Source: Pedosphaera parvula Ellin514 (GTDB taxonomy: Bacteria > Verrucomicrobiota > Verrucomicrobiia > Limisphaerales > Pedosphaeraceae). Taken from it: a stretch of 64,000 nt of DNA. Position 1 is the first letter of the stretch, and every line of letters begins with the position of its first letter. The notes beneath the pieces were generated by a model. The model was given only the letters and a program-made list of their open reading frames with translations, made no database searches and was not told where the DNA came from. Below are positions 1-64,000 of this stretch, piece by piece. The DNA is taken from contig NZ_ABOX02000016.1 of NCBI RefSeq assembly GCF_000172555.1, positions 62,001 to 126,000 on the forward strand, written 5' to 3'. A program made the position numbers and the translations under genes.

Positions 1-1545
1 CGCACGAACGGGGTTAACACCCGCATTCGCTACGACGGTCTGCAGGGTCAGCCTAACTCTCCGGGCGACCTCGGTTGGCAACAGGTGGCGAGCATCAACC
101 ATGCTCGTGGCGCCCAGGCGGTGGATCGACGGATTTTTGCCTATGATGGCAATCAGAATAAAATCCTGCGGGCGCAGGTGGTTCCGTTCGTGCAGAACCA
201 ACCGACCGCCACCAATCTCTGGTCTTACACTGCGTTGAACCAACTCAGCAAAGCCATTAATACAAAGGGAACAGGAGCGACACTGCGGTCGTATCATCTG
301 GATGCCAAAGGCAACCGTCTCGAGGTGACCAATGATGTCACGGTGGATGTTTACACGCGCGATGCAACGCTGCCCGAACCGGCCGACTTCCAGATGGATC
401 AATACACGGTGACACCGTTCGGCACGGAGCAGCACGATCATAATGGCAACCTCATTCAACTGAGTGGCAGCGACGGACCAACGACCTGCTTCTATGATTA
501 TGCGAACCGGCTGGTGGAGGTGGACCGTTTGAACAACGGAATTCCAGGGCTCGTGGCCAGTTTCAGTTACGATGCGCTGGGCCGCTGCATCAGCAAGACA
601 ACGTATCCAGGCGTGCCGTCTGCACCGGTTACAATCCAGTATGTGCATGGTGGCGATCTGGATCGCGATGGCGTCCTTGAAGAACGGGTGAGTGGAGTAG
701 TTTCCCGCGTGCATTGCTGGGGCATCACCGGCGGTGATTTGGATGGCGATGGCTATCCGGATCGCGTGGCTTTCACCGGAGGGGGCGAACCGATTTATTA
801 TCACACAGACGAACTGGGCAATGTGCTCGCGTTAACCGATGCCAATGGCTCCGTGCTTGAGCGCTACGATTACGATGACTATGGCATGCCTACTTTCCTC
901 ACCTCTGACGGCTCGCCGATGGTGGGCGGTGATGGTCTGCCGGTGACGCAGTCGGCGTTCGGCAACTCGTATCTGTTCCATGGCATGGAGTGGGTTGCGG
1001 AAACCGCTTTGTATCATGGTTCGGGTTCGAAGGGTGAAAATCCGCTCTTTGAAAGTCCCACGAGCGGTCGCTATCTCAGTCCCACCCGTTGCAGCGACGG
1101 CACCTGCATCGCGGAGCAGAATGCATTTTCATTTGCTGGAAACAATCCCTGGACGGCGGGCATGATTCGATCCAGGAACAAACATCAAGGCGACTATCTG
1201 CCAGCGCACAATTTCAAGCTGGAGATCGATGGCCGAATAAGGCATCTGCACAAGGAGGGCATCATCCACCGCGATCTCGCAGCGCGCAATTTTTTGGTCG
1301 TCAGCGGCTCGCCTGGGGGTTCACCGTTAGGCACCGAGGCATGCAGCCGCGAGGTGCTCAAAAGTTATTTTGAGCATGGTGACACGCCGACTCAATCGCA
1401 GTTCAAGGCCATCAACACCAAAGGGACAGGTGCAACCCTTCGCACGTGGCGCCCGGGCCGGCCGACCTACGGAGATATTACCTGCGCTGGCGGCGCGGGT
1501 GGCATTACTGCATTTTATGTTAATCCAAGGTCGATTTCTCGCTAG
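1..1545 (+). CDS. RHS-repeat protein, 3' part (5' end outside window)
   Basis: The reading frame is open from base 1, so the GTG at 85 is not the real start. Visible are YD-type repeats (for example YDYANRL, FSYDALGRC), two EF-hand-like loops (DLDRDGVLEE and DLDGDGYPD near residues 190-235 counted from base 85), and the RHS core end (HTDELGNVLALTD, ERYDYDDYG, then GRYLSP near residue 330). RHS proteins form secreted shells around a variable C-terminal domain, often a toxin. Here the roughly 150 residues after GRYLSP are a patchwork: a peptide matching a tyrosine-kinase catalytic loop (HRDLAARN), a stretch LKSYFEHGDTPTQSQF, and a second copy of KAINTKGTGATLR from the core. No intact effector is recognisable. 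The RHS call is firm; the function of the tail is unknown. Confidence 0.85.
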   Translation, partial: RTNGVNTRIRYDGLQGQPNSPGDLGWQQVASINHARGAQAVDRRIFAYDGNQNKILRAQVVPFVQNQPTATNLWSYTALNQLSKAINTKGTGATLRSYHLDAKGNRLEVTNDVTVDVYTRDATLPEPADFQMDQYTVTPFGTEQHDHNGNLIQLSGSDGPTTCFYDYANRLVEVDRLNNGIPGLVASFSYDALGRCISKTTYPGVPSAPVTIQYVHGGDLDRDGVLEERVSGVVSRVHCWGITGGDLDGDGYPDRVAFTGGGEPIYYHTDELGNVLALTDANGSVLERYDYDDYGMPTFLTSDGSPMVGGDGLPVTQSAFGNSYLFHGMEWVAETALYHGSGSKGENPLFESPTSGRYLSPTRCSDGTCIAEQNAFSFAGNNPWTAGMIRSRNKHQGDYLPAHNFKLEIDGRIRHLHKEGIIHRDLAARNFLVVSGSPGGSPLGTEACSREVLKSYFEHGDTPTQSQFKAINTKGTGATLRTWRPGRPTYGDITCAGGAGGITAFYVNPRSISR

Positions 1546-1672
1546 CAGTTTTAATCAGCAGGTGCGAATGCATTAACCACGAAGGGCGCAGCTTTGCCAT
1601 GCTCAACTGAGGGCAATTGGTGAAAAACAGCATCGGTCATAGGATGACCGGTATTAATTGAATCCTCCCAGA

Positions 1673-1705
1673 AGTTGCAGGCCGGAAAGGCCTGCAACTT
1701 TCTTT
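1673..1705 (+). terminator. Intrinsic terminator after the RHS gene
   Basis: A perfect 11-bp stem (agttgcaggcc at 1673-1683, ggcctgcaact at 1689-1699) with a ggaaa loop is followed on the plus strand by ttcttt. It lies about 130 bp after the RHS stop and is oriented to end plus-strand transcription. A smaller hairpin (cggtcat/atgaccg, 1634-1650) precedes it. Confidence 0.75.
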
Positions 1706-1742
1706 GTTGGCGAAGGAAGTGTTTGGGGTGGCAATGGAATCC

Positions 1743-2576
1743 TTACCGTCCGTTAACTTTCTTCTGAAGCACCGGGTCGCTTGGAAACTTGCTGGCGCCG
1801 AGCTGCCAGGTGGCTGCGGCATAATCAGACTTGCCCATCTTTTGATATTGCTCGCCCAATAAAATGTATGCCTTGGCGAACTGCGGCTGAGTGGCCATCG
1901 TTTCCTGTTGCTCAATGAGCGCTGAAAACCGCTGGAGGACTTCGTCGCCCTTGTTCAACTCTGCCGGCCAATGAGCCAGGGCGACGGCCTTGAAAAACTG
2001 CGCGTCCCAGTTGGCGGGATCGAGTTTCAACGCGGCGTCAAAACTTTGATCGGCTTCCATCCCGAGAATGCCCATTTCATTCACGCTTTTACCGCTCCGG
2101 GCAGCGATGCCTGCCTGTTGAAGATAGGCCTGACCCAAGGCGGTTGGATATTCGGAGGACGTCGGATTGTTTGTTGCACCCTGTTTCAGCGCCTCAACCG
2201 CCTGGTCCAACTGGTTGGAATCGCGCAGTTGTTTCCACGCAGCCTGCTTTTGATCAAAACTGCTTTGGGATGAAAGCAAAACTTCGATGGCACGGCTCAA
2301 TGGAGTGGATTTGCCGGAACCATCCGGGATCGCGTTGGTTGAAACTAGTGGGCCGGGAGAAATCTCATTTGTGGCGCTGGTGTCCGCTGAAACGATCTGA
2401 AGTGTCCGTTGTTTCGGCAAGATCATTTTCTTCGGTGACGGTGGCGCGGCCGGTTCGGGCGTTGCCTCTGCAGTCGGTGCGATAGCGGGTTGCGCCTTTG
2501 GCATGTTGCGGTAAATGATGGTTCCAGCAGTGGCGGCGACACAGAGAATCGCCAGGGTGATGACGAATGGTTTCAT
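1743..2576 (-). CDS. Membrane-anchored TPR-like protein, partner of the ECF sigma gene
   Basis: 277 residues. An N-terminal hydrophobic anchor (about residues 5-22) is followed by a Pro/Ala-rich linker (to about 100) and helical TPR-like repeats to the C-terminus, for example NPTSSEYPTALGQAYLQQAG, LDPANWDAQFFKAVAL and FAKAYILLGEQYQKMG. It starts 21 bp after the stop of the ECF sigma gene on the same strand and is probably co-transcribed. The short gap contains no Shine-Dalgarno; it instead holds CCUCCCUU, which resembles the anti-SD, so translation may rely on coupling. A role as a protein-protein scaffold or regulator working with the sigma factor is inference. No closer family is recognised. 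Confidence 0.75.
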   Translation of the reverse strand: MKPFVITLAILCVAATAGTIIYRNMPKAQPAIAPTAEATPEPAAPPSPKKMILPKQRTLQIVSADTSATNEISPGPLVSTNAIPDGSGKSTPLSRAIEVLLSSQSSFDQKQAAWKQLRDSNQLDQAVEALKQGATNNPTSSEYPTALGQAYLQQAGIAARSGKSVNEMGILGMEADQSFDAALKLDPANWDAQFFKAVALAHWPAELNKGDEVLQRFSALIEQQETMATQPQFAKAYILLGEQYQKMGKSDYAAATWQLGASKFPSDPVLQKKVNGR

Positions 2577-2597
2577 AGTTTTAAGGGAGGTTGAAGG

Positions 2598-4229
2598 TTA
2601 CGAATTAACCGGTTGGTTGCGGCGGCTGCGGGCGATGAGGCGCCATTGGACAAACAGGGGTACGATCCACAGGGCATTCATCCAGAACCAATGTCCTTCA
2701 AGGACTTTGATCCACCGAAAAAACAAATTTGAATCGACAAAGTGTCTCGCAGCATCAGTGTTGGCCTGCATCGCGTGAGTGATGCCGCCGATGGCAAAAT
2801 TGTGTGCCACTGCAAAATTTCCTACGGCTGCGCTCCAGGCAATGGCATAAGCGCCAATGGATTGCCAGCCAATGGCGATCGCGCCGAATGACCAAACACC
2901 CAGCGCGAGACCGCCCAATGGAAATATCCCGGCAACGATTCCGCCGAATGGCAACAAGCCCACGGCCAAACCGCCTATCGAGAACGGCGCAACGGCCACC
3001 TCACCAAACGCGAATAATCCGCCGAAAGCGAAATTGCCGACTGCGATCCATGCCTTGACCGGTGTTCTCAAAAGATCGAAACGGTCGCCGATCCGGATAT
3101 GGACGAGTGGCAATCCCAGTAGTTTTATTTTGCTGCGATATTCCCAGGCTGATTTTGGAAAAACGCCGCCGTATTTCTCCGCCAAAACTCTGGAGTAATA
3201 AGCGCGCCGTTTTCCAGCGCCGACAATGGCGAAGGAGAAAATCGCCAGCAAATAGACCACGACCAGGGTGACGAACCAAGTGACGAACAATTCTCCTCCG
3301 CCGAAGTGGCTGGCGGGCTGATTGCGGAACAACCAATAAATCCCTGCGGTCAGCGGCAAGGATAGTCCAACACTTAAGGCACAAATCCTTGCATAGAATG
3401 ATTTGATGCGCCGTCGTTCCTCGTCTGAATGAGCTGCCGCGAGGGCCATGCGATATGGAATAAAATTTCCAAAGAGAACGATCAGCGGGTTACAAATTAT
3501 AGCGAACAAGCCTGCCACTCCCGCGGCCTTGGCCATCGAACTGCCATTGGCTGCCGCGGCGCCGACGGCTGCGGCCTTGGCGGAAAATGTAAGCGATGGC
3601 AACGCGGCCAACACGACGAGCGTGAAGGCCTTGCCGGGATTGGTCCGTTCCAACGCGCCCTCGACAAAGGCAAGAACTTGTTCGTGCAACAGTTTTCGCC
3701 CGCGCGAGAGGCGTTGTTTCACCGCGTCCTCCGTCAATTCCAAATTCTTGGCGACGGCCTCAATGGATTGATGTTCGCGATAAAACAAGACCAAAGGTTC
3801 ACGGTAAATTTCCGGGATGCGCTCGATGGAGCGCCACAGGATTGCCTCTTCCTCCTTCTGGATGGTCAAATCGGCGGGCAAGGGTTCCATCGTGGGCGAG
3901 TCGTGAAGGGTATCCAGCGGTTCCGCCGCGTTGCTGGGTTCGCGTCCGCGTTTTTTTATGGCGTCGTAGATATGATTGCGGGCGATACCACAGAGCCATG
4001 AGCGCAATTTGTCCGGCTCGCGAAGGCCTCCCAGTTGTCGCCAGGCGGCGATAAAAGTTTCCTGCGCAAGGTCTTCGCTTTGAGTCAGGCTGCCGGTACG
4101 GCTGTAAGCGAGGGAACAAATGAGCGTCTGGTACCGGGCCACAATCTGGCCAAACGCCTCGCGGTTCCCGGTCAGGCTCTCGGCGACGAGATTGGCATCG
4201 CTGGTTTCCATTACGTTGGAGTTCATCAT
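2598..4229 (-). CDS. ECF sigma-70 factor fused to a C-terminal multi-TM domain
   Basis: 543 residues, far longer than a classic ECF sigma factor (about 180-200). Residues about 10-90 are region 2 (SEDLAQETFIAAWRQL, RSWLCGIARNHIYDAIKK) and about 125-185 are region 4 (helix-turn-helix, AVAKNLELTEDAVKQRLSRG). After residue 200 come at least four to six hydrophobic segments, then a glycine-rich hydrophobic repeat tract (GGLAVGLLPFGGIVAGIFPLGG, about 410-490). ECF factors with C-terminal membrane extensions are known in Planctomycetes, Acidobacteria and Verrucomicrobia, where the extension is thought to act in place of an anti-sigma factor. No separate anti-sigma gene is seen here. ATG codons at 4229, 4226 and 4211 are all possible starts. 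Confidence 0.9.
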   Translation of the reverse strand: MMNSNVMETSDANLVAESLTGNREAFGQIVARYQTLICSLAYSRTGSLTQSEDLAQETFIAAWRQLGGLREPDKLRSWLCGIARNHIYDAIKKRGREPSNAAEPLDTLHDSPTMEPLPADLTIQKEEEAILWRSIERIPEIYREPLVLFYREHQSIEAVAKNLELTEDAVKQRLSRGRKLLHEQVLAFVEGALERTNPGKAFTLVVLAALPSLTFSAKAAAVGAAAANGSSMAKAAGVAGLFAIICNPLIVLFGNFIPYRMALAAAHSDEERRRIKSFYARICALSVGLSLPLTAGIYWLFRNQPASHFGGGELFVTWFVTLVVVYLLAIFSFAIVGAGKRRAYYSRVLAEKYGGVFPKSAWEYRSKIKLLGLPLVHIRIGDRFDLLRTPVKAWIAVGNFAFGGLFAFGEVAVAPFSIGGLAVGLLPFGGIVAGIFPLGGLALGVWSFGAIAIGWQSIGAYAIAWSAAVGNFAVAHNFAIGGITHAMQANTDAARHFVDSNLFFRWIKVLEGHWFWMNALWIVPLFVQWRLIARSRRNQPVNS

Positions 4230-4474
4230 AACACCTCATAAGTCTGCAAACGAGACAAAGAGGTGACAGAATGTTTTTCTAAGAAGGAGATAGCTGAGTA
4301 GCACATAGAGGAATCAAAAAAGAATATTTTGAAGCGGGGAAGGAATTTGGCTAGCCTGAACTGGGTTGAATTCGGTTATTTGGAGTCAATGGGAAGACAC
4401 AGAAGTGTCATTACTTTGGTTAGATGAACATTAAGCGCCTTTTGAATGAGTTTGGAGGTCCTGATTAAACAAGT

Positions 4475-4783
4475 ATGTACAAACATAAAAATCTAGTCTT
4501 TATAGCATTGATGATGATGAACTTGTTTATTGTTGCACTTACCTGCGCTGAGATATGGGGTTACTACTCCCATGGCGATGTCAACGGCCCGGGACAAAAA
4601 GCTTACAAAGCTTACGCCAAGCTTCACCTAAAAGGTGGAGAGTTGCTTCAAGGAAGATTAGCCTACGTTGAGAAGGACCTTAAGATTGCGTGTTACAATA
4701 TTTTCCCCGTTCACGCAGCGGCGATGGGCTTAAATGTTGTGCTGGGATTCTGGTTGTATCGGAACAACCAGAAGGCAAGTTAA
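4475..4783 (+). CDS. Small protein with two predicted TM segments, unknown function
   Basis: 102 residues. There are hydrophobic segments at about 8-28 and 78-96, with a polar loop between them (GQKAYKAYAKLHLKGGELLQGRLAYVEKDLK). GGAGGT lies 15 nt upstream of the ATG, farther than usual. The gene stands alone between the divergent sigma gene and a dispersed repeat. No family is recognised. Coding is supported by clear membrane topology and a charged C-terminus rather than by homology. Confidence 0.6.
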   Translation: MYKHKNLVFIALMMMNLFIVALTCAEIWGYYSHGDVNGPGQKAYKAYAKLHLKGGELLQGRLAYVEKDLKIACYNIFPVHAAAMGLNVVLGFWLYRNNQKAS

Positions 4784-4810
4784 AAGACTGCCATTCAGGG
4801 TCTGCCCTTT

Positions 4811-4884
4811 CGAACGATGAAGAGCAACCAAGCATTTTCGCCGTTCCTTCATCGTAAGCCGGTCTGGAAACCGGCGCCCTGGGG
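4811..4884 (+). repeat. Dispersed two-hairpin repeat, copy 1
   Basis: Copy of a 74-80 bp repeat also found at 9588-9668 and 11443-11521, all in plus orientation. This copy forms two adjacent stems: acgatgaa (4814-4821) with ttcatcgt (4848-4855), then gccggt (4858-4863) with accggc (4870-4875). It lies between a small membrane-protein gene and the convergent end of the NHL gene. Confidence 0.7.
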
Positions 4885-4901
4885 GTGCGGGCTGGACAGT
4901 G

Positions 4902-6191
4902 TTATTGGCGGTGCAAGCGGTGGAAGGCTGGGGCAAATGCCGGGTTGTTTGTGGCTACAAAATAATCGCCGGAAATGAAGACGGTGTTGGTTTGGGGAAT
5001 CCATTGCGCGCCGGGGGACACATTGTGGGCGCTTTCCAGAACGAATCCACTGGCGGACACGGGCCAGGCGAAAATAAACTGGTTCGCCGCCCTGGAGAGT
5101 TGCAACGTGGGTGGCACGATGCGCTCGGTGCGAATGGCGTTGTTGCCGAGGTCGGCCACGTAGATGTAACCCGCGATGTCCTGCGCGACATCGGCTGGGA
5201 AATAAAACCGTGCGGTGTTGTTCGTGCCATTAGCGTTTCCCGCGATTCCGGACAATCCAGCGACCGTGCTCACGATCCAGTTCGTTCCACTAGGGGAGAT
5301 TTTGCGGATGGTTTGGTTGCCCGAATCAGCGACGAAGAGGTTGCCAGCATTGTCGGCCACAATTCCCTGTGGCTGAAAAAAACGAGCGACGTTATTCGTC
5401 CCATCGGCATTGCCCCAAACACCCGGCAACCCGGCAATCGTGGTGACCGTGCCACCTGGTGTGATTTTGCGAATCGTGTGATTGTGAAAATCGGTTACGA
5501 AAAGATTGGTCGCGTTGTCCACGGCAATTCCAGATGGCCTGTTGAATCGGGCCTTGCTATTCGTGCCGTCTGCGCTGCCGGGGTTGCCGGCCAATCCGGC
5601 CAAGGTGCTCACCAAACCAGCGGGGGTGATTTTGCGAATGGTGTGGTTCCATGTATCTGCGACATAAACATTGCCTCCGTTGTCCACTGCTAGGCTGCGT
5701 GGCTGATAAAAATTGGCGTTAATTCCAGTGCCGTCGAAGCTGTTAATATTTCCGGCGGAACCGGCGAGCGTGCTCACTACACCAGCGGGCGTGATTTTCC
5801 GAATCGTCGCGTTCGCGGTGTCGGCGACATAGATAAAACCCGCGCTGTCCACGGCGATTCCCTGCGGGGCATAAAACAGGGCATTCGTTCCCACACCATC
5901 CGCGCTGCCGAAGGTTCCAGCAAACCCGGCAAATGTGCTCACGGAGCCGTTGGGCGTGATTTTCCGAATCGTGCTGTTCTCCGTGTCGGCGACATAGATA
6001 TTGCCCGCACTGTCGGCGGCGATGCTGTTCGGATGCCGGAAGCGCGCACTGCTGCTGAGACCGTCCTTGCTACCCGGCGCGTCATGACCGGCGAAGGTGT
6101 TGATGGTGAGAGATTGTGCGTGCGCAACGGCCATTGACGCCAGCAAGCCGCCGCCAACGAACAGGTTTTTGAATGAAAGTTTGTTCCTCAT
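4902..6191 (-). CDS. Secreted six-bladed NHL-repeat beta-propeller protein
   Basis: 429 residues. A signal peptide (about 1-26, ending AHAQS) is followed by six NHL repeats, each of the type PxGIAVDxAGNIYVADxxN-TIRKI-PxG-VSTxAG, between about residues 45 and 350. That is enough for one closed propeller. The last 70 residues are the short module common to verrucomicrobial exported proteins, ending FHRLHRQ. The likely role is extracellular or periplasmic binding, since NHL propellers bind proteins, sugars or lipids; the ligand cannot be read. The ATG is one base after the stop of the GH20 gene, so the two are co-transcribed and probably translationally coupled. Confidence 0.9.
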   Translation of the reverse strand: MRNKLSFKNLFVGGGLLASMAVAHAQSLTINTFAGHDAPGSKDGLSSSARFRHPNSIAADSAGNIYVADTENSTIRKITPNGSVSTFAGFAGTFGSADGVGTNALFYAPQGIAVDSAGFIYVADTANATIRKITPAGVVSTLAGSAGNINSFDGTGINANFYQPRSLAVDNGGNVYVADTWNHTIRKITPAGLVSTLAGLAGNPGSADGTNSKARFNRPSGIAVDNATNLFVTDFHNHTIRKITPGGTVTTIAGLPGVWGNADGTNNVARFFQPQGIVADNAGNLFVADSGNQTIRKISPSGTNWIVSTVAGLSGIAGNANGTNNTARFYFPADVAQDIAGYIYVADLGNNAIRTERIVPPTLQLSRAANQFIFAWPVSASGFVLESAHNVSPGAQWIPQTNTVFISGDYFVATNNPAFAPAFHRLHRQ

Positions 6192-6192
6192 A

Positions 6193-8220
6193 TCAGTCCC
6201 AGTTGGGGCGATAGATCACGCCGTTGGAATTTGTGCCGCTCCGACCCGCCGCAAACGCTTGCAGGATGTAGGTGGCACCGGGCTTGCGGGCAGGCAGGCG
6301 TAAAACGTACGCCGGTCGGCTCGGGGTGGCACCGGTAAACCCCGCATGGGTGTCGCGATCGATCTCAACTCCATTCTCCAGCAGCGCGGCCCAGGCGATA
6401 TCCAGACCATTTGCTCCTGTCTTCCAGCAGAAACTCACGTCAATTTCACCAGCCGTCGTGACGCTGGAGGTAATGTCCCAGGAGAGAACAGAGAGGCTGG
6501 TTGAGATTTGCGAGGCGGTCCAGGCAGCAATTTGCGGCGGGGTCAGGGAGGGGTTGTAATTCACGCCCATTTGTGTGAGCCGTTGTTTGTGAATCGCGAG
6601 GCGATTGGAGAAGTCCGTGTAATTCTTCAGCGAAGGCGCCGTCCAAGTCACCTCTGCGAGAGCGCATAAACGCGGAAACATTTTGAATTCCATGTTCAAC
6701 CGAGAGGGAATGAATTCGGCCCAGTTGTTCCCTTGCGCGCCGAGGATGTAATTCGTGAATGCCGCCGGGAGGTTCGCCGGAATCGGCTCGAAGTTGTAGA
6801 CCGTACTCAGCGTCACTGTCCCGCTCTGGCTGGGCGGCTCGACGGACCAGGTCACGCCAGGGTTCTCGACGTAATTGATGTAGCAAGTCGAGGTCGGCGT
6901 CATGACGGCGAATTGTTGATTGGTGGCGGCCTGTTGCGCGCGGCTGCTTGAGCCAGTTAACCAATCCATCACCACTGCATTCGTGACGAGTCCGCCATTC
7001 ATGATTTCGCTCCAGCCGATCATCGTGCGGCCCCGGCTCTTGAGCCAGTTGGCGATCTGTTGCGTGAAATAACCCTGGTATTGCTGCATCGAAGTAATGC
7101 CGAGGCTGCTCTTTAAAGTTTGATCCAATGAATGTTGTTGCCAGTTCGACGAATTCACTTCATCTCCGCCAACGTGGATGTAGGGACCAGGAAAAAGATC
7201 CATCACCTCCGTCAAAACGTCCTGCAGGAATGCCATCGTTTCCGGACGCGCCGCGCAAAACACGCCACCAGCATTCGAGTTCGTGTTGTCGAGACTGCCG
7301 GGCGGACTGGAGCAGGTTTGGCAACCACAACCGAATTGCGGATATGCGTTTAGCGCAGCCGAGGAATGGCCGGGCATCTCGATCTCTGGCACGACGGTGA
7401 TATGCCGTTGCGCCGCGTAGGCCACGATCTCGCGAATGTCTGCCTGCGTGTAGAAACCACCGTAACGACCATCATCGCCGTAAGCGGTGCTCGAGCGAGG
7501 ATTGAGTCCGAAGTTAACGTTGGTCCGCCAAGCGCCAACCTGGGTCAACAACGGCCATTTCAAAATCTCAATACGCCAGGCGGTGTCATCGTCCAGATGC
7601 CAGTGGAACATGTTCAATTTGTGAAGCGCCATTGCGTCGACGAATTCCTTGACTTCGTCCTTGTTGAAGAAATGGCGAACGCTGTCGAGCATCCAGCCGC
7701 GCCAGGGAAATCGCGGCGCGTCCTGGATGTAAACGCACGGAATGGTCCACGGCACCCCGACAACCGGACGGGGTGAAAAAATTTCGGGCGGCAGCAATTG
7801 CAAAAGAGATTGCACGCCGTAAAAAACTCCCGCGGAAGCTGGCGCACGGATGACGACAGAGTTGGTGGCCACGGTTAACTCGTAGCCTTCCACACCAAGA
7901 ATTGCGAGGGCGCTGTTCGTCGTGAGCAGAATCGTTCCGGCGACTGGCGCGGCACCGGAGTTCGTAGCGATTTCAAACCGGTAGCCGGTGGATTTAAAAA
8001 GCTGCGCGGCGAGATATTCGCCGGTTTCCCGCGACGCCGTGTCCACAAGGATTTTAGTCACGGCCGGTGCAGGTGCGCCCGGTATCAATTGCGCCGGACA
8101 AAGTGTGAACGTGCCCGTCTGCAGCACCATCTGTTGCGGCAGTGGAATGAGAGCGGGGGACGTGGCGAAGGCTGTCGCGGCGCAGAACAAGATGGCGAAG
8201 ATGGATAGCAAGCGCTTCAT
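6193..8220 (-). CDS. Secreted beta-N-acetylhexosaminidase (GH20)
   Basis: 675 residues. After a signal peptide (about 1-20), an N-terminal GH20b domain (about 25-150, LIPLPQQMVLQTGTFTL) precedes the GH20 barrel (about 155-510). The barrel carries WRGWMLDSVRHF, HWHLDDDTAWRIE and the catalytic Asp-Glu pair in HVGGDEV, the hallmark of substrate-assisted catalysis. The C-terminal about 90 residues form a beta-rich module found on many GH20 enzymes. It removes terminal GlcNAc or GalNAc from glycans or chitin fragments outside the cytoplasm. It is first in an operon with the NHL protein. Confidence 0.95.
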   Translation of the reverse strand: MKRLLSIFAILFCAATAFATSPALIPLPQQMVLQTGTFTLCPAQLIPGAPAPAVTKILVDTASRETGEYLAAQLFKSTGYRFEIATNSGAAPVAGTILLTTNSALAILGVEGYELTVATNSVVIRAPASAGVFYGVQSLLQLLPPEIFSPRPVVGVPWTIPCVYIQDAPRFPWRGWMLDSVRHFFNKDEVKEFVDAMALHKLNMFHWHLDDDTAWRIEILKWPLLTQVGAWRTNVNFGLNPRSSTAYGDDGRYGGFYTQADIREIVAYAAQRHITVVPEIEMPGHSSAALNAYPQFGCGCQTCSSPPGSLDNTNSNAGGVFCAARPETMAFLQDVLTEVMDLFPGPYIHVGGDEVNSSNWQQHSLDQTLKSSLGITSMQQYQGYFTQQIANWLKSRGRTMIGWSEIMNGGLVTNAVVMDWLTGSSSRAQQAATNQQFAVMTPTSTCYINYVENPGVTWSVEPPSQSGTVTLSTVYNFEPIPANLPAAFTNYILGAQGNNWAEFIPSRLNMEFKMFPRLCALAEVTWTAPSLKNYTDFSNRLAIHKQRLTQMGVNYNPSLTPPQIAAWTASQISTSLSVLSWDITSSVTTAGEIDVSFCWKTGANGLDIAWAALLENGVEIDRDTHAGFTGATPSRPAYVLRLPARKPGATYILQAFAAGRSGTNSNGVIYRPNWD

Positions 8221-8372
8221 TCAAAAGAATCGGTTGATTGGATCATATTGTCTCCGCGAATAGGAAGAGATTAGCGGATTGTTGGGATGAAGGCAAGATT
8301 ACAGCGTTGGTGTTAGTTGGAAAATGAAGATGGATCGCGGACAGGCAGGCGAAAGTGTTTTTGGATTTTTTG

Positions 8373-8492
8373 TTTTAATATTCAAACCGAGGGTCGTATG
8401 GTGTGGGCAAGTTTTATTGATTAAAAACTGTTTGCGACATTGGGATTCGGCTAGTAGACAGGTTTTAATATACAAATCACTGTTCGTATATT
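8373..8492. promoter_or_regulatory. Possible operator pair: direct and inverted repeats
   Basis: Two 27-nt direct repeats (8373-8399 and 8463-8489, 21 of 27 bases identical) lie 90 bp apart in the 295-bp gap between the GH20 gene and the unknown gene at 8516. The second includes a perfect inverted repeat, aatatac (8467-8473) and gtatatt (8486-8492). The arrangement suits a dimeric regulator. No regulator gene is nearby, and the tract is AT-rich, so chance is possible. Nothing else is recognised in this gap. Confidence 0.3.
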
Positions 8493-8515
8493 CATAGTTA
8501 GACCCCTTACCCATC

Positions 8516-8800
8516 ATGCACCCAGACTCACGACCACTGAATGAAGCACAACAGAAGAAGCTGTGCGACTTGCTGCACCACGCGCTCGTTGATATTCGGA
8601 TGCTAGCGGGAAGCGGACACGGGGAGCAGGCATCCGACCTTGCAGACGCTTTCCACAATTTGCCGCACGAAATTTGGTGTGACTACTTCAGCATTTCATT
8701 CTTTCGCGAGGCGTTTCTCGTTCCATACTATCGGAAGTGGCCGGATCGCCGCCCACGTGATTACATCGCGTTGCTAGAAGATGTGGAGAGATTAAGATGA
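8516..8800 (+). CDS. Small hypothetical protein (94 aa)
   Basis: The protein is mostly helical and amphipathic, for example LNEAQQKKLCDLLHHALVDI and QASDLADAFHNLPHEIW, and ends in a basic/acidic segment (RRPRDYIALLEDVERLR). It has no signal peptide or TM segment. There is no clear Shine-Dalgarno before the ATG. The next gene on the same strand begins 82 bp later. The sequence looks like a conserved cytoplasmic hypothetical of soil bacteria, but no function can be assigned. Confidence 0.65.
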   Translation: MHPDSRPLNEAQQKKLCDLLHHALVDIRMLAGSGHGEQASDLADAFHNLPHEIWCDYFSISFFREAFLVPYYRKWPDRRPRDYIALLEDVERLR

Positions 8801-8882
8801 TTACGACGAGGTCCAACCAGAACGCACCGCCGCTGTCCCGGCTGTCGCTGGACTTGGGCGTTCGGTTTCTAATTGATTTCCT

Positions 8883-9551
8883 ATGTTTACATATCGTCCG
8901 CCCAAGGGTAGTTGCTGGGGTCATGCCATTCGGCCTAGTAACACGCTCAAGGCCATACAGAAGATGCACGGTTTCTTGGAAACCTACTTTGAGCCTGTAG
9001 AAGCTGAAAAGCTCACACTCAATTTGAATCCATATCTTGATAAAGAAAATTACGTCCCAAAAATCAGAGAGAAGGCGGTTGAGGTTTTTGGTAGGCCGGG
9101 ACGAGCGGAATCAATGGATTGGGTGTTGGCACCTGGGGATTATCGGCGAGCCATAAACTTCATATTAGAAAATCATCTGTCGCCAAAACTACCAAGTGAT
9201 CCGATCTGGTTGTCGTTCACTTGCGCTCTGAAATGGAAAAATTCTGCTCTGCCAAACATCGATTGGCCGGAAGAATTTTTGAAACAGGGGAATGAAAAAT
9301 GGCAGCGGTCGCTCTTTATCGTAAATTTGAGAATTGGCGGTCGTTTTATGTTTCCAATGGGAATAAGGATTCCCATCTCAGCGAATGAACCGGCGTCTTA
9401 CGAGTTCCTTGAAAGATTCAGTGCGGAGACACCGTTCAAAATGAGTCCGAAACATTTTCAGGTGGTTATTCCAATCGGCAAGAAAGGTACGTTGGTGTCC
9501 AGAAAGCCGGATGAGGATGTTTTGGGGAAGTTGCAGGAAGTCATTAAATAA
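8883..9551 (+). CDS. Hypothetical soluble protein (222 aa)
   Basis: A mixed alpha/beta soluble protein without signal peptide. It includes an IQKMHGFLETYFEPVEAEKL helix, a WVLAPGDYRRAINFILENH segment and a C-terminal PKHFQVVIPIGKKG tract. No catalytic motif is recognised. It follows the 94-aa gene on the same strand and may be co-transcribed. The length, ordinary composition and lack of internal stops support a real gene. A dispersed repeat begins 37 bp after the stop. Confidence 0.65.
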   Translation: MFTYRPPKGSCWGHAIRPSNTLKAIQKMHGFLETYFEPVEAEKLTLNLNPYLDKENYVPKIREKAVEVFGRPGRAESMDWVLAPGDYRRAINFILENHLSPKLPSDPIWLSFTCALKWKNSALPNIDWPEEFLKQGNEKWQRSLFIVNLRIGGRFMFPMGIRIPISANEPASYEFLERFSAETPFKMSPKHFQVVIPIGKKGTLVSRKPDEDVLGKLQEVIK

Positions 9552-9587
9552 AGTTGGCGGCAGCCCAGAGCGCACGTTTCCAATAGG

Positions 9588-9668
9588 GGTTTACATGAAC
9601 GATGGAGAGCCAATGCGTTTTCGTTGATATTGCATCGTCAGCCAGTTTGGAAACCGGCGCTTCGGGGG
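9588..9668 (+). repeat. Dispersed two-hairpin repeat, copy 2
   Basis: This copy matches 4811-4884 and 11443-11521. The outer stem is reduced to acgatg/catcgt. The inner stem region reads gccagtttggaaaccggc, which keeps gcc/ggc with a weaker middle. It lies just after the stop of the 222-aa gene. The rest of the 9552-9836 gap holds nothing I recognise. Confidence 0.65.
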
Positions 9669-9836
9669 CGGATCTGCCGGACTGGAACTGGCAAAAGCGA
9701 ACACTTGGATAGCCCCTAATTGACGCAAAACGAGAACCATTTGGGAACGACAACTTTTCTGTCTCGACCCAATTTGTTAATGGGACGATCTCCTGACGAG
9801 TCAACTCACTTTGTTACCAGCTGGGACTTCCATTTC

Positions 9837-10037
9837 TCAATGGTCGTTTGTAATAAAAATCCGATGAGGTAGAACCAGGCAGATCCTGGAAGTACACCTG
9901 GAACATCGTTCTTGCACCAGGCTGTCCTGTTGAGGGAGGTAGAGGTATTCGAACATCCCGGTTCGTGGATTCACCATCCCTCCGTACCATTGGAAGATCA
10001 ACTCCAGCTGCTGCCTGAGCATGTGCGCCGTTTTCAT
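9837..10037 (-). pseudogene. Truncated gene fragment with an intact start region
   Basis: The ATG at 10037 has a strong Shine-Dalgarno (gaggag, five bases upstream). The first about 45 residues look genuine (LRQQLELIFQWYGGMVNPRTGMFEYLYLPQQ). The remaining about 20 (CSRCTSRICLVLPHRIFITNDH) look out of frame: the neighbouring frame gives a hydrophobic WFYLIGFLLQ segment followed by a stop. I read this as the 5' end of a longer gene that has been truncated or frameshifted. The parent family is not identified. Confidence 0.4.
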
Positions 10038-10080
10038 GTTCACTCCTCTCGTTCCCGGAACCAGCAGCACTGGCTTTAAT

Positions 10081-10653
10081 TCAGGGAGAACTCTCGGGAT
10101 GTGCTCCGCTCCCACCTTGGTGATGGTCATGCTCAGGTTCCCGGTTGAGATTCCCTTTCTCTTCCGGTGTCAACTGTGGCAGGTGACGGACGAAGGAGAC
10201 GATTTTCCAGATTTCAGTGTCGTTATGAGTCATGCCAAAAGCAGGCATCCCGCTCCAGCGAACGCCATTCTTGATAATCCAAAACATTTGCCCGTCGGAG
10301 ATCTGTTGGATGTCCGGCTCCTGGAGCGACGGTGCAGATGGATTGAGTCCCATTGCCAGTTCGACGGGTTCGGAGCCAGGAGCGCCATGACAGATAATAC
10401 AGTTCTCCTTGTAGTGCGCCATGCCGACGGCCAGAGCAGAAGGTTCATTGGTGAACGGATTGTTCTGTTTGGGAGCCCGCCTAACCATGGAGCGCTCAAA
10501 GGCATATGGTGCCAGCTTGTTCTCGATAACTCCGGGTTTGCTTGAAGCAGAGAAGTCAAAAGCACCAGTGACGATCAGCACGAGCCCAATGAGAAATACG
10601 GCGGCAAGGCCGCAAACAAATCCAATTAGAAACTCTCTTCGGTTTCGCATCAT
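10081..10653 (-). CDS. Membrane-anchored mono-haem cytochrome c
   Basis: 190 residues from the paired ATG at 10653, which has GGAAA upstream; a longer reading from 10680 is possible. One N-terminal TM helix (about 8-32) anchors an external domain with a single haem-binding CIICH motif (about residue 90) and a distal Met candidate in GMPAFGM (about 145). The C-terminus is His/Gly-rich. Such proteins carry electrons on the outer face of the cytoplasmic membrane. No oxidase or alternative complex genes lie nearby, so the partner is unknown. The 3' end overlaps the region upstream of the gene fragment at 9837-10037. Confidence 0.85.
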   Translation of the reverse strand: MMRNRREFLIGFVCGLAAVFLIGLVLIVTGAFDFSASSKPGVIENKLAPYAFERSMVRRAPKQNNPFTNEPSALAVGMAHYKENCIICHGAPGSEPVELAMGLNPSAPSLQEPDIQQISDGQMFWIIKNGVRWSGMPAFGMTHNDTEIWKIVSFVRHLPQLTPEEKGNLNREPEHDHHQGGSGAHPESSP

Positions 10654-10708
10654 ACTGTTTCCGGGATGTTTTATTAACAATCCTCTTCCTGGCTATCGGC
10701 GAGTCTGA

Positions 10709-10981
10709 GTGGCTTGCAGGCGAAGCACGCTTCGACTTTCCTTATTTCCCCCCTCCGACATAACATTCGCCATCTATCAGCTGCCGCTCTATTGGGGTAT
10801 TGGCCTTACCTTGCCCGTGCTGTTCCATTGTGCATGGGTCCTTTCTCTCCGATCGGGTGGGAACTTCGCCGTGCTTGAGGCTGCCAGCCGTTTGTTTATT
10901 CCAAAAATTGGAGCGGGACTGAGGTTTGCTTACACCCGGCTGGTCGATGATATTGCTTTTGGCTATACCTATGCAGATTAG
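10709..10981 (+). CDS. Doubtful ORF (90 aa)
   Basis: GTG start. It has one hydrophobic stretch (YWGIGLTLPVLFHCAWVL) but otherwise nondescript composition, with no recognisable family or ribosome site. It fills the gap between the cytochrome gene and the gene at 11011. It may be degenerate coding sequence. Listed for completeness. Confidence 0.2.
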   Translation: MACRRSTLRLSLFPPSDITFAIYQLPLYWGIGLTLPVLFHCAWVLSLRSGGNFAVLEAASRLFIPKIGAGLRFAYTRLVDDIAFGYTYAD

Positions 10982-11010
10982 TCCAAACCTGATCCACCAA
11001 GCGTCTGCGT

Positions 11011-11256
11011 ATGAAACTGGTTCCGGTTAAAGTTGAGTGCCACGCCGAAGCAAAAGGCGATGAGCTGCCTCGCCTCTTTGTTTGGGAACAAGAAGCAATC
11101 GGGGTGGGAGACGTGGTTGACCGCTGGTATCAAGTCGAGGGCAAACCGGAGTGGCCCCGAGCCAATTATTTCAAAGTGCGAGGCATGGACAACCACGAAT
11201 ACCTGCTGAAACATGATCTTGAGTCGGGTGAATGGTACCTCGGTAAACAGTGGTGA
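11011..11256 (+). CDS. DUF6504-like small protein
   Basis: 81 residues. The pattern VGDVVDRWYQ...YFKVRGMDNHEYLLKHDLESGEWYL matches small conserved proteins in which VxEVLDRW is followed by a YFRVR...YLLxHD..WYL strand pair, annotated DUF6504 or similar. The match is from memory of the pattern. It is cytoplasmic, all-beta, of unknown function, and has no clear operon partner. Confidence 0.65.
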   Translation: MKLVPVKVECHAEAKGDELPRLFVWEQEAIGVGDVVDRWYQVEGKPEWPRANYFKVRGMDNHEYLLKHDLESGEWYLGKQW

Positions 11257-11307
11257 TGTAATGTAATACACAGACTTTATTCCCAGGGAGAAAATGTCCG
11301 CGACAGA

Positions 11308-11532
11308 TTGAAAACAGCCCGGACAAACTTAACCGTTGTCACGATCCTTGCTTGGCTTTTACTCCTTCTGACGGGTATTCAATGTGCAGGGATGGAACTG
11401 GAACGCAGGATTATGGACAGTGATAGGTTTATGACAGTCCAAAGTTTACGCGAATGGTGGAGGGCAGATGCGTTTTCGTTGATAATGCATCGTAAGCCAG
11501 TTCGGAAACCGGCGCTCCGGGACCCAGTATGA
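11308..11532 (+). CDS. Doubtful short ORF ending inside a dispersed repeat
   Basis: TTG start and one hydrophobic N-terminal segment (LTVVTILAWLLLLLTGIQ). The last about 22 residues are encoded by the dispersed repeat at 11443-11521, so the native 3' end, if there was one, has been replaced. It may be a small membrane protein or chance. Confidence 0.25.
   Translation: MKTARTNLTVVTILAWLLLLLTGIQCAGMELERRIMDSDRFMTVQSLREWWRADAFSLIMHRKPVRKPALRDPV
11443..11521 (+). repeat. Dispersed two-hairpin repeat, copy 3
   Basis: This copy aligns with copies at 4811-4884 and 9588-9668 over about 78 bp, including gcgttttcgttgata and ggaaaccggcgct. The outer stem is degenerate here. The inner gccagttcggaaaccggc is kept in the same form as copy 2. 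Confidence 0.65.
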
Positions 11533-12340
11533 TGGGGCGATCTGAAAGCGCCATTTTCCCTCTGCACTGCGAAATGAAGGTGGGGTTGAGTCGTGGTTGG
11601 CGTACGCGAGTGGGGCAGTTAGAGAGGGGAAATTGCGGACGATGTCAGTGCGGCGCGCACGGAGTGACGCGCCCGACCACGAGCCTGGCGGTAGGAGTGC
11701 AATCGCGGGTCGCGTGCGCGAGTGAGGGCGAAGGACTAAAATACTTCTAATATTAGGTAGATATATGTTGACTGAGTTAGTGTTGTTAGGAGATAGTAAT
11801 GCACAAATTAGAGGTTAATGAGCGATGCAGAGCATCTTGGAGCTATGAAAAACTTACTTAAAAATGCTGGATTGAGCTTCAACCCTTTTACCAAAGACTT
11901 AGGGCGAGAGGGAGGAAGCCTGATCGACGGGTACTTTAAGGAACTGAAAAACCGTGAGTTAATGGGAGTTGTCGGGAGCTAACGTGAGTTAACGGGACAT
12001 CTTTTATTTTTGAATTTCGAATGAGAGCCAGATCGCAAGTTGTCAGCTGTTTGTCGTCCGTAGTCCCTTGTGGGAAGTCGCTTTCCAATTCGGCATGCGC
12101 GGGTGGTTCGGACGGTATCGGAAGCCATCGGACGGTATCGGAAGGTATCGGAAGGTTAAAAAATTTCACATGGCCATTGGCGCAAAAATGGAATTGGTTT
12201 TTTATTGAGAACTAAGGATTTGTGATGGTTTTTGAAATCCAAAAATGGCAGGAAGAAAGCTGGATTTCCCGCCTGAGCACTTGATAACCTTGCGGATAGC
12301 TTTAGAATTCGAAGTTCGAAATTTGCAATTGGATTGAATT
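11533..12340. other. 808-bp gap: GC-rich tract, short direct repeats, one tiny ORF
   Basis: 11560-11740 is GC-rich, with an imperfect hairpin around ggcgcgcacggagtgacgcgcc. 11954-11997 holds two near copies of cgtgagttaa followed by ggga. 12112-12155 holds imperfect tandem copies of gacggtatcggaag and ggtatcggaag. No long gene is supported. The 45-codon ORF at 11845-11982 is listed separately. Confidence 0.5.
11845..11982 (+). CDS. Candidate 45-aa ORF
   Basis: ATG to TAA with the sequence MKNLLKNAGLSFNPFTKDLG at its start and a Lys/Glu-rich second half. A GGAG lies only two bases upstream of the ATG, closer than ideal. The composition is protein-like but there is no homology I recognise. Confidence 0.25.
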   Translation: MKNLLKNAGLSFNPFTKDLGREGGSLIDGYFKELKNRELMGVVGS

Positions 12341-13079
12341 ATGGCCGGTCATAGTAAATGGGCAAAGGTAAAGACCTTCAAAGGTGCGATTGACGCCAAA
12401 CGGGGCAAGATCTTCGCCAAGTTGGCGAAGGAAATCAGCATTGCCGCCAAAGCTGGCGGCGGTGATCCGGATATGAATCCCCGCTTGCGCATGGCACTGC
12501 TCAGATCCCGTGGCGCAAACATGCCGAATGAGAATATCGAGCGGGCGATCAAGAAGGGCACGGGAGGCGGTGAGACGGGCAATTTCGAAGATTTAACGTA
12601 TGAGGTTTATGGTCCTAATGGCGTGGCCATGCTCATTGAGTTGAGCACTGATAATCGCAATCGAACCGCAGCGGAAATACGCAGTCTGCTGACCAAAGGC
12701 TGGAGGAGCGATTGCCACTGCCGGCTCCGTGAGTCGATTGTTTCAGCGTAAAGGGCAGATGATTATTTCGCGTGAGGGAGCCAGCGAAGATAGTGTGATG
12801 GAAGTGGCGCTTGAAGCCGGGGCGGAAGATTTTAAAGCCGAGCCTGAAGGATTTGAGGTTCTGACCGACCCGGGCCATTTCGAGCCGGTCCACAAGGCGC
12901 TCGAAGCCAAAGGTATTAAGTGCGCTTCGGCACAGGTGACCTATATCCCCAGCCTGACAGTTCCGCTGAGCGATCCAGGTGCGGTGTCCGCCGTGACCAA
13001 GTTGACGGACGCCCTGGAGGACCATGACGACGTGAAGGAACTTTATTCCACCGCGAATTCACGGAGGATGCCGGGTTGA
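12341..13079 (+). pseudogene. yebC: YebC/PmpR-family regulator with a one-base frameshift
   Basis: The first 120 codons give a textbook YebC N-terminus ([25 protein letters not shown], then [17 protein letters not shown] and [14 protein letters not shown]). At 12701 an extra T shifts the frame. Removing it reads [23 protein letters not shown] and continues to 13079, giving 245 residues, the usual size. YebC proteins are DNA- or ribosome-associated regulators found in nearly all bacteria. Loss would be unusual, so a sequencing error is the simplest explanation. As given, the protein would stop after 136 residues. Confidence 0.9.
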
Positions 13080-13106
13080 AATTGGCGGTCGTCGAGTTGC
13101 CACTAC

Positions 13107-13527
13107 ATGATTATAATTCGCACCGCGGGAGCCGAAGGACGAGGATTCCATAATGGAACTTGCGCGGAAGTTCGCCACTTCATTCGAGGTGGAGAGAAAA
13201 GCCTTTGCAAATTCCTTTGCAAATCTGCTGTCGGCCGGCGATGCCCATCTCTCCGTTGCAGAGTTGGAAAATAAGACGGTCGGTTACGTTTTGGGTTTTG
13301 ATCATTTTACTTTTTTTGCCAACGGGCGCGTGGCGTGGGTTGAGGAAATCATGGTGCTGGAGGATTTCCGCCGACAGGGCATTGGCAAATTACTGATGGA
13401 AGATTTTGAGCAGTGGGCCTCCCTGCGAGGCTCGAAGTTGATTGCCCTGGCCACTCGCAGGGCCTCGTCCTTTTACCAGGCTTTGGGCTATGATGAGTCG
13501 GCTGTCTACTTTAGAAAGCGCTTATGA
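13107..13527 (+). pseudogene. GNAT acetyltransferase with an apparent one-base frameshift near its start
   Basis: From the ATG at 13153 the frame gives 124 residues with the GNAT acetyl-CoA loop (LEDFRRQGIGKLLMEDFE) and the C-terminal ATRRASSFYQALGYDESAVYFRK. An upstream ATG at 13107 starts MIIIRTAGAE, a typical GNAT opening. It runs into the same protein (as MIIIRTAGAEDEDSIMELAR) if one G near 13137 is removed, giving 139 residues. So either the real start is 13153, or the gene has a single-base insertion. GNATs transfer acetyl from acetyl-CoA to small molecules or proteins; the substrate is unknown. It follows yebC by 28 bp. Confidence 0.75.
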
Positions 13528-13624
13528 ATATTCCAGCCCAATATCAGGTTAGATGCGGCGAATTTAAAAATCGTGTTCGCTTTTTGTTTGGGGATACTGA
13601 TTCGATTGTTTGTGTTTGTATTAA

Positions 13625-16507
13625 ATGAATTCGTTAGGTGACACATTATTTGGCAGGGCATTGGGCCGGTTGGCAGACGCCATCGCGCGGCATCGCTGGC
13701 TTTTCCTGTGGCCACAGTTCTTCCTGTTTGGCCTGTGTGTCCTATACACGGTTTTCCATCTGCAATTTGATGTCAGTCGCGATAACCTTGTCGGTTCGGA
13801 TAAAAAGTATCATCAGAATTACCTGAAATTTAAGAAGGAATTTCCCACTCAGGACGATCTCGTGACGGTCGTGGAGAGTGAGAACATGGACAAAAACCGC
13901 CAATTTGTGGAGCGATTGGGAGCGAAGCTCGAGGCGGAAACAAATCTCTTCACGGATGTTTTTTACAAGGGTGATCCCACCATGATGGGTTCCAAGGCGC
14001 TTTTGTTCTTCCCGGAAAAGGATCTGAAGGAGCTGCGGGTGATGCTCTCGGATTACATTCCCTTCATCAACAAATTCACCCAGGCAACCAACATGTCATC
14101 GCTCTTTGCGATGATCAATTACGAGTTCCTGCATGCGAAGCGCGAGGCTAATGCTGAGAATGAGGCCATGGTGAAGGCCGTGCCGATGCTGGATCGCATC
14201 GTCAAGGAAGCCACCAGCAGCTTGCAACGTCCGGGCGCGCCGGTTTCCCCGGCCATCTACGCTCTCTTCGATGCCGGCAACGAAGCGGAACAGCAAATTT
14301 ATATCACCTATGATAAAGGCCGGGTTTACCTGGTGACGGCCCGCGCCAAAACCGAGGAACTCAATGGTGACGCCGTGGATCGACTTCGGACTTTGGTTGC
14401 GCAAACAGAACGCGAAGTGCCGGGCCTGAACGTGGGCGTCACGGGTGAACCGGTGTTGGAGCACGACGAGATGGGGCAGTCTCAGAAGGATTCCATGGTT
14501 GCGAGCATTGTTTCACTGATTCTCTGCGCGGCAATCTTCATTTATGGTTACCAGGAAACGGGGCGTCCGCTCAAGGCCACGCTCTGTTTGATCATCGGCC
14601 TGGGCTACACCATGGGCTTTACCACGCTGGTGGTCGGCCATCTCAATATTCTCACCATCACTTTTGTTCCGATTCTTATTGGTTTGGCGATTGATTTTGG
14701 CGTGCATCTCATCACGCGTTATGAAGAAGAGTTGCGGCTGGGTCGAAGCGAGGATGCGGCCATGCGCAAGGCCATCGTTTACACCGGCCAGGGAATATTC
14801 ACGGGGGCATTGACGACGGCGGCCGCCTTCGGGGCGATGGCTTTCACCAACTTCAAGGGCATCCAGGAAATGGGTGTCATTTGCGGGGGCGGCATGATTG
14901 TTTGCTTCATCCCGATGATGACATTGCTGCCGGTGCTGCTGTATCGCGGTCGGCAGAATGCAATTGATCATGAGCCGCGCAAGATTGTGGCGAAACCGCC
15001 GGCGCAGGTTGAACTTCGAGCCCGCATTGAGAGGATTTGGCTGCATCGTCCCATTACCGTAATTGTTATCACGCTGTTCCTGACTGCCCTGTCGCTGACC
15101 CAGTTTCGCAAAGTCTTTTTTGATTACGATCTGCTTAACATGCAGTCCGAGGGGTTGCCTGCGGTGGTGTTTGAAAAAAAGCTGATCGATTCCGCTTCCC
15201 GGACCAATGATTCCGGCTCCCGGACCAATGCGAGGTCGGTTCTCTTTGCGGCGGTCGTTGCCGATACTCCCGAGCGGGCAGTCGAGCTCGAGAAGAAGCT
15301 GAAGAAACTGCCGGCGGTCGCGGATGTCATTTCAATGGCTCCTTACATCGTCGAAGATGCCTCCGAAAAACTGAAATTGATTGGTGAGGTCAAAAAGGAA
15401 ATCGCCCCGATTCAGTTTCGCCCCACGGACATGGCGCCGGTTGATTTGAATAAGCTCAGCTATACTCTTTATTCCACTTACGGCTACATGGGCGCGGCGG
15501 CTGAAGCCGTCAAGGAGGATGAAGCTGCCGCTCCTCTCAAACCGATTTCTCTCAACTTCACGAACAACAGTGATAACGCGAGAGTGGCGACTGCTCCGGC
15601 GAAGGAAGAACCCAAGCTCTCAGACCAACTGCTGACCCTGCGGAACTCAATCAATGACCTGCGCAAACAGATGTTGAGTATGGACCCCAAGGTGGCTTCG
15701 GAAAAATTAGCCGCGTACCAGCAGGCCTTGTTCGATGACGTGCACGAAACTTTTCAGTCTCTGCGCGACCAGGACGACAGCTCCCGGCTGCAGATCAAGG
15801 ATTTGCCACCGGCATTGTATAACCGTTTCATTGGCAAAACTCACAAGTATTTACTACAGGTTTATCCCAGGGAAGATGTCTGGCAGCGCGATAAGCAGGA
15901 GGAATTTGTGAAGGAATTGCGCACGGTTGACCCGAATGTGACTGGCACGCCGGTGCAGCTTTACGAATACACCACGCTGCTGAAGGATAGTTATATCCAG
16001 GCTGCCTATTATGCCCTGGCCGCCATTGTAATCATGGTATTGATTCACTTTCGAAGCTTTGCATCCCTGCTTCTGGCGCTCCTGCCCGTGGCCATTGGTT
16101 CCATCTGGATGGGAGGTATCATGGGATTTTTTAACATTCCATTTAATCCCGCGAACATCATGACCCTCCCTCTCGTCATCGGAATCGGGGTCACGAACGG
16201 GATTCATATCTTGAATCGGTTTGCAGAGGATAGAGATCCGGGGATTCTTGCCAAAAGCACCGGCAAAGCGGTTTTCATATCTGGGCTGAACACAATTGCC
16301 GGCTTTGGCAGTTTGATTTTGGCCCAGCATCAAGGGATTCGCAGCCTTGGATACGTAATGTCCACCGGTGTGGCCATGTGCATGATTGCGAGTTTGACCT
16401 TTTTGCCAGCAGTCCTAAGTCTGCTTAGTCTGCGGAGTGGCGGAGCGAAAAAACAACCCAGCGGCGACAATGCACGGTCGACACTGGGTCGGGAGGAACC
16501 GAGGTAA
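13625..16507 (+). CDS. RND/MMPL-family exporter (HpnN-like)
   Basis: 960 residues. TM1 (about 28-48) is followed by a large periplasmic loop. A first bundle of TM helices (about 290-445) carries GLAIDFGVHLITRYEEE, and a second TM lies at about 475. A second loop is followed by a second bundle (about 795-940) with GIGVTNGIHILNRFAED. This twofold 1+5 topology with the D-F-G-H-x-I motif is that of MMPL proteins and the hopanoid exporter HpnN. These move lipids or hydrophobic molecules out of the inner membrane using proton flow. No hopanoid genes are in view, but the next operon also moves lipids. The start follows an AT-rich leader. Confidence 0.88.
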   Translation: MNSLGDTLFGRALGRLADAIARHRWLFLWPQFFLFGLCVLYTVFHLQFDVSRDNLVGSDKKYHQNYLKFKKEFPTQDDLVTVVESENMDKNRQFVERLGAKLEAETNLFTDVFYKGDPTMMGSKALLFFPEKDLKELRVMLSDYIPFINKFTQATNMSSLFAMINYEFLHAKREANAENEAMVKAVPMLDRIVKEATSSLQRPGAPVSPAIYALFDAGNEAEQQIYITYDKGRVYLVTARAKTEELNGDAVDRLRTLVAQTEREVPGLNVGVTGEPVLEHDEMGQSQKDSMVASIVSLILCAAIFIYGYQETGRPLKATLCLIIGLGYTMGFTTLVVGHLNILTITFVPILIGLAIDFGVHLITRYEEELRLGRSEDAAMRKAIVYTGQGIFTGALTTAAAFGAMAFTNFKGIQEMGVICGGGMIVCFIPMMTLLPVLLYRGRQNAIDHEPRKIVAKPPAQVELRARIERIWLHRPITVIVITLFLTALSLTQFRKVFFDYDLLNMQSEGLPAVVFEKKLIDSASRTNDSGSRTNARSVLFAAVVADTPERAVELEKKLKKLPAVADVISMAPYIVEDASEKLKLIGEVKKEIAPIQFRPTDMAPVDLNKLSYTLYSTYGYMGAAAEAVKEDEAAAPLKPISLNFTNNSDNARVATAPAKEEPKLSDQLLTLRNSINDLRKQMLSMDPKVASEKLAAYQQALFDDVHETFQSLRDQDDSSRLQIKDLPPALYNRFIGKTHKYLLQVYPREDVWQRDKQEEFVKELRTVDPNVTGTPVQLYEYTTLLKDSYIQAAYYALAAIVIMVLIHFRSFASLLLALLPVAIGSIWMGGIMGFFNIPFNPANIMTLPLVIGIGVTNGIHILNRFAEDRDPGILAKSTGKAVFISGLNTIAGFGSLILAQHQGIRSLGYVMSTGVAMCMIASLTFLPAVLSLLSLRSGGAKKQPSGDNARSTLGREEPR

Positions 16508-16643
16508 AAACCTCAATTAACGCGAGCATAGAAAAAACCGTGGCGAAGTCAATCCATATGTTAAACCGCCCAATTCTGAGCTTCACGAGTGAAGTTAGCG
16601 TTAACGTGTGCATTTTAAGGCCTCTTACTCTGAATTACTGTGC

Positions 16644-16672
16644 TTGACGAGAGGAGTCTTTTGCCGTGGTAT
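16644..16672 (+). promoter_or_regulatory. Sigma-70-like promoter for the Mla operon
   Basis: ttgacg (16644-16649) and tggtat (16667-16672) are separated by 17 bp. The downstream gene starts at 16702, leaving a leader of about 20 bases. The -35 matches consensus well and the -10 moderately. Confidence 0.5.
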
Positions 16673-16701
16673 TTTGCGTCCGAACATTTGTGTGATCGGT
16701 A

Positions 16702-18162
16702 ATGGCCATTAGTAAACATTTAAGTATCTGGTGCCTAGGTTTTACCTGCCTGCTTGCTCCCTTGCAAGCGGTCGCCGAATCCATTCATGCAGGACCACTT
16801 TTTGATGAATTTGATCTAACCCTCGCGCCAGGTCACCGGGTTGAGGCGGCTGGACCGTTTTTTTATTCCGAACAAAAGGAAACGCAGCATCAGTGGGCCA
16901 TTCCTCCTTTTTTCTCCAGAACAACCGATCCGACCCTCGAATACGAGGAGTACGATTTTCTTTATCCACTGCTGACTTACGACAAGTTTGGAAAGGAAAC
17001 TCGCTGGCAAATCGGGCAGCTTTTCAACTTTGCGACCGGTGGAACCCAGAGCGGCAATACGAACCATCGCTTCGCCCTGTTCCCGATCTATATCCAGCAG
17101 CGATCGGTAGAGCCAGGCCAGAACTACACCTCTGTCCTCCCCTTCTACGGTCATTTGCGTAACCGCCTTTTCCGCGACGAAATCAACTTCGTCATGATGC
17201 CTTTTTACGTTGAAACCCGTAAGCGCGACGTTGTGACGAAAAACATGCCCTACCCCATTTTCCATTTGCGCCATGGCAACGGGCTTAAGGGCTGGCAGGT
17301 CCTGCCTCTGGCTGGACATGAACACAAGGATGTCACCAGCAGCACCAACGGCTTTGGTGATGTAACCCAAATTCCCGGGCATGACCGGCGTTTCATCTTG
17401 TGGCCTATCTACTCGGAGGTAACCGCTGACATTGGCACGGAGAATATCTCTCATCAGCGCGCAATCATTCCCTTTTACGTTCGCTTTCACTCCAAGAACC
17501 GTGATTCAACCTCCATTCTGTGGCCCTTCTTCACCTGGACAGACGATCGCGAAAAGGGGTATCGCGAATACGACATGCCCTGGCCCTTTGTCGCCATTGC
17601 GCGCGGCCCGGGCAAAACAATCACGCGTTTTTGGCCAATTTACAGCGAGGCCCACAGCACCAACCTGGTAAGCAATACTTACCTGTGGCCGGTTTATAAA
17701 TACAACCGCATCCTGTCGTCCCCGTTGGATCGCGAACGCACGCGGATTCTCCTGTTCCTTTATTCCGACACCCGGGAGAAGAACACGGATACAGGCGTTT
17801 ACGCCCGGCGAGTCGCCTTCCTGCCGTTCTTCACCCATAGATGGGAGTTAAATGGTAATGAAAGGCTTCAGGTTCTATCGCTGCTGGAGCCTTTCTTTCC
17901 AACCAATAAGAGTATTGAACGGAATTATTCCCAGGTTTATGCCTTGTGGCGTTCTGAGAAGAATCCACGAACGAAGGCTTCCAGCCAATCATTGCTTTGG
18001 AATCTTTATCGGCATGAAGCTTCACCGGAAAAGAAAAAGCTCTCGTTGCTGTTTGGGCTGGTGCAATATCAATCGACCGGTGAAGGTAAACATTGGCGCG
18101 TGTGCTATATTCCAATGGGCAAGGAGCAGGTTCCTTCGCCTGAGGATTCAAAAGGGCGCTAA
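16702..18162 (+). CDS. Exported aromatic-repeat protein, first gene of the Mla operon
   Basis: 486 residues with a signal peptide (about 1-25, ending AVAES). The mature part has many spaced repeats of the type (L/F)(W/F/L)P(F/I)(Y/F), such as LFPIYIQ, VLPFYGH, LWPIYSE, LWPFFTW, FWPIYSE and LWPVYKY. They alternate with charged, polar turns. The pattern suggests repeated beta strands, perhaps an outer-membrane or surface barrel, though this is inference. It is 14 bp from mlaE, so it may be a lipid-transport component at the outer membrane in place of MlaA or MlaC, neither of which is seen here. Confidence 0.75.
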   Translation: MAISKHLSIWCLGFTCLLAPLQAVAESIHAGPLFDEFDLTLAPGHRVEAAGPFFYSEQKETQHQWAIPPFFSRTTDPTLEYEEYDFLYPLLTYDKFGKETRWQIGQLFNFATGGTQSGNTNHRFALFPIYIQQRSVEPGQNYTSVLPFYGHLRNRLFRDEINFVMMPFYVETRKRDVVTKNMPYPIFHLRHGNGLKGWQVLPLAGHEHKDVTSSTNGFGDVTQIPGHDRRFILWPIYSEVTADIGTENISHQRAIIPFYVRFHSKNRDSTSILWPFFTWTDDREKGYREYDMPWPFVAIARGPGKTITRFWPIYSEAHSTNLVSNTYLWPVYKYNRILSSPLDRERTRILLFLYSDTREKNTDTGVYARRVAFLPFFTHRWELNGNERLQVLSLLEPFFPTNKSIERNYSQVYALWRSEKNPRTKASSQSLLWNLYRHEASPEKKKLSLLFGLVQYQSTGEGKHWRVCYIPMGKEQVPSPEDSKGR

Positions 18163-18176
18163 CGGCAAATTCTTTT

Positions 18177-18911
18177 ATGTTTCAAAATATTGGCGAATTG
18201 ATGCTTCTTTTTTGGCGGACGGTGCGCTCGCTGCCACTCGTTTGGCGTCAAAGGCAGAAGACTTTCGATCAGTTTTTCGAAATCGGCAATGCCAGCCTGT
18301 TAATGGTTTGCATTCTCTCCTTCTTTATTGGAGGTGTGATTGCGCTGCTTACCGGCCCGGTGCTGGTGGAACGCGGCCTTACCAACTCGGTCGGCGGCCT
18401 CGTTGGGATTTCCATGGCCAAGGAACTCGCCCCGGTAATGATGTCCATCCTGATCGCCGGCCGCATTGGCTCTTCGATGACGGCCGAAATCGGCTCGATG
18501 CGTGTTTACCAGGAAATTGACGCCCTGCGCACGATGAACATCAATCCGATTCATTATCTGGTGCTCCCCCGGCTTACGGCCATTGCCGTGGCCCTGCCGC
18601 TTCTCGTAATCTTCTCGATTCTGGTTGGCTGGGGCGGCGGCGCTCTGGTGTCTGCCCTGAATCATAAAATTGCGGTGTCATTCCAGGCGTTCTTTACCAA
18701 CCTGAGGGAAGTGGTGGATTTCGGTGATGTCATTAACGGCCTGGTTAAAAGCTTTATTTTTGCACTTGTGATCGGTGTCGTGTGCTGCCATCAAGGGCTG
18801 CAAACCATCGGTGGGCCGCGCGGCATCGGCCGTTCCGTGACGAAGGCTGTCGTAAATTGCATTGTCCTGATTGTGATTTTGGATTATTTCCTGACCCGTC
18901 TGATGCTCTAA
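18177..18911 (+). CDS. mlaE: MlaE-type permease of an ABC lipid transporter
   Basis: 244 residues with five to six TM helices and family signatures GRIGSSMTAEIGSMRVYQEIDAL and MNINPIHYLVLPRL. MlaE forms the membrane core of the MlaFEDB complex, which moves phospholipids between the inner membrane and the periplasm. It is followed 12 bp later by the ATPase gene. Confidence 0.95.
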   Translation: MFQNIGELMLLFWRTVRSLPLVWRQRQKTFDQFFEIGNASLLMVCILSFFIGGVIALLTGPVLVERGLTNSVGGLVGISMAKELAPVMMSILIAGRIGSSMTAEIGSMRVYQEIDALRTMNINPIHYLVLPRLTAIAVALPLLVIFSILVGWGGGALVSALNHKIAVSFQAFFTNLREVVDFGDVINGLVKSFIFALVIGVVCCHQGLQTIGGPRGIGRSVTKAVVNCIVLIVILDYFLTRLML

Positions 18912-18923
18912 TTTCCTCGATTC

Positions 18924-19682
18924 ATGAATAATTCGGCCAACTCAGCAAAACATGGTGTCAGCGTCAAGGTTCAGGGACTGCATAAAAGTTTTAATGGACA
19001 GGAAATCCTCAAAGGTCTGGACCTGGAGGTTCGCCCCGGTGAAATTTTCGTTATCATGGGTCCCAGCGGCAGCGGGAAAAGCGTGCTGCTTAAACACGTC
19101 ATCGGCCTCGAGGAACCAGACGCGGGGGAAATCCTGATCAATGGTGAACCGATTCTCTCCCCCGAGGTCATGGAACACCACCGCCTGGCCATGGTATTTC
19201 AGTCTGGAGCCCTGTTAAATTCGCTGACGGTGGGCGAAAATGTGGGACTCTACCTTTCCGAACACCGGCTCAAGCCACCGCGTGAGATTGCCCGGATTGT
19301 GGCGGAAAAACTGGAGGTAGTTGGCTTGAAAGGGCAGGAGGACAGACTGCCCAGCGAGCTTTCGGGCGGCATGAAAAAGCGGGTGGCCATCGCCCGCGCC
19401 CTGGTCATTGAGCCTGAGTTGATTCTTTATGATGAACCAACCAGCGAACTCGACCCGCTTTCCGCCGTGGTTATCGGTGAAGAAATTGTAAATTTAAACA
19501 GGCAGATCCACGTTACTTCGATTATCGTCAGCCATGATCGCGACCTCGCATTTGGTGTGGCTGACCGCATCGCCTTTATCAGCGAAGGAAAAATCCTGGC
19601 TGTGGGCACTCCGGATGAGGTGAAACGAAATTCCGAACCAATCATCCAAAAGTTCTTGAACGCAGATTTCAAACTCCGTTAA
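18924..19682 (+). CDS. mlaF: MlaF-type ABC ATPase
   Basis: 252 residues. Walker A GPSGSGKS (about 47-54), Q-loop region AMVFQSGALL, signature LSGGMKKRVAIARAL and Walker B LILYDEPTSELDP are all present, with SHD as the switch His. The GMKKR variant of the signature is typical of MlaF. It powers MlaE. The flanking mlaE and mlaD genes fix the assignment. Confidence 0.95.
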   Translation: MNNSANSAKHGVSVKVQGLHKSFNGQEILKGLDLEVRPGEIFVIMGPSGSGKSVLLKHVIGLEEPDAGEILINGEPILSPEVMEHHRLAMVFQSGALLNSLTVGENVGLYLSEHRLKPPREIARIVAEKLEVVGLKGQEDRLPSELSGGMKKRVAIARALVIEPELILYDEPTSELDPLSAVVIGEEIVNLNRQIHVTSIIVSHDRDLAFGVADRIAFISEGKILAVGTPDEVKRNSEPIIQKFLNADFKLR

Positions 19683-19694
19683 AAATTAAGCTCT

Positions 19695-20672
19695 ATGAAA
19701 AATACGCTGGAAACCCGGCTGGGCATTTTTGTGCTTCTGGCGGTATTAGCTGCCTTTATTATCCTCGAACTCATCGGTGGGGTGAACATCTTCAAACCCG
19801 GCTATCATCTGCGAGCCCGCTTCAATAATATTCAGGATTTAAAAGTAGGTGATGCAGTCAAGATGGCTGGTGTGCCGGTCGGACAGGTCGAAAAAATCCA
19901 ACTCGCGACCAATGAAGCCAAGGTCGAAGTGGTGCTACGCCTGAACAAGGATACCCCCGTGCATACCGACAGCAAGGCTACCATCAAATTCACCGGTTTG
20001 ATGGGCAATTATTTTGTAGCTCTCGACTTTGGCAACCCCAATTCTCCGAAGATGGAACAGAATCAGTTGATCGCCACAACCGAACAACCTGACCTCAGTA
20101 CGTTGATAGCGAAATTGGACGATGTCGCCAGCGGTGTGCAGAATCTCACCAAGAGCTTCACGGGTGATAAGATTGACAATTTGCTGGGACCTTTCACCGA
20201 TTTCATGCGCCAAAATAATCCGAAATTAAGCGCCATCATTGCGAACTTCCAAGGCATCTCCGGTCAGATTGCCGAGGGTAAGGGAACAGTCGGAAAATTG
20301 ATCTATGACGACTCGCTCTACAACAGTGCTTATGCCTCAGTAACCAACCTTCAGAATACCGCCACAGAGATACAGCAAACCGTTGCTGAAGCGCGCAAGG
20401 TGGTGGACCAGGTCAACTCAGGTCAAGGCACGGTCGGCAAGCTGCTCAAGGATGACAAACTTTACGTCGAAGCCACCGCGACGATGACAAATGCGAAAGA
20501 GATTTTGCAAAAGGTGAACCAGGGCCAGGGTTCGGTCGGCAAGCTGATAAACGATCAGGAGTTTTACAAGAATGCCAAGATGACGCTTCAAAAGCTGGAT
20601 AAGGCCACCGAAGGCCTGGAAGACCAGGGTCCGCTCAGCATCGTTGGCTCTCTGGCCAGCAGCTTGTTCTAA
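19695..20672 (+). CDS. mlaD: MlaD/MCE-domain protein
   Basis: 325 residues. One N-terminal TM helix (about 10-30) precedes an MCE domain (about 38-118: YHLRARFNNIQDLKVGDAVKMAGVPVGQV, then FTGLMGNYFVALDFG). The C-terminal half is helical, with three repeats of the form QGTVGKLIxDDxLY (GKGTVGKLIYDDSLY, GQGTVGKLLKDDKLY, GQGSVGKLINDQEFY). MCE domains form hexameric rings that carry lipid through the periplasm, and the long C-terminal helices may extend the channel. It is the last gene of the operon. No MlaC or MlaB homologue is visible. Confidence 0.93.
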   Translation: MKNTLETRLGIFVLLAVLAAFIILELIGGVNIFKPGYHLRARFNNIQDLKVGDAVKMAGVPVGQVEKIQLATNEAKVEVVLRLNKDTPVHTDSKATIKFTGLMGNYFVALDFGNPNSPKMEQNQLIATTEQPDLSTLIAKLDDVASGVQNLTKSFTGDKIDNLLGPFTDFMRQNNPKLSAIIANFQGISGQIAEGKGTVGKLIYDDSLYNSAYASVTNLQNTATEIQQTVAEARKVVDQVNSGQGTVGKLLKDDKLYVEATATMTNAKEILQKVNQGQGSVGKLINDQEFYKNAKMTLQKLDKATEGLEDQGPLSIVGSLASSLF

Positions 20673-20743
20673 TTGTCGATTCCGCACGCTTGCATCCTCG
20701 TTCTGAAATACCGGGACGGGGATTTTTTGCTCTCAGAGACGAT

Positions 20744-21982
20744 TTATTTATCAAAGCGCAGATAAATTGCCTTTAGGTACTCTGCTTCCTTAAATCGCGC
20801 CGCATGATCCGGCGCATGCAGGGAGGTTTCCAGTTCGACAAACTTTCTACCTGACCCTGCGGCCGTCTGCCGCACCACCGCAAAAAACTCATCTGCAGAA
20901 ACATGAGCAGAACAGGACGCTGCCAGCAAAACACTTCCGTTATTGAGACACCGAATTCCCGCGGCCACGAGCTTTCCATAGGCACGGATGGCTCCAGCGC
21001 GTTCAGCCTCGCGCTTCGCCAAAGAGGGAGGGTCGAGAATGATTAAATCGAATTTTCTGTTTGCACTCTTATCCAACCATTCAAACGTGTCTGCCTGCAC
21101 CATTTCATGTGGACAGCCCGCCACCGCTGGTATGTCTGCATTGAGTTTGAAGTTGCGCTCCGCGCTCGCCAGCGCATGGGCGCTGATATCCAAATCGGTC
21201 ACGGATTTCGCACCGCCTCTGGCCGCGTATAATGAGAATCCTCCTGAAAAACTGAAAGCATTCAAAACTGCGCGGCCTTTGGCCAAAGCTTCGACTTTCC
21301 GACGATTTTCCCTCTGATCCAAAAAGAACCCGGTCTTCTGCCCGCGCAACACGTCTGCCTCGAATCGCAATCCTGTCTCTAGGAAGATCACCGGCTCATT
21401 AAGACCCGGGCCATAAAGAATTTCGCCATCGGCATGCTTGAATTCCTTTTCTGCCAATCGCTGGATGTTTCTGCTTAGCCTGAGAATGAGGCGTTCGCCA
21501 GCCTGAGTCTCTCGTATCAACGGCACGAGTTCACCCAGTCGCGGCAGCCAGGCCGCCGTATAAAGTTTCAGCACCAAAGCATCGCCATAGCGATCAAGCA
21601 CCAATCCCGGCCAGCCATCGCTCTCACCATTGATGCAGCGATACCCGTTCGTCTGCGCATCGAAGAGGCCTTCCCGCCTGGCCAAGGTTTCCTGTAGACG
21701 ATTTCGCCACCAGGAGGCATCGATCGTCTGCGGCTTGCCCGCATGCAAGACACGCACTCGAATGGGCGAATCAGGATCATACAACCCCACCGCCAGGAAT
21801 TCGTCCTTCCGATCATAGATGACCGCCAACTCGCCGGTGTTTCCAGCACGATTCTGCTCATGGATGCTGTCCGCAAAGAGCCAAGGATGGCCCGACCGCA
21901 CAATGGACTCCGCCGTTGCAGTAATCCGCAGGCGTAGTCGGGGCGCTGCTGCTGCTGGTTTCGATTTAGATTGAGAACTCAA
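20744..21982 (-). CDS. RlmI-like 23S rRNA (cytosine-5) methyltransferase
   Basis: 412 residues. An N-terminal PUA domain (about 15-90, [14 protein letters not shown]) and a middle EEHEE-like domain lead into the SAM-dependent catalytic domain, with [25 protein letters not shown] (motif I) and [14 protein letters not shown] (motif IV). The enzyme class methylates cytosines in large-subunit rRNA, RlmI acting on C1962 in E. coli. The N-terminal [14 protein letters not shown] extension may be untranslated if an internal start is used. It converges with the Mla operon. Confidence 0.9.
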
Positions 21983-22104
21983 TTGATTGTACGGGTTGCT
22001 AACGACGAGATTAAATTAACAGATTTAACGCATTCGGGGAAACAATACTGTCCACCGGGGCGTTAGTGGCTTGACTCCAGGGCAGACTTTGGGATTTTGT
22101 CTGT

Positions 22105-22845
22105 GTGTACAGGAGCCTCGACGCTGAAAAAATAGTCGAAACGGTCCGCCGGTTGCGCAACCGAATAAAAGAACGCTTTCCGACCGCCAGTCTCGGACAC
22201 GTGGCGGAAGATTTGCTCGCTGTGGCTGAGAAATCTCCCGTCAAAGCTGGCGCGCTTTCCAAACCCCATTTTCCGTTACGCATCGGCATTGCGTTTCTGG
22301 TCATTGCTTTCCTGACCATCATTATAAAAATTTTTTTAAAGCTGAAAATTAATACGGATATCGATCGTTTTTCCGAGCTGCTGCAGGCCATGGATGCGGC
22401 CTTGAATACCGTCATCCTGTTGGGTGGCGCCATTTTTTTCTTATTCACCATGGAAATTCGCTTAAAACGTAACCGGGCATTAAAATTGATTCACGAACTG
22501 CGTTCCCTGGCCCATATCGTCGACATGCATCAGCTCACGAAGGATCCTGAGACCATCGAAGGCAAAGGCCCGCAAACAGCCTCCTCTCCGAAGCGCAGCA
22601 TGACCCGCTTTGAACTCTCCCGCTACCTGGATTACTGCAGTGAGATGTCCTCGTTGATCGGCAAAATCGCCGCTCTATACGTGCAAGAATATGATGACCC
22701 GGTAGTTTTGAGCGCGGTGGACCAGATTGAAGACCTGACCTCCAGCCTTTCCCGCAAGGCCTGGCAGAAGATCATGATCAACAATCAATTGCAAACGGAT
22801 CCCAATTCCCAGACCGGCTTTAACCTGCCGCAAGAGCTCACGTGA
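22105..22845 (+). CDS. Membrane protein with two TM helices, unknown function
   Basis: 246 residues from a GTG at 22105; an in-frame stop at 22072 limits the choice. A helical N-terminus (VETVRRLRNRIKERF) precedes TM helices at about 60-80 and 97-116, then a long cytoplasmic helical region. It ends 48 bp before the NADH dehydrogenase start on the same strand and may be co-transcribed. No known family is recognised. Confidence 0.6.
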   Translation: MYRSLDAEKIVETVRRLRNRIKERFPTASLGHVAEDLLAVAEKSPVKAGALSKPHFPLRIGIAFLVIAFLTIIIKIFLKLKINTDIDRFSELLQAMDAALNTVILLGGAIFFLFTMEIRLKRNRALKLIHELRSLAHIVDMHQLTKDPETIEGKGPQTASSPKRSMTRFELSRYLDYCSEMSSLIGKIAALYVQEYDDPVVLSAVDQIEDLTSSLSRKAWQKIMINNQLQTDPNSQTGFNLPQELT

Positions 22846-22893
22846 GTCTCGTTGTTGATTTGCATTTTTCCGTCTTTCGATAAAGAGTCAGTC

Positions 22894-24210
22894 ATGGTGG
22901 AGACCAAACATCCTCACATTGTTGTTTTGGGCGCAGGATTCGGCGGGTTGGAGTTTTGCAAAAACTTCGACGATCCGAATGCCAGGATCACACTCGTCGA
23001 CCGGACCAATCACCATCTGTTTCAACCACTGCTATACCAGGTGGCTACCGCAGGTCTATCCGCCCCGGAAATTGCGCAACCCGTCCGTGCCATTCTGCGC
23101 AACCAACAAAACGTTACGGTACTGCTCGACACGGTGGTTGATTTTAACCTCGCGGAAAAGAAAGTTATCCTGCAGGACAGTGTGCTCGAGTACGATTATC
23201 TCGTTCTTGCCCTGGGCAGTTGCACCAGCTACTTCGGCCATCCAGAATGGGAGGAACATGCTCCCGGTTTGAAATCGCTGGAAGATGCCCTGCATATCCG
23301 CAGCAATATCCTGATGGCTTTCGAGAAGGCCGAGACGGAGCCGAGCCCGGACACGCACGATCGGTTGATGAGGATTGTCGTGGTCGGCGGTGGTCCCACG
23401 GGTGTGGAACTCGCGGGAGCCTTTGCCGAGCTTGCCAGACATGTTTTAAGATCTGACTTCCGGAGAATCGATCCCGCGCAAGCCCATGTTATTTTGATTG
23501 AAGCAGGGCCACGTATTCTGCCCACGTTCTCTCCCGAGTTATCCGTCAGTGGACAAAAGCAATTGGAAGCTCTTGGTGTTGAAGTGCGGACTTCCACCAT
23601 GGTGAAAAACATTTCGGAAGGCCGTCTGGACCTTGCAAATGGCGAAACCATTCACGCGGGCAACATCATCTGGGCTGCCGGAGTTTCGGCCACATCCCTT
23701 ACGCGAAAGCTCGGCGTTGAACTCGACCGCGCTGGCCGGGTGAAGGTGAATCCCGATCTGAGCATTCCCGCGCACCCGGAGGTCTTTGCGATCGGTGACA
23801 TGGCCCTGGTGCCGCAACCCGGCGGCAAGCCCGTCCCGGGCGTATCACCCGCAGCCATGCAGGAAGCGAAGCTGGTGGCCAGGATCATTTCAGATGATCT
23901 CGCCTTTCGCGGCGCGGTGAAGCGGCCTGCATTCAAATACTGGGACAAGGGGACCATGGCGACGATTGGCCGTTCTGCCGCAGTCGCGCAAGTGGGCAAG
24001 TTTGAGTTCTCCGGATTTATAGCCTGGCTTGCGTGGCTGATCATCCACTTGATTTTCCTCGTGGGTTTCCGCAACAAGCTCGCCGTTCTCTTCCAGTGGT
24101 TCTACGGCTATATCACTTACAGGCGTGGGGCTCGCATCATCATCGAATACCCATCTCAAGCCAGCTCCGTCCCGCGCTCGTCGCCACTGACTACCGCCCC
24201 GAAGGGCTGA
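22894..24210 (+). CDS. ndh: Type II NADH dehydrogenase (NDH-2)
   Basis: 438 residues from the ATG at 22894 with aaagag upstream; a TTG at 22852 would add 14 unlikely residues. The FAD site VVLGAGFGGLEF is at the N-terminus, the NADH site VVVGGGPTGVELAGAFAEL near residue 165, and the second FAD motif VFAIGDMA near 300. A C-terminal hydrophobic stretch (WLAWLIIHLIFLVGF) anchors it to the membrane. It passes electrons from NADH to quinone without pumping protons. Confidence 0.95.
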   Translation: MVETKHPHIVVLGAGFGGLEFCKNFDDPNARITLVDRTNHHLFQPLLYQVATAGLSAPEIAQPVRAILRNQQNVTVLLDTVVDFNLAEKKVILQDSVLEYDYLVLALGSCTSYFGHPEWEEHAPGLKSLEDALHIRSNILMAFEKAETEPSPDTHDRLMRIVVVGGGPTGVELAGAFAELARHVLRSDFRRIDPAQAHVILIEAGPRILPTFSPELSVSGQKQLEALGVEVRTSTMVKNISEGRLDLANGETIHAGNIIWAAGVSATSLTRKLGVELDRAGRVKVNPDLSIPAHPEVFAIGDMALVPQPGGKPVPGVSPAAMQEAKLVARIISDDLAFRGAVKRPAFKYWDKGTMATIGRSAAVAQVGKFEFSGFIAWLAWLIIHLIFLVGFRNKLAVLFQWFYGYITYRRGARIIIEYPSQASSVPRSSPLTTAPKG

Positions 24211-24221
24211 CAATTCCGGCA

Positions 24222-25343
24222 CTATGCAATCTTTTGTTTGAATCGGAGGGAGCAAGCCACAAACAAGACGATTCCCATGCCTGAGAGAATACAAAGGTGC
24301 ATCCAAAAATCCCCAAGGCTGGCGCCGCGCAGGATGATTGCCCGCATTAAATCGATAAAGTATGTGGTCGGCAGGCATGAGCCGATGGCATAGAAAATCC
24401 AAGGCATGGTTTCGCGGGGAAAGATGAATCCGGAAAAGAAAACTGATGGCAGGATCAAGGTAATGCTCATTTGCAATGCCTGCATTTGATTCTGCGCCCG
24501 TGTGGAAATCAGCAAGCCCAGGCTCAGTAACGCGAAGACATAAATTAACGTTGAAACGAATAGCGCAACCAAGCTTCCGGCAATCGGCACGGCAAACAAC
24601 CAGTGCATGATCGAAAAGAGGACCAGCGACATGGTCATGCCGATGCAAAGATAAGGCGTCAGTTTGCCCAACATCAGTCCCCAGCGTGAGAGTGGACTGA
24701 CCAACAGTTGCTCCAACGTCCCCCGTTCCCGTTCCCGCACCAGTGACATCGCGGTAGCAAAGGTGGTCGCGATTTGCAGCACCACTCCAATTACACCTGG
24801 AATGAAGAAGTTCGGGCTGCGCATGGCCGGGTTATAGAGCACTTGCGGGCGCACTTCTATCGGCACTTCCTTGCGTCCGCTTTCCGCCAACAACGCTGCC
24901 ACGGCCTGGCTCAATGTGACTCCCAAGGCGGTATTTAAGGCCTGCAGCGCCGTGGTGGAATTGGAACCATCTATTAGCACCTGCACATGCGCGGTCCGAC
25001 CGGCACGCAGGTTGCGCGTAAAATCAGGAGGTATTTGCAGCCCGATATAAGCTTTACCCTTCCGAATCGCTGCGGCCAGTTCGCTGACACTCTGCACTTG
25101 TCCCACCACGCGGAAGGTCTGCGTGTTTACAAATCTGTCGACCAATTGCCTGCTTTCAGGAGTTTGATCCTCGTTCAAGACCACCGTGGCCATGTGCTTT
25201 ACGTCATTGTCCAAAGCGTAACCGAACGCGATCATCTCGACCAATGGCGGAAAGAACAGGAAAAACAGGGTCATTGGATCGCGCAATACCACAATGAATT
25301 CCTTGTAAAGAATGGCCCTAAACCCGCGAAAAATTTTGCTCAT
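24222..25343 (-). CDS. ABC-2 type permease (YbhR/YhhJ-like)
   Basis: 373 residues. One N-terminal TM (about 24-42) and a large external domain (about 50-175) precede five TM helices (about 180-365) with the ABC-2 motif RERERGTLEQLLVSPL. Its ATG overlaps the stop of the ATPase gene by 4 bp. It is the third gene of an HlyD-ATPase-permease operon that exports drugs or other compounds. A single permease is present, whereas E. coli YbhFSR has two. Confidence 0.92.
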   Translation of the reverse strand: MSKIFRGFRAILYKEFIVVLRDPMTLFFLFFPPLVEMIAFGYALDNDVKHMATVVLNEDQTPESRQLVDRFVNTQTFRVVGQVQSVSELAAAIRKGKAYIGLQIPPDFTRNLRAGRTAHVQVLIDGSNSTTALQALNTALGVTLSQAVAALLAESGRKEVPIEVRPQVLYNPAMRSPNFFIPGVIGVVLQIATTFATAMSLVRERERGTLEQLLVSPLSRWGLMLGKLTPYLCIGMTMSLVLFSIMHWLFAVPIAGSLVALFVSTLIYVFALLSLGLLISTRAQNQMQALQMSITLILPSVFFSGFIFPRETMPWIFYAIGSCLPTTYFIDLMRAIILRGASLGDFWMHLCILSGMGIVLFVACSLRFKQKIA

Positions 25344-26308
25344 GCTTTGCCTTCCTTCGTTTGCCCATCGTTACGATTCGCCGTCAGTGCCACGAAAACA
25401 TCCTCCAATGATGGCCCGATCGGATGGATGTCCACTTTAGTGATGCCGAGAGCAGCCAGTTGAGCACGCACGGTTTCTTCTGACATCTGTTCATCCACCA
25501 ATAAATGCATCGATTGCCCAAACACGGTCGTATTCCGCACGCCGGGCATATGGCGCAAGGCTTGCATGGCCGCCGTCACATGTTCGCAGGTCACATCCCA
25601 GCGTTTCGTTCCCGGCGGATTGACTGACGGCAAATGCTTCAGCTCGTCCGGGACTCCGCACACGACCAGCTTGGACATGTGAATATATCCCACATGGGTG
25701 CAGCGCTCTGCTTCATCCATGTAGTGCGTCGTCACGAACAAGGTCATGCCCCGGCTCGAAAATTCAAACAACAAATCCCACAACTCCCGCCGCGCAACCG
25801 GATCAATTCCCGCCGTGGGCTCGTCAAGAAATAACACCGTTGGCTGATGCAACAAGGAACAAGCCATGGCCAATCTCTGCCGCCAACCGCCGGAAAGCAA
25901 GGCTGCCCGGCGGTTCATGTACGGCTCGATGTGAGTCAATGCCACCAGCTCATCCCGGCGCCTCGCAAGTGCTTCACCGCGCAGTCCATAAAGGCGGCCA
26001 TAAAACATCAGGTTCTCGTGAACAGTCAGCTCATCATATAAAGAGAACTTCTGTGACATGTAGCCAATCATGCTCTTGATTTTGTCCGTCTCCCTGGCCA
26101 CATCAAAGCCCGCAATTAATGCCCTGCCCTCCGTCGGCTCCAACAACCCGCATAGCATGCGAATCACGGTGGATTTACCGGAACCATTCGGCCCCAAAAA
26201 ACCAAAGATGGAACCCTTTCCCACCTTGAAGCTGACATGATCAACAGCCGTGAACGAACCGAACTTTTTGGTCAGCCCTTCACATTCGATCATGGTTTCC
26301 GCAGCCAT
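25340..26308 (-). CDS. ABC transporter ATPase of the export operon
   Basis: 322 residues from the ATG at 26308, 7 bp after the stop of the HlyD gene; a longer reading from 26353 would overlap that gene. Walker A GPNGSGKST, signature LSGGWRQRLAMACSLL, Walker B VLFLDEPTAGIDP and H-loop TTHYMDEAE are complete. About 90 C-terminal residues form the accessory domain of ABC-2 ATPases. It drives the permease at 24222. Confidence 0.95.
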   Translation of the reverse strand: MAAETMIECEGLTKKFGSFTAVDHVSFKVGKGSIFGFLGPNGSGKSTVIRMLCGLLEPTEGRALIAGFDVARETDKIKSMIGYMSQKFSLYDELTVHENLMFYGRLYGLRGEALARRRDELVALTHIEPYMNRRAALLSGGWRQRLAMACSLLHQPTVLFLDEPTAGIDPVARRELWDLLFEFSSRGMTLFVTTHYMDEAERCTHVGYIHMSKLVVCGVPDELKHLPSVNPPGTKRWDVTCEHVTAAMQALRHMPGVRNTTVFGQSMHLLVDEQMSEETVRAQLAALGITKVDIHPIGPSLEDVFVALTANRNDGQTKEGKA

Positions 26309-26315
26309 GGATGAC

Positions 26316-27257
26316 TCACTTGGGTGGCGCTGGAACACCGGGAAAGGTTGCATCCGCAGACATGCCCGCGCGCAACTTGTCCTCTTCGTTTTTTAGGCGG
26401 ATCTTCACTCCGAAAACCTGCTTAATGCGTTCCTCCGCGGTTTGCACATTGCGCGGAGTAAATTCTGCAGCTCGATTGATCTGCTCAACTGTCCCTTCAA
26501 AATCTTTTCCTGGGAACGAATCCACGCGCACCTTCACCGCCTCTCCGAGATGGATGTGTCCCAGCCAGGTCTCGGGCACAAAGACTCGCACCCACAGATG
26601 CTGCGGCAAAATCAAAGTGGCCACCTCGCGATTGGCGGCCAACACATCACCCACTTTTACACTGAGCACTTCCATCACGGAGTTCGTGGGAGAGACGATT
26701 TTCATCTCCCGCAACTGCGCGTCGATCTGAGCCAGTTGTGCCCGTGCCTGATCAATCCGCTCCGGACGCGTGCCAGCCAGCAGAAGATCATAACGGCTCT
26801 TCGCCGCCGAGACACTCTTTCGCAAACCGTCCGCGCGAGTCACGGCACGATCCCGCTCGTTAGGCGAAATGGTGTTTTGCTTGAAAAGAATCTCTGCACG
26901 TTTCGCGTCTGCTTCGGCGAATTCGAGGTCTGCCTTCTGTGCCGCCCACTCATTTTTGGCGGTTTCGATTTCCTCCTTCCTCGGCCCCGCCTCCATTTCC
27001 GCCAAAATGGCAGCGACTTCCTTGCCACGCGCCTGGAGTTCAGCAGCATCCAGTTCCATAATTTCCTGTCCGGGTTTTAAAGCATCTCCTTCCTGAACGA
27101 AAATCTTTTCAACTCTCCCTCCATACCGCGAGGCCACGCGCACCTCGTCCACATCAATGGTGCCGGAAACGGCTCGAGAATTGGAATTGCGATTGCAGGA
27201 AGTCGCCAGAAGCCCAAGCGCCATTATCAAAACTCGAAAGTAGAGTCTTTTATCCAC
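26316..27257 (-). CDS. HlyD-family membrane fusion lipoprotein
   Basis: 313 residues. A lipobox (LLATSC, Cys about 21) makes this a likely lipoprotein. A biotinyl/lipoyl-like half (VASRYGGRVEKIFVQEGDALKPGQ) is followed by a coiled-coil hairpin (about 75-180), the second half and a beta-barrel domain (LWVRVFVPETWLGHIHLGEAVKVRVDSFPGK). It links the ABC permease to an outer-membrane channel, which is not encoded here. A MITE-like element ends 48 bp upstream of its start, so its promoter lies in that short gap or in the element. Confidence 0.92.
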   Translation of the reverse strand: MDKRLYFRVLIMALGLLATSCNRNSNSRAVSGTIDVDEVRVASRYGGRVEKIFVQEGDALKPGQEIMELDAAELQARGKEVAAILAEMEAGPRKEEIETAKNEWAAQKADLEFAEADAKRAEILFKQNTISPNERDRAVTRADGLRKSVSAAKSRYDLLLAGTRPERIDQARAQLAQIDAQLREMKIVSPTNSVMEVLSVKVGDVLAANREVATLILPQHLWVRVFVPETWLGHIHLGEAVKVRVDSFPGKDFEGTVEQINRAAEFTPRNVQTAEERIKQVFGVKIRLKNEEDKLRAGMSADATFPGVPAPPK

Positions 27258-27305
27258 GTGGAATCAAAGATAACCACTAGGCGAACGGATTCAAGGGCGG
27301 AAGGC

Positions 27306-27760
27306 AAGCCGGACGCATCTCAATGCCACTGCAAGCTGGTGGAAATCACTTGGTTTCACGAATATGCGCAACGCCGAATTGCAACCTCCCCTAATGCTTC
27401 ATGAATTAAGGCACACAACCGGCATGTCTTAGCCGTAACCATGCAGTTGAACAGGAGCAAACAAAGGAACGGAGAGAAAGGAGCGGCGAATAACCGTTTT
27501 TCTCTCCCAATTCGGAGGCGCACTGAATAGTGAGCAGACGGGGGATGGAGCAGAGTTGAATCAAGGCCCTGAAAACACTCCGTTTCCTCTTGTTCACTTC
27601 TCAATCGTTCTGCTTGGACGAATGCTCCATGAATAACGTAAACTACCCGCATTGAAATCGAGCAATGCGGGTAGTTTAAAAATGACGGAATTCCGTGTCG
27701 AGAGAAATTGTGTGGTGGCAAAAATCCTGGAATGCAACCCGTTTGGATGCGTCCGCCTTG
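27306..27760 (+). mobile_element. MITE-like element, long copy (about 455 bp)
   Basis: Terminal inverted repeats are aagccggacgcatctcaatg (27306-27325) and the complement of 27740-27759, 16 of 20 matching. Both ends align with the element at 39675-39946. A perfect 16-bp internal hairpin lies at 27639-27678 with an 8-nt loop. This copy carries roughly 180 bp more in the middle than the other. A possible, imperfect 10-bp target duplication (gggcggaagg and gggcagaatt, 7 of 10) flanks it. No transposase is encoded. Confidence 0.7.
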
Positions 27761-27794
27761 GGGCAGAATTACCTCATGCGAACGCTTCTATCTT

Positions 27795-29723
27795 CTATTT
27801 TATTGCCGGCTCATTGCTGGCGGTTTGCGGTCTGGCTTTATATCGGGAATCGGAATCGACACCCATTACCAGTCTCACCAACCAGGCCACGCCGATCATC
27901 ACTGTCGTGCCAATCAGCGCATACCATGGCCAGAAGATTTCGGGGATATGGAGAGATAACTTCTTTGGATAAGCCTCCAGCAGCAAGGTCCGGTTCAACC
28001 GCGCCAATCCCTTTCCCTCCTGCCCCCGCTCAAGCAACTTGACGGTATCCGGAGACAATTTCACGCTGGCAAACCGTTCGGTGTCATAAATCGATTTACC
28101 TTGAATGACTTGATTTAAATCTGTGACCAAAGCTCTCTGCAATGGTTCATTCGTGCCTCCTTTATATGCCGCTAACATCTCTTTGGTGGCAGGTGAGAGC
28201 TGCGTCTGAAGGAAGGGCGTAACGCCCTCGTTCCTGGCCGGCTCTCGCAACTCGCTTGCAAAAGCTTCCAGGTTGATGTCACCCGCGGAAAGTGCTGGAG
28301 GACGAAAATACTCGTATTTGGGCAACACCTGGATGGCAGTCATAACCAGCAGCGATGCACTCATCCCGACCAGAATCGGCGTGGACCGGCCTTTCTTCCA
28401 AAACACCGCCAGCAACAACCCGCCTAAAAGTGCTCCGCTCGTCAATCCGCGCAATGAGAAGGCCGCATTCAAAACAAAATCCACTTCCCGGCTGATATAT
28501 GCCACCAGAATCAACATGGCCGCCCACGCAATGGTCGAAACCTTGCTGAATGTCAGATAATACGACTCGCTCCGGGATTTTTTCGAAAGTGCTTTTACAA
28601 AATCCATCGTCGAAACTGAGGATAGCGACGTCAGCGCGGAACTGACTGAGGACATCGCGGCTGACAGGATGGCAACAATCAAAAATCCTTTCAGCACGTG
28701 CGGCACTTCCGTCATCATGAAAATCGGGAATACAAAATCGTTCGCCTTGATGCCTGAGCCCGGGCGCGGCTCCGGCAGCGGAATTTGGAAAGGATGGGAT
28801 TGGTAAAAAACCCAGAGCATGGCGCCAGTAAGCAGAAAAATCAGGAAGAGCGGAAATATCACGACGGCGCTTAATGCCAGTGCTTTCCTTCCCTCAGCGA
28901 CGTTCTTGCACGCCAGCACCCGCTGCACGATCAATTGCTCCGCGCCATGAGAAGACATCACCATGACAGTTCCGCCGATAATCCCCATGAAAATATTGAT
29001 GGGTGCACCCAAGGTGAAAGCTGTATTAAGCCAGTGAAGTTTTCCACCGGCCGAGGCTGCGTGGAATACCTCCCCAAAGCCACCCTTGAAATAACTCGGA
29101 ATGAAGCAAAGCGCGAAAATGCCGCCAACCAGGAATAGAAAGAACTGCACGGCATCGGTCCAAATGACGGCCTTGACGCCGCCAATATAGGTGTAGAGCA
29201 ACGACAAAAGCACAAAGAGCAGAATAGCCCCAAGAATCGGATCACCGGTCATGAAACCCAGCACCCTGTCACCCAACATCAACTTGATTGGAATACAGGC
29301 AACATATACCCGAACCCCGGCGGCCAGTGTTTCGCTGAGCAGAAAAAAACCACCGGCCATTTGTCTCACAGAAGGGCCGAATGCGTTGGAGAATAATTGA
29401 TATGGGGAATAAATCTCTCCCTTGAAATAATGCGGCACCATTACAACCGCTAAAATGATTCGGGCAATGACATACCCTACAATCATTTGCAGAAATGCCA
29501 TATCGGTGCCATAGGCCATCGCCGGCACGCCAATGATGGTCAGCGCACTCGTCTCGGCGGCCACGATCGAAAGCCCAATGCCCCACCAGGGAATGTTCCG
29601 GCTACCCAGGAAATAATCGCGCGTATTCTTCTGGTCCCTGCCGAACCAGACGCCGAGCAGAATGATGCCGCCGAGGTAGATGAAAATCACCAGCCAATCA
29701 GCGAAATTAAAATATCCATTCAT
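27795..29723 (-). CDS. Sodium:solute symporter (SSS family)
   Basis: 642 residues from the ATG at 29723 (MNGYFNFADWLVIFIYLGG); the reading from 29762 adds 13 residues without hydrophobic start character. There are about 13-14 TM helices with the SSS core (WWGIGLSIVAAETSALTIIGVPA near residue 45, and GGVKAVIWTDAVQFF). An extra soluble insert of about 110 residues (about 500-610) sits before the last TM helix (WPWYALIGTTVMIGVAWLV). SSS proteins import sugars, amino acids or sialic acid with sodium; the substrate is not readable. Confidence 0.92.
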   Translation of the reverse strand: MNGYFNFADWLVIFIYLGGIILLGVWFGRDQKNTRDYFLGSRNIPWWGIGLSIVAAETSALTIIGVPAMAYGTDMAFLQMIVGYVIARIILAVVMVPHYFKGEIYSPYQLFSNAFGPSVRQMAGGFFLLSETLAAGVRVYVACIPIKLMLGDRVLGFMTGDPILGAILLFVLLSLLYTYIGGVKAVIWTDAVQFFLFLVGGIFALCFIPSYFKGGFGEVFHAASAGGKLHWLNTAFTLGAPINIFMGIIGGTVMVMSSHGAEQLIVQRVLACKNVAEGRKALALSAVVIFPLFLIFLLTGAMLWVFYQSHPFQIPLPEPRPGSGIKANDFVFPIFMMTEVPHVLKGFLIVAILSAAMSSVSSALTSLSSVSTMDFVKALSKKSRSESYYLTFSKVSTIAWAAMLILVAYISREVDFVLNAAFSLRGLTSGALLGGLLLAVFWKKGRSTPILVGMSASLLVMTAIQVLPKYEYFRPPALSAGDINLEAFASELREPARNEGVTPFLQTQLSPATKEMLAAYKGGTNEPLQRALVTDLNQVIQGKSIYDTERFASVKLSPDTVKLLERGQEGKGLARLNRTLLLEAYPKKLSLHIPEIFWPWYALIGTTVMIGVAWLVRLVMGVDSDSRYKARPQTASNEPAIK

Positions 29724-29846
29724 GGAATTAGAACGTTCATTACTGGAGCAGATATGACTCAATAGCGAGAAAAAAGTTCATGCTTTGGGCAGGGCATTTA
29801 TTACATGTACGTGCCATGAGCGCGGCTGGCGACTGCTGGTAGCTGG

Positions 29847-30605
29847 TTAACCCTTCCAGAGTGTCCAGGTGATTTCGTCCCAAAGGGCTTCCTTGCGTGG
29901 ATACGCCGTAACCTCGCCTTCATTGTTCCACATCCAAGTTGCGCCTTGATTCAGCCTGGCTTGGGGGGCGAGGTTTGCCAACTCGCGCAACAACAAACAT
30001 AAGTTATTGGTATCATCTGCCACTTTGCGCTCTCCCAGGCAGGCGTAATTGAAATCATCCGCCGCGATTTGAAATCTGGCGGCTCCTCCGTTCAAAACGA
30101 TCTCCAATCGCAACGACCACTCGGATGTTTCCCGTGAGGAATACTCAAACTTTTTCTCCTTCGTGCGAATCGGAATCATGAGACCGGGAATGGTCCTCAT
30201 TTTCTCCACCTCCCATTCCTTTCGCGTCCGTTGAATGGTAGATTCCTTCACCATACCCGCAGCCAACATGGCTATTTGGCTCCAATCATTTGGCACTTTC
30301 CGCCCCAAAGGATCAAACAGGATCATGGCTTGAGGCGTGAGTTCCATCTGCTTGATTAGCTTTGGCAGTGGGAGAGCCGGCAATTGCCTTTCCTCAACGA
30401 TATCTGTTTCGATACTTTCTCCAAGCAGCGCCCGATTTAAGTTCTTCGCTTCCTCCAGGTCCAGGCTTCTCAGCAGAATACCAAATGCCTTGCTGGCAAT
30501 TATGGGAGCATCCGCAGCCGAAATCCTCTTCTGCCCCACAAATGCACGCCGCAGTTTCTCGACATCGATGGGTTCAAGATTTTTTTGGAGCAGAGCGTAT
30601 GGCAT
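29847..30605 (-). CDS. Unknown protein, tandem paralogue B
   Basis: 252 residues. The N-terminal about 70 residues (MPYALLQKNLEPIDVEKLRRAF, then KAFGILLRSLDLEEAKNLNRALL and IVEERQLPALP) align with the protein encoded just upstream at 30609-31400. The domain has an alpha/beta pattern in which a residue pair is acquired, then the helix EEAxxLNxAL, then a strand TxIVEE. The C-terminal part is mixed, ending in EVTAYPRKEALWDEITWTLWK, again shared with the paralogue. It starts 4 bp after the stop of the paralogue. No function is known to me. Confidence 0.75.
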   Translation of the reverse strand: MPYALLQKNLEPIDVEKLRRAFVGQKRISAADAPIIASKAFGILLRSLDLEEAKNLNRALLGESIETDIVEERQLPALPLPKLIKQMELTPQAMILFDPLGRKVPNDWSQIAMLAAGMVKESTIQRTRKEWEVEKMRTIPGLMIPIRTKEKKFEYSSRETSEWSLRLEIVLNGGAARFQIAADDFNYACLGERKVADDTNNLCLLLRELANLAPQARLNQGATWMWNNEGEVTAYPRKEALWDEITWTLWKG

Positions 30606-30608
30606 GGG

Positions 30609-31400
30609 TTAATAGCCGGGAGGCTGTTTTTGTGAAAGTTTCCAAAGCAGCCAGATAATCTCTTCGTAAAAAGCATTTTTACTTGGATAGAAGAATGGTT
30701 GAGCCGCCCGTTCGCGAAAGTAATACGTGCCACGATTTACTGCGGCGTGAGGGGCGAAGCTTGCAAGGTCCTGAATCAACAGTGTGAAGTTCGCTTGCAG
30801 GTCTCTGGTTTTCCGCTCTCCAAGATATCTGAAAAGCAAATGCGCTGACTTGCCCGCGTCGATACCATAACGCGATATTCCTCCCTCCAAAATGATTTCC
30901 AACAAGAGATGATGCTGCCGTTCCTCCCGGGTTTCATATTCTGTGTTGGTTCGAGGTTGATATTCGTACTCCCTCCCAAAGTTAGCGGGATCGAAAGGGG
31001 AAGCGGGTGTTTCGACCCGAATCTTATTAAATTCAATCAATGGAACTTTGCCAGCAGCAATCAGAACGACACTTTGCCAATCCACCTGAACAGGCCGATT
31101 AAGTGAATCATACACAACCAGTTGTTCCGGAGTACAATCCACAAAGGTTGTGTTGGGGCCTGGTGGCAGCGTCGGGAGCATGGATTCCTCCACAACTTCC
31201 GTCTCAACTCCCTGCGCTTGGAGGGCTTGGTTAAGTCGGTTCGCATTTTCGAGGGTAAATCCTTTGACCAGAATTCCAAAAGCGTCATTACCTACGGTCT
31301 GAGCATCAATAGCAGTCAAACCGGGAACATTCCTGAACGCCGCCTTGAGCCGCTCAATGGCTGGCGCTTCCAAATCCTTTTGTACAACCGCGTAAGGCAT
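30609..31400 (-). CDS. Unknown protein, tandem paralogue A
   Basis: 263 residues from the ATG at 31400 (MPYAVVQKDLEAPAIERLKAAF), chosen because it aligns with the paralogue's start; a reading from 31418 is possible. It shares FGILVKGFTLENANRLNQAL, VVEESMLPTLP and a C-terminal YPSKNAFYEEIIWLLWKL with the 29847-30605 protein. It looks cytoplasmic with no TM segment. The pair arose by tandem duplication and is surely one operon. Confidence 0.75.
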   Translation of the reverse strand: MPYAVVQKDLEAPAIERLKAAFRNVPGLTAIDAQTVGNDAFGILVKGFTLENANRLNQALQAQGVETEVVEESMLPTLPPGPNTTFVDCTPEQLVVYDSLNRPVQVDWQSVVLIAAGKVPLIEFNKIRVETPASPFDPANFGREYEYQPRTNTEYETREERQHHLLLEIILEGGISRYGIDAGKSAHLLFRYLGERKTRDLQANFTLLIQDLASFAPHAAVNRGTYYFRERAAQPFFYPSKNAFYEEIIWLLWKLSQKQPPGY

Positions 31401-31478
31401 AAAAATTCGGCCGCTCACCAGAATTCCAGTAAACGGCCGATAAAAGCAATGCTTTACCGCCTGAATTTCCGCGACTGA

Positions 31479-32756
31479 CTATTTCCCAAGCATCTCGCGC
31501 AACACACCGCCGAGGCGTTCGATGCCGAGCTGAATGTTTTGCTCGGTCCCGCCACCGAAGCTGATGCGCATGGCGTTCTCCGGTTTGCGACGGGTCGGGT
31601 CATTCGCGTAGCACAGTTCGCCGGGAACGTACAGGACGTCCTTCGCCAAGGCTTTTTGGAACAGCTTGGATTTTACACCCGTCTTTAGAGCTTGCGGCAC
31701 GCGCGCCCAATAATAAAGACCTCCCAGGGGTTCCCACCATTGTACCTCGGCGGGAAAATATTGCTTCATCGCTACGAGCATTCCCTTGGCCTTCTTCGCA
31801 TATCGTTTCTGCAGGGCGGTCAGGTGCTCTTCATATCTGCCGGAAGAGAGCGCCTTCACTAGCAACTGTTGCAACAGGTTCGAGGTGCCGAAATCATGGT
31901 TGCCCTTGATGCGAATCACCGCCGTGTAAACGGGATCTGGTAAAATGCCGAATCCCACTCGTGTCCCTGTTGCAAAAGGTTTGCTATAGGTTCCGGCGTA
32001 GATGACGCGGTTCGCAAAACCCTTGGCAGACAATGCCGACTTCACATCCTCCCCTTTGAAGCGCAGCTCGCGATATGCCGCGTCCTCGAGCAGGAAAATG
32101 GGATGCCCGGCAGCTTTCTCATATTTCCGCAGCAACTTCAACGCGCCCACCTTCTTCTCATAGCTGGTCGTCACGCCACTCGGGTTTTGGAAGTAACTCA
32201 CGAGGTAAAGCATTTTCAAGCGCTTGATCTCGCCGCTCTTTTTGAGTGATTCGAGCACCTGCTCCAAATGTTCCAGGCTCAAACCATCCTCTTCAATTCT
32301 TACACCGCGTCCTTTAATGCCGCGGCTTTGCAGGATGCCGAGATAGACGAAGTAAGTGGGGTCTTCCACGATCACCACATCGCCTTCGTCACACATGGCT
32401 TCCGTGACCATGTACAACATCTGTTGTGAGCCGTTAGTAATGATCATCCGGTCGGCGGAATAAGCTTGTCCGTGTCCAGCACACCATCCAGCAAACGAAA
32501 GTCCTGGGCGGTGAGTTCACGCAGCATCGGGTCTCCGGGCGGTGGTCCCGTACTGCAACGCGGCCTGACCGGTCTTCCGGTTTTTCAAAATTTCATTCAG
32601 CAGGTCGCGGGCGTCATTGACCGGCAACGATTCGTTATCGGTAAAACCTGCGGCCAGGGAGATGAGCTGCGGTCGCGAAAGCGCTACTTCCATCAACCAG
32701 GAAATGGCAGGTGCTTCGGAACGCTGGCCCAGCTTCGACAGTACAGAGTGTTTCAT
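31479..32756 (-). pseudogene. PLP-dependent class I/II aminotransferase with two compensating frameshifts
   Basis: The 3' three-quarters (from MIITNGSQQMLY at 32447) reads cleanly with EDPTYFVYLGIL, SYFQNPSGVTTS and the PLP-lysine segment YAGTYSKPFATGTRVGF. The 5' part lies in the ORF from 32756 (MKHSVLSKLGQRSEAPAISW...ALQYGTTA). Dropping one C near 32538 continues it as GDPMLRELTAQDFRLLDGVLDTDK, and adding one base near 32462 joins it to YSADRMIITNG. Corrected length is 425 residues, normal for 2-aminoadipate/MocR-like aminotransferases. Substrate is not determined. The indels look like sequence errors, but as given the gene is broken. Confidence 0.85.
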
Positions 32757-32805
32757 ACAAGGTGGCGGTTACCTTACGGAATCCGCCCCCTTTTCGGCCA
32801 TCCTT

Positions 32806-33600
32806 TTATTTGGCCGTTGCGAAGGGCTGAACTTGCACCGCTTCGACCATTAGCAGGAACCGCTTGATGCCTTCAGCACAGCGGTCATGGTCGGACTTGA
32901 GGGAATAACCATGGTCGCCATTGATTTCCCAAAACATCTTGGGTTCATTGGCGGCCTCGAAGTTTTTTTCGGAATGACGGAAGCGCACCAGGCCGTCATC
33001 ACGGCTATGCATGACCAACACCGGGACATGGATGAGTGGCAACTTGCTCAAGGTGTTGTATTTGATCGTGCCCAGCCAACGGACGGGAATCCACGGAAAC
33101 AACTCGGCACCGACATCTGGAATGCTGGTGAAAGTACTTTGGAGAATTAATCCACCCACCTGTTCACGGATGGCCAGTTCACTGGCAATGCCGCCGCCCA
33201 ATGATTCTCCGTAGGAAAGAATATGCCCGGCAGCGAAGCCGTTCTTCTGCAGCCATTGATGCGCCGCCTGAGCATCCAGGTAGGTTCCCTCCTCGGTCGG
33301 CACCCCCTGACTTCGCCCGTATCCCCGGTAGTCAAACAGCATTACGCTGACTCCAAGCTGCAAGAGGGTTCGGCAGAGATCCAGACGATGACTCAGATTG
33401 CCGCCATTCCCATGGCATACCAACATGACCATGTCGCTTCTTTTGGCATTCGGATCGGCCGGAAAAAACCAACCGTTCAACAGCAGCCCATCCTCGGTGG
33501 CGAAATAAATGTCCTGGAAAGGACGGCCAAGTTCCGTGCCATCAGCGATGAACTCGCTGTCCGGACGATAAACCTGTCCATATTCAAATTTGCGTATCAT
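32806..33600 (-). CDS. Alpha/beta hydrolase (BEM46-like)
   Basis: 264 residues. The fold is seen in VMLVCHGNGGNLSHR (oxyanion region), MLFDYRGYGRSQG, the nucleophile Ser in SYGESLGGGIA, the Asp in HSRDDGLV and the His in NGDHGYS. No signal peptide is obvious. The family hydrolyses esters or peptides of many kinds; the substrate is unknown. It is 49 bp upstream of the aminotransferase on the same strand. Confidence 0.9.
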   Translation of the reverse strand: MIRKFEYGQVYRPDSEFIADGTELGRPFQDIYFATEDGLLLNGWFFPADPNAKRSDMVMLVCHGNGGNLSHRLDLCRTLLQLGVSVMLFDYRGYGRSQGVPTEEGTYLDAQAAHQWLQKNGFAAGHILSYGESLGGGIASELAIREQVGGLILQSTFTSIPDVGAELFPWIPVRWLGTIKYNTLSKLPLIHVPVLVMHSRDDGLVRFRHSEKNFEAANEPKMFWEINGDHGYSLKSDHDRCAEGIKRFLLMVEAVQVQPFATAK

Positions 33601-33793
33601 GCGACACTGAGGGTTGCGAGCAATTACTCGAACCGTCCTAAAGGTTTACCTAATCTAAATAAAATAGCACTTGGTGTCTAATCCCCATTGAGAGATGTTC
33701 CGCACCTGCCTTGTTTGGTTTCTCTCATTCAGATTTTTAGTTGCACGTGCTTTGCCCTTGCCAGTTCTCCGCAACGGGAGATAAAAGAAAGCC

Positions 33794-33988
33794 ATGTCGG
33801 CTGAACCAGACAACGCAGCCAAACCAGAGGAGCAGGCTTCCACTGAAGCTTGTCCCATCGCGTCCGGTGATGTTAGCGGCGAGCACTGGCGCTGGTGCCC
33901 CCGGTGCAGTCACGAATTGCACAATGAAAAATGCAAGCTCCGCTGTCCGCGTTGTCATTACTTCATGAGCTGTTCGGATTTTGACTGA
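33794..33988 (+). CDS. Small double-CxxC zinc-ribbon protein
   Basis: 64 residues. An acidic, Ala/Glu-rich N-terminus precedes a zinc ribbon, WCPRCSHELHNEKCKLRCPRCHY, with two CPRC knuckles. It ends in CSDFD. GGGAG lies upstream of the ATG. Small ribbons of this kind are common in Verrucomicrobia and Planctomycetes, with nucleic-acid or protein binding roles only guessed. Confidence 0.75.
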   Translation: MSAEPDNAAKPEEQASTEACPIASGDVSGEHWRWCPRCSHELHNEKCKLRCPRCHYFMSCSDFD

Positions 33989-34025
33989 CTGGCTTGGAAT
34001 TAGTTTCACAGCCATTAATCCTCCC

Positions 34026-34679
34026 CTACTTGCCCTCGGCAACTTTCGTAACCATCAAATTGTCGAACTGAATTGGCGTAGTGGCATAAGGTTGACCCCA
34101 GATGGAAGCGCGACCGGCGGATGGCTCCTTCTTTTCATCGTAGGAAATCAGCGCCTTCGCGGGTTCGCTACTGCCTTTGGTCCAGGCCTTGCCTTCCACC
34201 TTCCAAACACCGTCACCAGCTTTGACCACCTGCAGTTTTAGCAAGGTCCACTCGCCCGATTTCCATTCATAGGGCACGTGGGCGACAACCTCGTCGCTTT
34301 TGTATAATTCCAACTCGCCCTTGCCGGGGGAAATTTGCAGCTTGTATCCGCCCTGTCCATTCGAACCCACCGCAAAGGTGGGAAAGCGACGGCCCTTTTT
34401 GGTTCCATCGATGCTTGCGGATACGGCGATATTTTCCTTAACGGCTGGGCCGAATAAAACCCCGAAGGTATCCAGTGGCGCACCGGGTAGTTCGAGAAAT
34501 TTGTTCCCGCCCTCTTCCTTCACGGCAAAAGCGCCATCGAGAACCATGAGACCATCCGGAACTTTGCCGATTTCCGCGCTTTCAAAATTATTTTCGAAAA
34601 GCGGCTTGACCTCTTCCGCCATTGCCCCTTGCAACGCCAGCAGCATTGCGCCTAAAAATATCCAGTTCGCTTTTTTCAT
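34026..34679 (-). CDS. Secreted beta-sandwich protein, unknown role
   Basis: 217 residues from the ATG at 34679, whose signal peptide (MKKANWIFLGAMLLALQGAMAE) is clear; the longer reading to 34760 overlaps the next gene. The mature part resembles the LamG/3-keto-disaccharide hydrolase-like fold (FENNFESAEIGKVPDG, YKLQISPGKGELELYKSDEVV, WTLLKLQVV, IQFDNLMVTKV). Such domains bind or cleave sugars in verrucomicrobial exported proteins. It starts 14 bp after the stop of the permease gene. Confidence 0.75.
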   Translation of the reverse strand: MKKANWIFLGAMLLALQGAMAEEVKPLFENNFESAEIGKVPDGLMVLDGAFAVKEEGGNKFLELPGAPLDTFGVLFGPAVKENIAVSASIDGTKKGRRFPTFAVGSNGQGGYKLQISPGKGELELYKSDEVVAHVPYEWKSGEWTLLKLQVVKAGDGVWKVEGKAWTKGSSEPAKALISYDEKKEPSAGRASIWGQPYATTPIQFDNLMVTKVAEGK

Positions 34680-34693
34680 TCGCTTTCTGATTC

Positions 34694-37600
34694 TTATTCG
34701 TTTCTCAACGCATCCAACAGCCGGCCGCGTAGAGCAAAGCGTGTTGCCAGCCAGGTCCAAACCAATCCATTCAACGTCACCGCCGCGAGCATAAGCGCCA
34801 ACGACTTATAAGGTATTTGCGATCCCGGTGAAAGCAAGGCCGGCATCACCCCAATCGCTGCGGCAATGATTCCAACTGCCAGGCCCAGGATCAGCAAAGC
34901 GGCATGCTCCTTGAGCACCAACCGTTGCAACACAACCCTGCGAAATCCCACCGCCATGAGCAATCCCAATTCACCCCGGCGTTCCTGCACGTTACGCAGG
35001 ACCACCACTCCCAAGCCGGCACTCCCGAGGAGCAATCCCAACCCACCTAAAATCTGAAATGTGCTCAAATATGTATTCTGCACCGCGTTAAATTCGTTCA
35101 ATCGCTGCGTGGCCGGTGTCAGTTCCAATCCGGCATCCTGCAAGGCACGCCCCAGCGAGGCCGAAACCCTTTGTACACTATTTGACGAAGCATCGATCAG
35201 GAACATTCGATACCCGCTCTCACTCGGAAACCGTTTTACAAACTCAGCTTCGTCAATAATCAGGTTACCCTGCAACACAGAGTTGGCGAGCGACCCCACC
35301 AGCCGCAACTTGAAAGTGACACCGCGCTCGTCGGTGTAATCGAGCGTGTCACCCACTTTCTTCTGCAATGCATAAACAATCGAGTTCTCATCTCCGACTG
35401 CCGCGACTTCATCTTCTTTAAGCAACGCCGGGCTGGAACTTGATTTCAACACCATCCACGGCTTCTCTTCCGACAAGCCTTTTAGCACCTTCGCAAAGGT
35501 AAAGGCCTGTCGCTTTTGCAACGCCTCGGGATTAACTCCCAAGACCCTCGGCTTTTGTGCGCGATTCAGATTGAGACAACTGGCGTCATCGCCGTTCCGC
35601 ACGCGAAATGAAACTACCTCCACTCCTTGAAGATCGCTTGAGTTCAGTCCATAGAAATCGCGGCCAGCCTGGCTGTTCAAATCATAAGTGATGGGCAGGG
35701 TGGAATCGCCAATCAAAGCAAACCCGCCCGTACCGGAAGACCGCTTGCTGGCATCCTGATTTGCATCCAGCCGGAACGCGCTGATCGACGCGATCAGAAA
35801 CGCTCCGCAGGCCAGCAACCCGATCGTAGCCAGGCTTCGTTTCCGTCGCCGCGTGCTGCTGCGCAACGCCAGTCCGTTCATGCTGAGTTGCGAGCCGTAG
35901 GATTTGCTCCCTAACGCTCCCAGCCAGGCCGCACAGAAGCCCAGTCCAGCAATGAGCAACAACGCTCCAGCACTAAAAAACGTTTCAGCCGATGAAGTGT
36001 CATGTTTGGCGATGGCGTAGCCGACCGAGCTGAGAGCCAGGAGTGCGGCAATCCCTCCGACCCATATTCCCCGACTGCGCTTGCCGGTCCCAGAGCTTGC
36101 CTTGAGCATGCGTTCCTCTGCGCCTTCAGAAAGGAGTTCGCGCGCCGGTCGACGCCCTTGCTTGCGCAGCGAAAACCAGATCGTCAAACTTGCGACAATC
36201 GTGCTGGCAAAAATTCCAGTAACCAGACTCTCCGCGCTGATGTGAAACTGCAACGTTGAGTTTCCGACGGCACTGCGCCACACAGTGGTCAATCCATAAA
36301 GCATCCCTTTGGCATAAAGAATTCCCCCTACCGCGCCGACGACCCCACCGATAAATGCCAGCATCACTCCTTCTCCGAGTAACAGCCTTCTCACCTGCGC
36401 CGGACGAAACCCAACCGCCAGCAACGTGCCAACTTCCGTCGCCCGTTGTTCCAAACCAAACTGGAACAGCAGCGCCATCAACAAAAGCGCCGCTACAATT
36501 ACGAAAAAGCTCAGGCCAATGAATAATCCCCCGATATCCATCGATTGTGAACTGGCAGCCAACGCCTGTTCGCGCACCGGCTGAATCGCCAGTCCCACCT
36601 TGTCGGGATCCAGATTATCAAGGATCTTTTTGCTCAGGCTTTGAACTGATTCACCAGCCTGGGGAGACCGAACCGCGGTGAAATCACCGAATCGATTCGC
36701 CCACATCTTCTGACCTGCCGCCAAGGTCACGAACGCCTTTGGCGTGCCGCGATAATCTTTCCAATATTTCTCATCCTTGTCGCGAATTCTATTGAGCTGG
36801 ATTGGAAATCCCGCGTCCCAATCCTTTTCACTCTCTGCCTTGGCCAGGCCCGGAAAATCAGGCATCAAATTACGATCTGCCGCCGCGCCTGCGAGCGGCA
36901 CGACACTTTTCACGGTGAAAATATTCGTGCGTTCTTCCAGGGCGCGACCGTTTCCAACGACGAAATATTTCAGCGTCAGTTTGTCTCCCGGTTTTGCCTG
37001 CAAATCATCGGCGAGCCATTGGTTGATGATGATTTCGTCCTCCTTCATTTCAGCAGGGACAATCGGCGAACCCATCGCCGTCACCATTGAATAAGGCGTG
37101 GCATGATCGCCCACACGCAGTTCATTGACGAAATAGGTGATGAGCGGCCTGGCATTCGCGTCCGCTTTGCGCGCCGCTTCAACTGCTGCGGGATCGAGAA
37201 AAACACGGTCAGTGTGCAGTTCCAGCACACCGGTCGCCGGAACAGGCCGCAAGTCCAGTTCGGCATCCGCCAATTGCCAGTGCGTGCGCAGAGCGTCTTG
37301 CACTCTAATCGCCGAAGGCGTTGGTTCTTTTTGAATATCCGAAACCAACAGCAGATTGGCCCGTCCTTTCTGATCAATTCTCTCCTCCAGCATGTTGCGA
37401 TTGACGAACGCATTGAACGGTGCGACTTGATTCGCCTGCAAACTGAACCTTCCAAACTGCTGGTCGGTCACGACGTCTGCCACTTTCAACCGCAACGCCA
37501 CCGAGAAATCCTCCTGCGGCGTAATGGGCGCATCGCGCGAGAGCAGGCTCGGCTTTTGAATGCGCAACAAAACTGTGTCGCCAACCTTGGCTTTGAGTTG

Positions 37601-38023
37601 GGATGCCAGTGGTTGATTCAGCACCACTGCGTCCTTTGGAATTTCCGCAATGCCAGGCGATTGATTCGCCAGGTCCCAAAATCCTGCATCGACCCCGAGT
37701 ATCTGCACCTGATTGGCGCGGGCAGAAGCATCTTGAGAGGAAACCGTCCCCGGCAATTGCAACACTGCCGCTGACCGGCTTTTTTCGCTGGGATGAATTT
37801 GATTCGCCAACTCCGCCCGAAAGAATCTGTCTCCGGCTGCGATCGCATGATCCACCCGGCCCAATCGCAACAGACCCAATTCGTGCAAGCTCTCCTTCAC
37901 CGAGTCACCGACCACCAACGCTCCCACCAAAGCCGCGCTGCCCACCGCCGCACCGATGATGACCCCCAGATGCGCGCGGGCGTGAAAACGCAGGCTCCGA
38001 AAAATAAGTTTCCAGAAGGTCAT
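34694..38023 (-). CDS. FtsX/MacB-type ABC permease
   Basis: 1109 residues. An N-terminal TM (about 16-40, ARAHLGVIIGAAVGSAALVGALVVGDSV) and a large periplasmic domain (about 45-510) precede FtsX segments at about 520-640 (LLAVGFRPAQVRRLLLGEGVM) and 695-795. A second periplasmic part leads to the C-terminal FtsX unit (about 985-1105, GLLMAVGFRRVVLQRLVLKEHAALL). This is a double FtsX permease like LolC/E fusions. Its ATG overlaps the ATPase stop by 4 bp. It probably moves lipoproteins or other envelope molecules by mechanotransmission. Confidence 0.92.
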   Translation of the reverse strand: MTFWKLIFRSLRFHARAHLGVIIGAAVGSAALVGALVVGDSVKESLHELGLLRLGRVDHAIAAGDRFFRAELANQIHPSEKSRSAAVLQLPGTVSSQDASARANQVQILGVDAGFWDLANQSPGIAEIPKDAVVLNQPLASQLKAKVGDTVLLRIQKPSLLSRDAPITPQEDFSVALRLKVADVVTDQQFGRFSLQANQVAPFNAFVNRNMLEERIDQKGRANLLLVSDIQKEPTPSAIRVQDALRTHWQLADAELDLRPVPATGVLELHTDRVFLDPAAVEAARKADANARPLITYFVNELRVGDHATPYSMVTAMGSPIVPAEMKEDEIIINQWLADDLQAKPGDKLTLKYFVVGNGRALEERTNIFTVKSVVPLAGAAADRNLMPDFPGLAKAESEKDWDAGFPIQLNRIRDKDEKYWKDYRGTPKAFVTLAAGQKMWANRFGDFTAVRSPQAGESVQSLSKKILDNLDPDKVGLAIQPVREQALAASSQSMDIGGLFIGLSFFVIVAALLLMALLFQFGLEQRATEVGTLLAVGFRPAQVRRLLLGEGVMLAFIGGVVGAVGGILYAKGMLYGLTTVWRSAVGNSTLQFHISAESLVTGIFASTIVASLTIWFSLRKQGRRPARELLSEGAEERMLKASSGTGKRSRGIWVGGIAALLALSSVGYAIAKHDTSSAETFFSAGALLLIAGLGFCAAWLGALGSKSYGSQLSMNGLALRSSTRRRKRSLATIGLLACGAFLIASISAFRLDANQDASKRSSGTGGFALIGDSTLPITYDLNSQAGRDFYGLNSSDLQGVEVVSFRVRNGDDASCLNLNRAQKPRVLGVNPEALQKRQAFTFAKVLKGLSEEKPWMVLKSSSSPALLKEDEVAAVGDENSIVYALQKKVGDTLDYTDERGVTFKLRLVGSLANSVLQGNLIIDEAEFVKRFPSESGYRMFLIDASSNSVQRVSASLGRALQDAGLELTPATQRLNEFNAVQNTYLSTFQILGGLGLLLGSAGLGVVVLRNVQERRGELGLLMAVGFRRVVLQRLVLKEHAALLILGLAVGIIAAAIGVMPALLSPGSQIPYKSLALMLAAVTLNGLVWTWLATRFALRGRLLDALRNE

Positions 38024-38715
38024 GTTGCCTGAGTCAGCCGGCCATCATTCAATTCCAAAACCCGGCCCATTTTGTGAGCCAGATCCAGCGCATGAGTGAC
38101 CACGATCAACGTGACCCCCTCTTCGCGATTCAGTTCCAGCAGCAGCGTCGCCAATTCCTGCGCGGAAGCACGGTCCAAAGAGCCGGTAGGCTCATCTGCC
38201 AAAAGAAGCTGCGGCTGATTGATCAGTGCCCGCACCACCGCAGTGCGCTGGCGCTCGCCTCCCGAAAGCTGCCCCGGACGATGATGCGTCCGGTCTCCAA
38301 GTCCAACTCTCTTCAAAAGTCTCTGCGCACGCTCCGGAGCTTTTTCCCGCGAATCGCTTTTGCCACCTGGCAATGTTGGCACGAGCACATTTTCCAAAAC
38401 GGTGCATTGCGGCAGGAGATAATGTGCCTGGAAGATAAAACCGATCCGGTTATTCCTCACCGATGCCAGTTGCACGTCATTCAACTGGCTCAAATCCTCT
38501 CCCGCAAGCGCCACCAGTCCGCTCGCCGGTCGATCCAATGTTCCGATGACATTCAGCAACGTGCTTTTCCCCGAACCCGAAGGGCCGATGATCGCGAGCG
38601 ATTCACCTCCCTTGACCTCCAACGAGACTCCTTTCAAGACTTCAACCGGGCCTGCACCCGAGTCATAGCGCAAAGTCACATCCGATAATTTTAAAAGTGT
38701 TTCCGGTGCTGCCAT
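38020..38715 (-). CDS. LolD/MacB-type ABC ATPase
   Basis: 231 residues from the ATG at 38715; the in-frame extension to 38796 has a poor start character. Walker A GPSGSGKST, signature LSGGERQRTAVVRALI, Walker B LLLADEPTGSLD and the H-loop TH are complete. LolD-type features include the GFIFQAHYLLPQCTVLENVLVP segment. It forms a transporter with the permease encoded directly downstream. Confidence 0.93.
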   Translation of the reverse strand: MAAPETLLKLSDVTLRYDSGAGPVEVLKGVSLEVKGGESLAIIGPSGSGKSTLLNVIGTLDRPASGLVALAGEDLSQLNDVQLASVRNNRIGFIFQAHYLLPQCTVLENVLVPTLPGGKSDSREKAPERAQRLLKRVGLGDRTHHRPGQLSGGERQRTAVVRALINQPQLLLADEPTGSLDRASAQELATLLLELNREEGVTLIVVTHALDLAHKMGRVLELNDGRLTQAT

Positions 38716-38832
38716 GTTCAAATCCGTATTCTTTATTTTGACGTTTGGCTCAAAATTAACTTCACCATCACTTCTCTGAAGTTCCACGTGGAGCAAATGA
38801 GCTCACTCATCCAGCAGAAATTCTTTGGCTGG

Positions 38833-39621
38833 CTACCCACGCCGCATCGCTCTGGCCAATGCCGCCACCCGCTTCGCATCCACCGGATTCGCCAGCTTGC
38901 CGCCCCTCTTCAATGACGAGCCGACGATAAATCCATCAGCCAGTTGAAGAAAATCCCCAGCGTTCTCCAGCGTCACACCGCTCCCGAGCAGAATTTTCGC
39001 TTCCGGACACGCCGCCCGCACGCGCCGCAGATCATCCAAGTTCACCGCCACGCCTGTGCCGGTGCCGGAAACGATCAACGCATCTGCCAACCCGCGTTCA
39101 ATGGTATCCTTCGCAGAGTCTTCAATCGTCCAACTGCCCAATGGCACCGCATGCTTCACATGCACATCCGCAAAAACCTGCGTTCCGGGACTGATTGCCT
39201 CACGATAACGCATCGTGTCGTAAGCATTTCCTTCAATCAAGCCCTGGTCGGTAAGCATCGCGCCGGTATGCACATTCACGCGTACGAAACTGCCGCCACA
39301 CGCTGCGCACAATCCCAAAGCAGCGCGTGCATCATTGCGCAGAACATTAAAACCAATCGGCAGTTTCACTGCCGCCCGCACCGCACAACCGAGCGCCGCC
39401 ATCGCCGCCACGGTCTCAGGCCCGACCGCCGACTTGGTGAAGGGAACGTCTCCAAAATTTTCGATGAAAACCGCATCCGCTCCGCCCTGCTCATAACTGC
39501 GCGCATCCGCGACCGCTTTTCTGGCAACCGCCCCGATGTCACCCTGCCACCGCGGCGCGCCGGGTAATGGTCCCAGGTGAACTACTCCGATAAGCACCTT
39601 GCGACGAGAATTGAAAAGCAT
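38833..39621 (-). CDS. BtpA/SgcQ-family protein
   Basis: 262 residues from the ATG at 39621. The N-terminus GVVHLGPLPGAPRWQGD and the tracts GGADAVFIENFGDVPF and NVLRNDARAALGLCAACGGSFVRVNVHTGAMLTDQG are hallmarks of BtpA-family barrels. IVSGTGTGVAVNLDDLRRVRAACPEAKILLGSGVTLENA is also typical. The family was named after a cyanobacterial photosystem I assembly factor, but most members outside phototrophs have unknown roles. A MITE-like element lies 53 bp upstream of the start. Confidence 0.88.
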   Translation of the reverse strand: MLFNSRRKVLIGVVHLGPLPGAPRWQGDIGAVARKAVADARSYEQGGADAVFIENFGDVPFTKSAVGPETVAAMAALGCAVRAAVKLPIGFNVLRNDARAALGLCAACGGSFVRVNVHTGAMLTDQGLIEGNAYDTMRYREAISPGTQVFADVHVKHAVPLGSWTIEDSAKDTIERGLADALIVSGTGTGVAVNLDDLRRVRAACPEAKILLGSGVTLENAGDFLQLADGFIVGSSLKRGGKLANPVDAKRVAALARAMRRG

Positions 39622-39674
39622 CACTGTTTGTCTCTGATTTTTACCGGCGCGGCAAGTCCACTTCACCGGTTGTC

Positions 39675-39946
39675 TAGGGCGGACGCATCTTAATGCCGCT
39701 GCAATCCGGCGTAAAAACACTAGGTTTGCGAATGCCGCAACTCCGAAATCCTGCCATGGCTAATGCGTCACCAATAGAAACTGCCCTGGACCAATTAAAT
39801 AATCGAACTGGCATGACGCACAATAAAATACCCTTATTGAGAGCGGGCAATAAGGGTATTTTAGAAATGGTTGAACTCTGTGTCGAGAGAAAAGGTATGA
39901 CAGCAAACATTCTGAGGGGAGAACCCATTTAGATGCGTCCGCCCTG
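39675..39946 (+). mobile_element. MITE-like element, short copy (272 bp) with 10-bp target duplication
   Basis: Terminal inverted repeats are agggcggacgcatcttaatg (39676-39695) and the complement of 39926-39945, 19 of 20 matching. A perfect direct repeat accggttgtc flanks it (39665-39674 and 39947-39956), a target site duplication. A perfect 15-bp hairpin lies inside (39825-39839 with 39848-39862, loop 8 nt). Ends and hairpin align with the longer copy at 27306-27760. No transposase is inside, so it must move through an enzyme encoded elsewhere. Confidence 0.85.
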
Positions 39947-40042
39947 ACCGGTTGTCCACTTTAGCGTTACTGGGCGCGGCAGCTGAGTAACTTTTAGGTT
40001 AAGGAGCGCGGGTTAATTACCTGCACAGATGATGCAGATTGC

Positions 40043-40738
40043 TTACTGAGTTACTCCGCGCAACTCCAGCAACGCGGCCAATGCGGCCGCGCTTTCCGCC
40101 TCCTTCTTGCTCTTACCGCGTCCATGCGCCAGTTCCACTCCGTTGTGTTGGACTATGCACTCAAAGACGCGGTCATGATCAGGGCCGCTCGTTGATACCA
40201 CGTTATATTGTGGCGCTTCGGAGGATTTAGCCTGCAACAGTTCCTGTAATTCGCCCTTTGGATTTTCCAACGCTGGCAAGGCCGAAATTTCAGCCAGCAT
40301 ATCGTGAAAGCGTGCCAGCAGAAACTTTTCAACGGCTTCAAAACCGCCATCCAGGAAAATGGCGCCGAGCAGCGCTTCAAAGGTGTCCGCCAATGCGGAT
40401 GGCCGCAACCGCCCGCCGTGGGCCTCTTCCCCGCGACTTAAAATCAGGTGAGCCCCAAGATTCAATGCGCGCCCCTGTTCGGCCAGTGCTCGTCGATTCA
40501 CCAATTTGGCGCGCGCCTTGGTAAGGGGGCCTTCGCCAAAATCAGGAAATTTACTGTACAATTCATGGGTGAGAACCAGTTGGAGCACAGCATCACCCAA
40601 AAATTCCAGGCGTTGATTATGCTGAACCGGCGTTCTTTGTTCGTGGGCAACTGAAGGATGGGTCAACGCCAATTGTAACAGCTCAATCTTCCGAAAGGCA
40701 TAACCCAGAGCCGTTTGTAGGTTGTTAAGGTCAGGCAC
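40043..40738 (-). CDS. rnc: Ribonuclease III
   Basis: 231 residues from a GTG at 40738. The RNase III signature NQRLEFLGDAVLQLVL (about 40-55) and the second acidic site ALADTFEALLGAIFLDGG are followed by a double-stranded RNA-binding domain (about 155-228, ending in GKSKKEAESAAALAALLEL). It cuts double-stranded RNA in rRNA and mRNA maturation. The usual partner era is not adjacent. Confidence 0.95.
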   Translation of the reverse strand: MPDLNNLQTALGYAFRKIELLQLALTHPSVAHEQRTPVQHNQRLEFLGDAVLQLVLTHELYSKFPDFGEGPLTKARAKLVNRRALAEQGRALNLGAHLILSRGEEAHGGRLRPSALADTFEALLGAIFLDGGFEAVEKFLLARFHDMLAEISALPALENPKGELQELLQAKSSEAPQYNVVSTSGPDHDRVFECIVQHNGVELAHGRGKSKKEAESAAALAALLELRGVTQ

Positions 40739-40781
40739 AAGTTAGATTACCGTTATGACATCATCGTCATTTCAGATGGTT

Positions 40782-40870
40782 TGCCAACCGCCACTGCTTA
40801 CTCGTCCTCGTCGTCGTCCTCGCAGTTTTCACTCGCTGACGACGACCAGGCCGAAGTTCCAGCCGGTCAT
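40782..40870 (-). other. Short leader-like ORF and triplet hairpin upstream of rnc
   Basis: An ATG at 40870 opens a 13-codon ORF (MTGWNFGLVVVSE, stop at 40829). Its end forms one arm of an imperfect 13-bp stem made of gtc/gac triplets with the sequence just after its stop. It lies between the zinc-ribbon gene and rnc on the minus strand. The arrangement resembles an attenuator, but rnc is not an amino-acid gene and there is no T-tract. It may be chance in a triplet-rich tract. Confidence 0.2.
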
Positions 40871-40894
40871 TGTTAGGTTCGCTGACTTATTTTA

Positions 40895-41527
40895 TCAGGT
40901 CACGGGTGATTCTTCCACTTTTTGTATTTCGGAACTGGTTTCAGCGGGAGAGTTTACGGGCGTTTCACCAACTGTAGCCGTCGCTATAGTTTCCGCTGGT
41001 TGTTCGGTTGGCGGCGGGTTCAATCCATGTTCCAAAAGCTGGGCGACATCTTGTTGCACTTCCTGTAACTGCGTGAGTTGCAGGTTGGGGTCCACGATCG
41101 TAAATATGTCACCGGTCTTCGGTTGCTCGTAAACAAACACTCGCAGGCCATCGCGCATGAACTGCTCTTTCACCTTTAAAAGACGTTTGCGCTCCAGCAT
41201 AACTGCCAAAATGTATCCCGCGGGAATATATTTTGGATCGTTCAACTCTATCAATTTGCGCAGCAACGATTCGGCGCTGTCTTTTTGGATGGTCTCGGCC
41301 TGCTTCACCGGGGCGTGATAAACACCATGCCAATAGGAAATAAAACCCTTCTTTTCCCGGGCGCCATCGCCATACTGGCTCTGCCAGCAGGCCTCGCAAA
41401 TGTCGTTGCGCTTCAGCTCCCGCTTGTCATCAAACAACAGCGTATGGTACGCCTCCTTGTCGGCAAATTTTTTGCCGCAGGTTTCACACGCGTGCGCACG
41501 GGATTGTATGTTCCACTCGTTCATCAA
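40895..41527 (-). CDS. N-terminal zinc-ribbon protein, unknown function
   Basis: 210 residues. The ribbon CETCGKKFADKEAYHTLLFDDKR...CEACW (about 14-48) is followed by a helical middle (SAESLLRKLIELNDPKYIPAGYILAVMLERKRLL) and a strand pair RVFVYEQPKTGDIFTIVDPNL. The C-terminal about 50 residues are Pro/Thr/Glu-rich and disordered. It probably lies in one transcription unit with rnc, 156 bp apart. Function is unknown. Confidence 0.75.
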   Translation of the reverse strand: MMNEWNIQSRAHACETCGKKFADKEAYHTLLFDDKRELKRNDICEACWQSQYGDGAREKKGFISYWHGVYHAPVKQAETIQKDSAESLLRKLIELNDPKYIPAGYILAVMLERKRLLKVKEQFMRDGLRVFVYEQPKTGDIFTIVDPNLQLTQLQEVQQDVAQLLEHGLNPPPTEQPAETIATATVGETPVNSPAETSSEIQKVEESPVT

Positions 41528-41776
41528 AATTTTTCAGCTTTTCCGGTTACGCCTCCAGTTTAACCCCAATCACCTGAGATTCCAGTCATTATTAATGGTC
41601 TCACTGATGAAAAAAGGTTGGTTTACCCCTATGAACTGCCACGAACGCTCTTGCGCCCCGATATTCTCCAGCGATAAAATTGATTTATTGCTTGGCCGTA
41701 AGGTCAACAGCCATCACGAATAACAGTTGGCTTTTCTTCCAGGCGCGAAGTGAATTACACTGGCCGCCGCTTGATT

Positions 41777-43975
41777 ATGAAATCATTAAACAGTCGCAAG
41801 CATTTGCTTGCCGCCATGCTGCTGCGCACCATCCTCCTCTTTGCGCTTTCGGATTTCTTCTTTTGCTCCGCGCAGGCTGCCGAACTCGATCCCAGCCCGC
41901 TCACACTCACCTTCTGCTGCTCGGAAACCAATGACCTTTATCAGGCGCTGGTAAAAGGTGGCGCTCAATATTCCCGTTTCGATCAAGCGGCCGACGCCTT
42001 CGAGCATGCCCAACCTAACTCTGCCGTTCTTATTTTGGCCGACCATTATCCCAACGAAACGACTCGTTTGGAACCTGATGAACTGACACTTGCACAATCC
42101 AAACAACTCCATCTGTACCTTGAATATCCGGGTCCGATGACCGGTCTGGAAGTCGCCACACCCCGCAACACGGTTTGGGAACGCGGCATTGTCTCCAGCG
42201 ATGCCTTTGGGCCGACGCTCCCCAAACTCAGGCTGCTCGCCATTCATGATTGCCATTTTACACCGCTGACTGCGACGAATGCCTGGATCATGGTGGGTAG
42301 GGTCGCCGGCTATGACACGGCCGTTTACGGCCTGCCCAAGGAGGTATTTCCGATCCTGGCAGAATTCCCTGACAAGCGATTGTTGGTGGCCACCACCAAG
42401 CTGAGTGGCTTCGTCACTGGCCGTTATGCCCCGTACGGCAATTGGGAAACTGTCTGGCAAACCATTCTCGCAAAATTGGATCCTCAGACGAACACCCACA
42501 AAATGGTCTGGTCACCCACGGTGGTTCCCGCTTTTGGACCCACCGAGAAGCTGCCTCGCCATTTAGAAAAACAAGCATTCGACTCTTATGCGAACTGGAT
42601 CCCGGCATCCCGGTTGCTGGTGACGCCGGAACGCAAGGCAATCGTGGAGAAAACTCTGTCTGCTGGCGGCGAAACCATCGAGACGCCAGGGCCAGAATCG
42701 CATCCTGGTGATGGTTCATTGGGCATCCTTGAGGGTTATGCCTCAGGGATTCGCTACGACGGCAATCAACTTCAACGCCTGCCGCTGCGGGCGGATTGCA
42801 ATACCGACACTGCCATGGTTCTGGCTTTGGATTACTCCTTGAATGGGAACAAGAACAGCCGCAATACGGCGAGCAATTTGCTCGACTACGTTTATTTCAA
42901 TTCCGGCATGTGCGGCGGCGTGCGAGCGGACCCGAAAAGCGGGGCGTTTGGTTTGATCGGTTGGGGAGCCATTGCCCCGGCCTGGCTGGTGGCCAATTAT
43001 GGCGATGACAATGCCAACGCGATGCTCAGCACCATGGCCGCTTCCTCCTGCTTGAAAAATGATCATTGGGATGAAATGCTCATGCGCGCACTGCTGGCCA
43101 ACCTGCGCACGACCGGCAAGCTCGGCTTCCGCGGTGATCGCATCGACATCCCCGCGCTGGAACAGCAGGGCTGGAAACCATTTCACGATTCCACCACCAT
43201 CAATTACTCCCCTCATTTCGAGGCGTTTTTATGGGCCTGCAACTTGTGGGCCTACCGGCAAACCGGCTTTGCTCCGTTCCTCAACAAGGCCACCAATGCC
43301 ATCTCCATGACCATGAAGGCTTATCCGGACGGCTGGCGCTGGCAGGACAATATTGAACGCGCCCACATGTTACTCTGCCTTTCCTGGCTGGTGCGTGTGC
43401 AAGACACGCCACTGCATCGCTCGTGGTTGAAAATGGTCGCCACCGATTTGCTGGTCCATCAACGCCCCTCCGGCTCGATTCATGAATGGCTGAGCGGCAA
43501 GGGCGGAGACCACGATCGAATCCCGCAATCAAACGAAGCCTACGGCACCGCCGAAACTCCGCTCATCCAACAGAATGGCGACCCTGCCAGCGACCAGCTT
43601 TACACCACCGGCTATGCCCTGCTCGGATTGCATGAAGCCGTCGGGGCGACCGGCGACAAAGACTTGAAGAAAGCCGAGGACAAACTGGCCGAGTTCCTGT
43701 GTCGCATCCAAATTCGTTCGGCACGTAATCCCTACGTAAACGGCACGTGGTTCCGCGCCTTCGATGATCAGCGCTGGGATTTCTGGGCCAGCTCCGCCGA
43801 CGCCGGTTGGGGCGCCTGGTCCATCGAAGCCGGCTGGGGACAAACCTGGACCGCGGCCACGCTTGGTTTGCGCCAGAAGAAAACCACCTTTTGGGAGCTA
43901 ACTTCCAGCAGCAGGATCAAAACCAGGCTGCAAAAGGTAAAAGCCGAGATGTCGATGCGGGACGAGGATTTTTAA
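41777..43975 (+). CDS. Secreted two-domain protein (GATase1/ThuA-like plus alpha-barrel)
   Basis: 732 residues from the ATG at 41777, giving a signal peptide (KHLLAAMLLRTILLFALSDFFFCSAQAAE); the ORF also has an ATG at 41750. Residues about 35-240 look like a Rossmann-like GATase1/ThuA domain (SAVLILADHYPNETTRLEPDEL, LYLEYPG). Residues about 270-700 are helical and aromatic-rich, like an (alpha/alpha)6 barrel of a glycan-acting enzyme (FLWACNLWAYRQTGFAPFLNKA, HMLLCLSWLVRVQDTPLHRSWL, TGYALLGLHEAVGATGD). It probably acts on sugars outside the cytoplasm. The domain calls are inferences from pattern, not matches to named motifs. Confidence 0.7.
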   Translation: MKSLNSRKHLLAAMLLRTILLFALSDFFFCSAQAAELDPSPLTLTFCCSETNDLYQALVKGGAQYSRFDQAADAFEHAQPNSAVLILADHYPNETTRLEPDELTLAQSKQLHLYLEYPGPMTGLEVATPRNTVWERGIVSSDAFGPTLPKLRLLAIHDCHFTPLTATNAWIMVGRVAGYDTAVYGLPKEVFPILAEFPDKRLLVATTKLSGFVTGRYAPYGNWETVWQTILAKLDPQTNTHKMVWSPTVVPAFGPTEKLPRHLEKQAFDSYANWIPASRLLVTPERKAIVEKTLSAGGETIETPGPESHPGDGSLGILEGYASGIRYDGNQLQRLPLRADCNTDTAMVLALDYSLNGNKNSRNTASNLLDYVYFNSGMCGGVRADPKSGAFGLIGWGAIAPAWLVANYGDDNANAMLSTMAASSCLKNDHWDEMLMRALLANLRTTGKLGFRGDRIDIPALEQQGWKPFHDSTTINYSPHFEAFLWACNLWAYRQTGFAPFLNKATNAISMTMKAYPDGWRWQDNIERAHMLLCLSWLVRVQDTPLHRSWLKMVATDLLVHQRPSGSIHEWLSGKGGDHDRIPQSNEAYGTAETPLIQQNGDPASDQLYTTGYALLGLHEAVGATGDKDLKKAEDKLAEFLCRIQIRSARNPYVNGTWFRAFDDQRWDFWASSADAGWGAWSIEAGWGQTWTAATLGLRQKKTTFWELTSSSRIKTRLQKVKAEMSMRDEDF

Positions 43976-44089
43976 TCGTATCCCTCGTCGCACGAGCTTG
44001 TTAGATAAGCATCTTACGCAAAGATGTAACATCTTTATTACACAAAAGACTAATTGATTACGTCGCCAAAGTATGAAACTTTTGGGGAT

Positions 44090-47000
44090 ATGCCCAATTC
44101 TTTTCTGGTCCGTAATGTCAGGATGCGCATACGCTGCCTGGTTATCATGGCGGGGCTTTGGTTTGTCCTGGCAATTTCCTCGCCAGCCCAGGAATTTCGG
44201 GCCGCGTGGGCTGACGTCTTTCACGTCGGCATGGGCAGCCAGACGGAAGTGAACAACATGGTTGCGACCTTGGTTTCCGGTCACTACAACGCGGTCATAG
44301 TTCAGGTGGTCGGGTACATGGATGGGATCGGCGTCAATTCGCATGGCGCCCACTGGAAATCGAACATTCTACCTTGGTCGCCTCGCGTTACCGCCGGCTT
44401 TGATCCGCTAGCGGCTCTCTGCGCGCAGGCGCACGCAAACGGCATTGAAGTTCACGCCTGGCTTGGTGGCAGCGCCGGCGCGATGTATCGCGTTTCCACC
44501 GCTTGGCCGCCCGCCGGAAACGCGACATTGACTGCTCACCCTGAGTGGTTCATTGCGCCCCTGGCGAATAGCGAAGGCGGTGCTCCCGTGCTTGTGGACG
44601 GTAATTACGATCTGGATATGGGCTCTCCCGATGCGCAGGAATACATCGTCAGCATCGTGCGCGAACTGGTGACCAACTATCCGATCGATGGCATCAACTG
44701 GGACGATGAGCTTAACAACGCGGGCTACGCAGCAGGCTTTGGGTATCCCGCTCTCAGCCAGACCAATTATCCGAACTCAGGCCTGGGCCGTTATCGAAGA
44801 AATACCGGTTATGTCGGCACCCCGCCCAATACTGACACCGCCTGGTCCAACTATCGCCGCCGCTTCAAGAACGAATTAATGGCCCGCGTTCAGGCTGAGA
44901 TACAATCCATCAAAACCAATCCCCGCCAGCCATTGCGTCACACCTCGGCGGCGCTCGCCTACAGCCCGTATCCGACTTCCTGCACCTTCGCTGGGTTGGT
45001 CCCTTACACCTATTTCTGTGATTGGGCTGGCATGCTGCAAAACGGTTGGCTGGATGCCGTGATTCCCCAAACCTACAGCCTCGGCACATTTACTAACTGG
45101 GCCAACTTTAGCGCTTCGTGCTGGCAATATAACCGGCAGATCTTCCCTGGTATCGGCGCCTATCTCAACACCAATGCCTCCATTGCCAATATGATCGGTT
45201 ACACCCGCAGCATTGGACTCAAAGGCAACGCGATTTATTCCTATGGCGTGCCCCATACTAATTTTGTCCCCGCCGAGAGTGACTGGTGGGCCTATGCTGC
45301 CGCGAATGTTTATACCAATATCGTCTCCACTCCCCCCATGCCCTGGCGGAATCCTGCCACTGCCACCGAAGGAATCGTGTGGGGACGCGTCAAAGATAAC
45401 AACACCGGCCTCTATGTGGACGATGCCACGGTGACGGTGGCCGGCGGGCCTACTGTGAAGACAGACGGCAACGGCTATTACATCGCCACGCTGGTTCCTG
45501 CCACGGCAGGCGGCACGGCGCATTCAGTGACCGCCAGCAAAACTGGAAACGTTCTGCAGACGACCAATGCCATCGCTTTGGCTGGGGACATAGTCCGCTA
45601 CGATCTACTGCTCAATATAGTTCCCAGGCCGGCTGCACCGAGTGGTTTGACCGCAACGGCTCTGAGCATTTCGCAGATTAAACTTACCTGGACCGACAAT
45701 GCGACCAACGAAACCGGTTTTGTCGTCGCACGCGGCACGGCTTCCGGCGGCCCCTACACGGACATCGCCACACTCGCGCCCAACTCCGTTGTATATACGA
45801 ACAATGGCCTAACCAGTGCCACGACGTACTATTACGTTGTGCGCGCTACGAATGCCGTTGGTGCATCCACCAATTCAGCCCAGGCCAGCGCCAGCACCTT
45901 CGTGAATCCTTTCCCGGCGATTACCGGCCAGCCGCAAAACCAGACCGTCGTCATAAGCAACAGTGCCACTTTCTCGGTAACGGCATCTGGTGCGGCTCCG
46001 CTCAGTTATCAATGGCGTTTCAATGGCATTGCAATTTCCGGTGCCAACTCCAGCAGCTTGACCTTAAACTCCGCTCAATATTCCAACGGAGGAAATTATT
46101 CCGTGACGGTGAGCAACACTCTTGGTTCTGTGTTGAGCTCCAACGCTACGCTGACCGTGCTGACCGCACGACCCACGATCCAACTCACGAACATCTGGAA
46201 CATCCAGGCCGGTTCGCGCACTTACGTGACTTCCGGCAACACCGAGCGGGGCATCTGTATCAATCCGCTCACCGGCCACGTGTTGCTCGTTAGCCGCTCG
46301 GCGCAAATTTCCGGCGCCCTCGGAGTATTTGTACTTGATGGCAATACCGGAGCGCAGGTTGGCACCATGAACTTAACGGGTGTCAGCAGCTCCGCCACGT
46401 TTGTGCTGAACAAAATTGATGCCGCAGCTGATGGTGTGATTTACGGTGGCAATCTCACTACTGCGAGCGGCACGTCACCCTTCATCATTTATCGTTGGTC
46501 CAGTGAAGGAACGGCTCCCACAGTCGCTTATTCCGGCGCTCCCGACAGCGGAACAACGGCCCGTTGGGGCGACAGCTTTTCCGTCACGGGGGCAGGTGTG
46601 AACACGCGGATTGTGGTTTCCGGTTCCAGTGCGACGAACGCGGTTTTGTTCACCACCAGCGACGGCACAAATTTTATCGCAACCGTGATCAATCCGGCTG
46701 CCCCGGTGGCGGCGGGTGAATTTTCACGAGGCCTGCACCTGCTTGGGACCAACACGTTTTACACCAAGAACCCCGGCTTCAATGCGTGTAAACCTTATAA
46801 CTATAATGTTGCTGCCAACAGCGCTTCGACGAGCAGCGACATTGCGCCGCTGGATACGAGCATGCTCGCTATTTCCGTAGTCACGAATTACAGCCTGATC
46901 GCCGGCGTTGTCGACGACAACAGCATCAATACCTCCGGGCATAGCGTGAAAGTTTACGACATCTCAGCGCCGGCTTCGCCAGTGGTTGTTTCGAATTTTA

Positions 47001-47341
47001 ATTTCCTGGCTTTTGGTTCCGGCACGAACAGCAGTAATTCCAACTTTGGCGCAGGGATTGATAGCGATGGCACGCGGATCGTGGCGCTCGACACGCAAAA
47101 TGGCGTGGTCGCCCTGCAAATCCTGGTGAACAACCCGCCGCCGAGAATTAACGCATTCGCCGTGTTGCCGGCCAATCGCCGGCAATTTCAACTGAACGTT
47201 GATCCTGGAACCTTTGTCGTGCAGGGCAGTTCGGATTTCAGCAACTGGCTTGATCTCGTGGTGACTCGCACGAACGGAATTTTCGAAGTGATCGATCCAG
47301 TGACAAATTCGCCGACGCGCTTCTATCGCACGAAAAACTAA
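44090..47341 (+). CDS. Secreted GHL10 (DUF187) glycoside hydrolase-like protein with FN3 and Ig domains
   Basis: 1083 residues from the ATG at 44090 (GGGG just upstream); alternative starts are at 44054 and 44123. The order is a signal peptide ending SPAQ, a GHL10/DUF187 barrel (about 35-420: EFRAAWADVFHVGM, IDGINWDDELNNAGY), then a carboxypeptidase-regulatory-like domain (about 430-510), one FN3 (about 515-600) and one Ig domain (about 605-690). A DUF4623-like propeller (about 700-970) and the verrucomicrobial C-terminal module ending RFYRTKN follow. The acidic pair in NWDDE is a candidate for catalysis. It probably degrades or remodels polysaccharide at the cell surface. Confidence 0.87.
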   Translation: MPNSFLVRNVRMRIRCLVIMAGLWFVLAISSPAQEFRAAWADVFHVGMGSQTEVNNMVATLVSGHYNAVIVQVVGYMDGIGVNSHGAHWKSNILPWSPRVTAGFDPLAALCAQAHANGIEVHAWLGGSAGAMYRVSTAWPPAGNATLTAHPEWFIAPLANSEGGAPVLVDGNYDLDMGSPDAQEYIVSIVRELVTNYPIDGINWDDELNNAGYAAGFGYPALSQTNYPNSGLGRYRRNTGYVGTPPNTDTAWSNYRRRFKNELMARVQAEIQSIKTNPRQPLRHTSAALAYSPYPTSCTFAGLVPYTYFCDWAGMLQNGWLDAVIPQTYSLGTFTNWANFSASCWQYNRQIFPGIGAYLNTNASIANMIGYTRSIGLKGNAIYSYGVPHTNFVPAESDWWAYAAANVYTNIVSTPPMPWRNPATATEGIVWGRVKDNNTGLYVDDATVTVAGGPTVKTDGNGYYIATLVPATAGGTAHSVTASKTGNVLQTTNAIALAGDIVRYDLLLNIVPRPAAPSGLTATALSISQIKLTWTDNATNETGFVVARGTASGGPYTDIATLAPNSVVYTNNGLTSATTYYYVVRATNAVGASTNSAQASASTFVNPFPAITGQPQNQTVVISNSATFSVTASGAAPLSYQWRFNGIAISGANSSSLTLNSAQYSNGGNYSVTVSNTLGSVLSSNATLTVLTARPTIQLTNIWNIQAGSRTYVTSGNTERGICINPLTGHVLLVSRSAQISGALGVFVLDGNTGAQVGTMNLTGVSSSATFVLNKIDAAADGVIYGGNLTTASGTSPFIIYRWSSEGTAPTVAYSGAPDSGTTARWGDSFSVTGAGVNTRIVVSGSSATNAVLFTTSDGTNFIATVINPAAPVAAGEFSRGLHLLGTNTFYTKNPGFNACKPYNYNVAANSASTSSDIAPLDTSMLAISVVTNYSLIAGVVDDNSINTSGHSVKVYDISAPASPVVVSNFNFLAFGSGTNSSNSNFGAGIDSDGTRIVALDTQNGVVALQILVNNPPPRINAFAVLPANRRQFQLNVDPGTFVVQGSSDFSNWLDLVVTRTNGIFEVIDPVTNSPTRFYRTKN

Positions 47342-47426
47342 AAACCTTGGGCTTTCGTTACGCCGCCGGGGGATATAACGACTTTCCCCGACCGCACCGG
47401 AGAAGCCAATCTTTTGGTCTCCTGTT

Positions 47427-48507
47427 TCATGGCTCCTGTCGCGCTTGGTGAAACCGCAAGGGATCGTTGGTGGACCCATCGTCAACAAACTGGAACATGC
47501 CATTATTTACGATGCTGGCAAAGTCGCCGCTCGAACTGGCTTTGATATTTGCCTACTGCACTGACCCGTGCAGTTCCGTGCTCCAAAACTTGCTCCCTTG
47601 TACCCGCCCAGCGTAATCGCGTGGGATCCGCTGCTGGCTAATCAATGAATTCCATTACAGCCTTGTCCGGTACCAGTTGTTGTACGAACCTTCGGCCAAG
47701 GTTTGGCCGGTAAGTGGCCCATAAACATCATTGGTCGACGCCAGCGGTTTGGTGGCGTTGGTCCAGTAATAGGTCGTGCCGTTCATGTGAGTCGATTTGC
47801 CGACAAAAGAGTTTTGCCAACCGCTCAAATTCACATTTGAGCAATTAATGCAGGCACTGGACGCCCCTTCCAGGCCGGAGGTTGACAATGATAATTTGCG
47901 GCATCACCGCCTCGCACCAATAGCCAAATTCCCTATACGGAGAGGAAGAATGGCCGCGTTTTAATGATGTGAACAGGCGCATGGGCAAGGAATTTGGTCG
48001 GCCAGTGGGACCGAACGGTGGAGCAAAGCTGCCATGCCCGAGCGGCATTGTTGGCCAGTTTCCGGCTTTCCCATTCACCCTCGGCATCAAAAAACGAAAC
48101 CGTCCGCCCCTTTATTGAAAATAGAAGAAGCGGGAGCGATTTCACTCGGTATGTCGATGCCATCCGAGTGTGTGTAACCAAAAATCAAAATGCCCGCTGC
48201 ATGGGCATGATTGACCAGTGTCGCGGTGAATTCAGGAGAACTATAACCCCCCACTGAAGTCTGCCTCACCCTTGCCGGCCTTGACGATGAGGTAATGAAT
48301 TCCCAGGCTCTCGTAACACAACATCAGGCTCGTTTCGTTGGTTACACTGGCAAGATTTCCACCGAGGTTATTGGTGGCGGAGCTCATGAAATAATCCCAC
48401 TCGCCCTTCCCAAGGTTTGCCGGGTCGATGCCGTCATCGCGGAGGACCGCAAATGCGGGCCTGATAACCAGGAACGACACGATCGTTATGGCTGTCAATG
48501 TGAACAA
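47427..48507 (-). pseudogene. Decayed paralogue of the giant barrel/Ig proteins
   Basis: Pieces in different minus-strand frames line up in order with the N-terminus of the giants at 48653 and 56315: AVLRDDGIDPANLGKGEWDY (48241-48507), AHAAGILIFGYTHSDGIDIP (48087-48269), FFDAEGEWESRKLANNAARA (47933-48181), REFGYWCEAVMPQ (47845-48090) and WQNSFVGKS (47655-47888). The last segment, around 47427-47552, ends DDGSTNDPLRFHQARQEP, a family-like C-terminal module. At least four frameshifts or stops separate the pieces, and the golvesin and Ig region is missing. It lies just downstream of the intact giant at 48653, suggesting an older tandem copy. Confidence 0.75.
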
Positions 48508-48593
48508 CCTGCGAGAAAGACATAAGTACTATAACCCCACCTGAATACAATGTTTCTCCATTCGATGGTGGTTGGACTTATGTACAGAGGAAA

Positions 48594-48625
48594 GGAGGGT
48601 CCAAGCGTCACTGCTTGGACCCTCC
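48594..48625 (-). terminator. Intrinsic terminator of the 48653 giant gene
   Basis: A perfect 13-bp stem (ggagggtccaagc at 48594-48606, gcttggaccctcc at 48613-48625) with a 6-nt loop lies 28 bp downstream of the gene's stop. On the minus strand it is followed by tttcctct, a modest U-tract. Confidence 0.7.
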
Positions 48626-48652
48626 CTAATCCAGGTCGTCCCATTCTCCCAG

Positions 48653-51600
48653 CTATTTGGCCTCGGTCGCTGGTTCTGCCATCTGTCGGGTTCTGAAAAA
48701 GTTCACCGACGGATTGGATGCTGCAGTATCGCTGAGGTCGATCGTTCCGTTTGTGCTCACCACGGCCCCCAACTCCACCCACTTCACCAGGTCGGATGAT
48801 CCCTCGATCATGTAAGTAACGCCCGGGGTGCCTGCGATGGTTAAGTGCACCCGCGTGTCTGGCAACACGCTCATCATTTGAACATCTGCCTGATTCTTCT
48901 TCGCGATTGTGAGCTCCGCATTGGCACTGGTAATGGAACCTGCCACGTTGCTTATCACCACTGAGTAGCTGCCTGTATCTTTCTTTTTGACCTTTGAAAC
49001 GGTGTAGCTGCTGGCGGTGGCACCAGGAATTGGCGATCCGTTGAAGCTCCATTGATAACCCATCAGCGCCGTGCCGGTGGCCGTCACACTGAAGGTGACA
49101 TCGCCGTTTATGATAACAGCCTGGCTTATTGGCTGCTGAGTAATGCTCGGAGGAACATTGACAACCAGACTCACAGTCGAACTTGTCACGCTCCCGGCAA
49201 CGTTGGATACCACCACAGCGTAACTGCCCGCATTAGTTGTTTGCGCATTCAATACACTGTAGCTGCTGTCGGTAGCGCCAGCGATTGGTAAACCATTGAA
49301 TCTCCATTGATAGCCCATCGGGGCTGTGCCGGTGGTCGTCACGCTGAAGGTGGCAGTACTGCCCTTGATGATAGTCTGGCTGACCGGCTGCTGCGTAATG
49401 CTTGGAGGAATATTGACGGCCAGACTCACAATTGAGCTCACCACGCTTCCGGCAACATTGGATACCACCACGGCGTAACTGCCCGCATTACTTGTCTGCG
49501 CATTCAATACACTGTAGCTGCTGTCGGTAGCGCCAGGGATTGGTAACCCGTTAAAGCTCCATTGATAATTCAGCGGCGCCGTGCCCGTGGCAGTCACGCT
49601 GAAGGTCGCATTGCCACCAATGGTTACACTCTGGCTGATTGGCTGCTGGTCAATACCAGCCGGAATATTAACAGTCAGACTCACAATTGAGCTCGTCACG
49701 CTCCCCGCAACGTTGGATGCCACCAGCCAATACTCGCCTGCCTGGTTGGGTTGCGCATTGGCCAGTGCAAAGCTGCTCTGTGTGGCGTCCGCAATCGGAG
49801 CACCTGCGAACCACCACTGGAATGTGGGGGCGGGAGATCCATCGGCAGCCACGGTGAAGGTTGCATTGTTGCCTACAGTAACAATCTGGCTTACAGGCTC
49901 CTGTGTAATGCTCGGGGGTATATTGATGGTCAGACTCACAATCGAGCTCGTCACACTTCCGGCAACATTCGCTACCACCACGGCGTAACTGCCTGCATTA
50001 TTTGTTTGCGCATTCAATACACTGTAGCTGCTATCGGTGGCGGAACTAATCGGTGCCCCGTCAAAAATCCATTGATAACCCATCGGTGCCGTGCCCGTGG
50101 CCGTCACGCTGAAGACTGCATTGCTGCCGATCGTAACACTCTGGCTTACTGGCGGCAGGTCGATGCTGGGAGGAATATTGACGGCCAGACTGACAGTCGA
50201 GCTCGTTACAGTTCCCGCCACATTGGATACCAACACTGCATAGCTGCCAGCGTTGTTGGTTTGGGCATTCACTATGGTGTAGCTGCTGTCGGTCGCACCA
50301 AAGATCGGCGCTCCATTGAAACTCCATTGATAGCCCAACGGCGCTGTGCCGGTGGCCGTCACGCTGAAGGTCGCATTGCTGCCGATCGTGACTCCATGAC
50401 TTATGGGCTGCTGGGTAATGCTTGGAGGAATATTGACGGCCAGGCTGGCAATCGAGCTCGTTACACTGCCGGCAACATTGGATACCACCACGGCGTAACT
50501 GCCCGCATTATCCGTTTGCACATTTACCATGGTCAAGCTGCTATCGGTCGCGCCAGCGATTGGCAACCCATTGAAAGTCCATTGATAACCTAGCGGCGCC
50601 GTGCCTGTGGCAGTCACGCTGAAGGTCGCATTGCCACCAAGGGTCACACTCTGGCTGATTGGCTGCTGGGCGATGCCAGCAGGAATATTGACAATTAAAC
50701 TCACAATCGAGCTCGTTACACTCCCAGCAACGTTGGATGCCACCACCCAGTAATCACCGGCCTGGTTGGGTTGCACATTGACCAGCATATTGGTGCTATC
50801 GGTTGCGGTGGCAATGGGAGCACCCGCGAACCACCACTGGAATGTGGGAGCGGGAGCGCCGGTCGCTGCCACGCTGAAGGTGGTATTGCCGCCCATGGTG
50901 ACAGTCTGGCTCACTGGCTGTTGCGAAATGTCTGGAGGAATATTAACGGTCAGACTCACAATCGAGCTCGTCACACTTCCGGCAACATTCGATACAACCA
51001 CGGCATAACTGCCTGCATTATTTGTTTGCGCATTCAATACACTGTAGCTGCTGTCGGTGGCGGAACTAATCGGTGCCCCGTCAAAAATCCATTGATAGCC
51101 CATCGGTGCCGTGCCCGTGGCCGTCACGCTGAAGACTGCATTGCTGCCAATCGTGACACTCTGGCTTACTGGCGGCAGGTCGATGCTGGGAGGAATATTG
51201 ACGGCCAGGCTCACAGTCGAGCTCGTTACAGTTCCCGCAACATTGGATACCAACACTGCATAGCTGCCAGCGTTGTTGGTTTGTGCATTCAATATTGTGT
51301 AGCTGCTGTCGGTCGCACCAAAGATCGGTGCTCCATTGAAACTCCATTGATAGCCCAACGGCGCTGTGCCGGTGGCTGTCACGCTGAAGGTCGCATTGCC
51401 GCCAAGGGTCACACTCTGACTTACTGGCTGCTGGGCGATGCCAGCCGGAATATTAACAGTCAGACTCACAGTCGAGCTCGTTACAGTTCCCGCAACATTG
51501 GATACCACCACGGCGTAACTGCCCGCCTTGTTGGTTTGGGCATTCAATATGGTGTAGCTGCTGGCACTGGCACCAATGATTGGCGCTCCATTGAAAGTCC

Positions 51601-54600
51601 ATTGATAACCTAGCGGCGCTGTGCCTGTGGCAGTCACGCTGAAGGTCGCATTGCCACCAAGGGTCACACTCTGACTTACTGGCTGCTGGGCAATACCAGC
51701 CGGAATATTAACAGTCAGACTCACAATCGAGCTCGTCACACTCCCGGCAGCATTGGATGCCACCACCCAATAATTGCCTGACTGGTTCGGTTGGGCACTC
51801 GCCAGCGCAAACGTGCTATCGGTTGCGTCTGCAATTGGCGCTCCTGCGAACCACCACTGGAATGTGGCAGCCGGAGATCCATCGGCGGCCACGGTGAAAG
51901 AGGCAGGATCGCCTGGATTTACGACCAGGCTGACCGGTTGCCCGGTGATGGATGGAGCGGCGTTTAGATTTAGCACTGCATCGGCACTTTGTGTGCTGCC
52001 GCCTGGATTGCTCACCAGCACAGTGTAAGTCCCCGCATCCGCGAGCTGCACATTTGAGCGTACATAGGTGGCATTAGTCGCACCGGGAATGTTATTCCCA
52101 TTGAATTGCCATTGATAGGTCAGTGGCGCGGTCCCTGAAGCTGTCACCGTAAACACCACATTGGTCCCCGGGTTCACAGTCCCTCCCAGTGGCTGGGATG
52201 TGATGGTGGGAGGTGCAGGCTGTCCCACGTACACGAACTTGATCGCATCAGCCATGACTTGCAGCCCATTCGCGATGGGGGAAGCGTCGCTAATCTTTAC
52301 ACTGCCGTTTGTTCCCGCCTGGAAGTAAACGGTTGTGAGCGGATTAAATTTGCCACCCGCCACACCACCGCCCACCGCCTGATTCACAAAATTGGTGAGC
52401 ACACCACCAGAGAAAGTAATTATATGTGGAGTATTCGTTGATCGATTGCTTCCCTGCGGATGGGTTTCAAAAATCTGGTAAAGCCCGGCCTGGATAATTG
52501 TTGGCTTGTAAAGCAGAGAATTGGCTCCGGTACCAACTGTGCGGAAACGATAATCGGCACCAAATCGATCCGTTGCAGTGGCATTGGTGCTCCACGCGCC
52601 AACGACAGTTGCATTCGTGTTATCAACAATGATATCGGCCACGAAGCCAGCAGGAATATTAACCGTCAAACTCGCATTCGAGCTGGTCACACTTCCGGCA
52701 ACGTTGGACACCACCACGGCATAAGTCCCTGCGTTATTCGCCTGTGCATTTACTATGGGCAAGCTGCTATTCGTCGCACCAAAGATCGATGCCCCATTGA
52801 AAGTCCATTGATAGCTCAGCGGTACCGTGCCGATCGCCACCACACTGAAGATCACATTATCGCCATTCGTGACAATCTGGCTTATCGGCTGCGCGGCAAT
52901 AGCTGGAGGAGTAGTAACGGTTAAACTCACAATCGAGCTCGTCACACTCCCTGCAGCATTGGATGCCACCACCCAATAATTGCCTGCCTGGTTGGATTGC
53001 GCACTCGTCAGCGCAAACGTGCTATCGGTTGCGTCTGCAATTGGCGCTCCTGCGAACCACCACTGGAATGTGGGAGCCGGAGATCCGCTGGCGGCCACGG
53101 TGAAAGAGGCAGGATCGCCTGGATTTACGACCAGGCTGACCGGTTGCCCGGTGATGGATGGAGCAGCCGTTACGTTCAGGATGGCATCGATACTTTCTGT
53201 ACTGCCACCAGGATTGCTTGCCACCACGGTGTAAGTCCCCGCATCCGCCACCTGCACATTCGCGCGCACATGCGTTGCATTGGTGGCACCGGGAATATTA
53301 TCCCCGTTCAATTGCCATTGATAGGCCAGTGGAGCCAGTCCCGAAGCAGCCGCCGCAAACGTTACACTGGAACCGGGGCTCACAGTCGTTCCAATGGGCT
53401 GGGCAGTGATGTTGGGAGGTGCAGGCTGCCCCACGTACACGAACTTGATCGCATCAGCCATGACCTGCAGGCCGTTAGTGCTGGTGAAGGCATCGGTAAT
53501 CTTTACACTGCCGTTTGTTCCCGCCTGGAAGTAAACGGTTGTGAGCGAATTAAATTTACCACCAACCACACCACCGCCCACCGCCTGATTCACAAAATTG
53601 GTGGCCACCCCACCGAAGAAAGTAACTATATGTGGAGTATTCGTTGATCGATTGCTTCCCTGCGGATGGGTTTCGAAAATTTGGTAAAGTCCGGCCTGCG
53701 TAATGCTGGGGTTGTAGACCAGAAAATTGGCGCCGGTACCAACGCCACGGGACCGATAATCGGCACCATATCGATCGGTTGAACTTGTCCCGGTGGTCCA
53801 GGTGCCAACCACCGCGGCGTTTGTGTTATCAAGAATGATATCGGGCACGAAGCCTGCAATCCTGGTGGTGAAAGTGAAATCTCCCGAATAGGTGACATTG
53901 GTGCTGCTGCCAAGTTTCGACCGGACACGGAAGTGATAAAGATTGGTTTGTGTCAGACCGCTAATAATCATTGTGTGGCTGGTCGACAGTATGGAATTAG
54001 AACTTGAATTCGAATATGCTGGACCACGACCATAATCCACAATGCTGTCCGCGTTTGAATCAGAAACCCAGGTAATCGTAGCGGAAGTATCGGTAATGTT
54101 GGTCGCCTGCACACGATAAACAAACGGAGCAACCGGTTGCTTGTCTCCGATGCTGTTCGTGCGTATGGCATCCCACATTTCTGTAGCATGCAATTCTGAG
54201 CGAAAGTAATTAATCGACTTGATACCTGCGGTTATAGGGCTCGCTCCGATTTTTGCGAAATTGCAAAACTCAGTGATTTCCGCCGCCGTCACAGGGTCAG
54301 TTCCAGGAGTATAGCCTTGAGCCACTGGAGCAATCGGCTTGATGGCGTTTCGGTTCGTGCCGGTCAGGCTGTTCTGCCAGTTTTGCCATTCCGTTGCCAG
54401 ATCACTCAAACACTGGGTGGGGGTAATGTCGAAACTCTTCCAATAAGCCTGGGGCATTGCTGCATCAGAATAGATGCCGAATTTGGAGTACGGAAACGTG
54501 CTGTGAAAGTGGATATACATTTGCGGAGAATAACCCAGGAACCGGTTGGGAAAGGCAGCCTTGATCGGCTGCAGCAACTGCAATGCAGCAGTGTCGTTAT

Positions 54601-55069
54601 TAGGCAGTATCTGGCTCTCCCATTCCTGCTCCGCATCAATAACATAGCCGTCCGCCCCCAGACTGATTGCGTTCGTAATGATCGCAAGTTCTCCCGGAAT
54701 ATTCGTTCCGAATGAACGGGTGTAGCCAAAAATTTTCAGACCCGCCGCATGGGCGCTATCAACAACGTTTGAGGCGAATTGAGGACTGGCGCTGGAGGGA
54801 TAAAGGTCCGAACCATCTCCTGCCTTGAGGATGAGATAATTCACCCCCTGGCTTTTCTCGTAAGCCATCAACCCGTCCAGGCCACCATGCTGAGAAGTAG
54901 CGTTTGAGAGGATGTAAATCCAATCTCCCTTCCCCAGGTTGGCGGGATCAATCCCGTTCTCCAGAACCACGGCTCTGGTTTCAGAAGTTGCCAGGGCAAA
55001 CAATAAACCCAGGACAAACAACACGCCTCGCATTCTGCTGCCACACCCACCCAATTTAACGTCAGTCAT
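48653..55069 (-). CDS. Giant secreted protein: barrel, FN3, two golvesin domains, 16 Ig domains
   Basis: 2138 residues from the ATG at 55069, matching the start of its paralogue; the reading to 55111 adds a Lys-rich extension from a purine-rich leader. The order is signal peptide, barrel-like domain (about 30-310, DGIDPANLGKGDWIY, with DAEQEWE), FN3 (about 315-410), golvesin C-terminal-like domain (about 415-545), Ig 1-3, a second golvesin domain (about 820-945), Ig 4-16, and a verrucomicrobial C-terminal module. Ig types follow a C-A-B then repeated A-B-B-B order. It is probably a cell-surface or secreted glycan-binding or adhesion protein. The barrel may be an enzyme, with DAEQEWE as candidate acids, but its family is not recognised. 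Confidence 0.9.
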   Translation of the reverse strand: MTDVKLGGCGSRMRGVLFVLGLLFALATSETRAVVLENGIDPANLGKGDWIYILSNATSQHGGLDGLMAYEKSQGVNYLILKAGDGSDLYPSSASPQFASNVVDSAHAAGLKIFGYTRSFGTNIPGELAIITNAISLGADGYVIDAEQEWESQILPNNDTAALQLLQPIKAAFPNRFLGYSPQMYIHFHSTFPYSKFGIYSDAAMPQAYWKSFDITPTQCLSDLATEWQNWQNSLTGTNRNAIKPIAPVAQGYTPGTDPVTAAEITEFCNFAKIGASPITAGIKSINYFRSELHATEMWDAIRTNSIGDKQPVAPFVYRVQATNITDTSATITWVSDSNADSIVDYGRGPAYSNSSSNSILSTSHTMIISGLTQTNLYHFRVRSKLGSSTNVTYSGDFTFTTRIAGFVPDIILDNTNAAVVGTWTTGTSSTDRYGADYRSRGVGTGANFLVYNPSITQAGLYQIFETHPQGSNRSTNTPHIVTFFGGVATNFVNQAVGGGVVGGKFNSLTTVYFQAGTNGSVKITDAFTSTNGLQVMADAIKFVYVGQPAPPNITAQPIGTTVSPGSSVTFAAAASGLAPLAYQWQLNGDNIPGATNATHVRANVQVADAGTYTVVASNPGGSTESIDAILNVTAAPSITGQPVSLVVNPGDPASFTVAASGSPAPTFQWWFAGAPIADATDSTFALTSAQSNQAGNYWVVASNAAGSVTSSIVSLTVTTPPAIAAQPISQIVTNGDNVIFSVVAIGTVPLSYQWTFNGASIFGATNSSLPIVNAQANNAGTYAVVVSNVAGSVTSSNASLTVNIPAGFVADIIVDNTNATVVGAWSTNATATDRFGADYRFRTVGTGANSLLYKPTIIQAGLYQIFETHPQGSNRSTNTPHIITFSGGVLTNFVNQAVGGGVAGGKFNPLTTVYFQAGTNGSVKISDASPIANGLQVMADAIKFVYVGQPAPPTITSQPLGGTVNPGTNVVFTVTASGTAPLTYQWQFNGNNIPGATNATYVRSNVQLADAGTYTVLVSNPGGSTQSADAVLNLNAAPSITGQPVSLVVNPGDPASFTVAADGSPAATFQWWFAGAPIADATDSTFALASAQPNQSGNYWVVASNAAGSVTSSIVSLTVNIPAGIAQQPVSQSVTLGGNATFSVTATGTAPLGYQWTFNGAPIIGASASSYTILNAQTNKAGSYAVVVSNVAGTVTSSTVSLTVNIPAGIAQQPVSQSVTLGGNATFSVTATGTAPLGYQWSFNGAPIFGATDSSYTILNAQTNNAGSYAVLVSNVAGTVTSSTVSLAVNIPPSIDLPPVSQSVTIGSNAVFSVTATGTAPMGYQWIFDGAPISSATDSSYSVLNAQTNNAGSYAVVVSNVAGSVTSSIVSLTVNIPPDISQQPVSQTVTMGGNTTFSVAATGAPAPTFQWWFAGAPIATATDSTNMLVNVQPNQAGDYWVVASNVAGSVTSSIVSLIVNIPAGIAQQPISQSVTLGGNATFSVTATGTAPLGYQWTFNGLPIAGATDSSLTMVNVQTDNAGSYAVVVSNVAGSVTSSIASLAVNIPPSITQQPISHGVTIGSNATFSVTATGTAPLGYQWSFNGAPIFGATDSSYTIVNAQTNNAGSYAVLVSNVAGTVTSSTVSLAVNIPPSIDLPPVSQSVTIGSNAVFSVTATGTAPMGYQWIFDGAPISSATDSSYSVLNAQTNNAGSYAVVVANVAGSVTSSIVSLTINIPPSITQEPVSQIVTVGNNATFTVAADGSPAPTFQWWFAGAPIADATQSSFALANAQPNQAGEYWLVASNVAGSVTSSIVSLTVNIPAGIDQQPISQSVTIGGNATFSVTATGTAPLNYQWSFNGLPIPGATDSSYSVLNAQTSNAGSYAVVVSNVAGSVVSSIVSLAVNIPPSITQQPVSQTIIKGSTATFSVTTTGTAPMGYQWRFNGLPIAGATDSSYSVLNAQTTNAGSYAVVVSNVAGSVTSSTVSLVVNVPPSITQQPISQAVIINGDVTFSVTATGTALMGYQWSFNGSPIPGATASSYTVSKVKKKDTGSYSVVISNVAGSITSANAELTIAKKNQADVQMMSVLPDTRVHLTIAGTPGVTYMIEGSSDLVKWVELGAVVSTNGTIDLSDTAASNPSVNFFRTRQMAEPATEAK
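48900..51960 (-). repeat. 1020-bp higher-order repeat of four Ig modules, three copies
   Basis: Within the 48653 giant, the A-type Ig modules lie exactly 1020 bp apart (anchors at 49729, 50749 and 51769). Each is followed by three B-type modules of 255 bp each. The copies at about 50010-50330 and 51030-51350 are nearly identical at the base level. The pattern implies expansion by four-domain blocks and not one at a time. Confidence 0.8.
52226..54100 (-). repeat. Duplicated golvesin-Ig block (offset 1206 bp)
   Basis: The golvesin-like regions begin at cacgtacacg at 52226 and 53432, 1206 bp apart (402 codons, in frame). Each is followed N- to C-terminally by a C-type, an A-type and a B-type Ig module. 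The two copies are highly similar in bases, for example around 52400-52480 and 53620-53680. The paralogue at 56315 has only one golvesin domain, so the duplication is specific to this gene. Confidence 0.7.
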
Positions 55070-55386
55070 ATTCACTCTTCTTTTTTTCTTCTTCTCTTTT
55101 TTCTTTTTCACTCACGCTTCTGCCAGTCTTCCCTTACCGGCAAAAGCGCGAAAAATTACCTTTGGAGTGCATCACTTTGAGACACTATTTATTTACAACT
55201 GTCTCGTTTGTACCGAAACCGGACAAACTCACTTTTCCTCTGCACTCAGCGACGGTTTTTCCAATTGTTGATTGAGCAAATTCCAAGCCATTTGCATTGC
55301 TGTACACCTACATGAAAATGCCGATCGGTGGCGTCAAGTCGCTCGACATTTTTCCCGTCGCCCAAGTTCCGTTATAAAAAGTTGGA
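55070..55386. other. 317-bp intergenic region upstream of both a giant gene and a dus remnant
   Basis: It contains a purine-rich tract on the minus strand (55075-55110) that serves as the giant's leader. A segment (about 55270-55320) matches the equivalent gap at 61440-61500, for example cacctacatgaa. No other gene is supported. It was copied along with its neighbours. Confidence 0.55.
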
Positions 55387-55798
55387 ATGATGCGTTTCGA
55401 GTCGTTGACACTTAACTCAAATCTGTTCCTTTCGCCGCTGGCGAGTTACACCAACCTGCCTTTCCGCGTCGCTTTGCGTGACGTTGGTGGGCTGGATCTG
55501 GCGACCACCGATTTGGTCAATGCCCGCTCGCTGCTGAAAAAAATCCCAAGGCATTCAAGCTGATTGAAACGACTGCTGCGGATCGGCCGCTCGCCGTTCA
55601 AATTTTCGGTTCTGTTCCGGAGGAGATGCGCGATGCGGCGATATATCTGGAATCAATTGGCATTTCTTCGATCGATATCAACATGGGTTGTCCCGTGCGC
55701 AAGGTTTGCAAAGTTGGCGACGGCTAGGCAATGATGACGGAACTGGATAAAACCTCCGCACTGGTCAAAGAGATGGTCGACGCCGTAAAGATTCCAAT
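55387..55798 (+). pseudogene. Truncated dus copy (5' part only)
   Basis: 412 bp, clearly homologous to the first about 414 bp of the intact dus gene at 61572. It has lost one base in a run of A near 55545 and carries an in-frame stop (ggc tag) where the intact gene reads GGS. The match ends at about 55797. It marks the edge of a segmental duplication that also includes the giant gene at 48653. Confidence 0.9.
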
Positions 55799-55975
55799 TG
55801 GTTACTGTGGCAACATCCCCCCCAGCATATTCGTCGCATCATACATGTAGTAGATCCAATTGCCCTTGCCGAAGTATGAAGGATTGCCGCCGCCGTCGCG
55901 AATCACCGCACGCGCAGGAGTGCTCACCAGGAAGAGCTGAACCACAGCCACCAGCAGAATGAACGCCTTGTGATT
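55799..55975 (-). pseudogene. N-terminal fragment of another giant-family paralogue
   Basis: Read on the minus strand, one frame gives KAFILLVAVVQLFLV, then ARAVIRDGGGNPSYFGKGNW and IYYMYDATNMLGG. This follows the giants' TRAVVLENGIDPANLGKGDWIY. A start codon is missing (an in-frame stop precedes it) and it ends where the dus copy begins. It is the remnant of a fourth family member. Confidence 0.65.
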
Positions 55976-56314
55976 TTAAACTAAGTGAGGTGAGTAAAAT
56001 ATTGGCAAGAATAATGTGGCGATGCGCTGGTGCGTTCCGCTTCGATTGCATGGGTTGAATTATTTGGAATCGTGGGCCGAAGCGGGCAATTCTTTTGGGA
56101 TTGATCCTATAACCATGCCGACCCTACGGGCCTTAAGAGGTCCCCGGTTTGGCCCCAGGCGAAAGGAGTAAAAGCTGGGCGGGAATGACGGTTTGAAAAA
56201 GCCATTCGCAAGCTGGTTGAATGGCCTTTCTTGCAAAAAATTTCCCAACTTCACTTAGAGGCATTATTCCTCAAACGCCAATCTGGAACCTATCGGTCCC
56301 CTGTGGGAATAAAG
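55976..56314. other. 339-bp gap with a terminator
   Basis: No convincing gene is seen; a 64-codon minus-strand ORF here looks random. A terminator for the 56315 giant is at 56196-56230. Confidence 0.5.
56196..56230 (-). terminator. Intrinsic terminator of the 56315 giant gene
   Basis: The stem gccattc (56201-56207) pairs with gaatggc (56219-56225) and extends into flanking A and T bases. On the minus strand it is followed by ttttt. It lies about 90 bp after the stop. Confidence 0.65.
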
Positions 56315-59300
56315 CTACTGCCGGGCGCGGTAAAAGTGCAGCGTTCCATTGGATGCCGAGTTATAGATGACATCGATCGTTCCATTGGTATTCACCACGG
56401 TCATCAATTCCAACCAATCGACGAGATTGGATGACCCCTCGATTGCGTAACTAGCGCCGGGTTGGCCAGTGATGATCAAGTGCGCCCGCCCGTCTGGCAA
56501 CACACTGATCAGCTGAAATTGTGCTGGTTGCAGTGCTTTGATGGTGAGTTGGGCATTGGAGCTGGTGATGGAACCTGCCACGTTGGTTATCACCACGGAA
56601 TAACTCCCCGCGTTGTTTGTTTGGGCGCTCAAAACGGTGTAGCTGCTGCCGGTGGCGTCAAGGATTGGCGACCCATTGAAGCTCCATTGATACTTCGACG
56701 GTGCCGTGCCGGTGGCGGTCACGCTGAAGGTGGCATTGCTGCCAATGGTGACACTCTGACTGATTGGCTGCGTGGTAATAGTCGGAGGAATATTGACGGA
56801 CAGACTTACGATGGAGCTTGTCATACTGCCGCTCGAGTTGCTAACCACCACCCAGTAACTACCCGCCTGGTTGGTTTGCACACTGGCCTGCGCGTAGCTG
56901 CTATTTGTCGCAGCCGCAATGGGAGTACCCGCGAACCACCACTGATATGTCGGGGCCGGAGATCCGGTGGCGGTCACGCTTAAGGTGGCATTGCTGCCAA
57001 TGGTGACACTCTGGTTGATTGGTTGCGTGGTGATGCTTGGAGGAGTATTGGGAGGATTCTTGACGGATAGACTCACGATGTAGCTCGTCACGCTGCCGCT
57101 CGAGTTACTAACCACCACCCAATACTTACCCGCCTGGCTGGTTTGCACATTAGCCAGCGCATAGGTGCTCTGCGTGGCGGCCGCAATGGGAGTACCGGCG
57201 AACCACCACTGATATGTCGGGGCCGGAGATCCGGTGGCGGTCACGCTGAAAGTTGCATTATTGCCAACGGTGGTAGTCTGGTTTTTAGGCTGTGTGGTAA
57301 TATGGGGTGCAATATTGAGAGATAGACTCACGATGGAGCTCGTCACGCTACCGATCGGGTTGCTAACCACCACCCAGTAATTACCCACCTGGCTGGTTTG
57401 CACATTGTATCGGGTGTAGGCGCTCCGCGTGGCACCGCTAATGGGAGTGCCGGCGAACCACCATTGAAATGTCGGGGCAGGAGTTCCGGTGGCAACTACG
57501 CTGAAGGTTGCATTGTGGCCAGGGGTGACACTCTGGCTGATCGGTTGCGAGGTGATGCTTGGAGGAATATTCACAGACAAACTCACAATGGAGCTCGTCA
57601 CGCTACCGCTGGTGTTGCCAACCACCACCCAGTAATTACCCGCCTGGTTGGTTTGCACATTGGCTCGGGTGTAGGTGCTCTGCGTGGCCGCCGCAATAGG
57701 AGCACCCGCAAACCACCATTGAAATGCGGGAGCCGGAGATCCGGTGGCGGTCACGCTGAAAGTTGCATTACTGCCCACGATGACGGTCTGGCTGACCGGC
57801 TGCGTGGTAATCCGAGGAGCAACATTAACGGATAGACTCACAATGGAGCTCGTCACGCTGCCACTGGTGTTGCTAACTACCACCCAGTAATTGCCCAGCT
57901 GGTTGGTTTGCACACTGACTCGAGTGTAGGTGCTCTGCGTGGCTCCCACAATGGGTGTACCTGCAAACCACCACTGAAATGTCGGAGCGGGAGTTCCGAT
58001 CGCAGTCACGCTGAAGGTGGCATTGCTGCCCATGGTGACACTCTGGCTGATTGGCTGCGTGGTGATGCTTGGAGGAATATTGACTGAGAGGCTCACAATG
58101 GAACTCGTCACACTGCCACTCGAATTCGAAACTACCACCCAGTAATCACCGGCCTGGTTGGGTTGCACATTGGCCAACACATTGGTGCTATCGGTTGCGG
58201 TGGCAATGGGAGCACCCGCAAACCACCACTGATATGTGGGGGCGGGAGATCCGGTGGCAGTCACGCTGAAGGTGGCATTGCCGCCCATGGTAACGCTCTG
58301 GCTGATTGGTTGCGTGGTAATGGCCGCTGGAATATTGACAGCTAGACTCACGATGGAACTGGTCACACTGCCGCTCGAGTTGGACACCACTACCAAGTAT
58401 TCACCAGCCTGGTCGGGCTGCACACTGGCCAGCGCATAGCTGCTATCTGTCGCAGTCGCAATAGGAGCACCTGCAAACCACCACTGATATGTGGGAGCGG
58501 GAGTCCCGGTGGCGGTCACGCTGAAGGTGGCATTGCTGCCAATGGTAACGCTCTGGCTGATTGGTTGCGTGGTAATGGCCGCAGGAATATTGACGGACAG
58601 GCTCACGATGGAGCTCGTCACGCTGCCGCTCGAGTTGGAAACCACGGCCCAGTAATTGCCTGCCTGGTTGGGCTGCACATGGAGCAGCGCATAGTAGCTA
58701 TCTGTCGCAGTCGCAATGGGAGCGCCTGCAAACCACCACTGGAATGTCGGAGCCGGAGTTCCGGTGGCGGTCACGCTGAAGGTCGCATTGCTGCCGATGG
58801 TAACACTCTGGCTGATTGGTTGTGTGGCAATGGCTGCTGGAATATTGACGGACAGACTCACGATGGAGCTGGTCACACTGCCGCTGGAGTTGGAAACCAC
58901 CACCCAGTAATTGCCGGCCTCGTTGGGCTGCACACCGGCCAGCGCATAGAAGCTATCTGTCGCAGTCGCAATGGGAGCGCCTGCAAACCACCATTGAAAT
59001 GTCGGGGCGGGAGATCCGGTGGCGGTCACGCTGAAGGTGGCAACGTTGCCAATCATTACACTCTGGCTGATCGGCTGCGTGGTAATGGCCACAGGAATGT
59101 TGACCGACAGACTCACAATGGAACTCGTCACGCTGCCACTTGAGTTGGAAACCACCGCCCAGTAATTGCCGGCCTGGTTTGGCTGCACACTCGCCAGCAC
59201 ATAGGTGCTATCTGTCGCGGCTGCAATCGGAGCGCCTGCGAACCACCACTGGAATGTGGGAGCCGGATATCCTGTGGCAGTCACGGTGAAAGAGGTGGGG

Positions 59301-61255
59301 TCGCCTGGATTGACGGTCTGGCTGGCCGGTTGCGCGCTGATGGATGGAGCTGCGTTTACATTTAGCACTGCATTGGCACTTTCCGTGTCACCGCCTGGAT
59401 TGCTTACTACCACCGTGTAAATCCCAGCATCCGCCACCTGGGCATTTGCCAGCAGATAGGAGGCCGAGGTGGCGCCAGGAATATCGCCTCCATTGAACTG
59501 CCACTGATAGGTGAGCGGCGCCAGTCCCGAAGCAATTACTGCAAACGTCACAGTGGAGCCGGGGTTTACAGTTTGTCCCTGTGGCTGGGCCGTGATATTG
59601 GGAGGCGTGGGTTGGCCGACATATACAAACTTGAGCGCATCGGCTATCACTTGCAGGCCGTTAGTGCTGGTGAAGGCATCGGTAATCTTTACACTGCCGT
59701 TTGTTCCCGCTTGGAAATAAACAGTCGCGAGTGAATTAAATGTGCCTCCGACCAAGCCGCCACCAACCTGCTGGTTCACATAATTCGTCTGAACTCCGCC
59801 ATAGTAGGTAATTACATAAGGAGCATTTGTTGATCGATTGCTTCCTTGCGGATGGGTTTCAAAAATCTGGTAAAGTCCGGCCTGCGTAATGGTGGGGTTG
59901 TAGACCAGAAAATTGGCGCCGGTACCAACGCCACGGAAACGATAATCGGCACCATATCGATCAGCTGAACTTGTCCCGGTGGTCCAGGAACCCACCACTA
60001 CGGCGTTTGTGTTATCAACGATGATATCGGGCACAAAGCCTGCAATCCTGGTGGTGAAAGTGAAATCTCCCGAGTATGTGACATTGGTACTGCCGCCAGC
60101 CTTGGATCGAACACGAAAATGATAACTGTTTGTCTGCGTGAGGCCGCTAATGACAATCGAGTGGCTGGTGACCAGGGTGGAGTTTGTAATCGAATTCGAA
60201 AATCCCGCACCATGGCCATAATCCAAAATGCTGTCCGCGTCTGTATCCGTAACCCAGGCAATCGTAGCGGAGGTCTCGGCAATGTTGGTCGCCTGCACAT
60301 GATAAACAAACGGAGCAACTGGTTGCGGGTCGCCAATGCTGTTCGTGCGCATGGCGTCCCAGATTTCTGCGCTATGCAATTCTGATCGAAAGTAATTAAG
60401 CGGCTTGTAGCCACCAGCCGTAGCAGGGTTCACTGCAGTTTTCATGGCATTGCAAAACTCAGTGATCTCCGCCGCCGTCACAGGGTCGGTTCCAGGAGTA
60501 TAGCCTTGAGCCACTGGAGCAATCGGCTTGATGGCGTTTCGGTTCGTGCCAGTCAGGCTGTTCTGCCAGTTTCGCCAGTCTGTGCCCAGGTCGGTTATGC
60601 ACTGGGTGGGAGTGATACCAAAACTCTTCCAATAAGCCTGAGGCATTGCCGCATCGCAATAGATGCCAAACATGGTGTAGGGAAACGAGCTGTGAAAGTG
60701 GATATACATTTGCGGAGCATGACCTAAAAAGCGGTTGGGGAAGGCGGCCTTGATCGGCTGCAGCAACTGCAATGCGGCGGTGTTGTTGTTAGGCAGTATC
60801 TGACTCTCCCATTCCTGCTCCGCATCGATAACATAGCCGTCCGCCCCCAGGCTGATTGCGTTCGTAATGATCGCAAGTTCTCCCGGAATATTCGTTCCGA
60901 ATGAACGGGTGTAGCCAAAGATTTTCAGACCCGCCGCATGGGCGCTATCAACAACGTTCGAGGTGAATTGAGGACTGCTGGGAGGATAAAGGTCCGAACC
61001 ATCTCCTGCCTTGACGATGAGATAGTTCATCCCCTGGCTTTTCTCATAGGCCATCAACCCGTCCAGGCCACCATGCTGAGAAGTAGCGGTTGAGAGAACG
61101 TAAATCCAATCTCCTTTACCAATATTGGCAGGATCGATTCCGTTTTCGAGCACGACGGCTCTTGTTTGAGAAACGGCCAGGCAAAACAACAAGCCCAGGA
61201 CAAACAACGCACCGCGCATTCTGCTTCCAGACCCAGCCAGTTTAACGTTATTCAT
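56315..61255 (-). CDS. Giant secreted protein: barrel, FN3, golvesin, 12 Ig domains
   Basis: 1646 residues from the ATG at 61255 (MNNVKLAGSGSRMRGALFVL), parallel to its paralogue; a longer reading from 61354 is not needed. The order is signal peptide, barrel-like domain (about 30-305), FN3 (to about 405), one golvesin domain (about 410-540), one C-type Ig, ten A-type Ig modules (QWWFAGAPI type), one B-type Ig and a C-terminal module ending FYRARQ. The N-terminal half is very close to the 48653 protein even in bases. The Ig tail differs in type and number, so tails have evolved separately. It is divergent from dus. Confidence 0.9.
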   Translation of the reverse strand: MNNVKLAGSGSRMRGALFVLGLLFCLAVSQTRAVVLENGIDPANIGKGDWIYVLSTATSQHGGLDGLMAYEKSQGMNYLIVKAGDGSDLYPPSSPQFTSNVVDSAHAAGLKIFGYTRSFGTNIPGELAIITNAISLGADGYVIDAEQEWESQILPNNNTAALQLLQPIKAAFPNRFLGHAPQMYIHFHSSFPYTMFGIYCDAAMPQAYWKSFGITPTQCITDLGTDWRNWQNSLTGTNRNAIKPIAPVAQGYTPGTDPVTAAEITEFCNAMKTAVNPATAGGYKPLNYFRSELHSAEIWDAMRTNSIGDPQPVAPFVYHVQATNIAETSATIAWVTDTDADSILDYGHGAGFSNSITNSTLVTSHSIVISGLTQTNSYHFRVRSKAGGSTNVTYSGDFTFTTRIAGFVPDIIVDNTNAVVVGSWTTGTSSADRYGADYRFRGVGTGANFLVYNPTITQAGLYQIFETHPQGSNRSTNAPYVITYYGGVQTNYVNQQVGGGLVGGTFNSLATVYFQAGTNGSVKITDAFTSTNGLQVIADALKFVYVGQPTPPNITAQPQGQTVNPGSTVTFAVIASGLAPLTYQWQFNGGDIPGATSASYLLANAQVADAGIYTVVVSNPGGDTESANAVLNVNAAPSISAQPASQTVNPGDPTSFTVTATGYPAPTFQWWFAGAPIAAATDSTYVLASVQPNQAGNYWAVVSNSSGSVTSSIVSLSVNIPVAITTQPISQSVMIGNVATFSVTATGSPAPTFQWWFAGAPIATATDSFYALAGVQPNEAGNYWVVVSNSSGSVTSSIVSLSVNIPAAIATQPISQSVTIGSNATFSVTATGTPAPTFQWWFAGAPIATATDSYYALLHVQPNQAGNYWAVVSNSSGSVTSSIVSLSVNIPAAITTQPISQSVTIGSNATFSVTATGTPAPTYQWWFAGAPIATATDSSYALASVQPDQAGEYLVVVSNSSGSVTSSIVSLAVNIPAAITTQPISQSVTMGGNATFSVTATGSPAPTYQWWFAGAPIATATDSTNVLANVQPNQAGDYWVVVSNSSGSVTSSIVSLSVNIPPSITTQPISQSVTMGSNATFSVTAIGTPAPTFQWWFAGTPIVGATQSTYTRVSVQTNQLGNYWVVVSNTSGSVTSSIVSLSVNVAPRITTQPVSQTVIVGSNATFSVTATGSPAPAFQWWFAGAPIAAATQSTYTRANVQTNQAGNYWVVVGNTSGSVTSSIVSLSVNIPPSITSQPISQSVTPGHNATFSVVATGTPAPTFQWWFAGTPISGATRSAYTRYNVQTSQVGNYWVVVSNPIGSVTSSIVSLSLNIAPHITTQPKNQTTTVGNNATFSVTATGSPAPTYQWWFAGTPIAAATQSTYALANVQTSQAGKYWVVVSNSSGSVTSYIVSLSVKNPPNTPPSITTQPINQSVTIGSNATLSVTATGSPAPTYQWWFAGTPIAAATNSSYAQASVQTNQAGSYWVVVSNSSGSMTSSIVSLSVNIPPTITTQPISQSVTIGSNATFSVTATGTAPSKYQWSFNGSPILDATGSSYTVLSAQTNNAGSYSVVITNVAGSITSSNAQLTIKALQPAQFQLISVLPDGRAHLIITGQPGASYAIEGSSNLVDWLELMTVVNTNGTIDVIYNSASNGTLHFYRARQ

Positions 61256-61571
61256 ATAAAACTCGCTTTCTTTTACAAAACTCGTGCCCAGCCAGTTTTC
61301 ACCCGTCCGCAGATCAAAGCGACTCGACTCTTCGAGTGTCTCGTTTTGCCACACTTGACCTAGGGTGGATTACAGTCATACTCAATTGCATCAACAAGCC
61401 GGTCAATCGCATCCACTTAAGCACCGAAAAAGCTGCTTTCTGCTTTCTTGTTCTGATTAGCAATTTCCACGCCATCGGAATTCCGGCACACCTACATGAA
61501 CATGACAGTCTGGGGGTAACCAGTTGCTTACGCTCTTCCCGTTGCTGCGAGTTCTGCTATACTAGGCCGAA
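61256..61571. other. 316-bp divergent promoter region of the giant gene and dus
   Basis: No further gene is supported. It must hold the promoters for both divergent genes. A tgctatact stretch about 15 bp before the dus start could serve as a -10 element. Part is duplicated at 55270-55386. Confidence 0.45.
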
Positions 61572-62681
61572 ATGATGCGTTTCGGGTCGTTGACACTTAA
61601 ATCAAATCTGTTCCTTTCGCCGCTGGCGGGTTACACCAACCTGCCTTTCCGGCTCGCTTTGCGTGAAGTTGGCGGGCTGGATCTGGCGACCACGGATCTG
61701 GTCAACGCCCGTTCGCTACTCGAGAAAAACCCGAAGGCCTTCAAACTCATCGAAACCAATGCAGCGGACCGGCCACTCGCCGTCCAGCTATTCGGCTCTG
61801 TTCCGGAGGAGATGCGCGATGCGGCGGTTTTTCTGGAGTCAATTGGCATTTCTTCGATCGATATCAACATGGGTTGTCCCGTGCGCAAGGTCTGCAAGGT
61901 AGGCGGCGGATCGGCAATGATGACGGAGCTGGATAAAACCTCCGCCCTGGTCAAGGGGATGGTGGATGCCGTGAAAATTCCAGTCACCGCGAAGATGCGC
62001 CTCGGGTGGGACGATGACAATTTAACCGCACCGGATTTGGCGCGCGCCTTGGAGGATGTGGGAATCACTGCGATCTTCGTGCATGGTCGCACGCGTGAAC
62101 AGGGCTTTTCCGGAACCGTGAAGTTGCACGGCATCCGTGCGGTGGTGCAAGCCGTGAAATCGATTCCGGTCATCGGCAACGGCGACGTGACGACGCCTGA
62201 AGCCGCCAGAATGATGTTCGACGAAACCGGCTGCGCAGGTGTGAGCATTGGACGCGGCGCGTTTTACAACCCATGGATTTTTGCCCACACGCAACACTAT
62301 ATCAAGACGGGTGAGCTGTTGCCGGAGCCGGCCTTTGAAGAGCGTGTGCGGGTCATGTGTCGTCACCTGGATTTGATGGTCGAAGTCTTCGGCGAACCAC
62401 TCGGCTGCCGCATGTTCCGCAAAGTCGCACCATGGTATTCAAAGCGGTTCGGGCCAGCCAACGAGTTCAATAAGAAAGTCGTGCTGGTTTCCACTCGCGC
62501 CGAGTTCCATGACATTTTGGATCGATACATTAAATGGCGTCTGCAATTCCTGGATGAAAACGGCCATTTGAAACCGAGTTATCGTCCGCCACCGATGGTC
62601 GCCTCATTTATGCAGCCGGAACCCGCCGTAGCACAGCGTCAGCATATTCCTGTGCCCAAGGGGCCGGTGGAAGTTTGGTAG
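61572..62681 (+). CDS. dus: tRNA-dihydrouridine synthase
   Basis: 369 residues. The N-terminus LFLSPLAGYTNLPFRLALRE is the FMN-binding start, and the active-site Cys is in NMGCPVRKV (about 100-108). KMRLGWDD, FVHGRTREQGFSG and IGNGDVTTPEAA are the usual Dus motifs. The C-terminus of about 45 residues is a Pro-rich extension. It reduces uridines in tRNA D-loops. Two adjacent ATGs (61572 and 61575) are possible starts. A truncated copy lies at 55387. Confidence 0.94.
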   Translation: MMRFGSLTLKSNLFLSPLAGYTNLPFRLALREVGGLDLATTDLVNARSLLEKNPKAFKLIETNAADRPLAVQLFGSVPEEMRDAAVFLESIGISSIDINMGCPVRKVCKVGGGSAMMTELDKTSALVKGMVDAVKIPVTAKMRLGWDDDNLTAPDLARALEDVGITAIFVHGRTREQGFSGTVKLHGIRAVVQAVKSIPVIGNGDVTTPEAARMMFDETGCAGVSIGRGAFYNPWIFAHTQHYIKTGELLPEPAFEERVRVMCRHLDLMVEVFGEPLGCRMFRKVAPWYSKRFGPANEFNKKVVLVSTRAEFHDILDRYIKWRLQFLDENGHLKPSYRPPPMVASFMQPEPAVAQRQHIPVPKGPVEVW

Positions 62682-62706
62682 TAAGATTTTGTGCCCATAA
62701 AAGTTA

Positions 62707-62749
62707 AGCGGGTATTGGGCAACACACGAAATAACACCCAACACCCGCT
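62707..62749. terminator. Hairpin between convergent dus and the helicase gene
   Basis: agcgggtattggg (62707-62719) pairs with cccaacacccgct (62737-62749), one mismatch, loop 17 nt. It has no T-run on either side, so it may be a rho-assisted terminator for dus. Confidence 0.45.
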
Positions 62750-62876
62750 CCTTCCACCCGGAAGGAAATCCCAACTCTGCAGTGGTGAATGCCCTCCTTA
62801 CGCTGCAGCAAAGCAACTCATGGGAAATTACTCCTCTGAATCGCTCTCCGCGAGAAAAATTCTATGGGGAAAAAAT

Positions 62877-64000
62877 CTATATCACTTCCACCGGACACTT
62901 CGGCATGGCATCGAGGAATGCCTGGCCGTAGCGCTTGACGAGCACGCGATTGTCGAGAACGACCACGATGCCTTTGTCGGTCTTGGTGCGGATGAGTCGG
63001 CCAACGCCTTGTCGGAATTTCAGTATGGCTTCGGGAAGTGAAAATTCACTGAACGGATTGCCTCCATGCGCTTCGATGTTTTCGATGCGCGCTTCGATGA
63101 GCGGATGATCGGGCACGGCAAAAGGCAGTCGCGTGATGATGACGTTCGACAATGCTTCGCCGGGAACATCGACGCCTTGCCAGAAGCTGTCGGTGCCGAA
63201 GAGGACGGAGTCGACGTTCTCTTTGAATTTTTCAAGCATCACGGAACGAGGTGTGCCGGTGCCCTGGACATAAACCTCCAGCTTGAGCTTGTCGAAGAAG
63301 GGCTGCATGCGGTCGGCCACGTCTTGCATCAGCGAGTAACTGGTGAACAGGACGAAGGCCTTCCCATGTGTCATCTTGATGAAATGCTCGATCCAATGAA
63401 TCAACGCATCGCGATAACCCTGGTCACGCGGGTCGGGCATTTTATTCACCACGAATAATTTCATTTGTTCTTCGTAATGGAAAGGCGTTCCAACCTGGAG
63501 CAAAGTCGCTTCCTGCGCACCGACGCGGCGAACGAAATAATTCAGTCCCGGAAATTCATTGCGCTTTTGGAATCGGGCGGGGCGTTCCGGTTCAGACTTT
63601 TTCTCAGCAGCAGCGGCCTTGGCCTTCGCGCTTTCGAGATCCTTTTCGGAAACTGAGAGCGTGGCGCTGGTCATGATGATGCTGGTATCACAGCCGAACA
63701 GACGCCGGCGCAAAAATTCCGCCACATCGACCGGCGCCGCATTCAAAGCGAAATTCTTCTGCGTTTTACCCGAGCGCTCGACCCAATAGACATAATCCTC
63801 TTCACTCTGATTGAGGAACATGGCGACTTCTTCGCGCAAATCAGCAAGGCGGCGATTGCACTCGACCAATTCCTGGCCGGTGTCCTTGTCCTCCGTCATT
63901 TTGATGAGTTCACTGACAGCTTCACGGAGGCGTTGAATGGGCAGCGTGACATTGTCCTGCACCAGTTCCGGTTTGCGGATGCGCAGTTCGGTCCAGGCGC
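62877..64000 (-). CDS. DinG-like ATP-dependent helicase, C-terminal part (5' end outside window)
   Basis: The frame is open to the end of the window (…WTELRIRKPELVQDNV), so the GTG at 63962 is not a start. Helicase motifs MTSATLSV, FVLFTSYSLM, FGTDSFWQGVDVPGEALSNVIITRLPFAVP and FRQGVGRLIRTKTDKG are those of the XPD/DinG superfamily 2 group. It unwinds DNA or R-loops 5' to 3' during repair. The iron-sulphur domain and Walker A are not in view. Confidence 0.92.
   Translation of the reverse strand, partial: AWTELRIRKPELVQDNVTLPIQRLREAVSELIKMTEDKDTGQELVECNRRLADLREEVAMFLNQSEEDYVYWVERSGKTQKNFALNAAPVDVAEFLRRRLFGCDTSIIMTSATLSVSEKDLESAKAKAAAAEKKSEPERPARFQKRNEFPGLNYFVRRVGAQEATLLQVGTPFHYEEQMKLFVVNKMPDPRDQGYRDALIHWIEHFIKMTHGKAFVLFTSYSLMQDVADRMQPFFDKLKLEVYVQGTGTPRSVMLEKFKENVDSVLFGTDSFWQGVDVPGEALSNVIITRLPFAVPDHPLIEARIENIEAHGGNPFSEFSLPEAILKFRQGVGRLIRTKTDKGIVVVLDNRVLVKRYGQAFLDAMPKCPVEVI

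Follow-up and report, generated by a model that had tools for sequence, protein, structure and literature searches.

The window, the whole stretch of DNA analyzed, comprises 64 kb of the Pedosphaera parvula genome and contains two plus-strand copies of a short element, MITE-1, at 27306-27760 and 39675-39946. Copy 2 is full length at 272 bp, which leaves no space for a transposase gene, and is bounded by perfect 15-bp terminal inverted repeats (39676-39690 and 39931-39945) and a perfect 10-bp target-site duplication, ACCGGTTGTC, at 39665-39674 and 39947-39956. Copy 1, with ISAs1-type ends recognizable at 27306-27320 and 27745-27759, is about 180 bp longer, the extra length being internal, and a clean target-site duplication was absent around it. 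The putative promoter of copy 1 faces a minus-strand gene for an HlyD-type membrane-fusion protein (26316-27257), followed by ABC ATPase and permease genes. That of copy 2 faces a minus-strand BtpA-family gene (38833-39720), the ORF of which enters the element; its true start probably lies further in.

With copy 2 as the query, blastn found 28 matching stretches in the genome, and the covariance model gave 33 matches, of which 16 are full copies that bear the hairpin, 16 are second-strand readings of these palindromes, and one is a fragment. Allowing up to three mismatches, terminal repeats were present at both ends of 8 of the 16 copies, at one end of 6, and at neither end of 2. Perfect target-site duplications of 9 to 11 bp surround 4 of the 16 (L001, L009, L012, and L020), an 11-bp duplication with one mismatch surrounds L008, and duplications were weak or absent in the remaining 11, all as raw counts. 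With its terminal repeats, duplications of one size class, and dispersed copies devoid of a transposase, MITE-1 is a MITE; the original prediction of a MITE-like family thus held, and the covariance-model collection of genome copies that it proposed showed that the family does not lack further members. Minus-strand ORFs of 84 to 121 aa overlap several MITE-1 copies, and the one in copy 2 spans the promoter.

An ISAs1-family insertion sequence of 1231 bp in the same genome (G000:C8; NF033564, E 2e-127) encodes a 381-aa transposase, is associated with a 10-bp duplication, and has ends, CAGGGCAAACGCATCA and CAGGGCAGACGCATCA, which differ from those of copy 2 at 3 and 2 of 15 bases; two transposase matches were found in the genome. 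It is similar to MITE-1 in its ends and duplication and differs from it in coding for a transposase and in lacking the hairpin module, which was found neither by the covariance model in the genome scan nor on inspection of the sequence of this candidate. MITE-1 is non-autonomous and, judging from these ends, probably moved by an ISAs1-family transposase.

Both window copies contain a hairpin of 16 bp with an 8-nt loop and 100% complementary arms. In copy 1, TAAACTACCCGCATTG-8-CAATGCGGGTAGTTTA lies on the minus strand at 27639-27678 (arms 27639-27654 and 27663-27678), and in copy 2, TAAAATACCCTTATTG-8-CAATAAGGGTATTTTA lies on the minus strand at 39824-39863 (arms 39824-39839 and 39848-39863). 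The perfect stems of at least 15 bp and the 8-nt loops described earlier were confirmed, except that the interval previously given for copy 2, 39825-39862, is short by one base at each end. The three differences among the 15 bp compared are indeed each compensated on the opposite arm. The two hairpins are the top two of 16 inverted repeats in the window (repeats of at least 12 nt with arms at most 40 apart), and as single-stranded DNA the whole elements fold more strongly than shuffles (z of -6.7 and -4.0). A search against Rfam gave no match in the window at the gathering score and none at the module in five loci up to an E value of 1. In locus L158, an Acido-Lenti-1 match below the gathering score was located about 3.5 kb from the module.

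Read on the strand opposite to that of the original prediction, the module is well supported as a sigma-70-type promoter by its layout, a TYGMCA-like -35 hexamer, a spacer of 16 to 18 nt, and a TANNNT -10 hexamer, with the -10 box or the start region entering the perfect 15- to 16-bp hairpin. In MITE-1, the order on the minus strand is an ATTTCTC box, TCGACA, 16 to 18 nt, and TAAACT or TAAAAT overlapping or abutting the hairpin. Copy 1 has TCGACA at 27696-27701, with the conserved ATTTCTC just before it, and TAAACT at 27673-27678; in copy 2 the promoter scan placed TCGACA at 39881-39886 and TAAAAT at 39858-39863. All four hexamers are on the minus strand, both spacers are 17 nt, and both -10-like boxes are within the first hairpin arm, so placed that transcripts are predicted to start near 27666 and 39851, respectively, on the minus strand. 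Taken alone, scans of the window copies for promoter-like sites give a weak signal, with 1 site in copy 1 and 2 in copy 2 where 0.3 would be expected, and one of the copy 2 sites is a different one. Nearly throughout the window's family, the -35 hexamer is one position off TTGACA.

The arrangement was also seen where the hairpin is clear of the -10 box: TANNNT followed the -35 hexamer at 16 to 18 nt in 18 of 18 such modules, for which shuffled linkers expect 1 to 22% each, and two more non-overlapping modules (L154 and L156b, read on the correct strand) agreed, with 7% and 12% expected. Among 52 modules, the spacer was 17 nt in 39, 16 nt in 7, 18 nt in 5, and 15 nt in 1, a tally in which the fit was optimized and three rows were mis-assigned; L154 and L156b entered it, and the 52-module loop tally, on the wrong strand.

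The promoters tend to point with the genes. At co-directional gene pairs in the window's family, 20 are oriented with the genes and 7 against (P = 0.019), or 21 to 7 (P = 0.013) after reclassification by hand of L005, which was automatically classed as convergent, yet has a 137-aa ORF facing the module. The bias is moderate: it weakened to 21 with and 10 against when family f42 was added, and it was absent in genome G242 (1 with, 3 against, by automatic gene calls). Locus L154 is classed as divergent, which is unaffected by turning its strand. The 13 genes scanned ahead of modules include rex, an ECF sigma factor gene, mfd, thiH, and a ccsB-like gene, and among 78 neighboring proteins from six genomes only one cross-genome pair was found.

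Profile searches of relatives recovered the hairpin module in related genomes, either between genes without MITE-1 ends or, in another family, inside an element with different ends. For this reason the conserved unit, as delimited by sequence, is a module of about 80 bp and not MITE-1, and the earlier assignment of the hairpin to the MITE-like element was not supported. A comparison of 23 non-MITE-1 modules, each with 250 bp of flank on either side, listed 33 alignments of more than 60 bp, of which 32 fall on the module (31 at 61 to 99 bp and one of 127 bp) and a single one of 85 bp lies off it. In genome G007, flanking inverted repeats score at most 11 in all 16 modules, compared to 17.5 and 12.5 for the window copies. 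The L179 module is interrupted by a contig end. A match in G416, which belongs to a different family within the phylum, has a loop of 4 nt and was set aside as probably unrelated. The core palindrome was also seen in two viral contigs; judged by eye, these share a single locus in opposite orientations and lack the promoter arrangement.

The stem covaries strongly. The alignments comprised 15 of the 16 copies of this genome (A1, without L013), 15 modules (A3), and 28 of the 52 modules (A4). Across the 28 modules, two-sided changes occur at 11 of 15 pairs and 99.8% of cells are paired, with 62 two-sided cells and 1 one-sided cell at variable positions, and none of 500 shuffles reached the observed level on any measure. 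On a tree of 46 modules (about 90 columns, events being parsimony counts), there are 40 branches with two-sided and 13 with one-sided changes, compared to 2 to 7 and 70 to 73 in slid controls; of the 52 modules it omits L011, L177, L178, and L181, the best-scoring loop of which is not 8 nt, and L154 and L156b. The 690 cells of the 46 modules hold 4 mismatches and 3 G-U pairs, and the further copies are thus free of the many uncompensated mismatches that would have spoken against a conserved structure. Inside this genome, the covariation essentially comes down to a pair of subfamily alleles plus one variant and so represents few independent events.

The loop, previously described as differing freely, proved to be constrained, as it is 8 nt long in 48 of 52 modules and across genomes 45 of 46 loops match an oriented consensus of about AAATCGGG more closely than they match the reverse complement. 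The exception, L008, is exactly inverted (LLR -12.9, the other 45 being positive). Stepwise compensation in an RNA would be expected to leave more G-U or mismatched cells than were counted here. One base is missing from both arms together in L160, L164, and L177, and similarly in the core of L178. Template switching during DNA replication can create compensatory changes in a single step, and an inverted loop is a reported footprint of it, according to the available parts of PMC8794818 and PMC8604942. The few G-U pairs, the matched deletions, and the inverted loop suggest that template switching helps to make the symmetry.

These same marks would be expected if template switching alone kept the hairpin perfect, the pairing had no function, and only the promoter was selected, an explanation that we regard as unlikely. 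By itself it would not hold the stem core CC..ATT, kept in 27 or 28 of 28 modules, nor the 8-nt spacing and the oriented loop, nor the stem at the -10 or start region across families. That the hairpin keeps its promoter position across several genomes argues for selection. As to the original prediction of selection on structure, the covariation held, but paired changes alone are no proof of such selection, the marks of template switching being present.

The hairpin may also act as a terminator. Among the 21 modules of the window's family that lie outside MITE-1, 17 have a T-run of at least 4 at the foot of the stem, versus 6 when the opposite strand is read, whereas T-runs are poor in MITE-1 itself (5 of 16 copies versus 0 of 16). 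No strand difference was seen in f42 (8 of 11 versus 6 of 11), and the single G149 module had no T-run; these counts omit L179, L181, L154, and L156b. A separate count with another window gave 33 of 52 versus 13 of 52. A scan of the window copies for terminator-like sites found 1 versus 0.8 expected and 0 versus 0.2 expected, and a terminator role, suggested by stem and T-run, would be weak there. A transcript begun 7 nt past the -10 box loses 5 to 12 of the 15 pairs in 48 of 49 folded modules, the exception, L157, having a mis-assigned -10 box (L181, L154, and L156b are outside this set). Read-through RNA folds at a mean of -23.0 kcal/mol, and self-started RNA, also the shorter of the two, at -8.8 kcal/mol. 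Escape is doubtful in f42, where even self-started transcripts have folds of -15.5 to -19.2 kcal/mol. A terminator needs neither 15 perfect Watson-Crick pairs nor a constant loop, so a further constraint may act.

We give about an even chance to the reading that MITE-1 is an ISAs1-type element carrying a portable promoter, the hairpin of which stops read-through while sparing its own transcripts. The predicted start sits inside the first hairpin arm. A transcript from the upstream gene would carry both arms, fold the full hairpin beside the T-run, and terminate, whereas one started in the module would lack the basal 5 to 12 of the 15 pairs and escape into the gene ahead. Insertion of MITE-1 would thereby install an insulated promoter of presumed benefit to the host, with template switching making the perfect symmetry and selection keeping it. 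More tentatively, the module may be a self-sparing terminator, in which the promoter of the gene ahead is the terminator of the gene behind, forming a cassette that would be spread by more than one kind of miniature transposon and kept by the host after the ends decay.

It is rather improbable that the 15-8-15 dyad, centered near +8 to +14 of the predicted start, is instead a double-stranded site for a dimeric regulator over the promoter, with the modules forming a regulon. The constant spacing, the conserved half-site core CCNNATTG (28 modules), the position over the predicted start, and the several gene types ahead would suit an operator, but the arms vary jointly beyond what protein contacts alone demand, the offset between the dyad and the -10 box varies from family to family, and the neighboring genes are hardly common across genomes. 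A small RNA or structured 5' leader is improbable: strong covariation and promoter-like hexamers directly upstream fit it, but the majority of modules in the window's family have the -10 box within the first arm, which would keep the full stem out of the transcript, Rfam has no match to the module, and G-U pairs are nearly absent. The least probable is the role in movement first proposed for the hairpin, as folded single-stranded DNA in the style of REP/RAYT or IS200/IS605, to which the perfect stem, fixed loop length, dispersed copies, and strong DNA fold would be suited; MITE-1 has ordinary terminal repeats, 9- to 11-bp duplications, and a DDE helper candidate, making an internal hairpin unnecessary, the candidate ISAs1 element is without one, the G007 modules are without flanking repeats scoring above 11, and the module occurs elsewhere without MITE-1 ends or in a different-ended element.

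The preferred reading, a promoter with a hairpin sparing its own transcripts, has a parallel in the protection of IS10 and IS50 from impinging transcription, where entering transcripts hold both arms and fold, blocking transposase translation, and active transcripts that begin internally are missing the first arm. The logic matches that of the module, which has no transposase gene and would instead terminate transcription. The 15-8-15 arrangement also resembles lox and FRT, and a tyrosine-recombinase core site was rejected on the joint variation of the arms and the oriented consensus of the loop. REP/RAYT palindromes are likewise dispersed intergenic hairpins, but the module has a longer perfect stem, a fixed 8-nt loop, and an attached promoter. 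The REP/RAYT reading was rejected on the GTAG tag, which is not conserved, being found only inside the stem of the TAAACT allele and absent from the TAAAAT and f42 alleles.

Promoter-bearing MITEs are already known in prokaryotes. In the available part of PMC10969869, the Correia elements of Neisseria are described as short, non-autonomous, and mostly immediately upstream of genes, with a sigma-70-like promoter, and MITEAba12, BrickBuilt, and QMITE1 as likewise promoter-bearing. By description, MITE-1 differs from the Correia type in that its promoter overlaps a perfect covarying hairpin and that the module also occurs alone or between other ends. The same part of PMC10969869 describes SPRITE of Streptococcus pneumoniae, a dispersed repeat like a rho-independent terminator, comparable by description to the module, with no overlapping promoter mentioned there and in another host. 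Template switching and selection both leave marks in the same 46 modules, which makes the module a compact system for telling the two apart as origins of compensatory changes, and it offers a direct case for asking whether bacteria use terminators that spare the transcripts of their own promoter. A promoter fused to a covarying hairpin, within differing ends and without them, suggests a portable control part able to rewire the genomes of soil bacteria.

Both hairpins of the original prediction are present in the window, in MITE-1 copy 1 (27306-27760) and copy 2 (39675-39946), and rank first among the short-range inverted repeats of the 64 kb. In the 7.41-Mb genome of 102 contigs, in which the window represents bases 62001-126000 of contig 16, copy 2 as a blastn query returned 28 matching stretches, and a covariance model recovered 16 full hairpin-bearing copies. 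The termini are AGGGCGGACGCATCT and its inverse; perfect target duplications of 9 to 11 bp flanked 4 of the 16 copies and an 11-bp duplication with a single mismatch a fifth. The genome contains two ISAs1-type transposase matches and an insertion sequence of 1231 bp, which is bounded by CAGGGCAAACGCATCA and CAGGGCAGACGCATCA, has a 10-bp duplication, and encodes a transposase scoring 424.7 bits against the ISAs1 model (cutoff, 70). The termini, the duplications, and this ISAs1-type element in the same genome mark MITE-1 as a MITE that is most likely mobilized by the ISAs1 transposase. Four copies (window 27397-27638, L006/L012 on C42, L011/L021 on C8, and L013/L016 on C18) had longer or split interiors; their matching stretches were separated by 237, 343, 836, and 338 bases, and the extra DNA lay just past the hairpin foot, in the promoter's direction. 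The match of copy L007 (G000:C1:241823-241993) stopped within the hairpin loop.

The conserved module, a promoter-like unit followed by the hairpin, is not the MITE-1 element itself. Exact matches to its pattern in the named genome collection comprised nine stretches, all from Pedosphaera MAGs RYN_629 and RYN_620, and models of the hairpin and flank also matched relatives. In G007, of the same genus, the module was found at 16 loci, one truncated by a contig end, and no flanking inverted repeats scoring above 11 were detected within 450 bp of them, whereas the repeats of the window copies scored 17.5 and 12.5. Some G007 modules may lie in a further repeat, since L169, L171, and L173 share 99 to 127 bp. 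One copy in G005 is flanked by 31-bp inverted repeats starting CTAAGTGAAGTTAGG, from which an element is inferred. In G242, from another family (f42), the module lies inside an element of about 410 to 430 bp with ends GGTTCYYCGCTGTTTYC, four copies of which have perfect 8- to 9-bp duplications, and G271 carries a shorter copy with ends similar by eye. Within the order, matches at E 1e-4 occurred in at least 9 of 320 genomes, and in a phylum-wide draw in at least 2 of 387 (the window genome and G416); both counts are lower bounds, since few candidates from each genome are scored by the filters. Among 78 neighboring proteins of six genomes, a single cross-genome pair was shared; module locations therefore turn over.

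At locus L156, a pair of directly oriented modules (G214:C27:34190-34283 and 34584-34677) is spaced by about 400 bp; each has promoter-like hexamers, and the two share the same stem but not the loop. The L157 module (G214:C99:1-130) lies directly next to tandemly repeated ACCCACCCCTCAA-type units, at the end of a contig. An Acido-Lenti-1 RNA match in G004 (L158:1507-1552, minus strand; 30.2 bits, below the gathering threshold of 37) lies about 3.5 kb from a module. The window also contains very long open reading frames at 44054-47341 (plus strand, 1095 aa), 48653-55111 (minus, 2152 aa), and 56315-61354 (minus, 1679 aa), without NCBIfam matches.

Read on the strand opposite to that first described, the module consists of ATTTCTC, a -35-like TYGMCA, 16 to 18 nt, a -10-like TANNNT, the hairpin, and T-rich sequence. 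The -10 box of the window's family, usually TAAACT or TAAAAT and sometimes TAACCT, TACACT, or TATACT, forms the outer portion of the first hairpin arm. In f42 and in L158, L161, L162, and L180, the hairpin begins 0 to 2 nt past the -10 box, with the -35 to -10 distance unchanged. TANNNT stood 16 to 18 nt from the -35 box in 18/18 such non-overlapping modules (shuffled linkers, 1 to 22% each), which are not 18 independent events, nine being close copies of two elements (six in G242, three in G271); two additional modules agreed. The promoter-like sites of both window copies were also flagged by a simple promoter scan (1 and 2 sites versus 0.3 expected), a result that is by itself little above chance. 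The best evidence for a promoter is that the hairpin slides relative to a -35/-10 pair that stays fixed, and the module is, judged from its sequence, probably a promoter.

The stem covaries strongly. Among 28 modules, 11 of 15 pairs showed two-sided change, with 62 cells changed on both sides, 1 on one side, and 1 unpaired; no shuffle matched this covariation, and slid pairings left 31 to 42% of cells paired. On a tree of 46 modules, 40 two-sided branches were counted versus 13 one-sided, compared with 2 to 7 versus 70 to 73 when pairings were slid by 1 to 3; the tree built without the hairpin gave 48 versus 14 (slid, 2 to 13 versus 73 to 88). The window genome's copies alone would not reveal this, because they comprise, in essence, two subfamily alleles plus a single variant.

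The original prediction read paired changes as selection on structure; the covariation holds, and the inference of selection is weakened, because template switching has been reported to invert loops or spacers and to yield compensatory changes in a single step (PMC8794818 and PMC8604942). Three features implicate DNA template switching as the mutational source of the symmetry: G-U intermediates are nearly absent (3/690 cells, with 4/690 mismatches, in the 46 modules), one base is missing from both arms together in L160, L164, L177, and the L178 core, and the loop of the MITE-1 copy L008 (G000:C48:30612-30882) shows a spacer inversion, fitting the family pattern only when reverse complemented. 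Selection is nonetheless indicated by the invariant core, the 8-nt loop (48/52 modules), its orientation, and the promoter position across families.

With the start set about 7 nt past the -10 box, self-started transcripts lacked 5 to 12 of the 15 base pairs in 48/49 modules, and these shorter RNAs had a mean fold of -8.8 kcal/mol versus -23.0 for read-through RNA. T-runs of at least 4 followed the stem in 17/21 non-MITE-1 modules of the window's family versus 6/21 on the other strand. Between co-directional genes, the promoter pointed with the genes in 20 cases and against in 7 in the window's family, and in 8 and 1 for MITE-1; with L005 reassigned by hand, these became 21:7 (P = 0.013) and 9:1 (P = 0.021). 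In front of copy 1 lies an HlyD/ABC gene set and in front of copy 2 a BtpA gene; the genes behind the two copies encode an SSF symporter and RNase III. Matches for 13 scanned genes ahead of modules (12 in G007, 1 in G006) included glcF-like, rex, thiH, ccsB-like, mfd, ECF sigma factor, LOG-type, and NuoA-type subunit genes, and two had no match. Because of the stem loss, T-runs, orientation, and gene context, an insulated promoter is the favored candidate function. Against it, T-runs are poor in MITE-1 copies (5/16) and show no strand difference in f42, where self-started transcripts still fold strongly, and the orientation bias is absent in G242. That the module works as a self-sparing terminator is a rather doubtful proposal.

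MITEs that contain promoters, Correia among them, and repeats resembling terminators (SPRITE) are already known (PMC10969869). No description of a promoter fused to a covarying hairpin in such a module was found in the literature searched, mostly at title or listing level. IS10 is protected from impinging transcription, which the module's discrimination between inside and outside transcripts resembles. As an insulated promoter, the module would end incoming transcription at its hairpin, which its own transcripts would escape.
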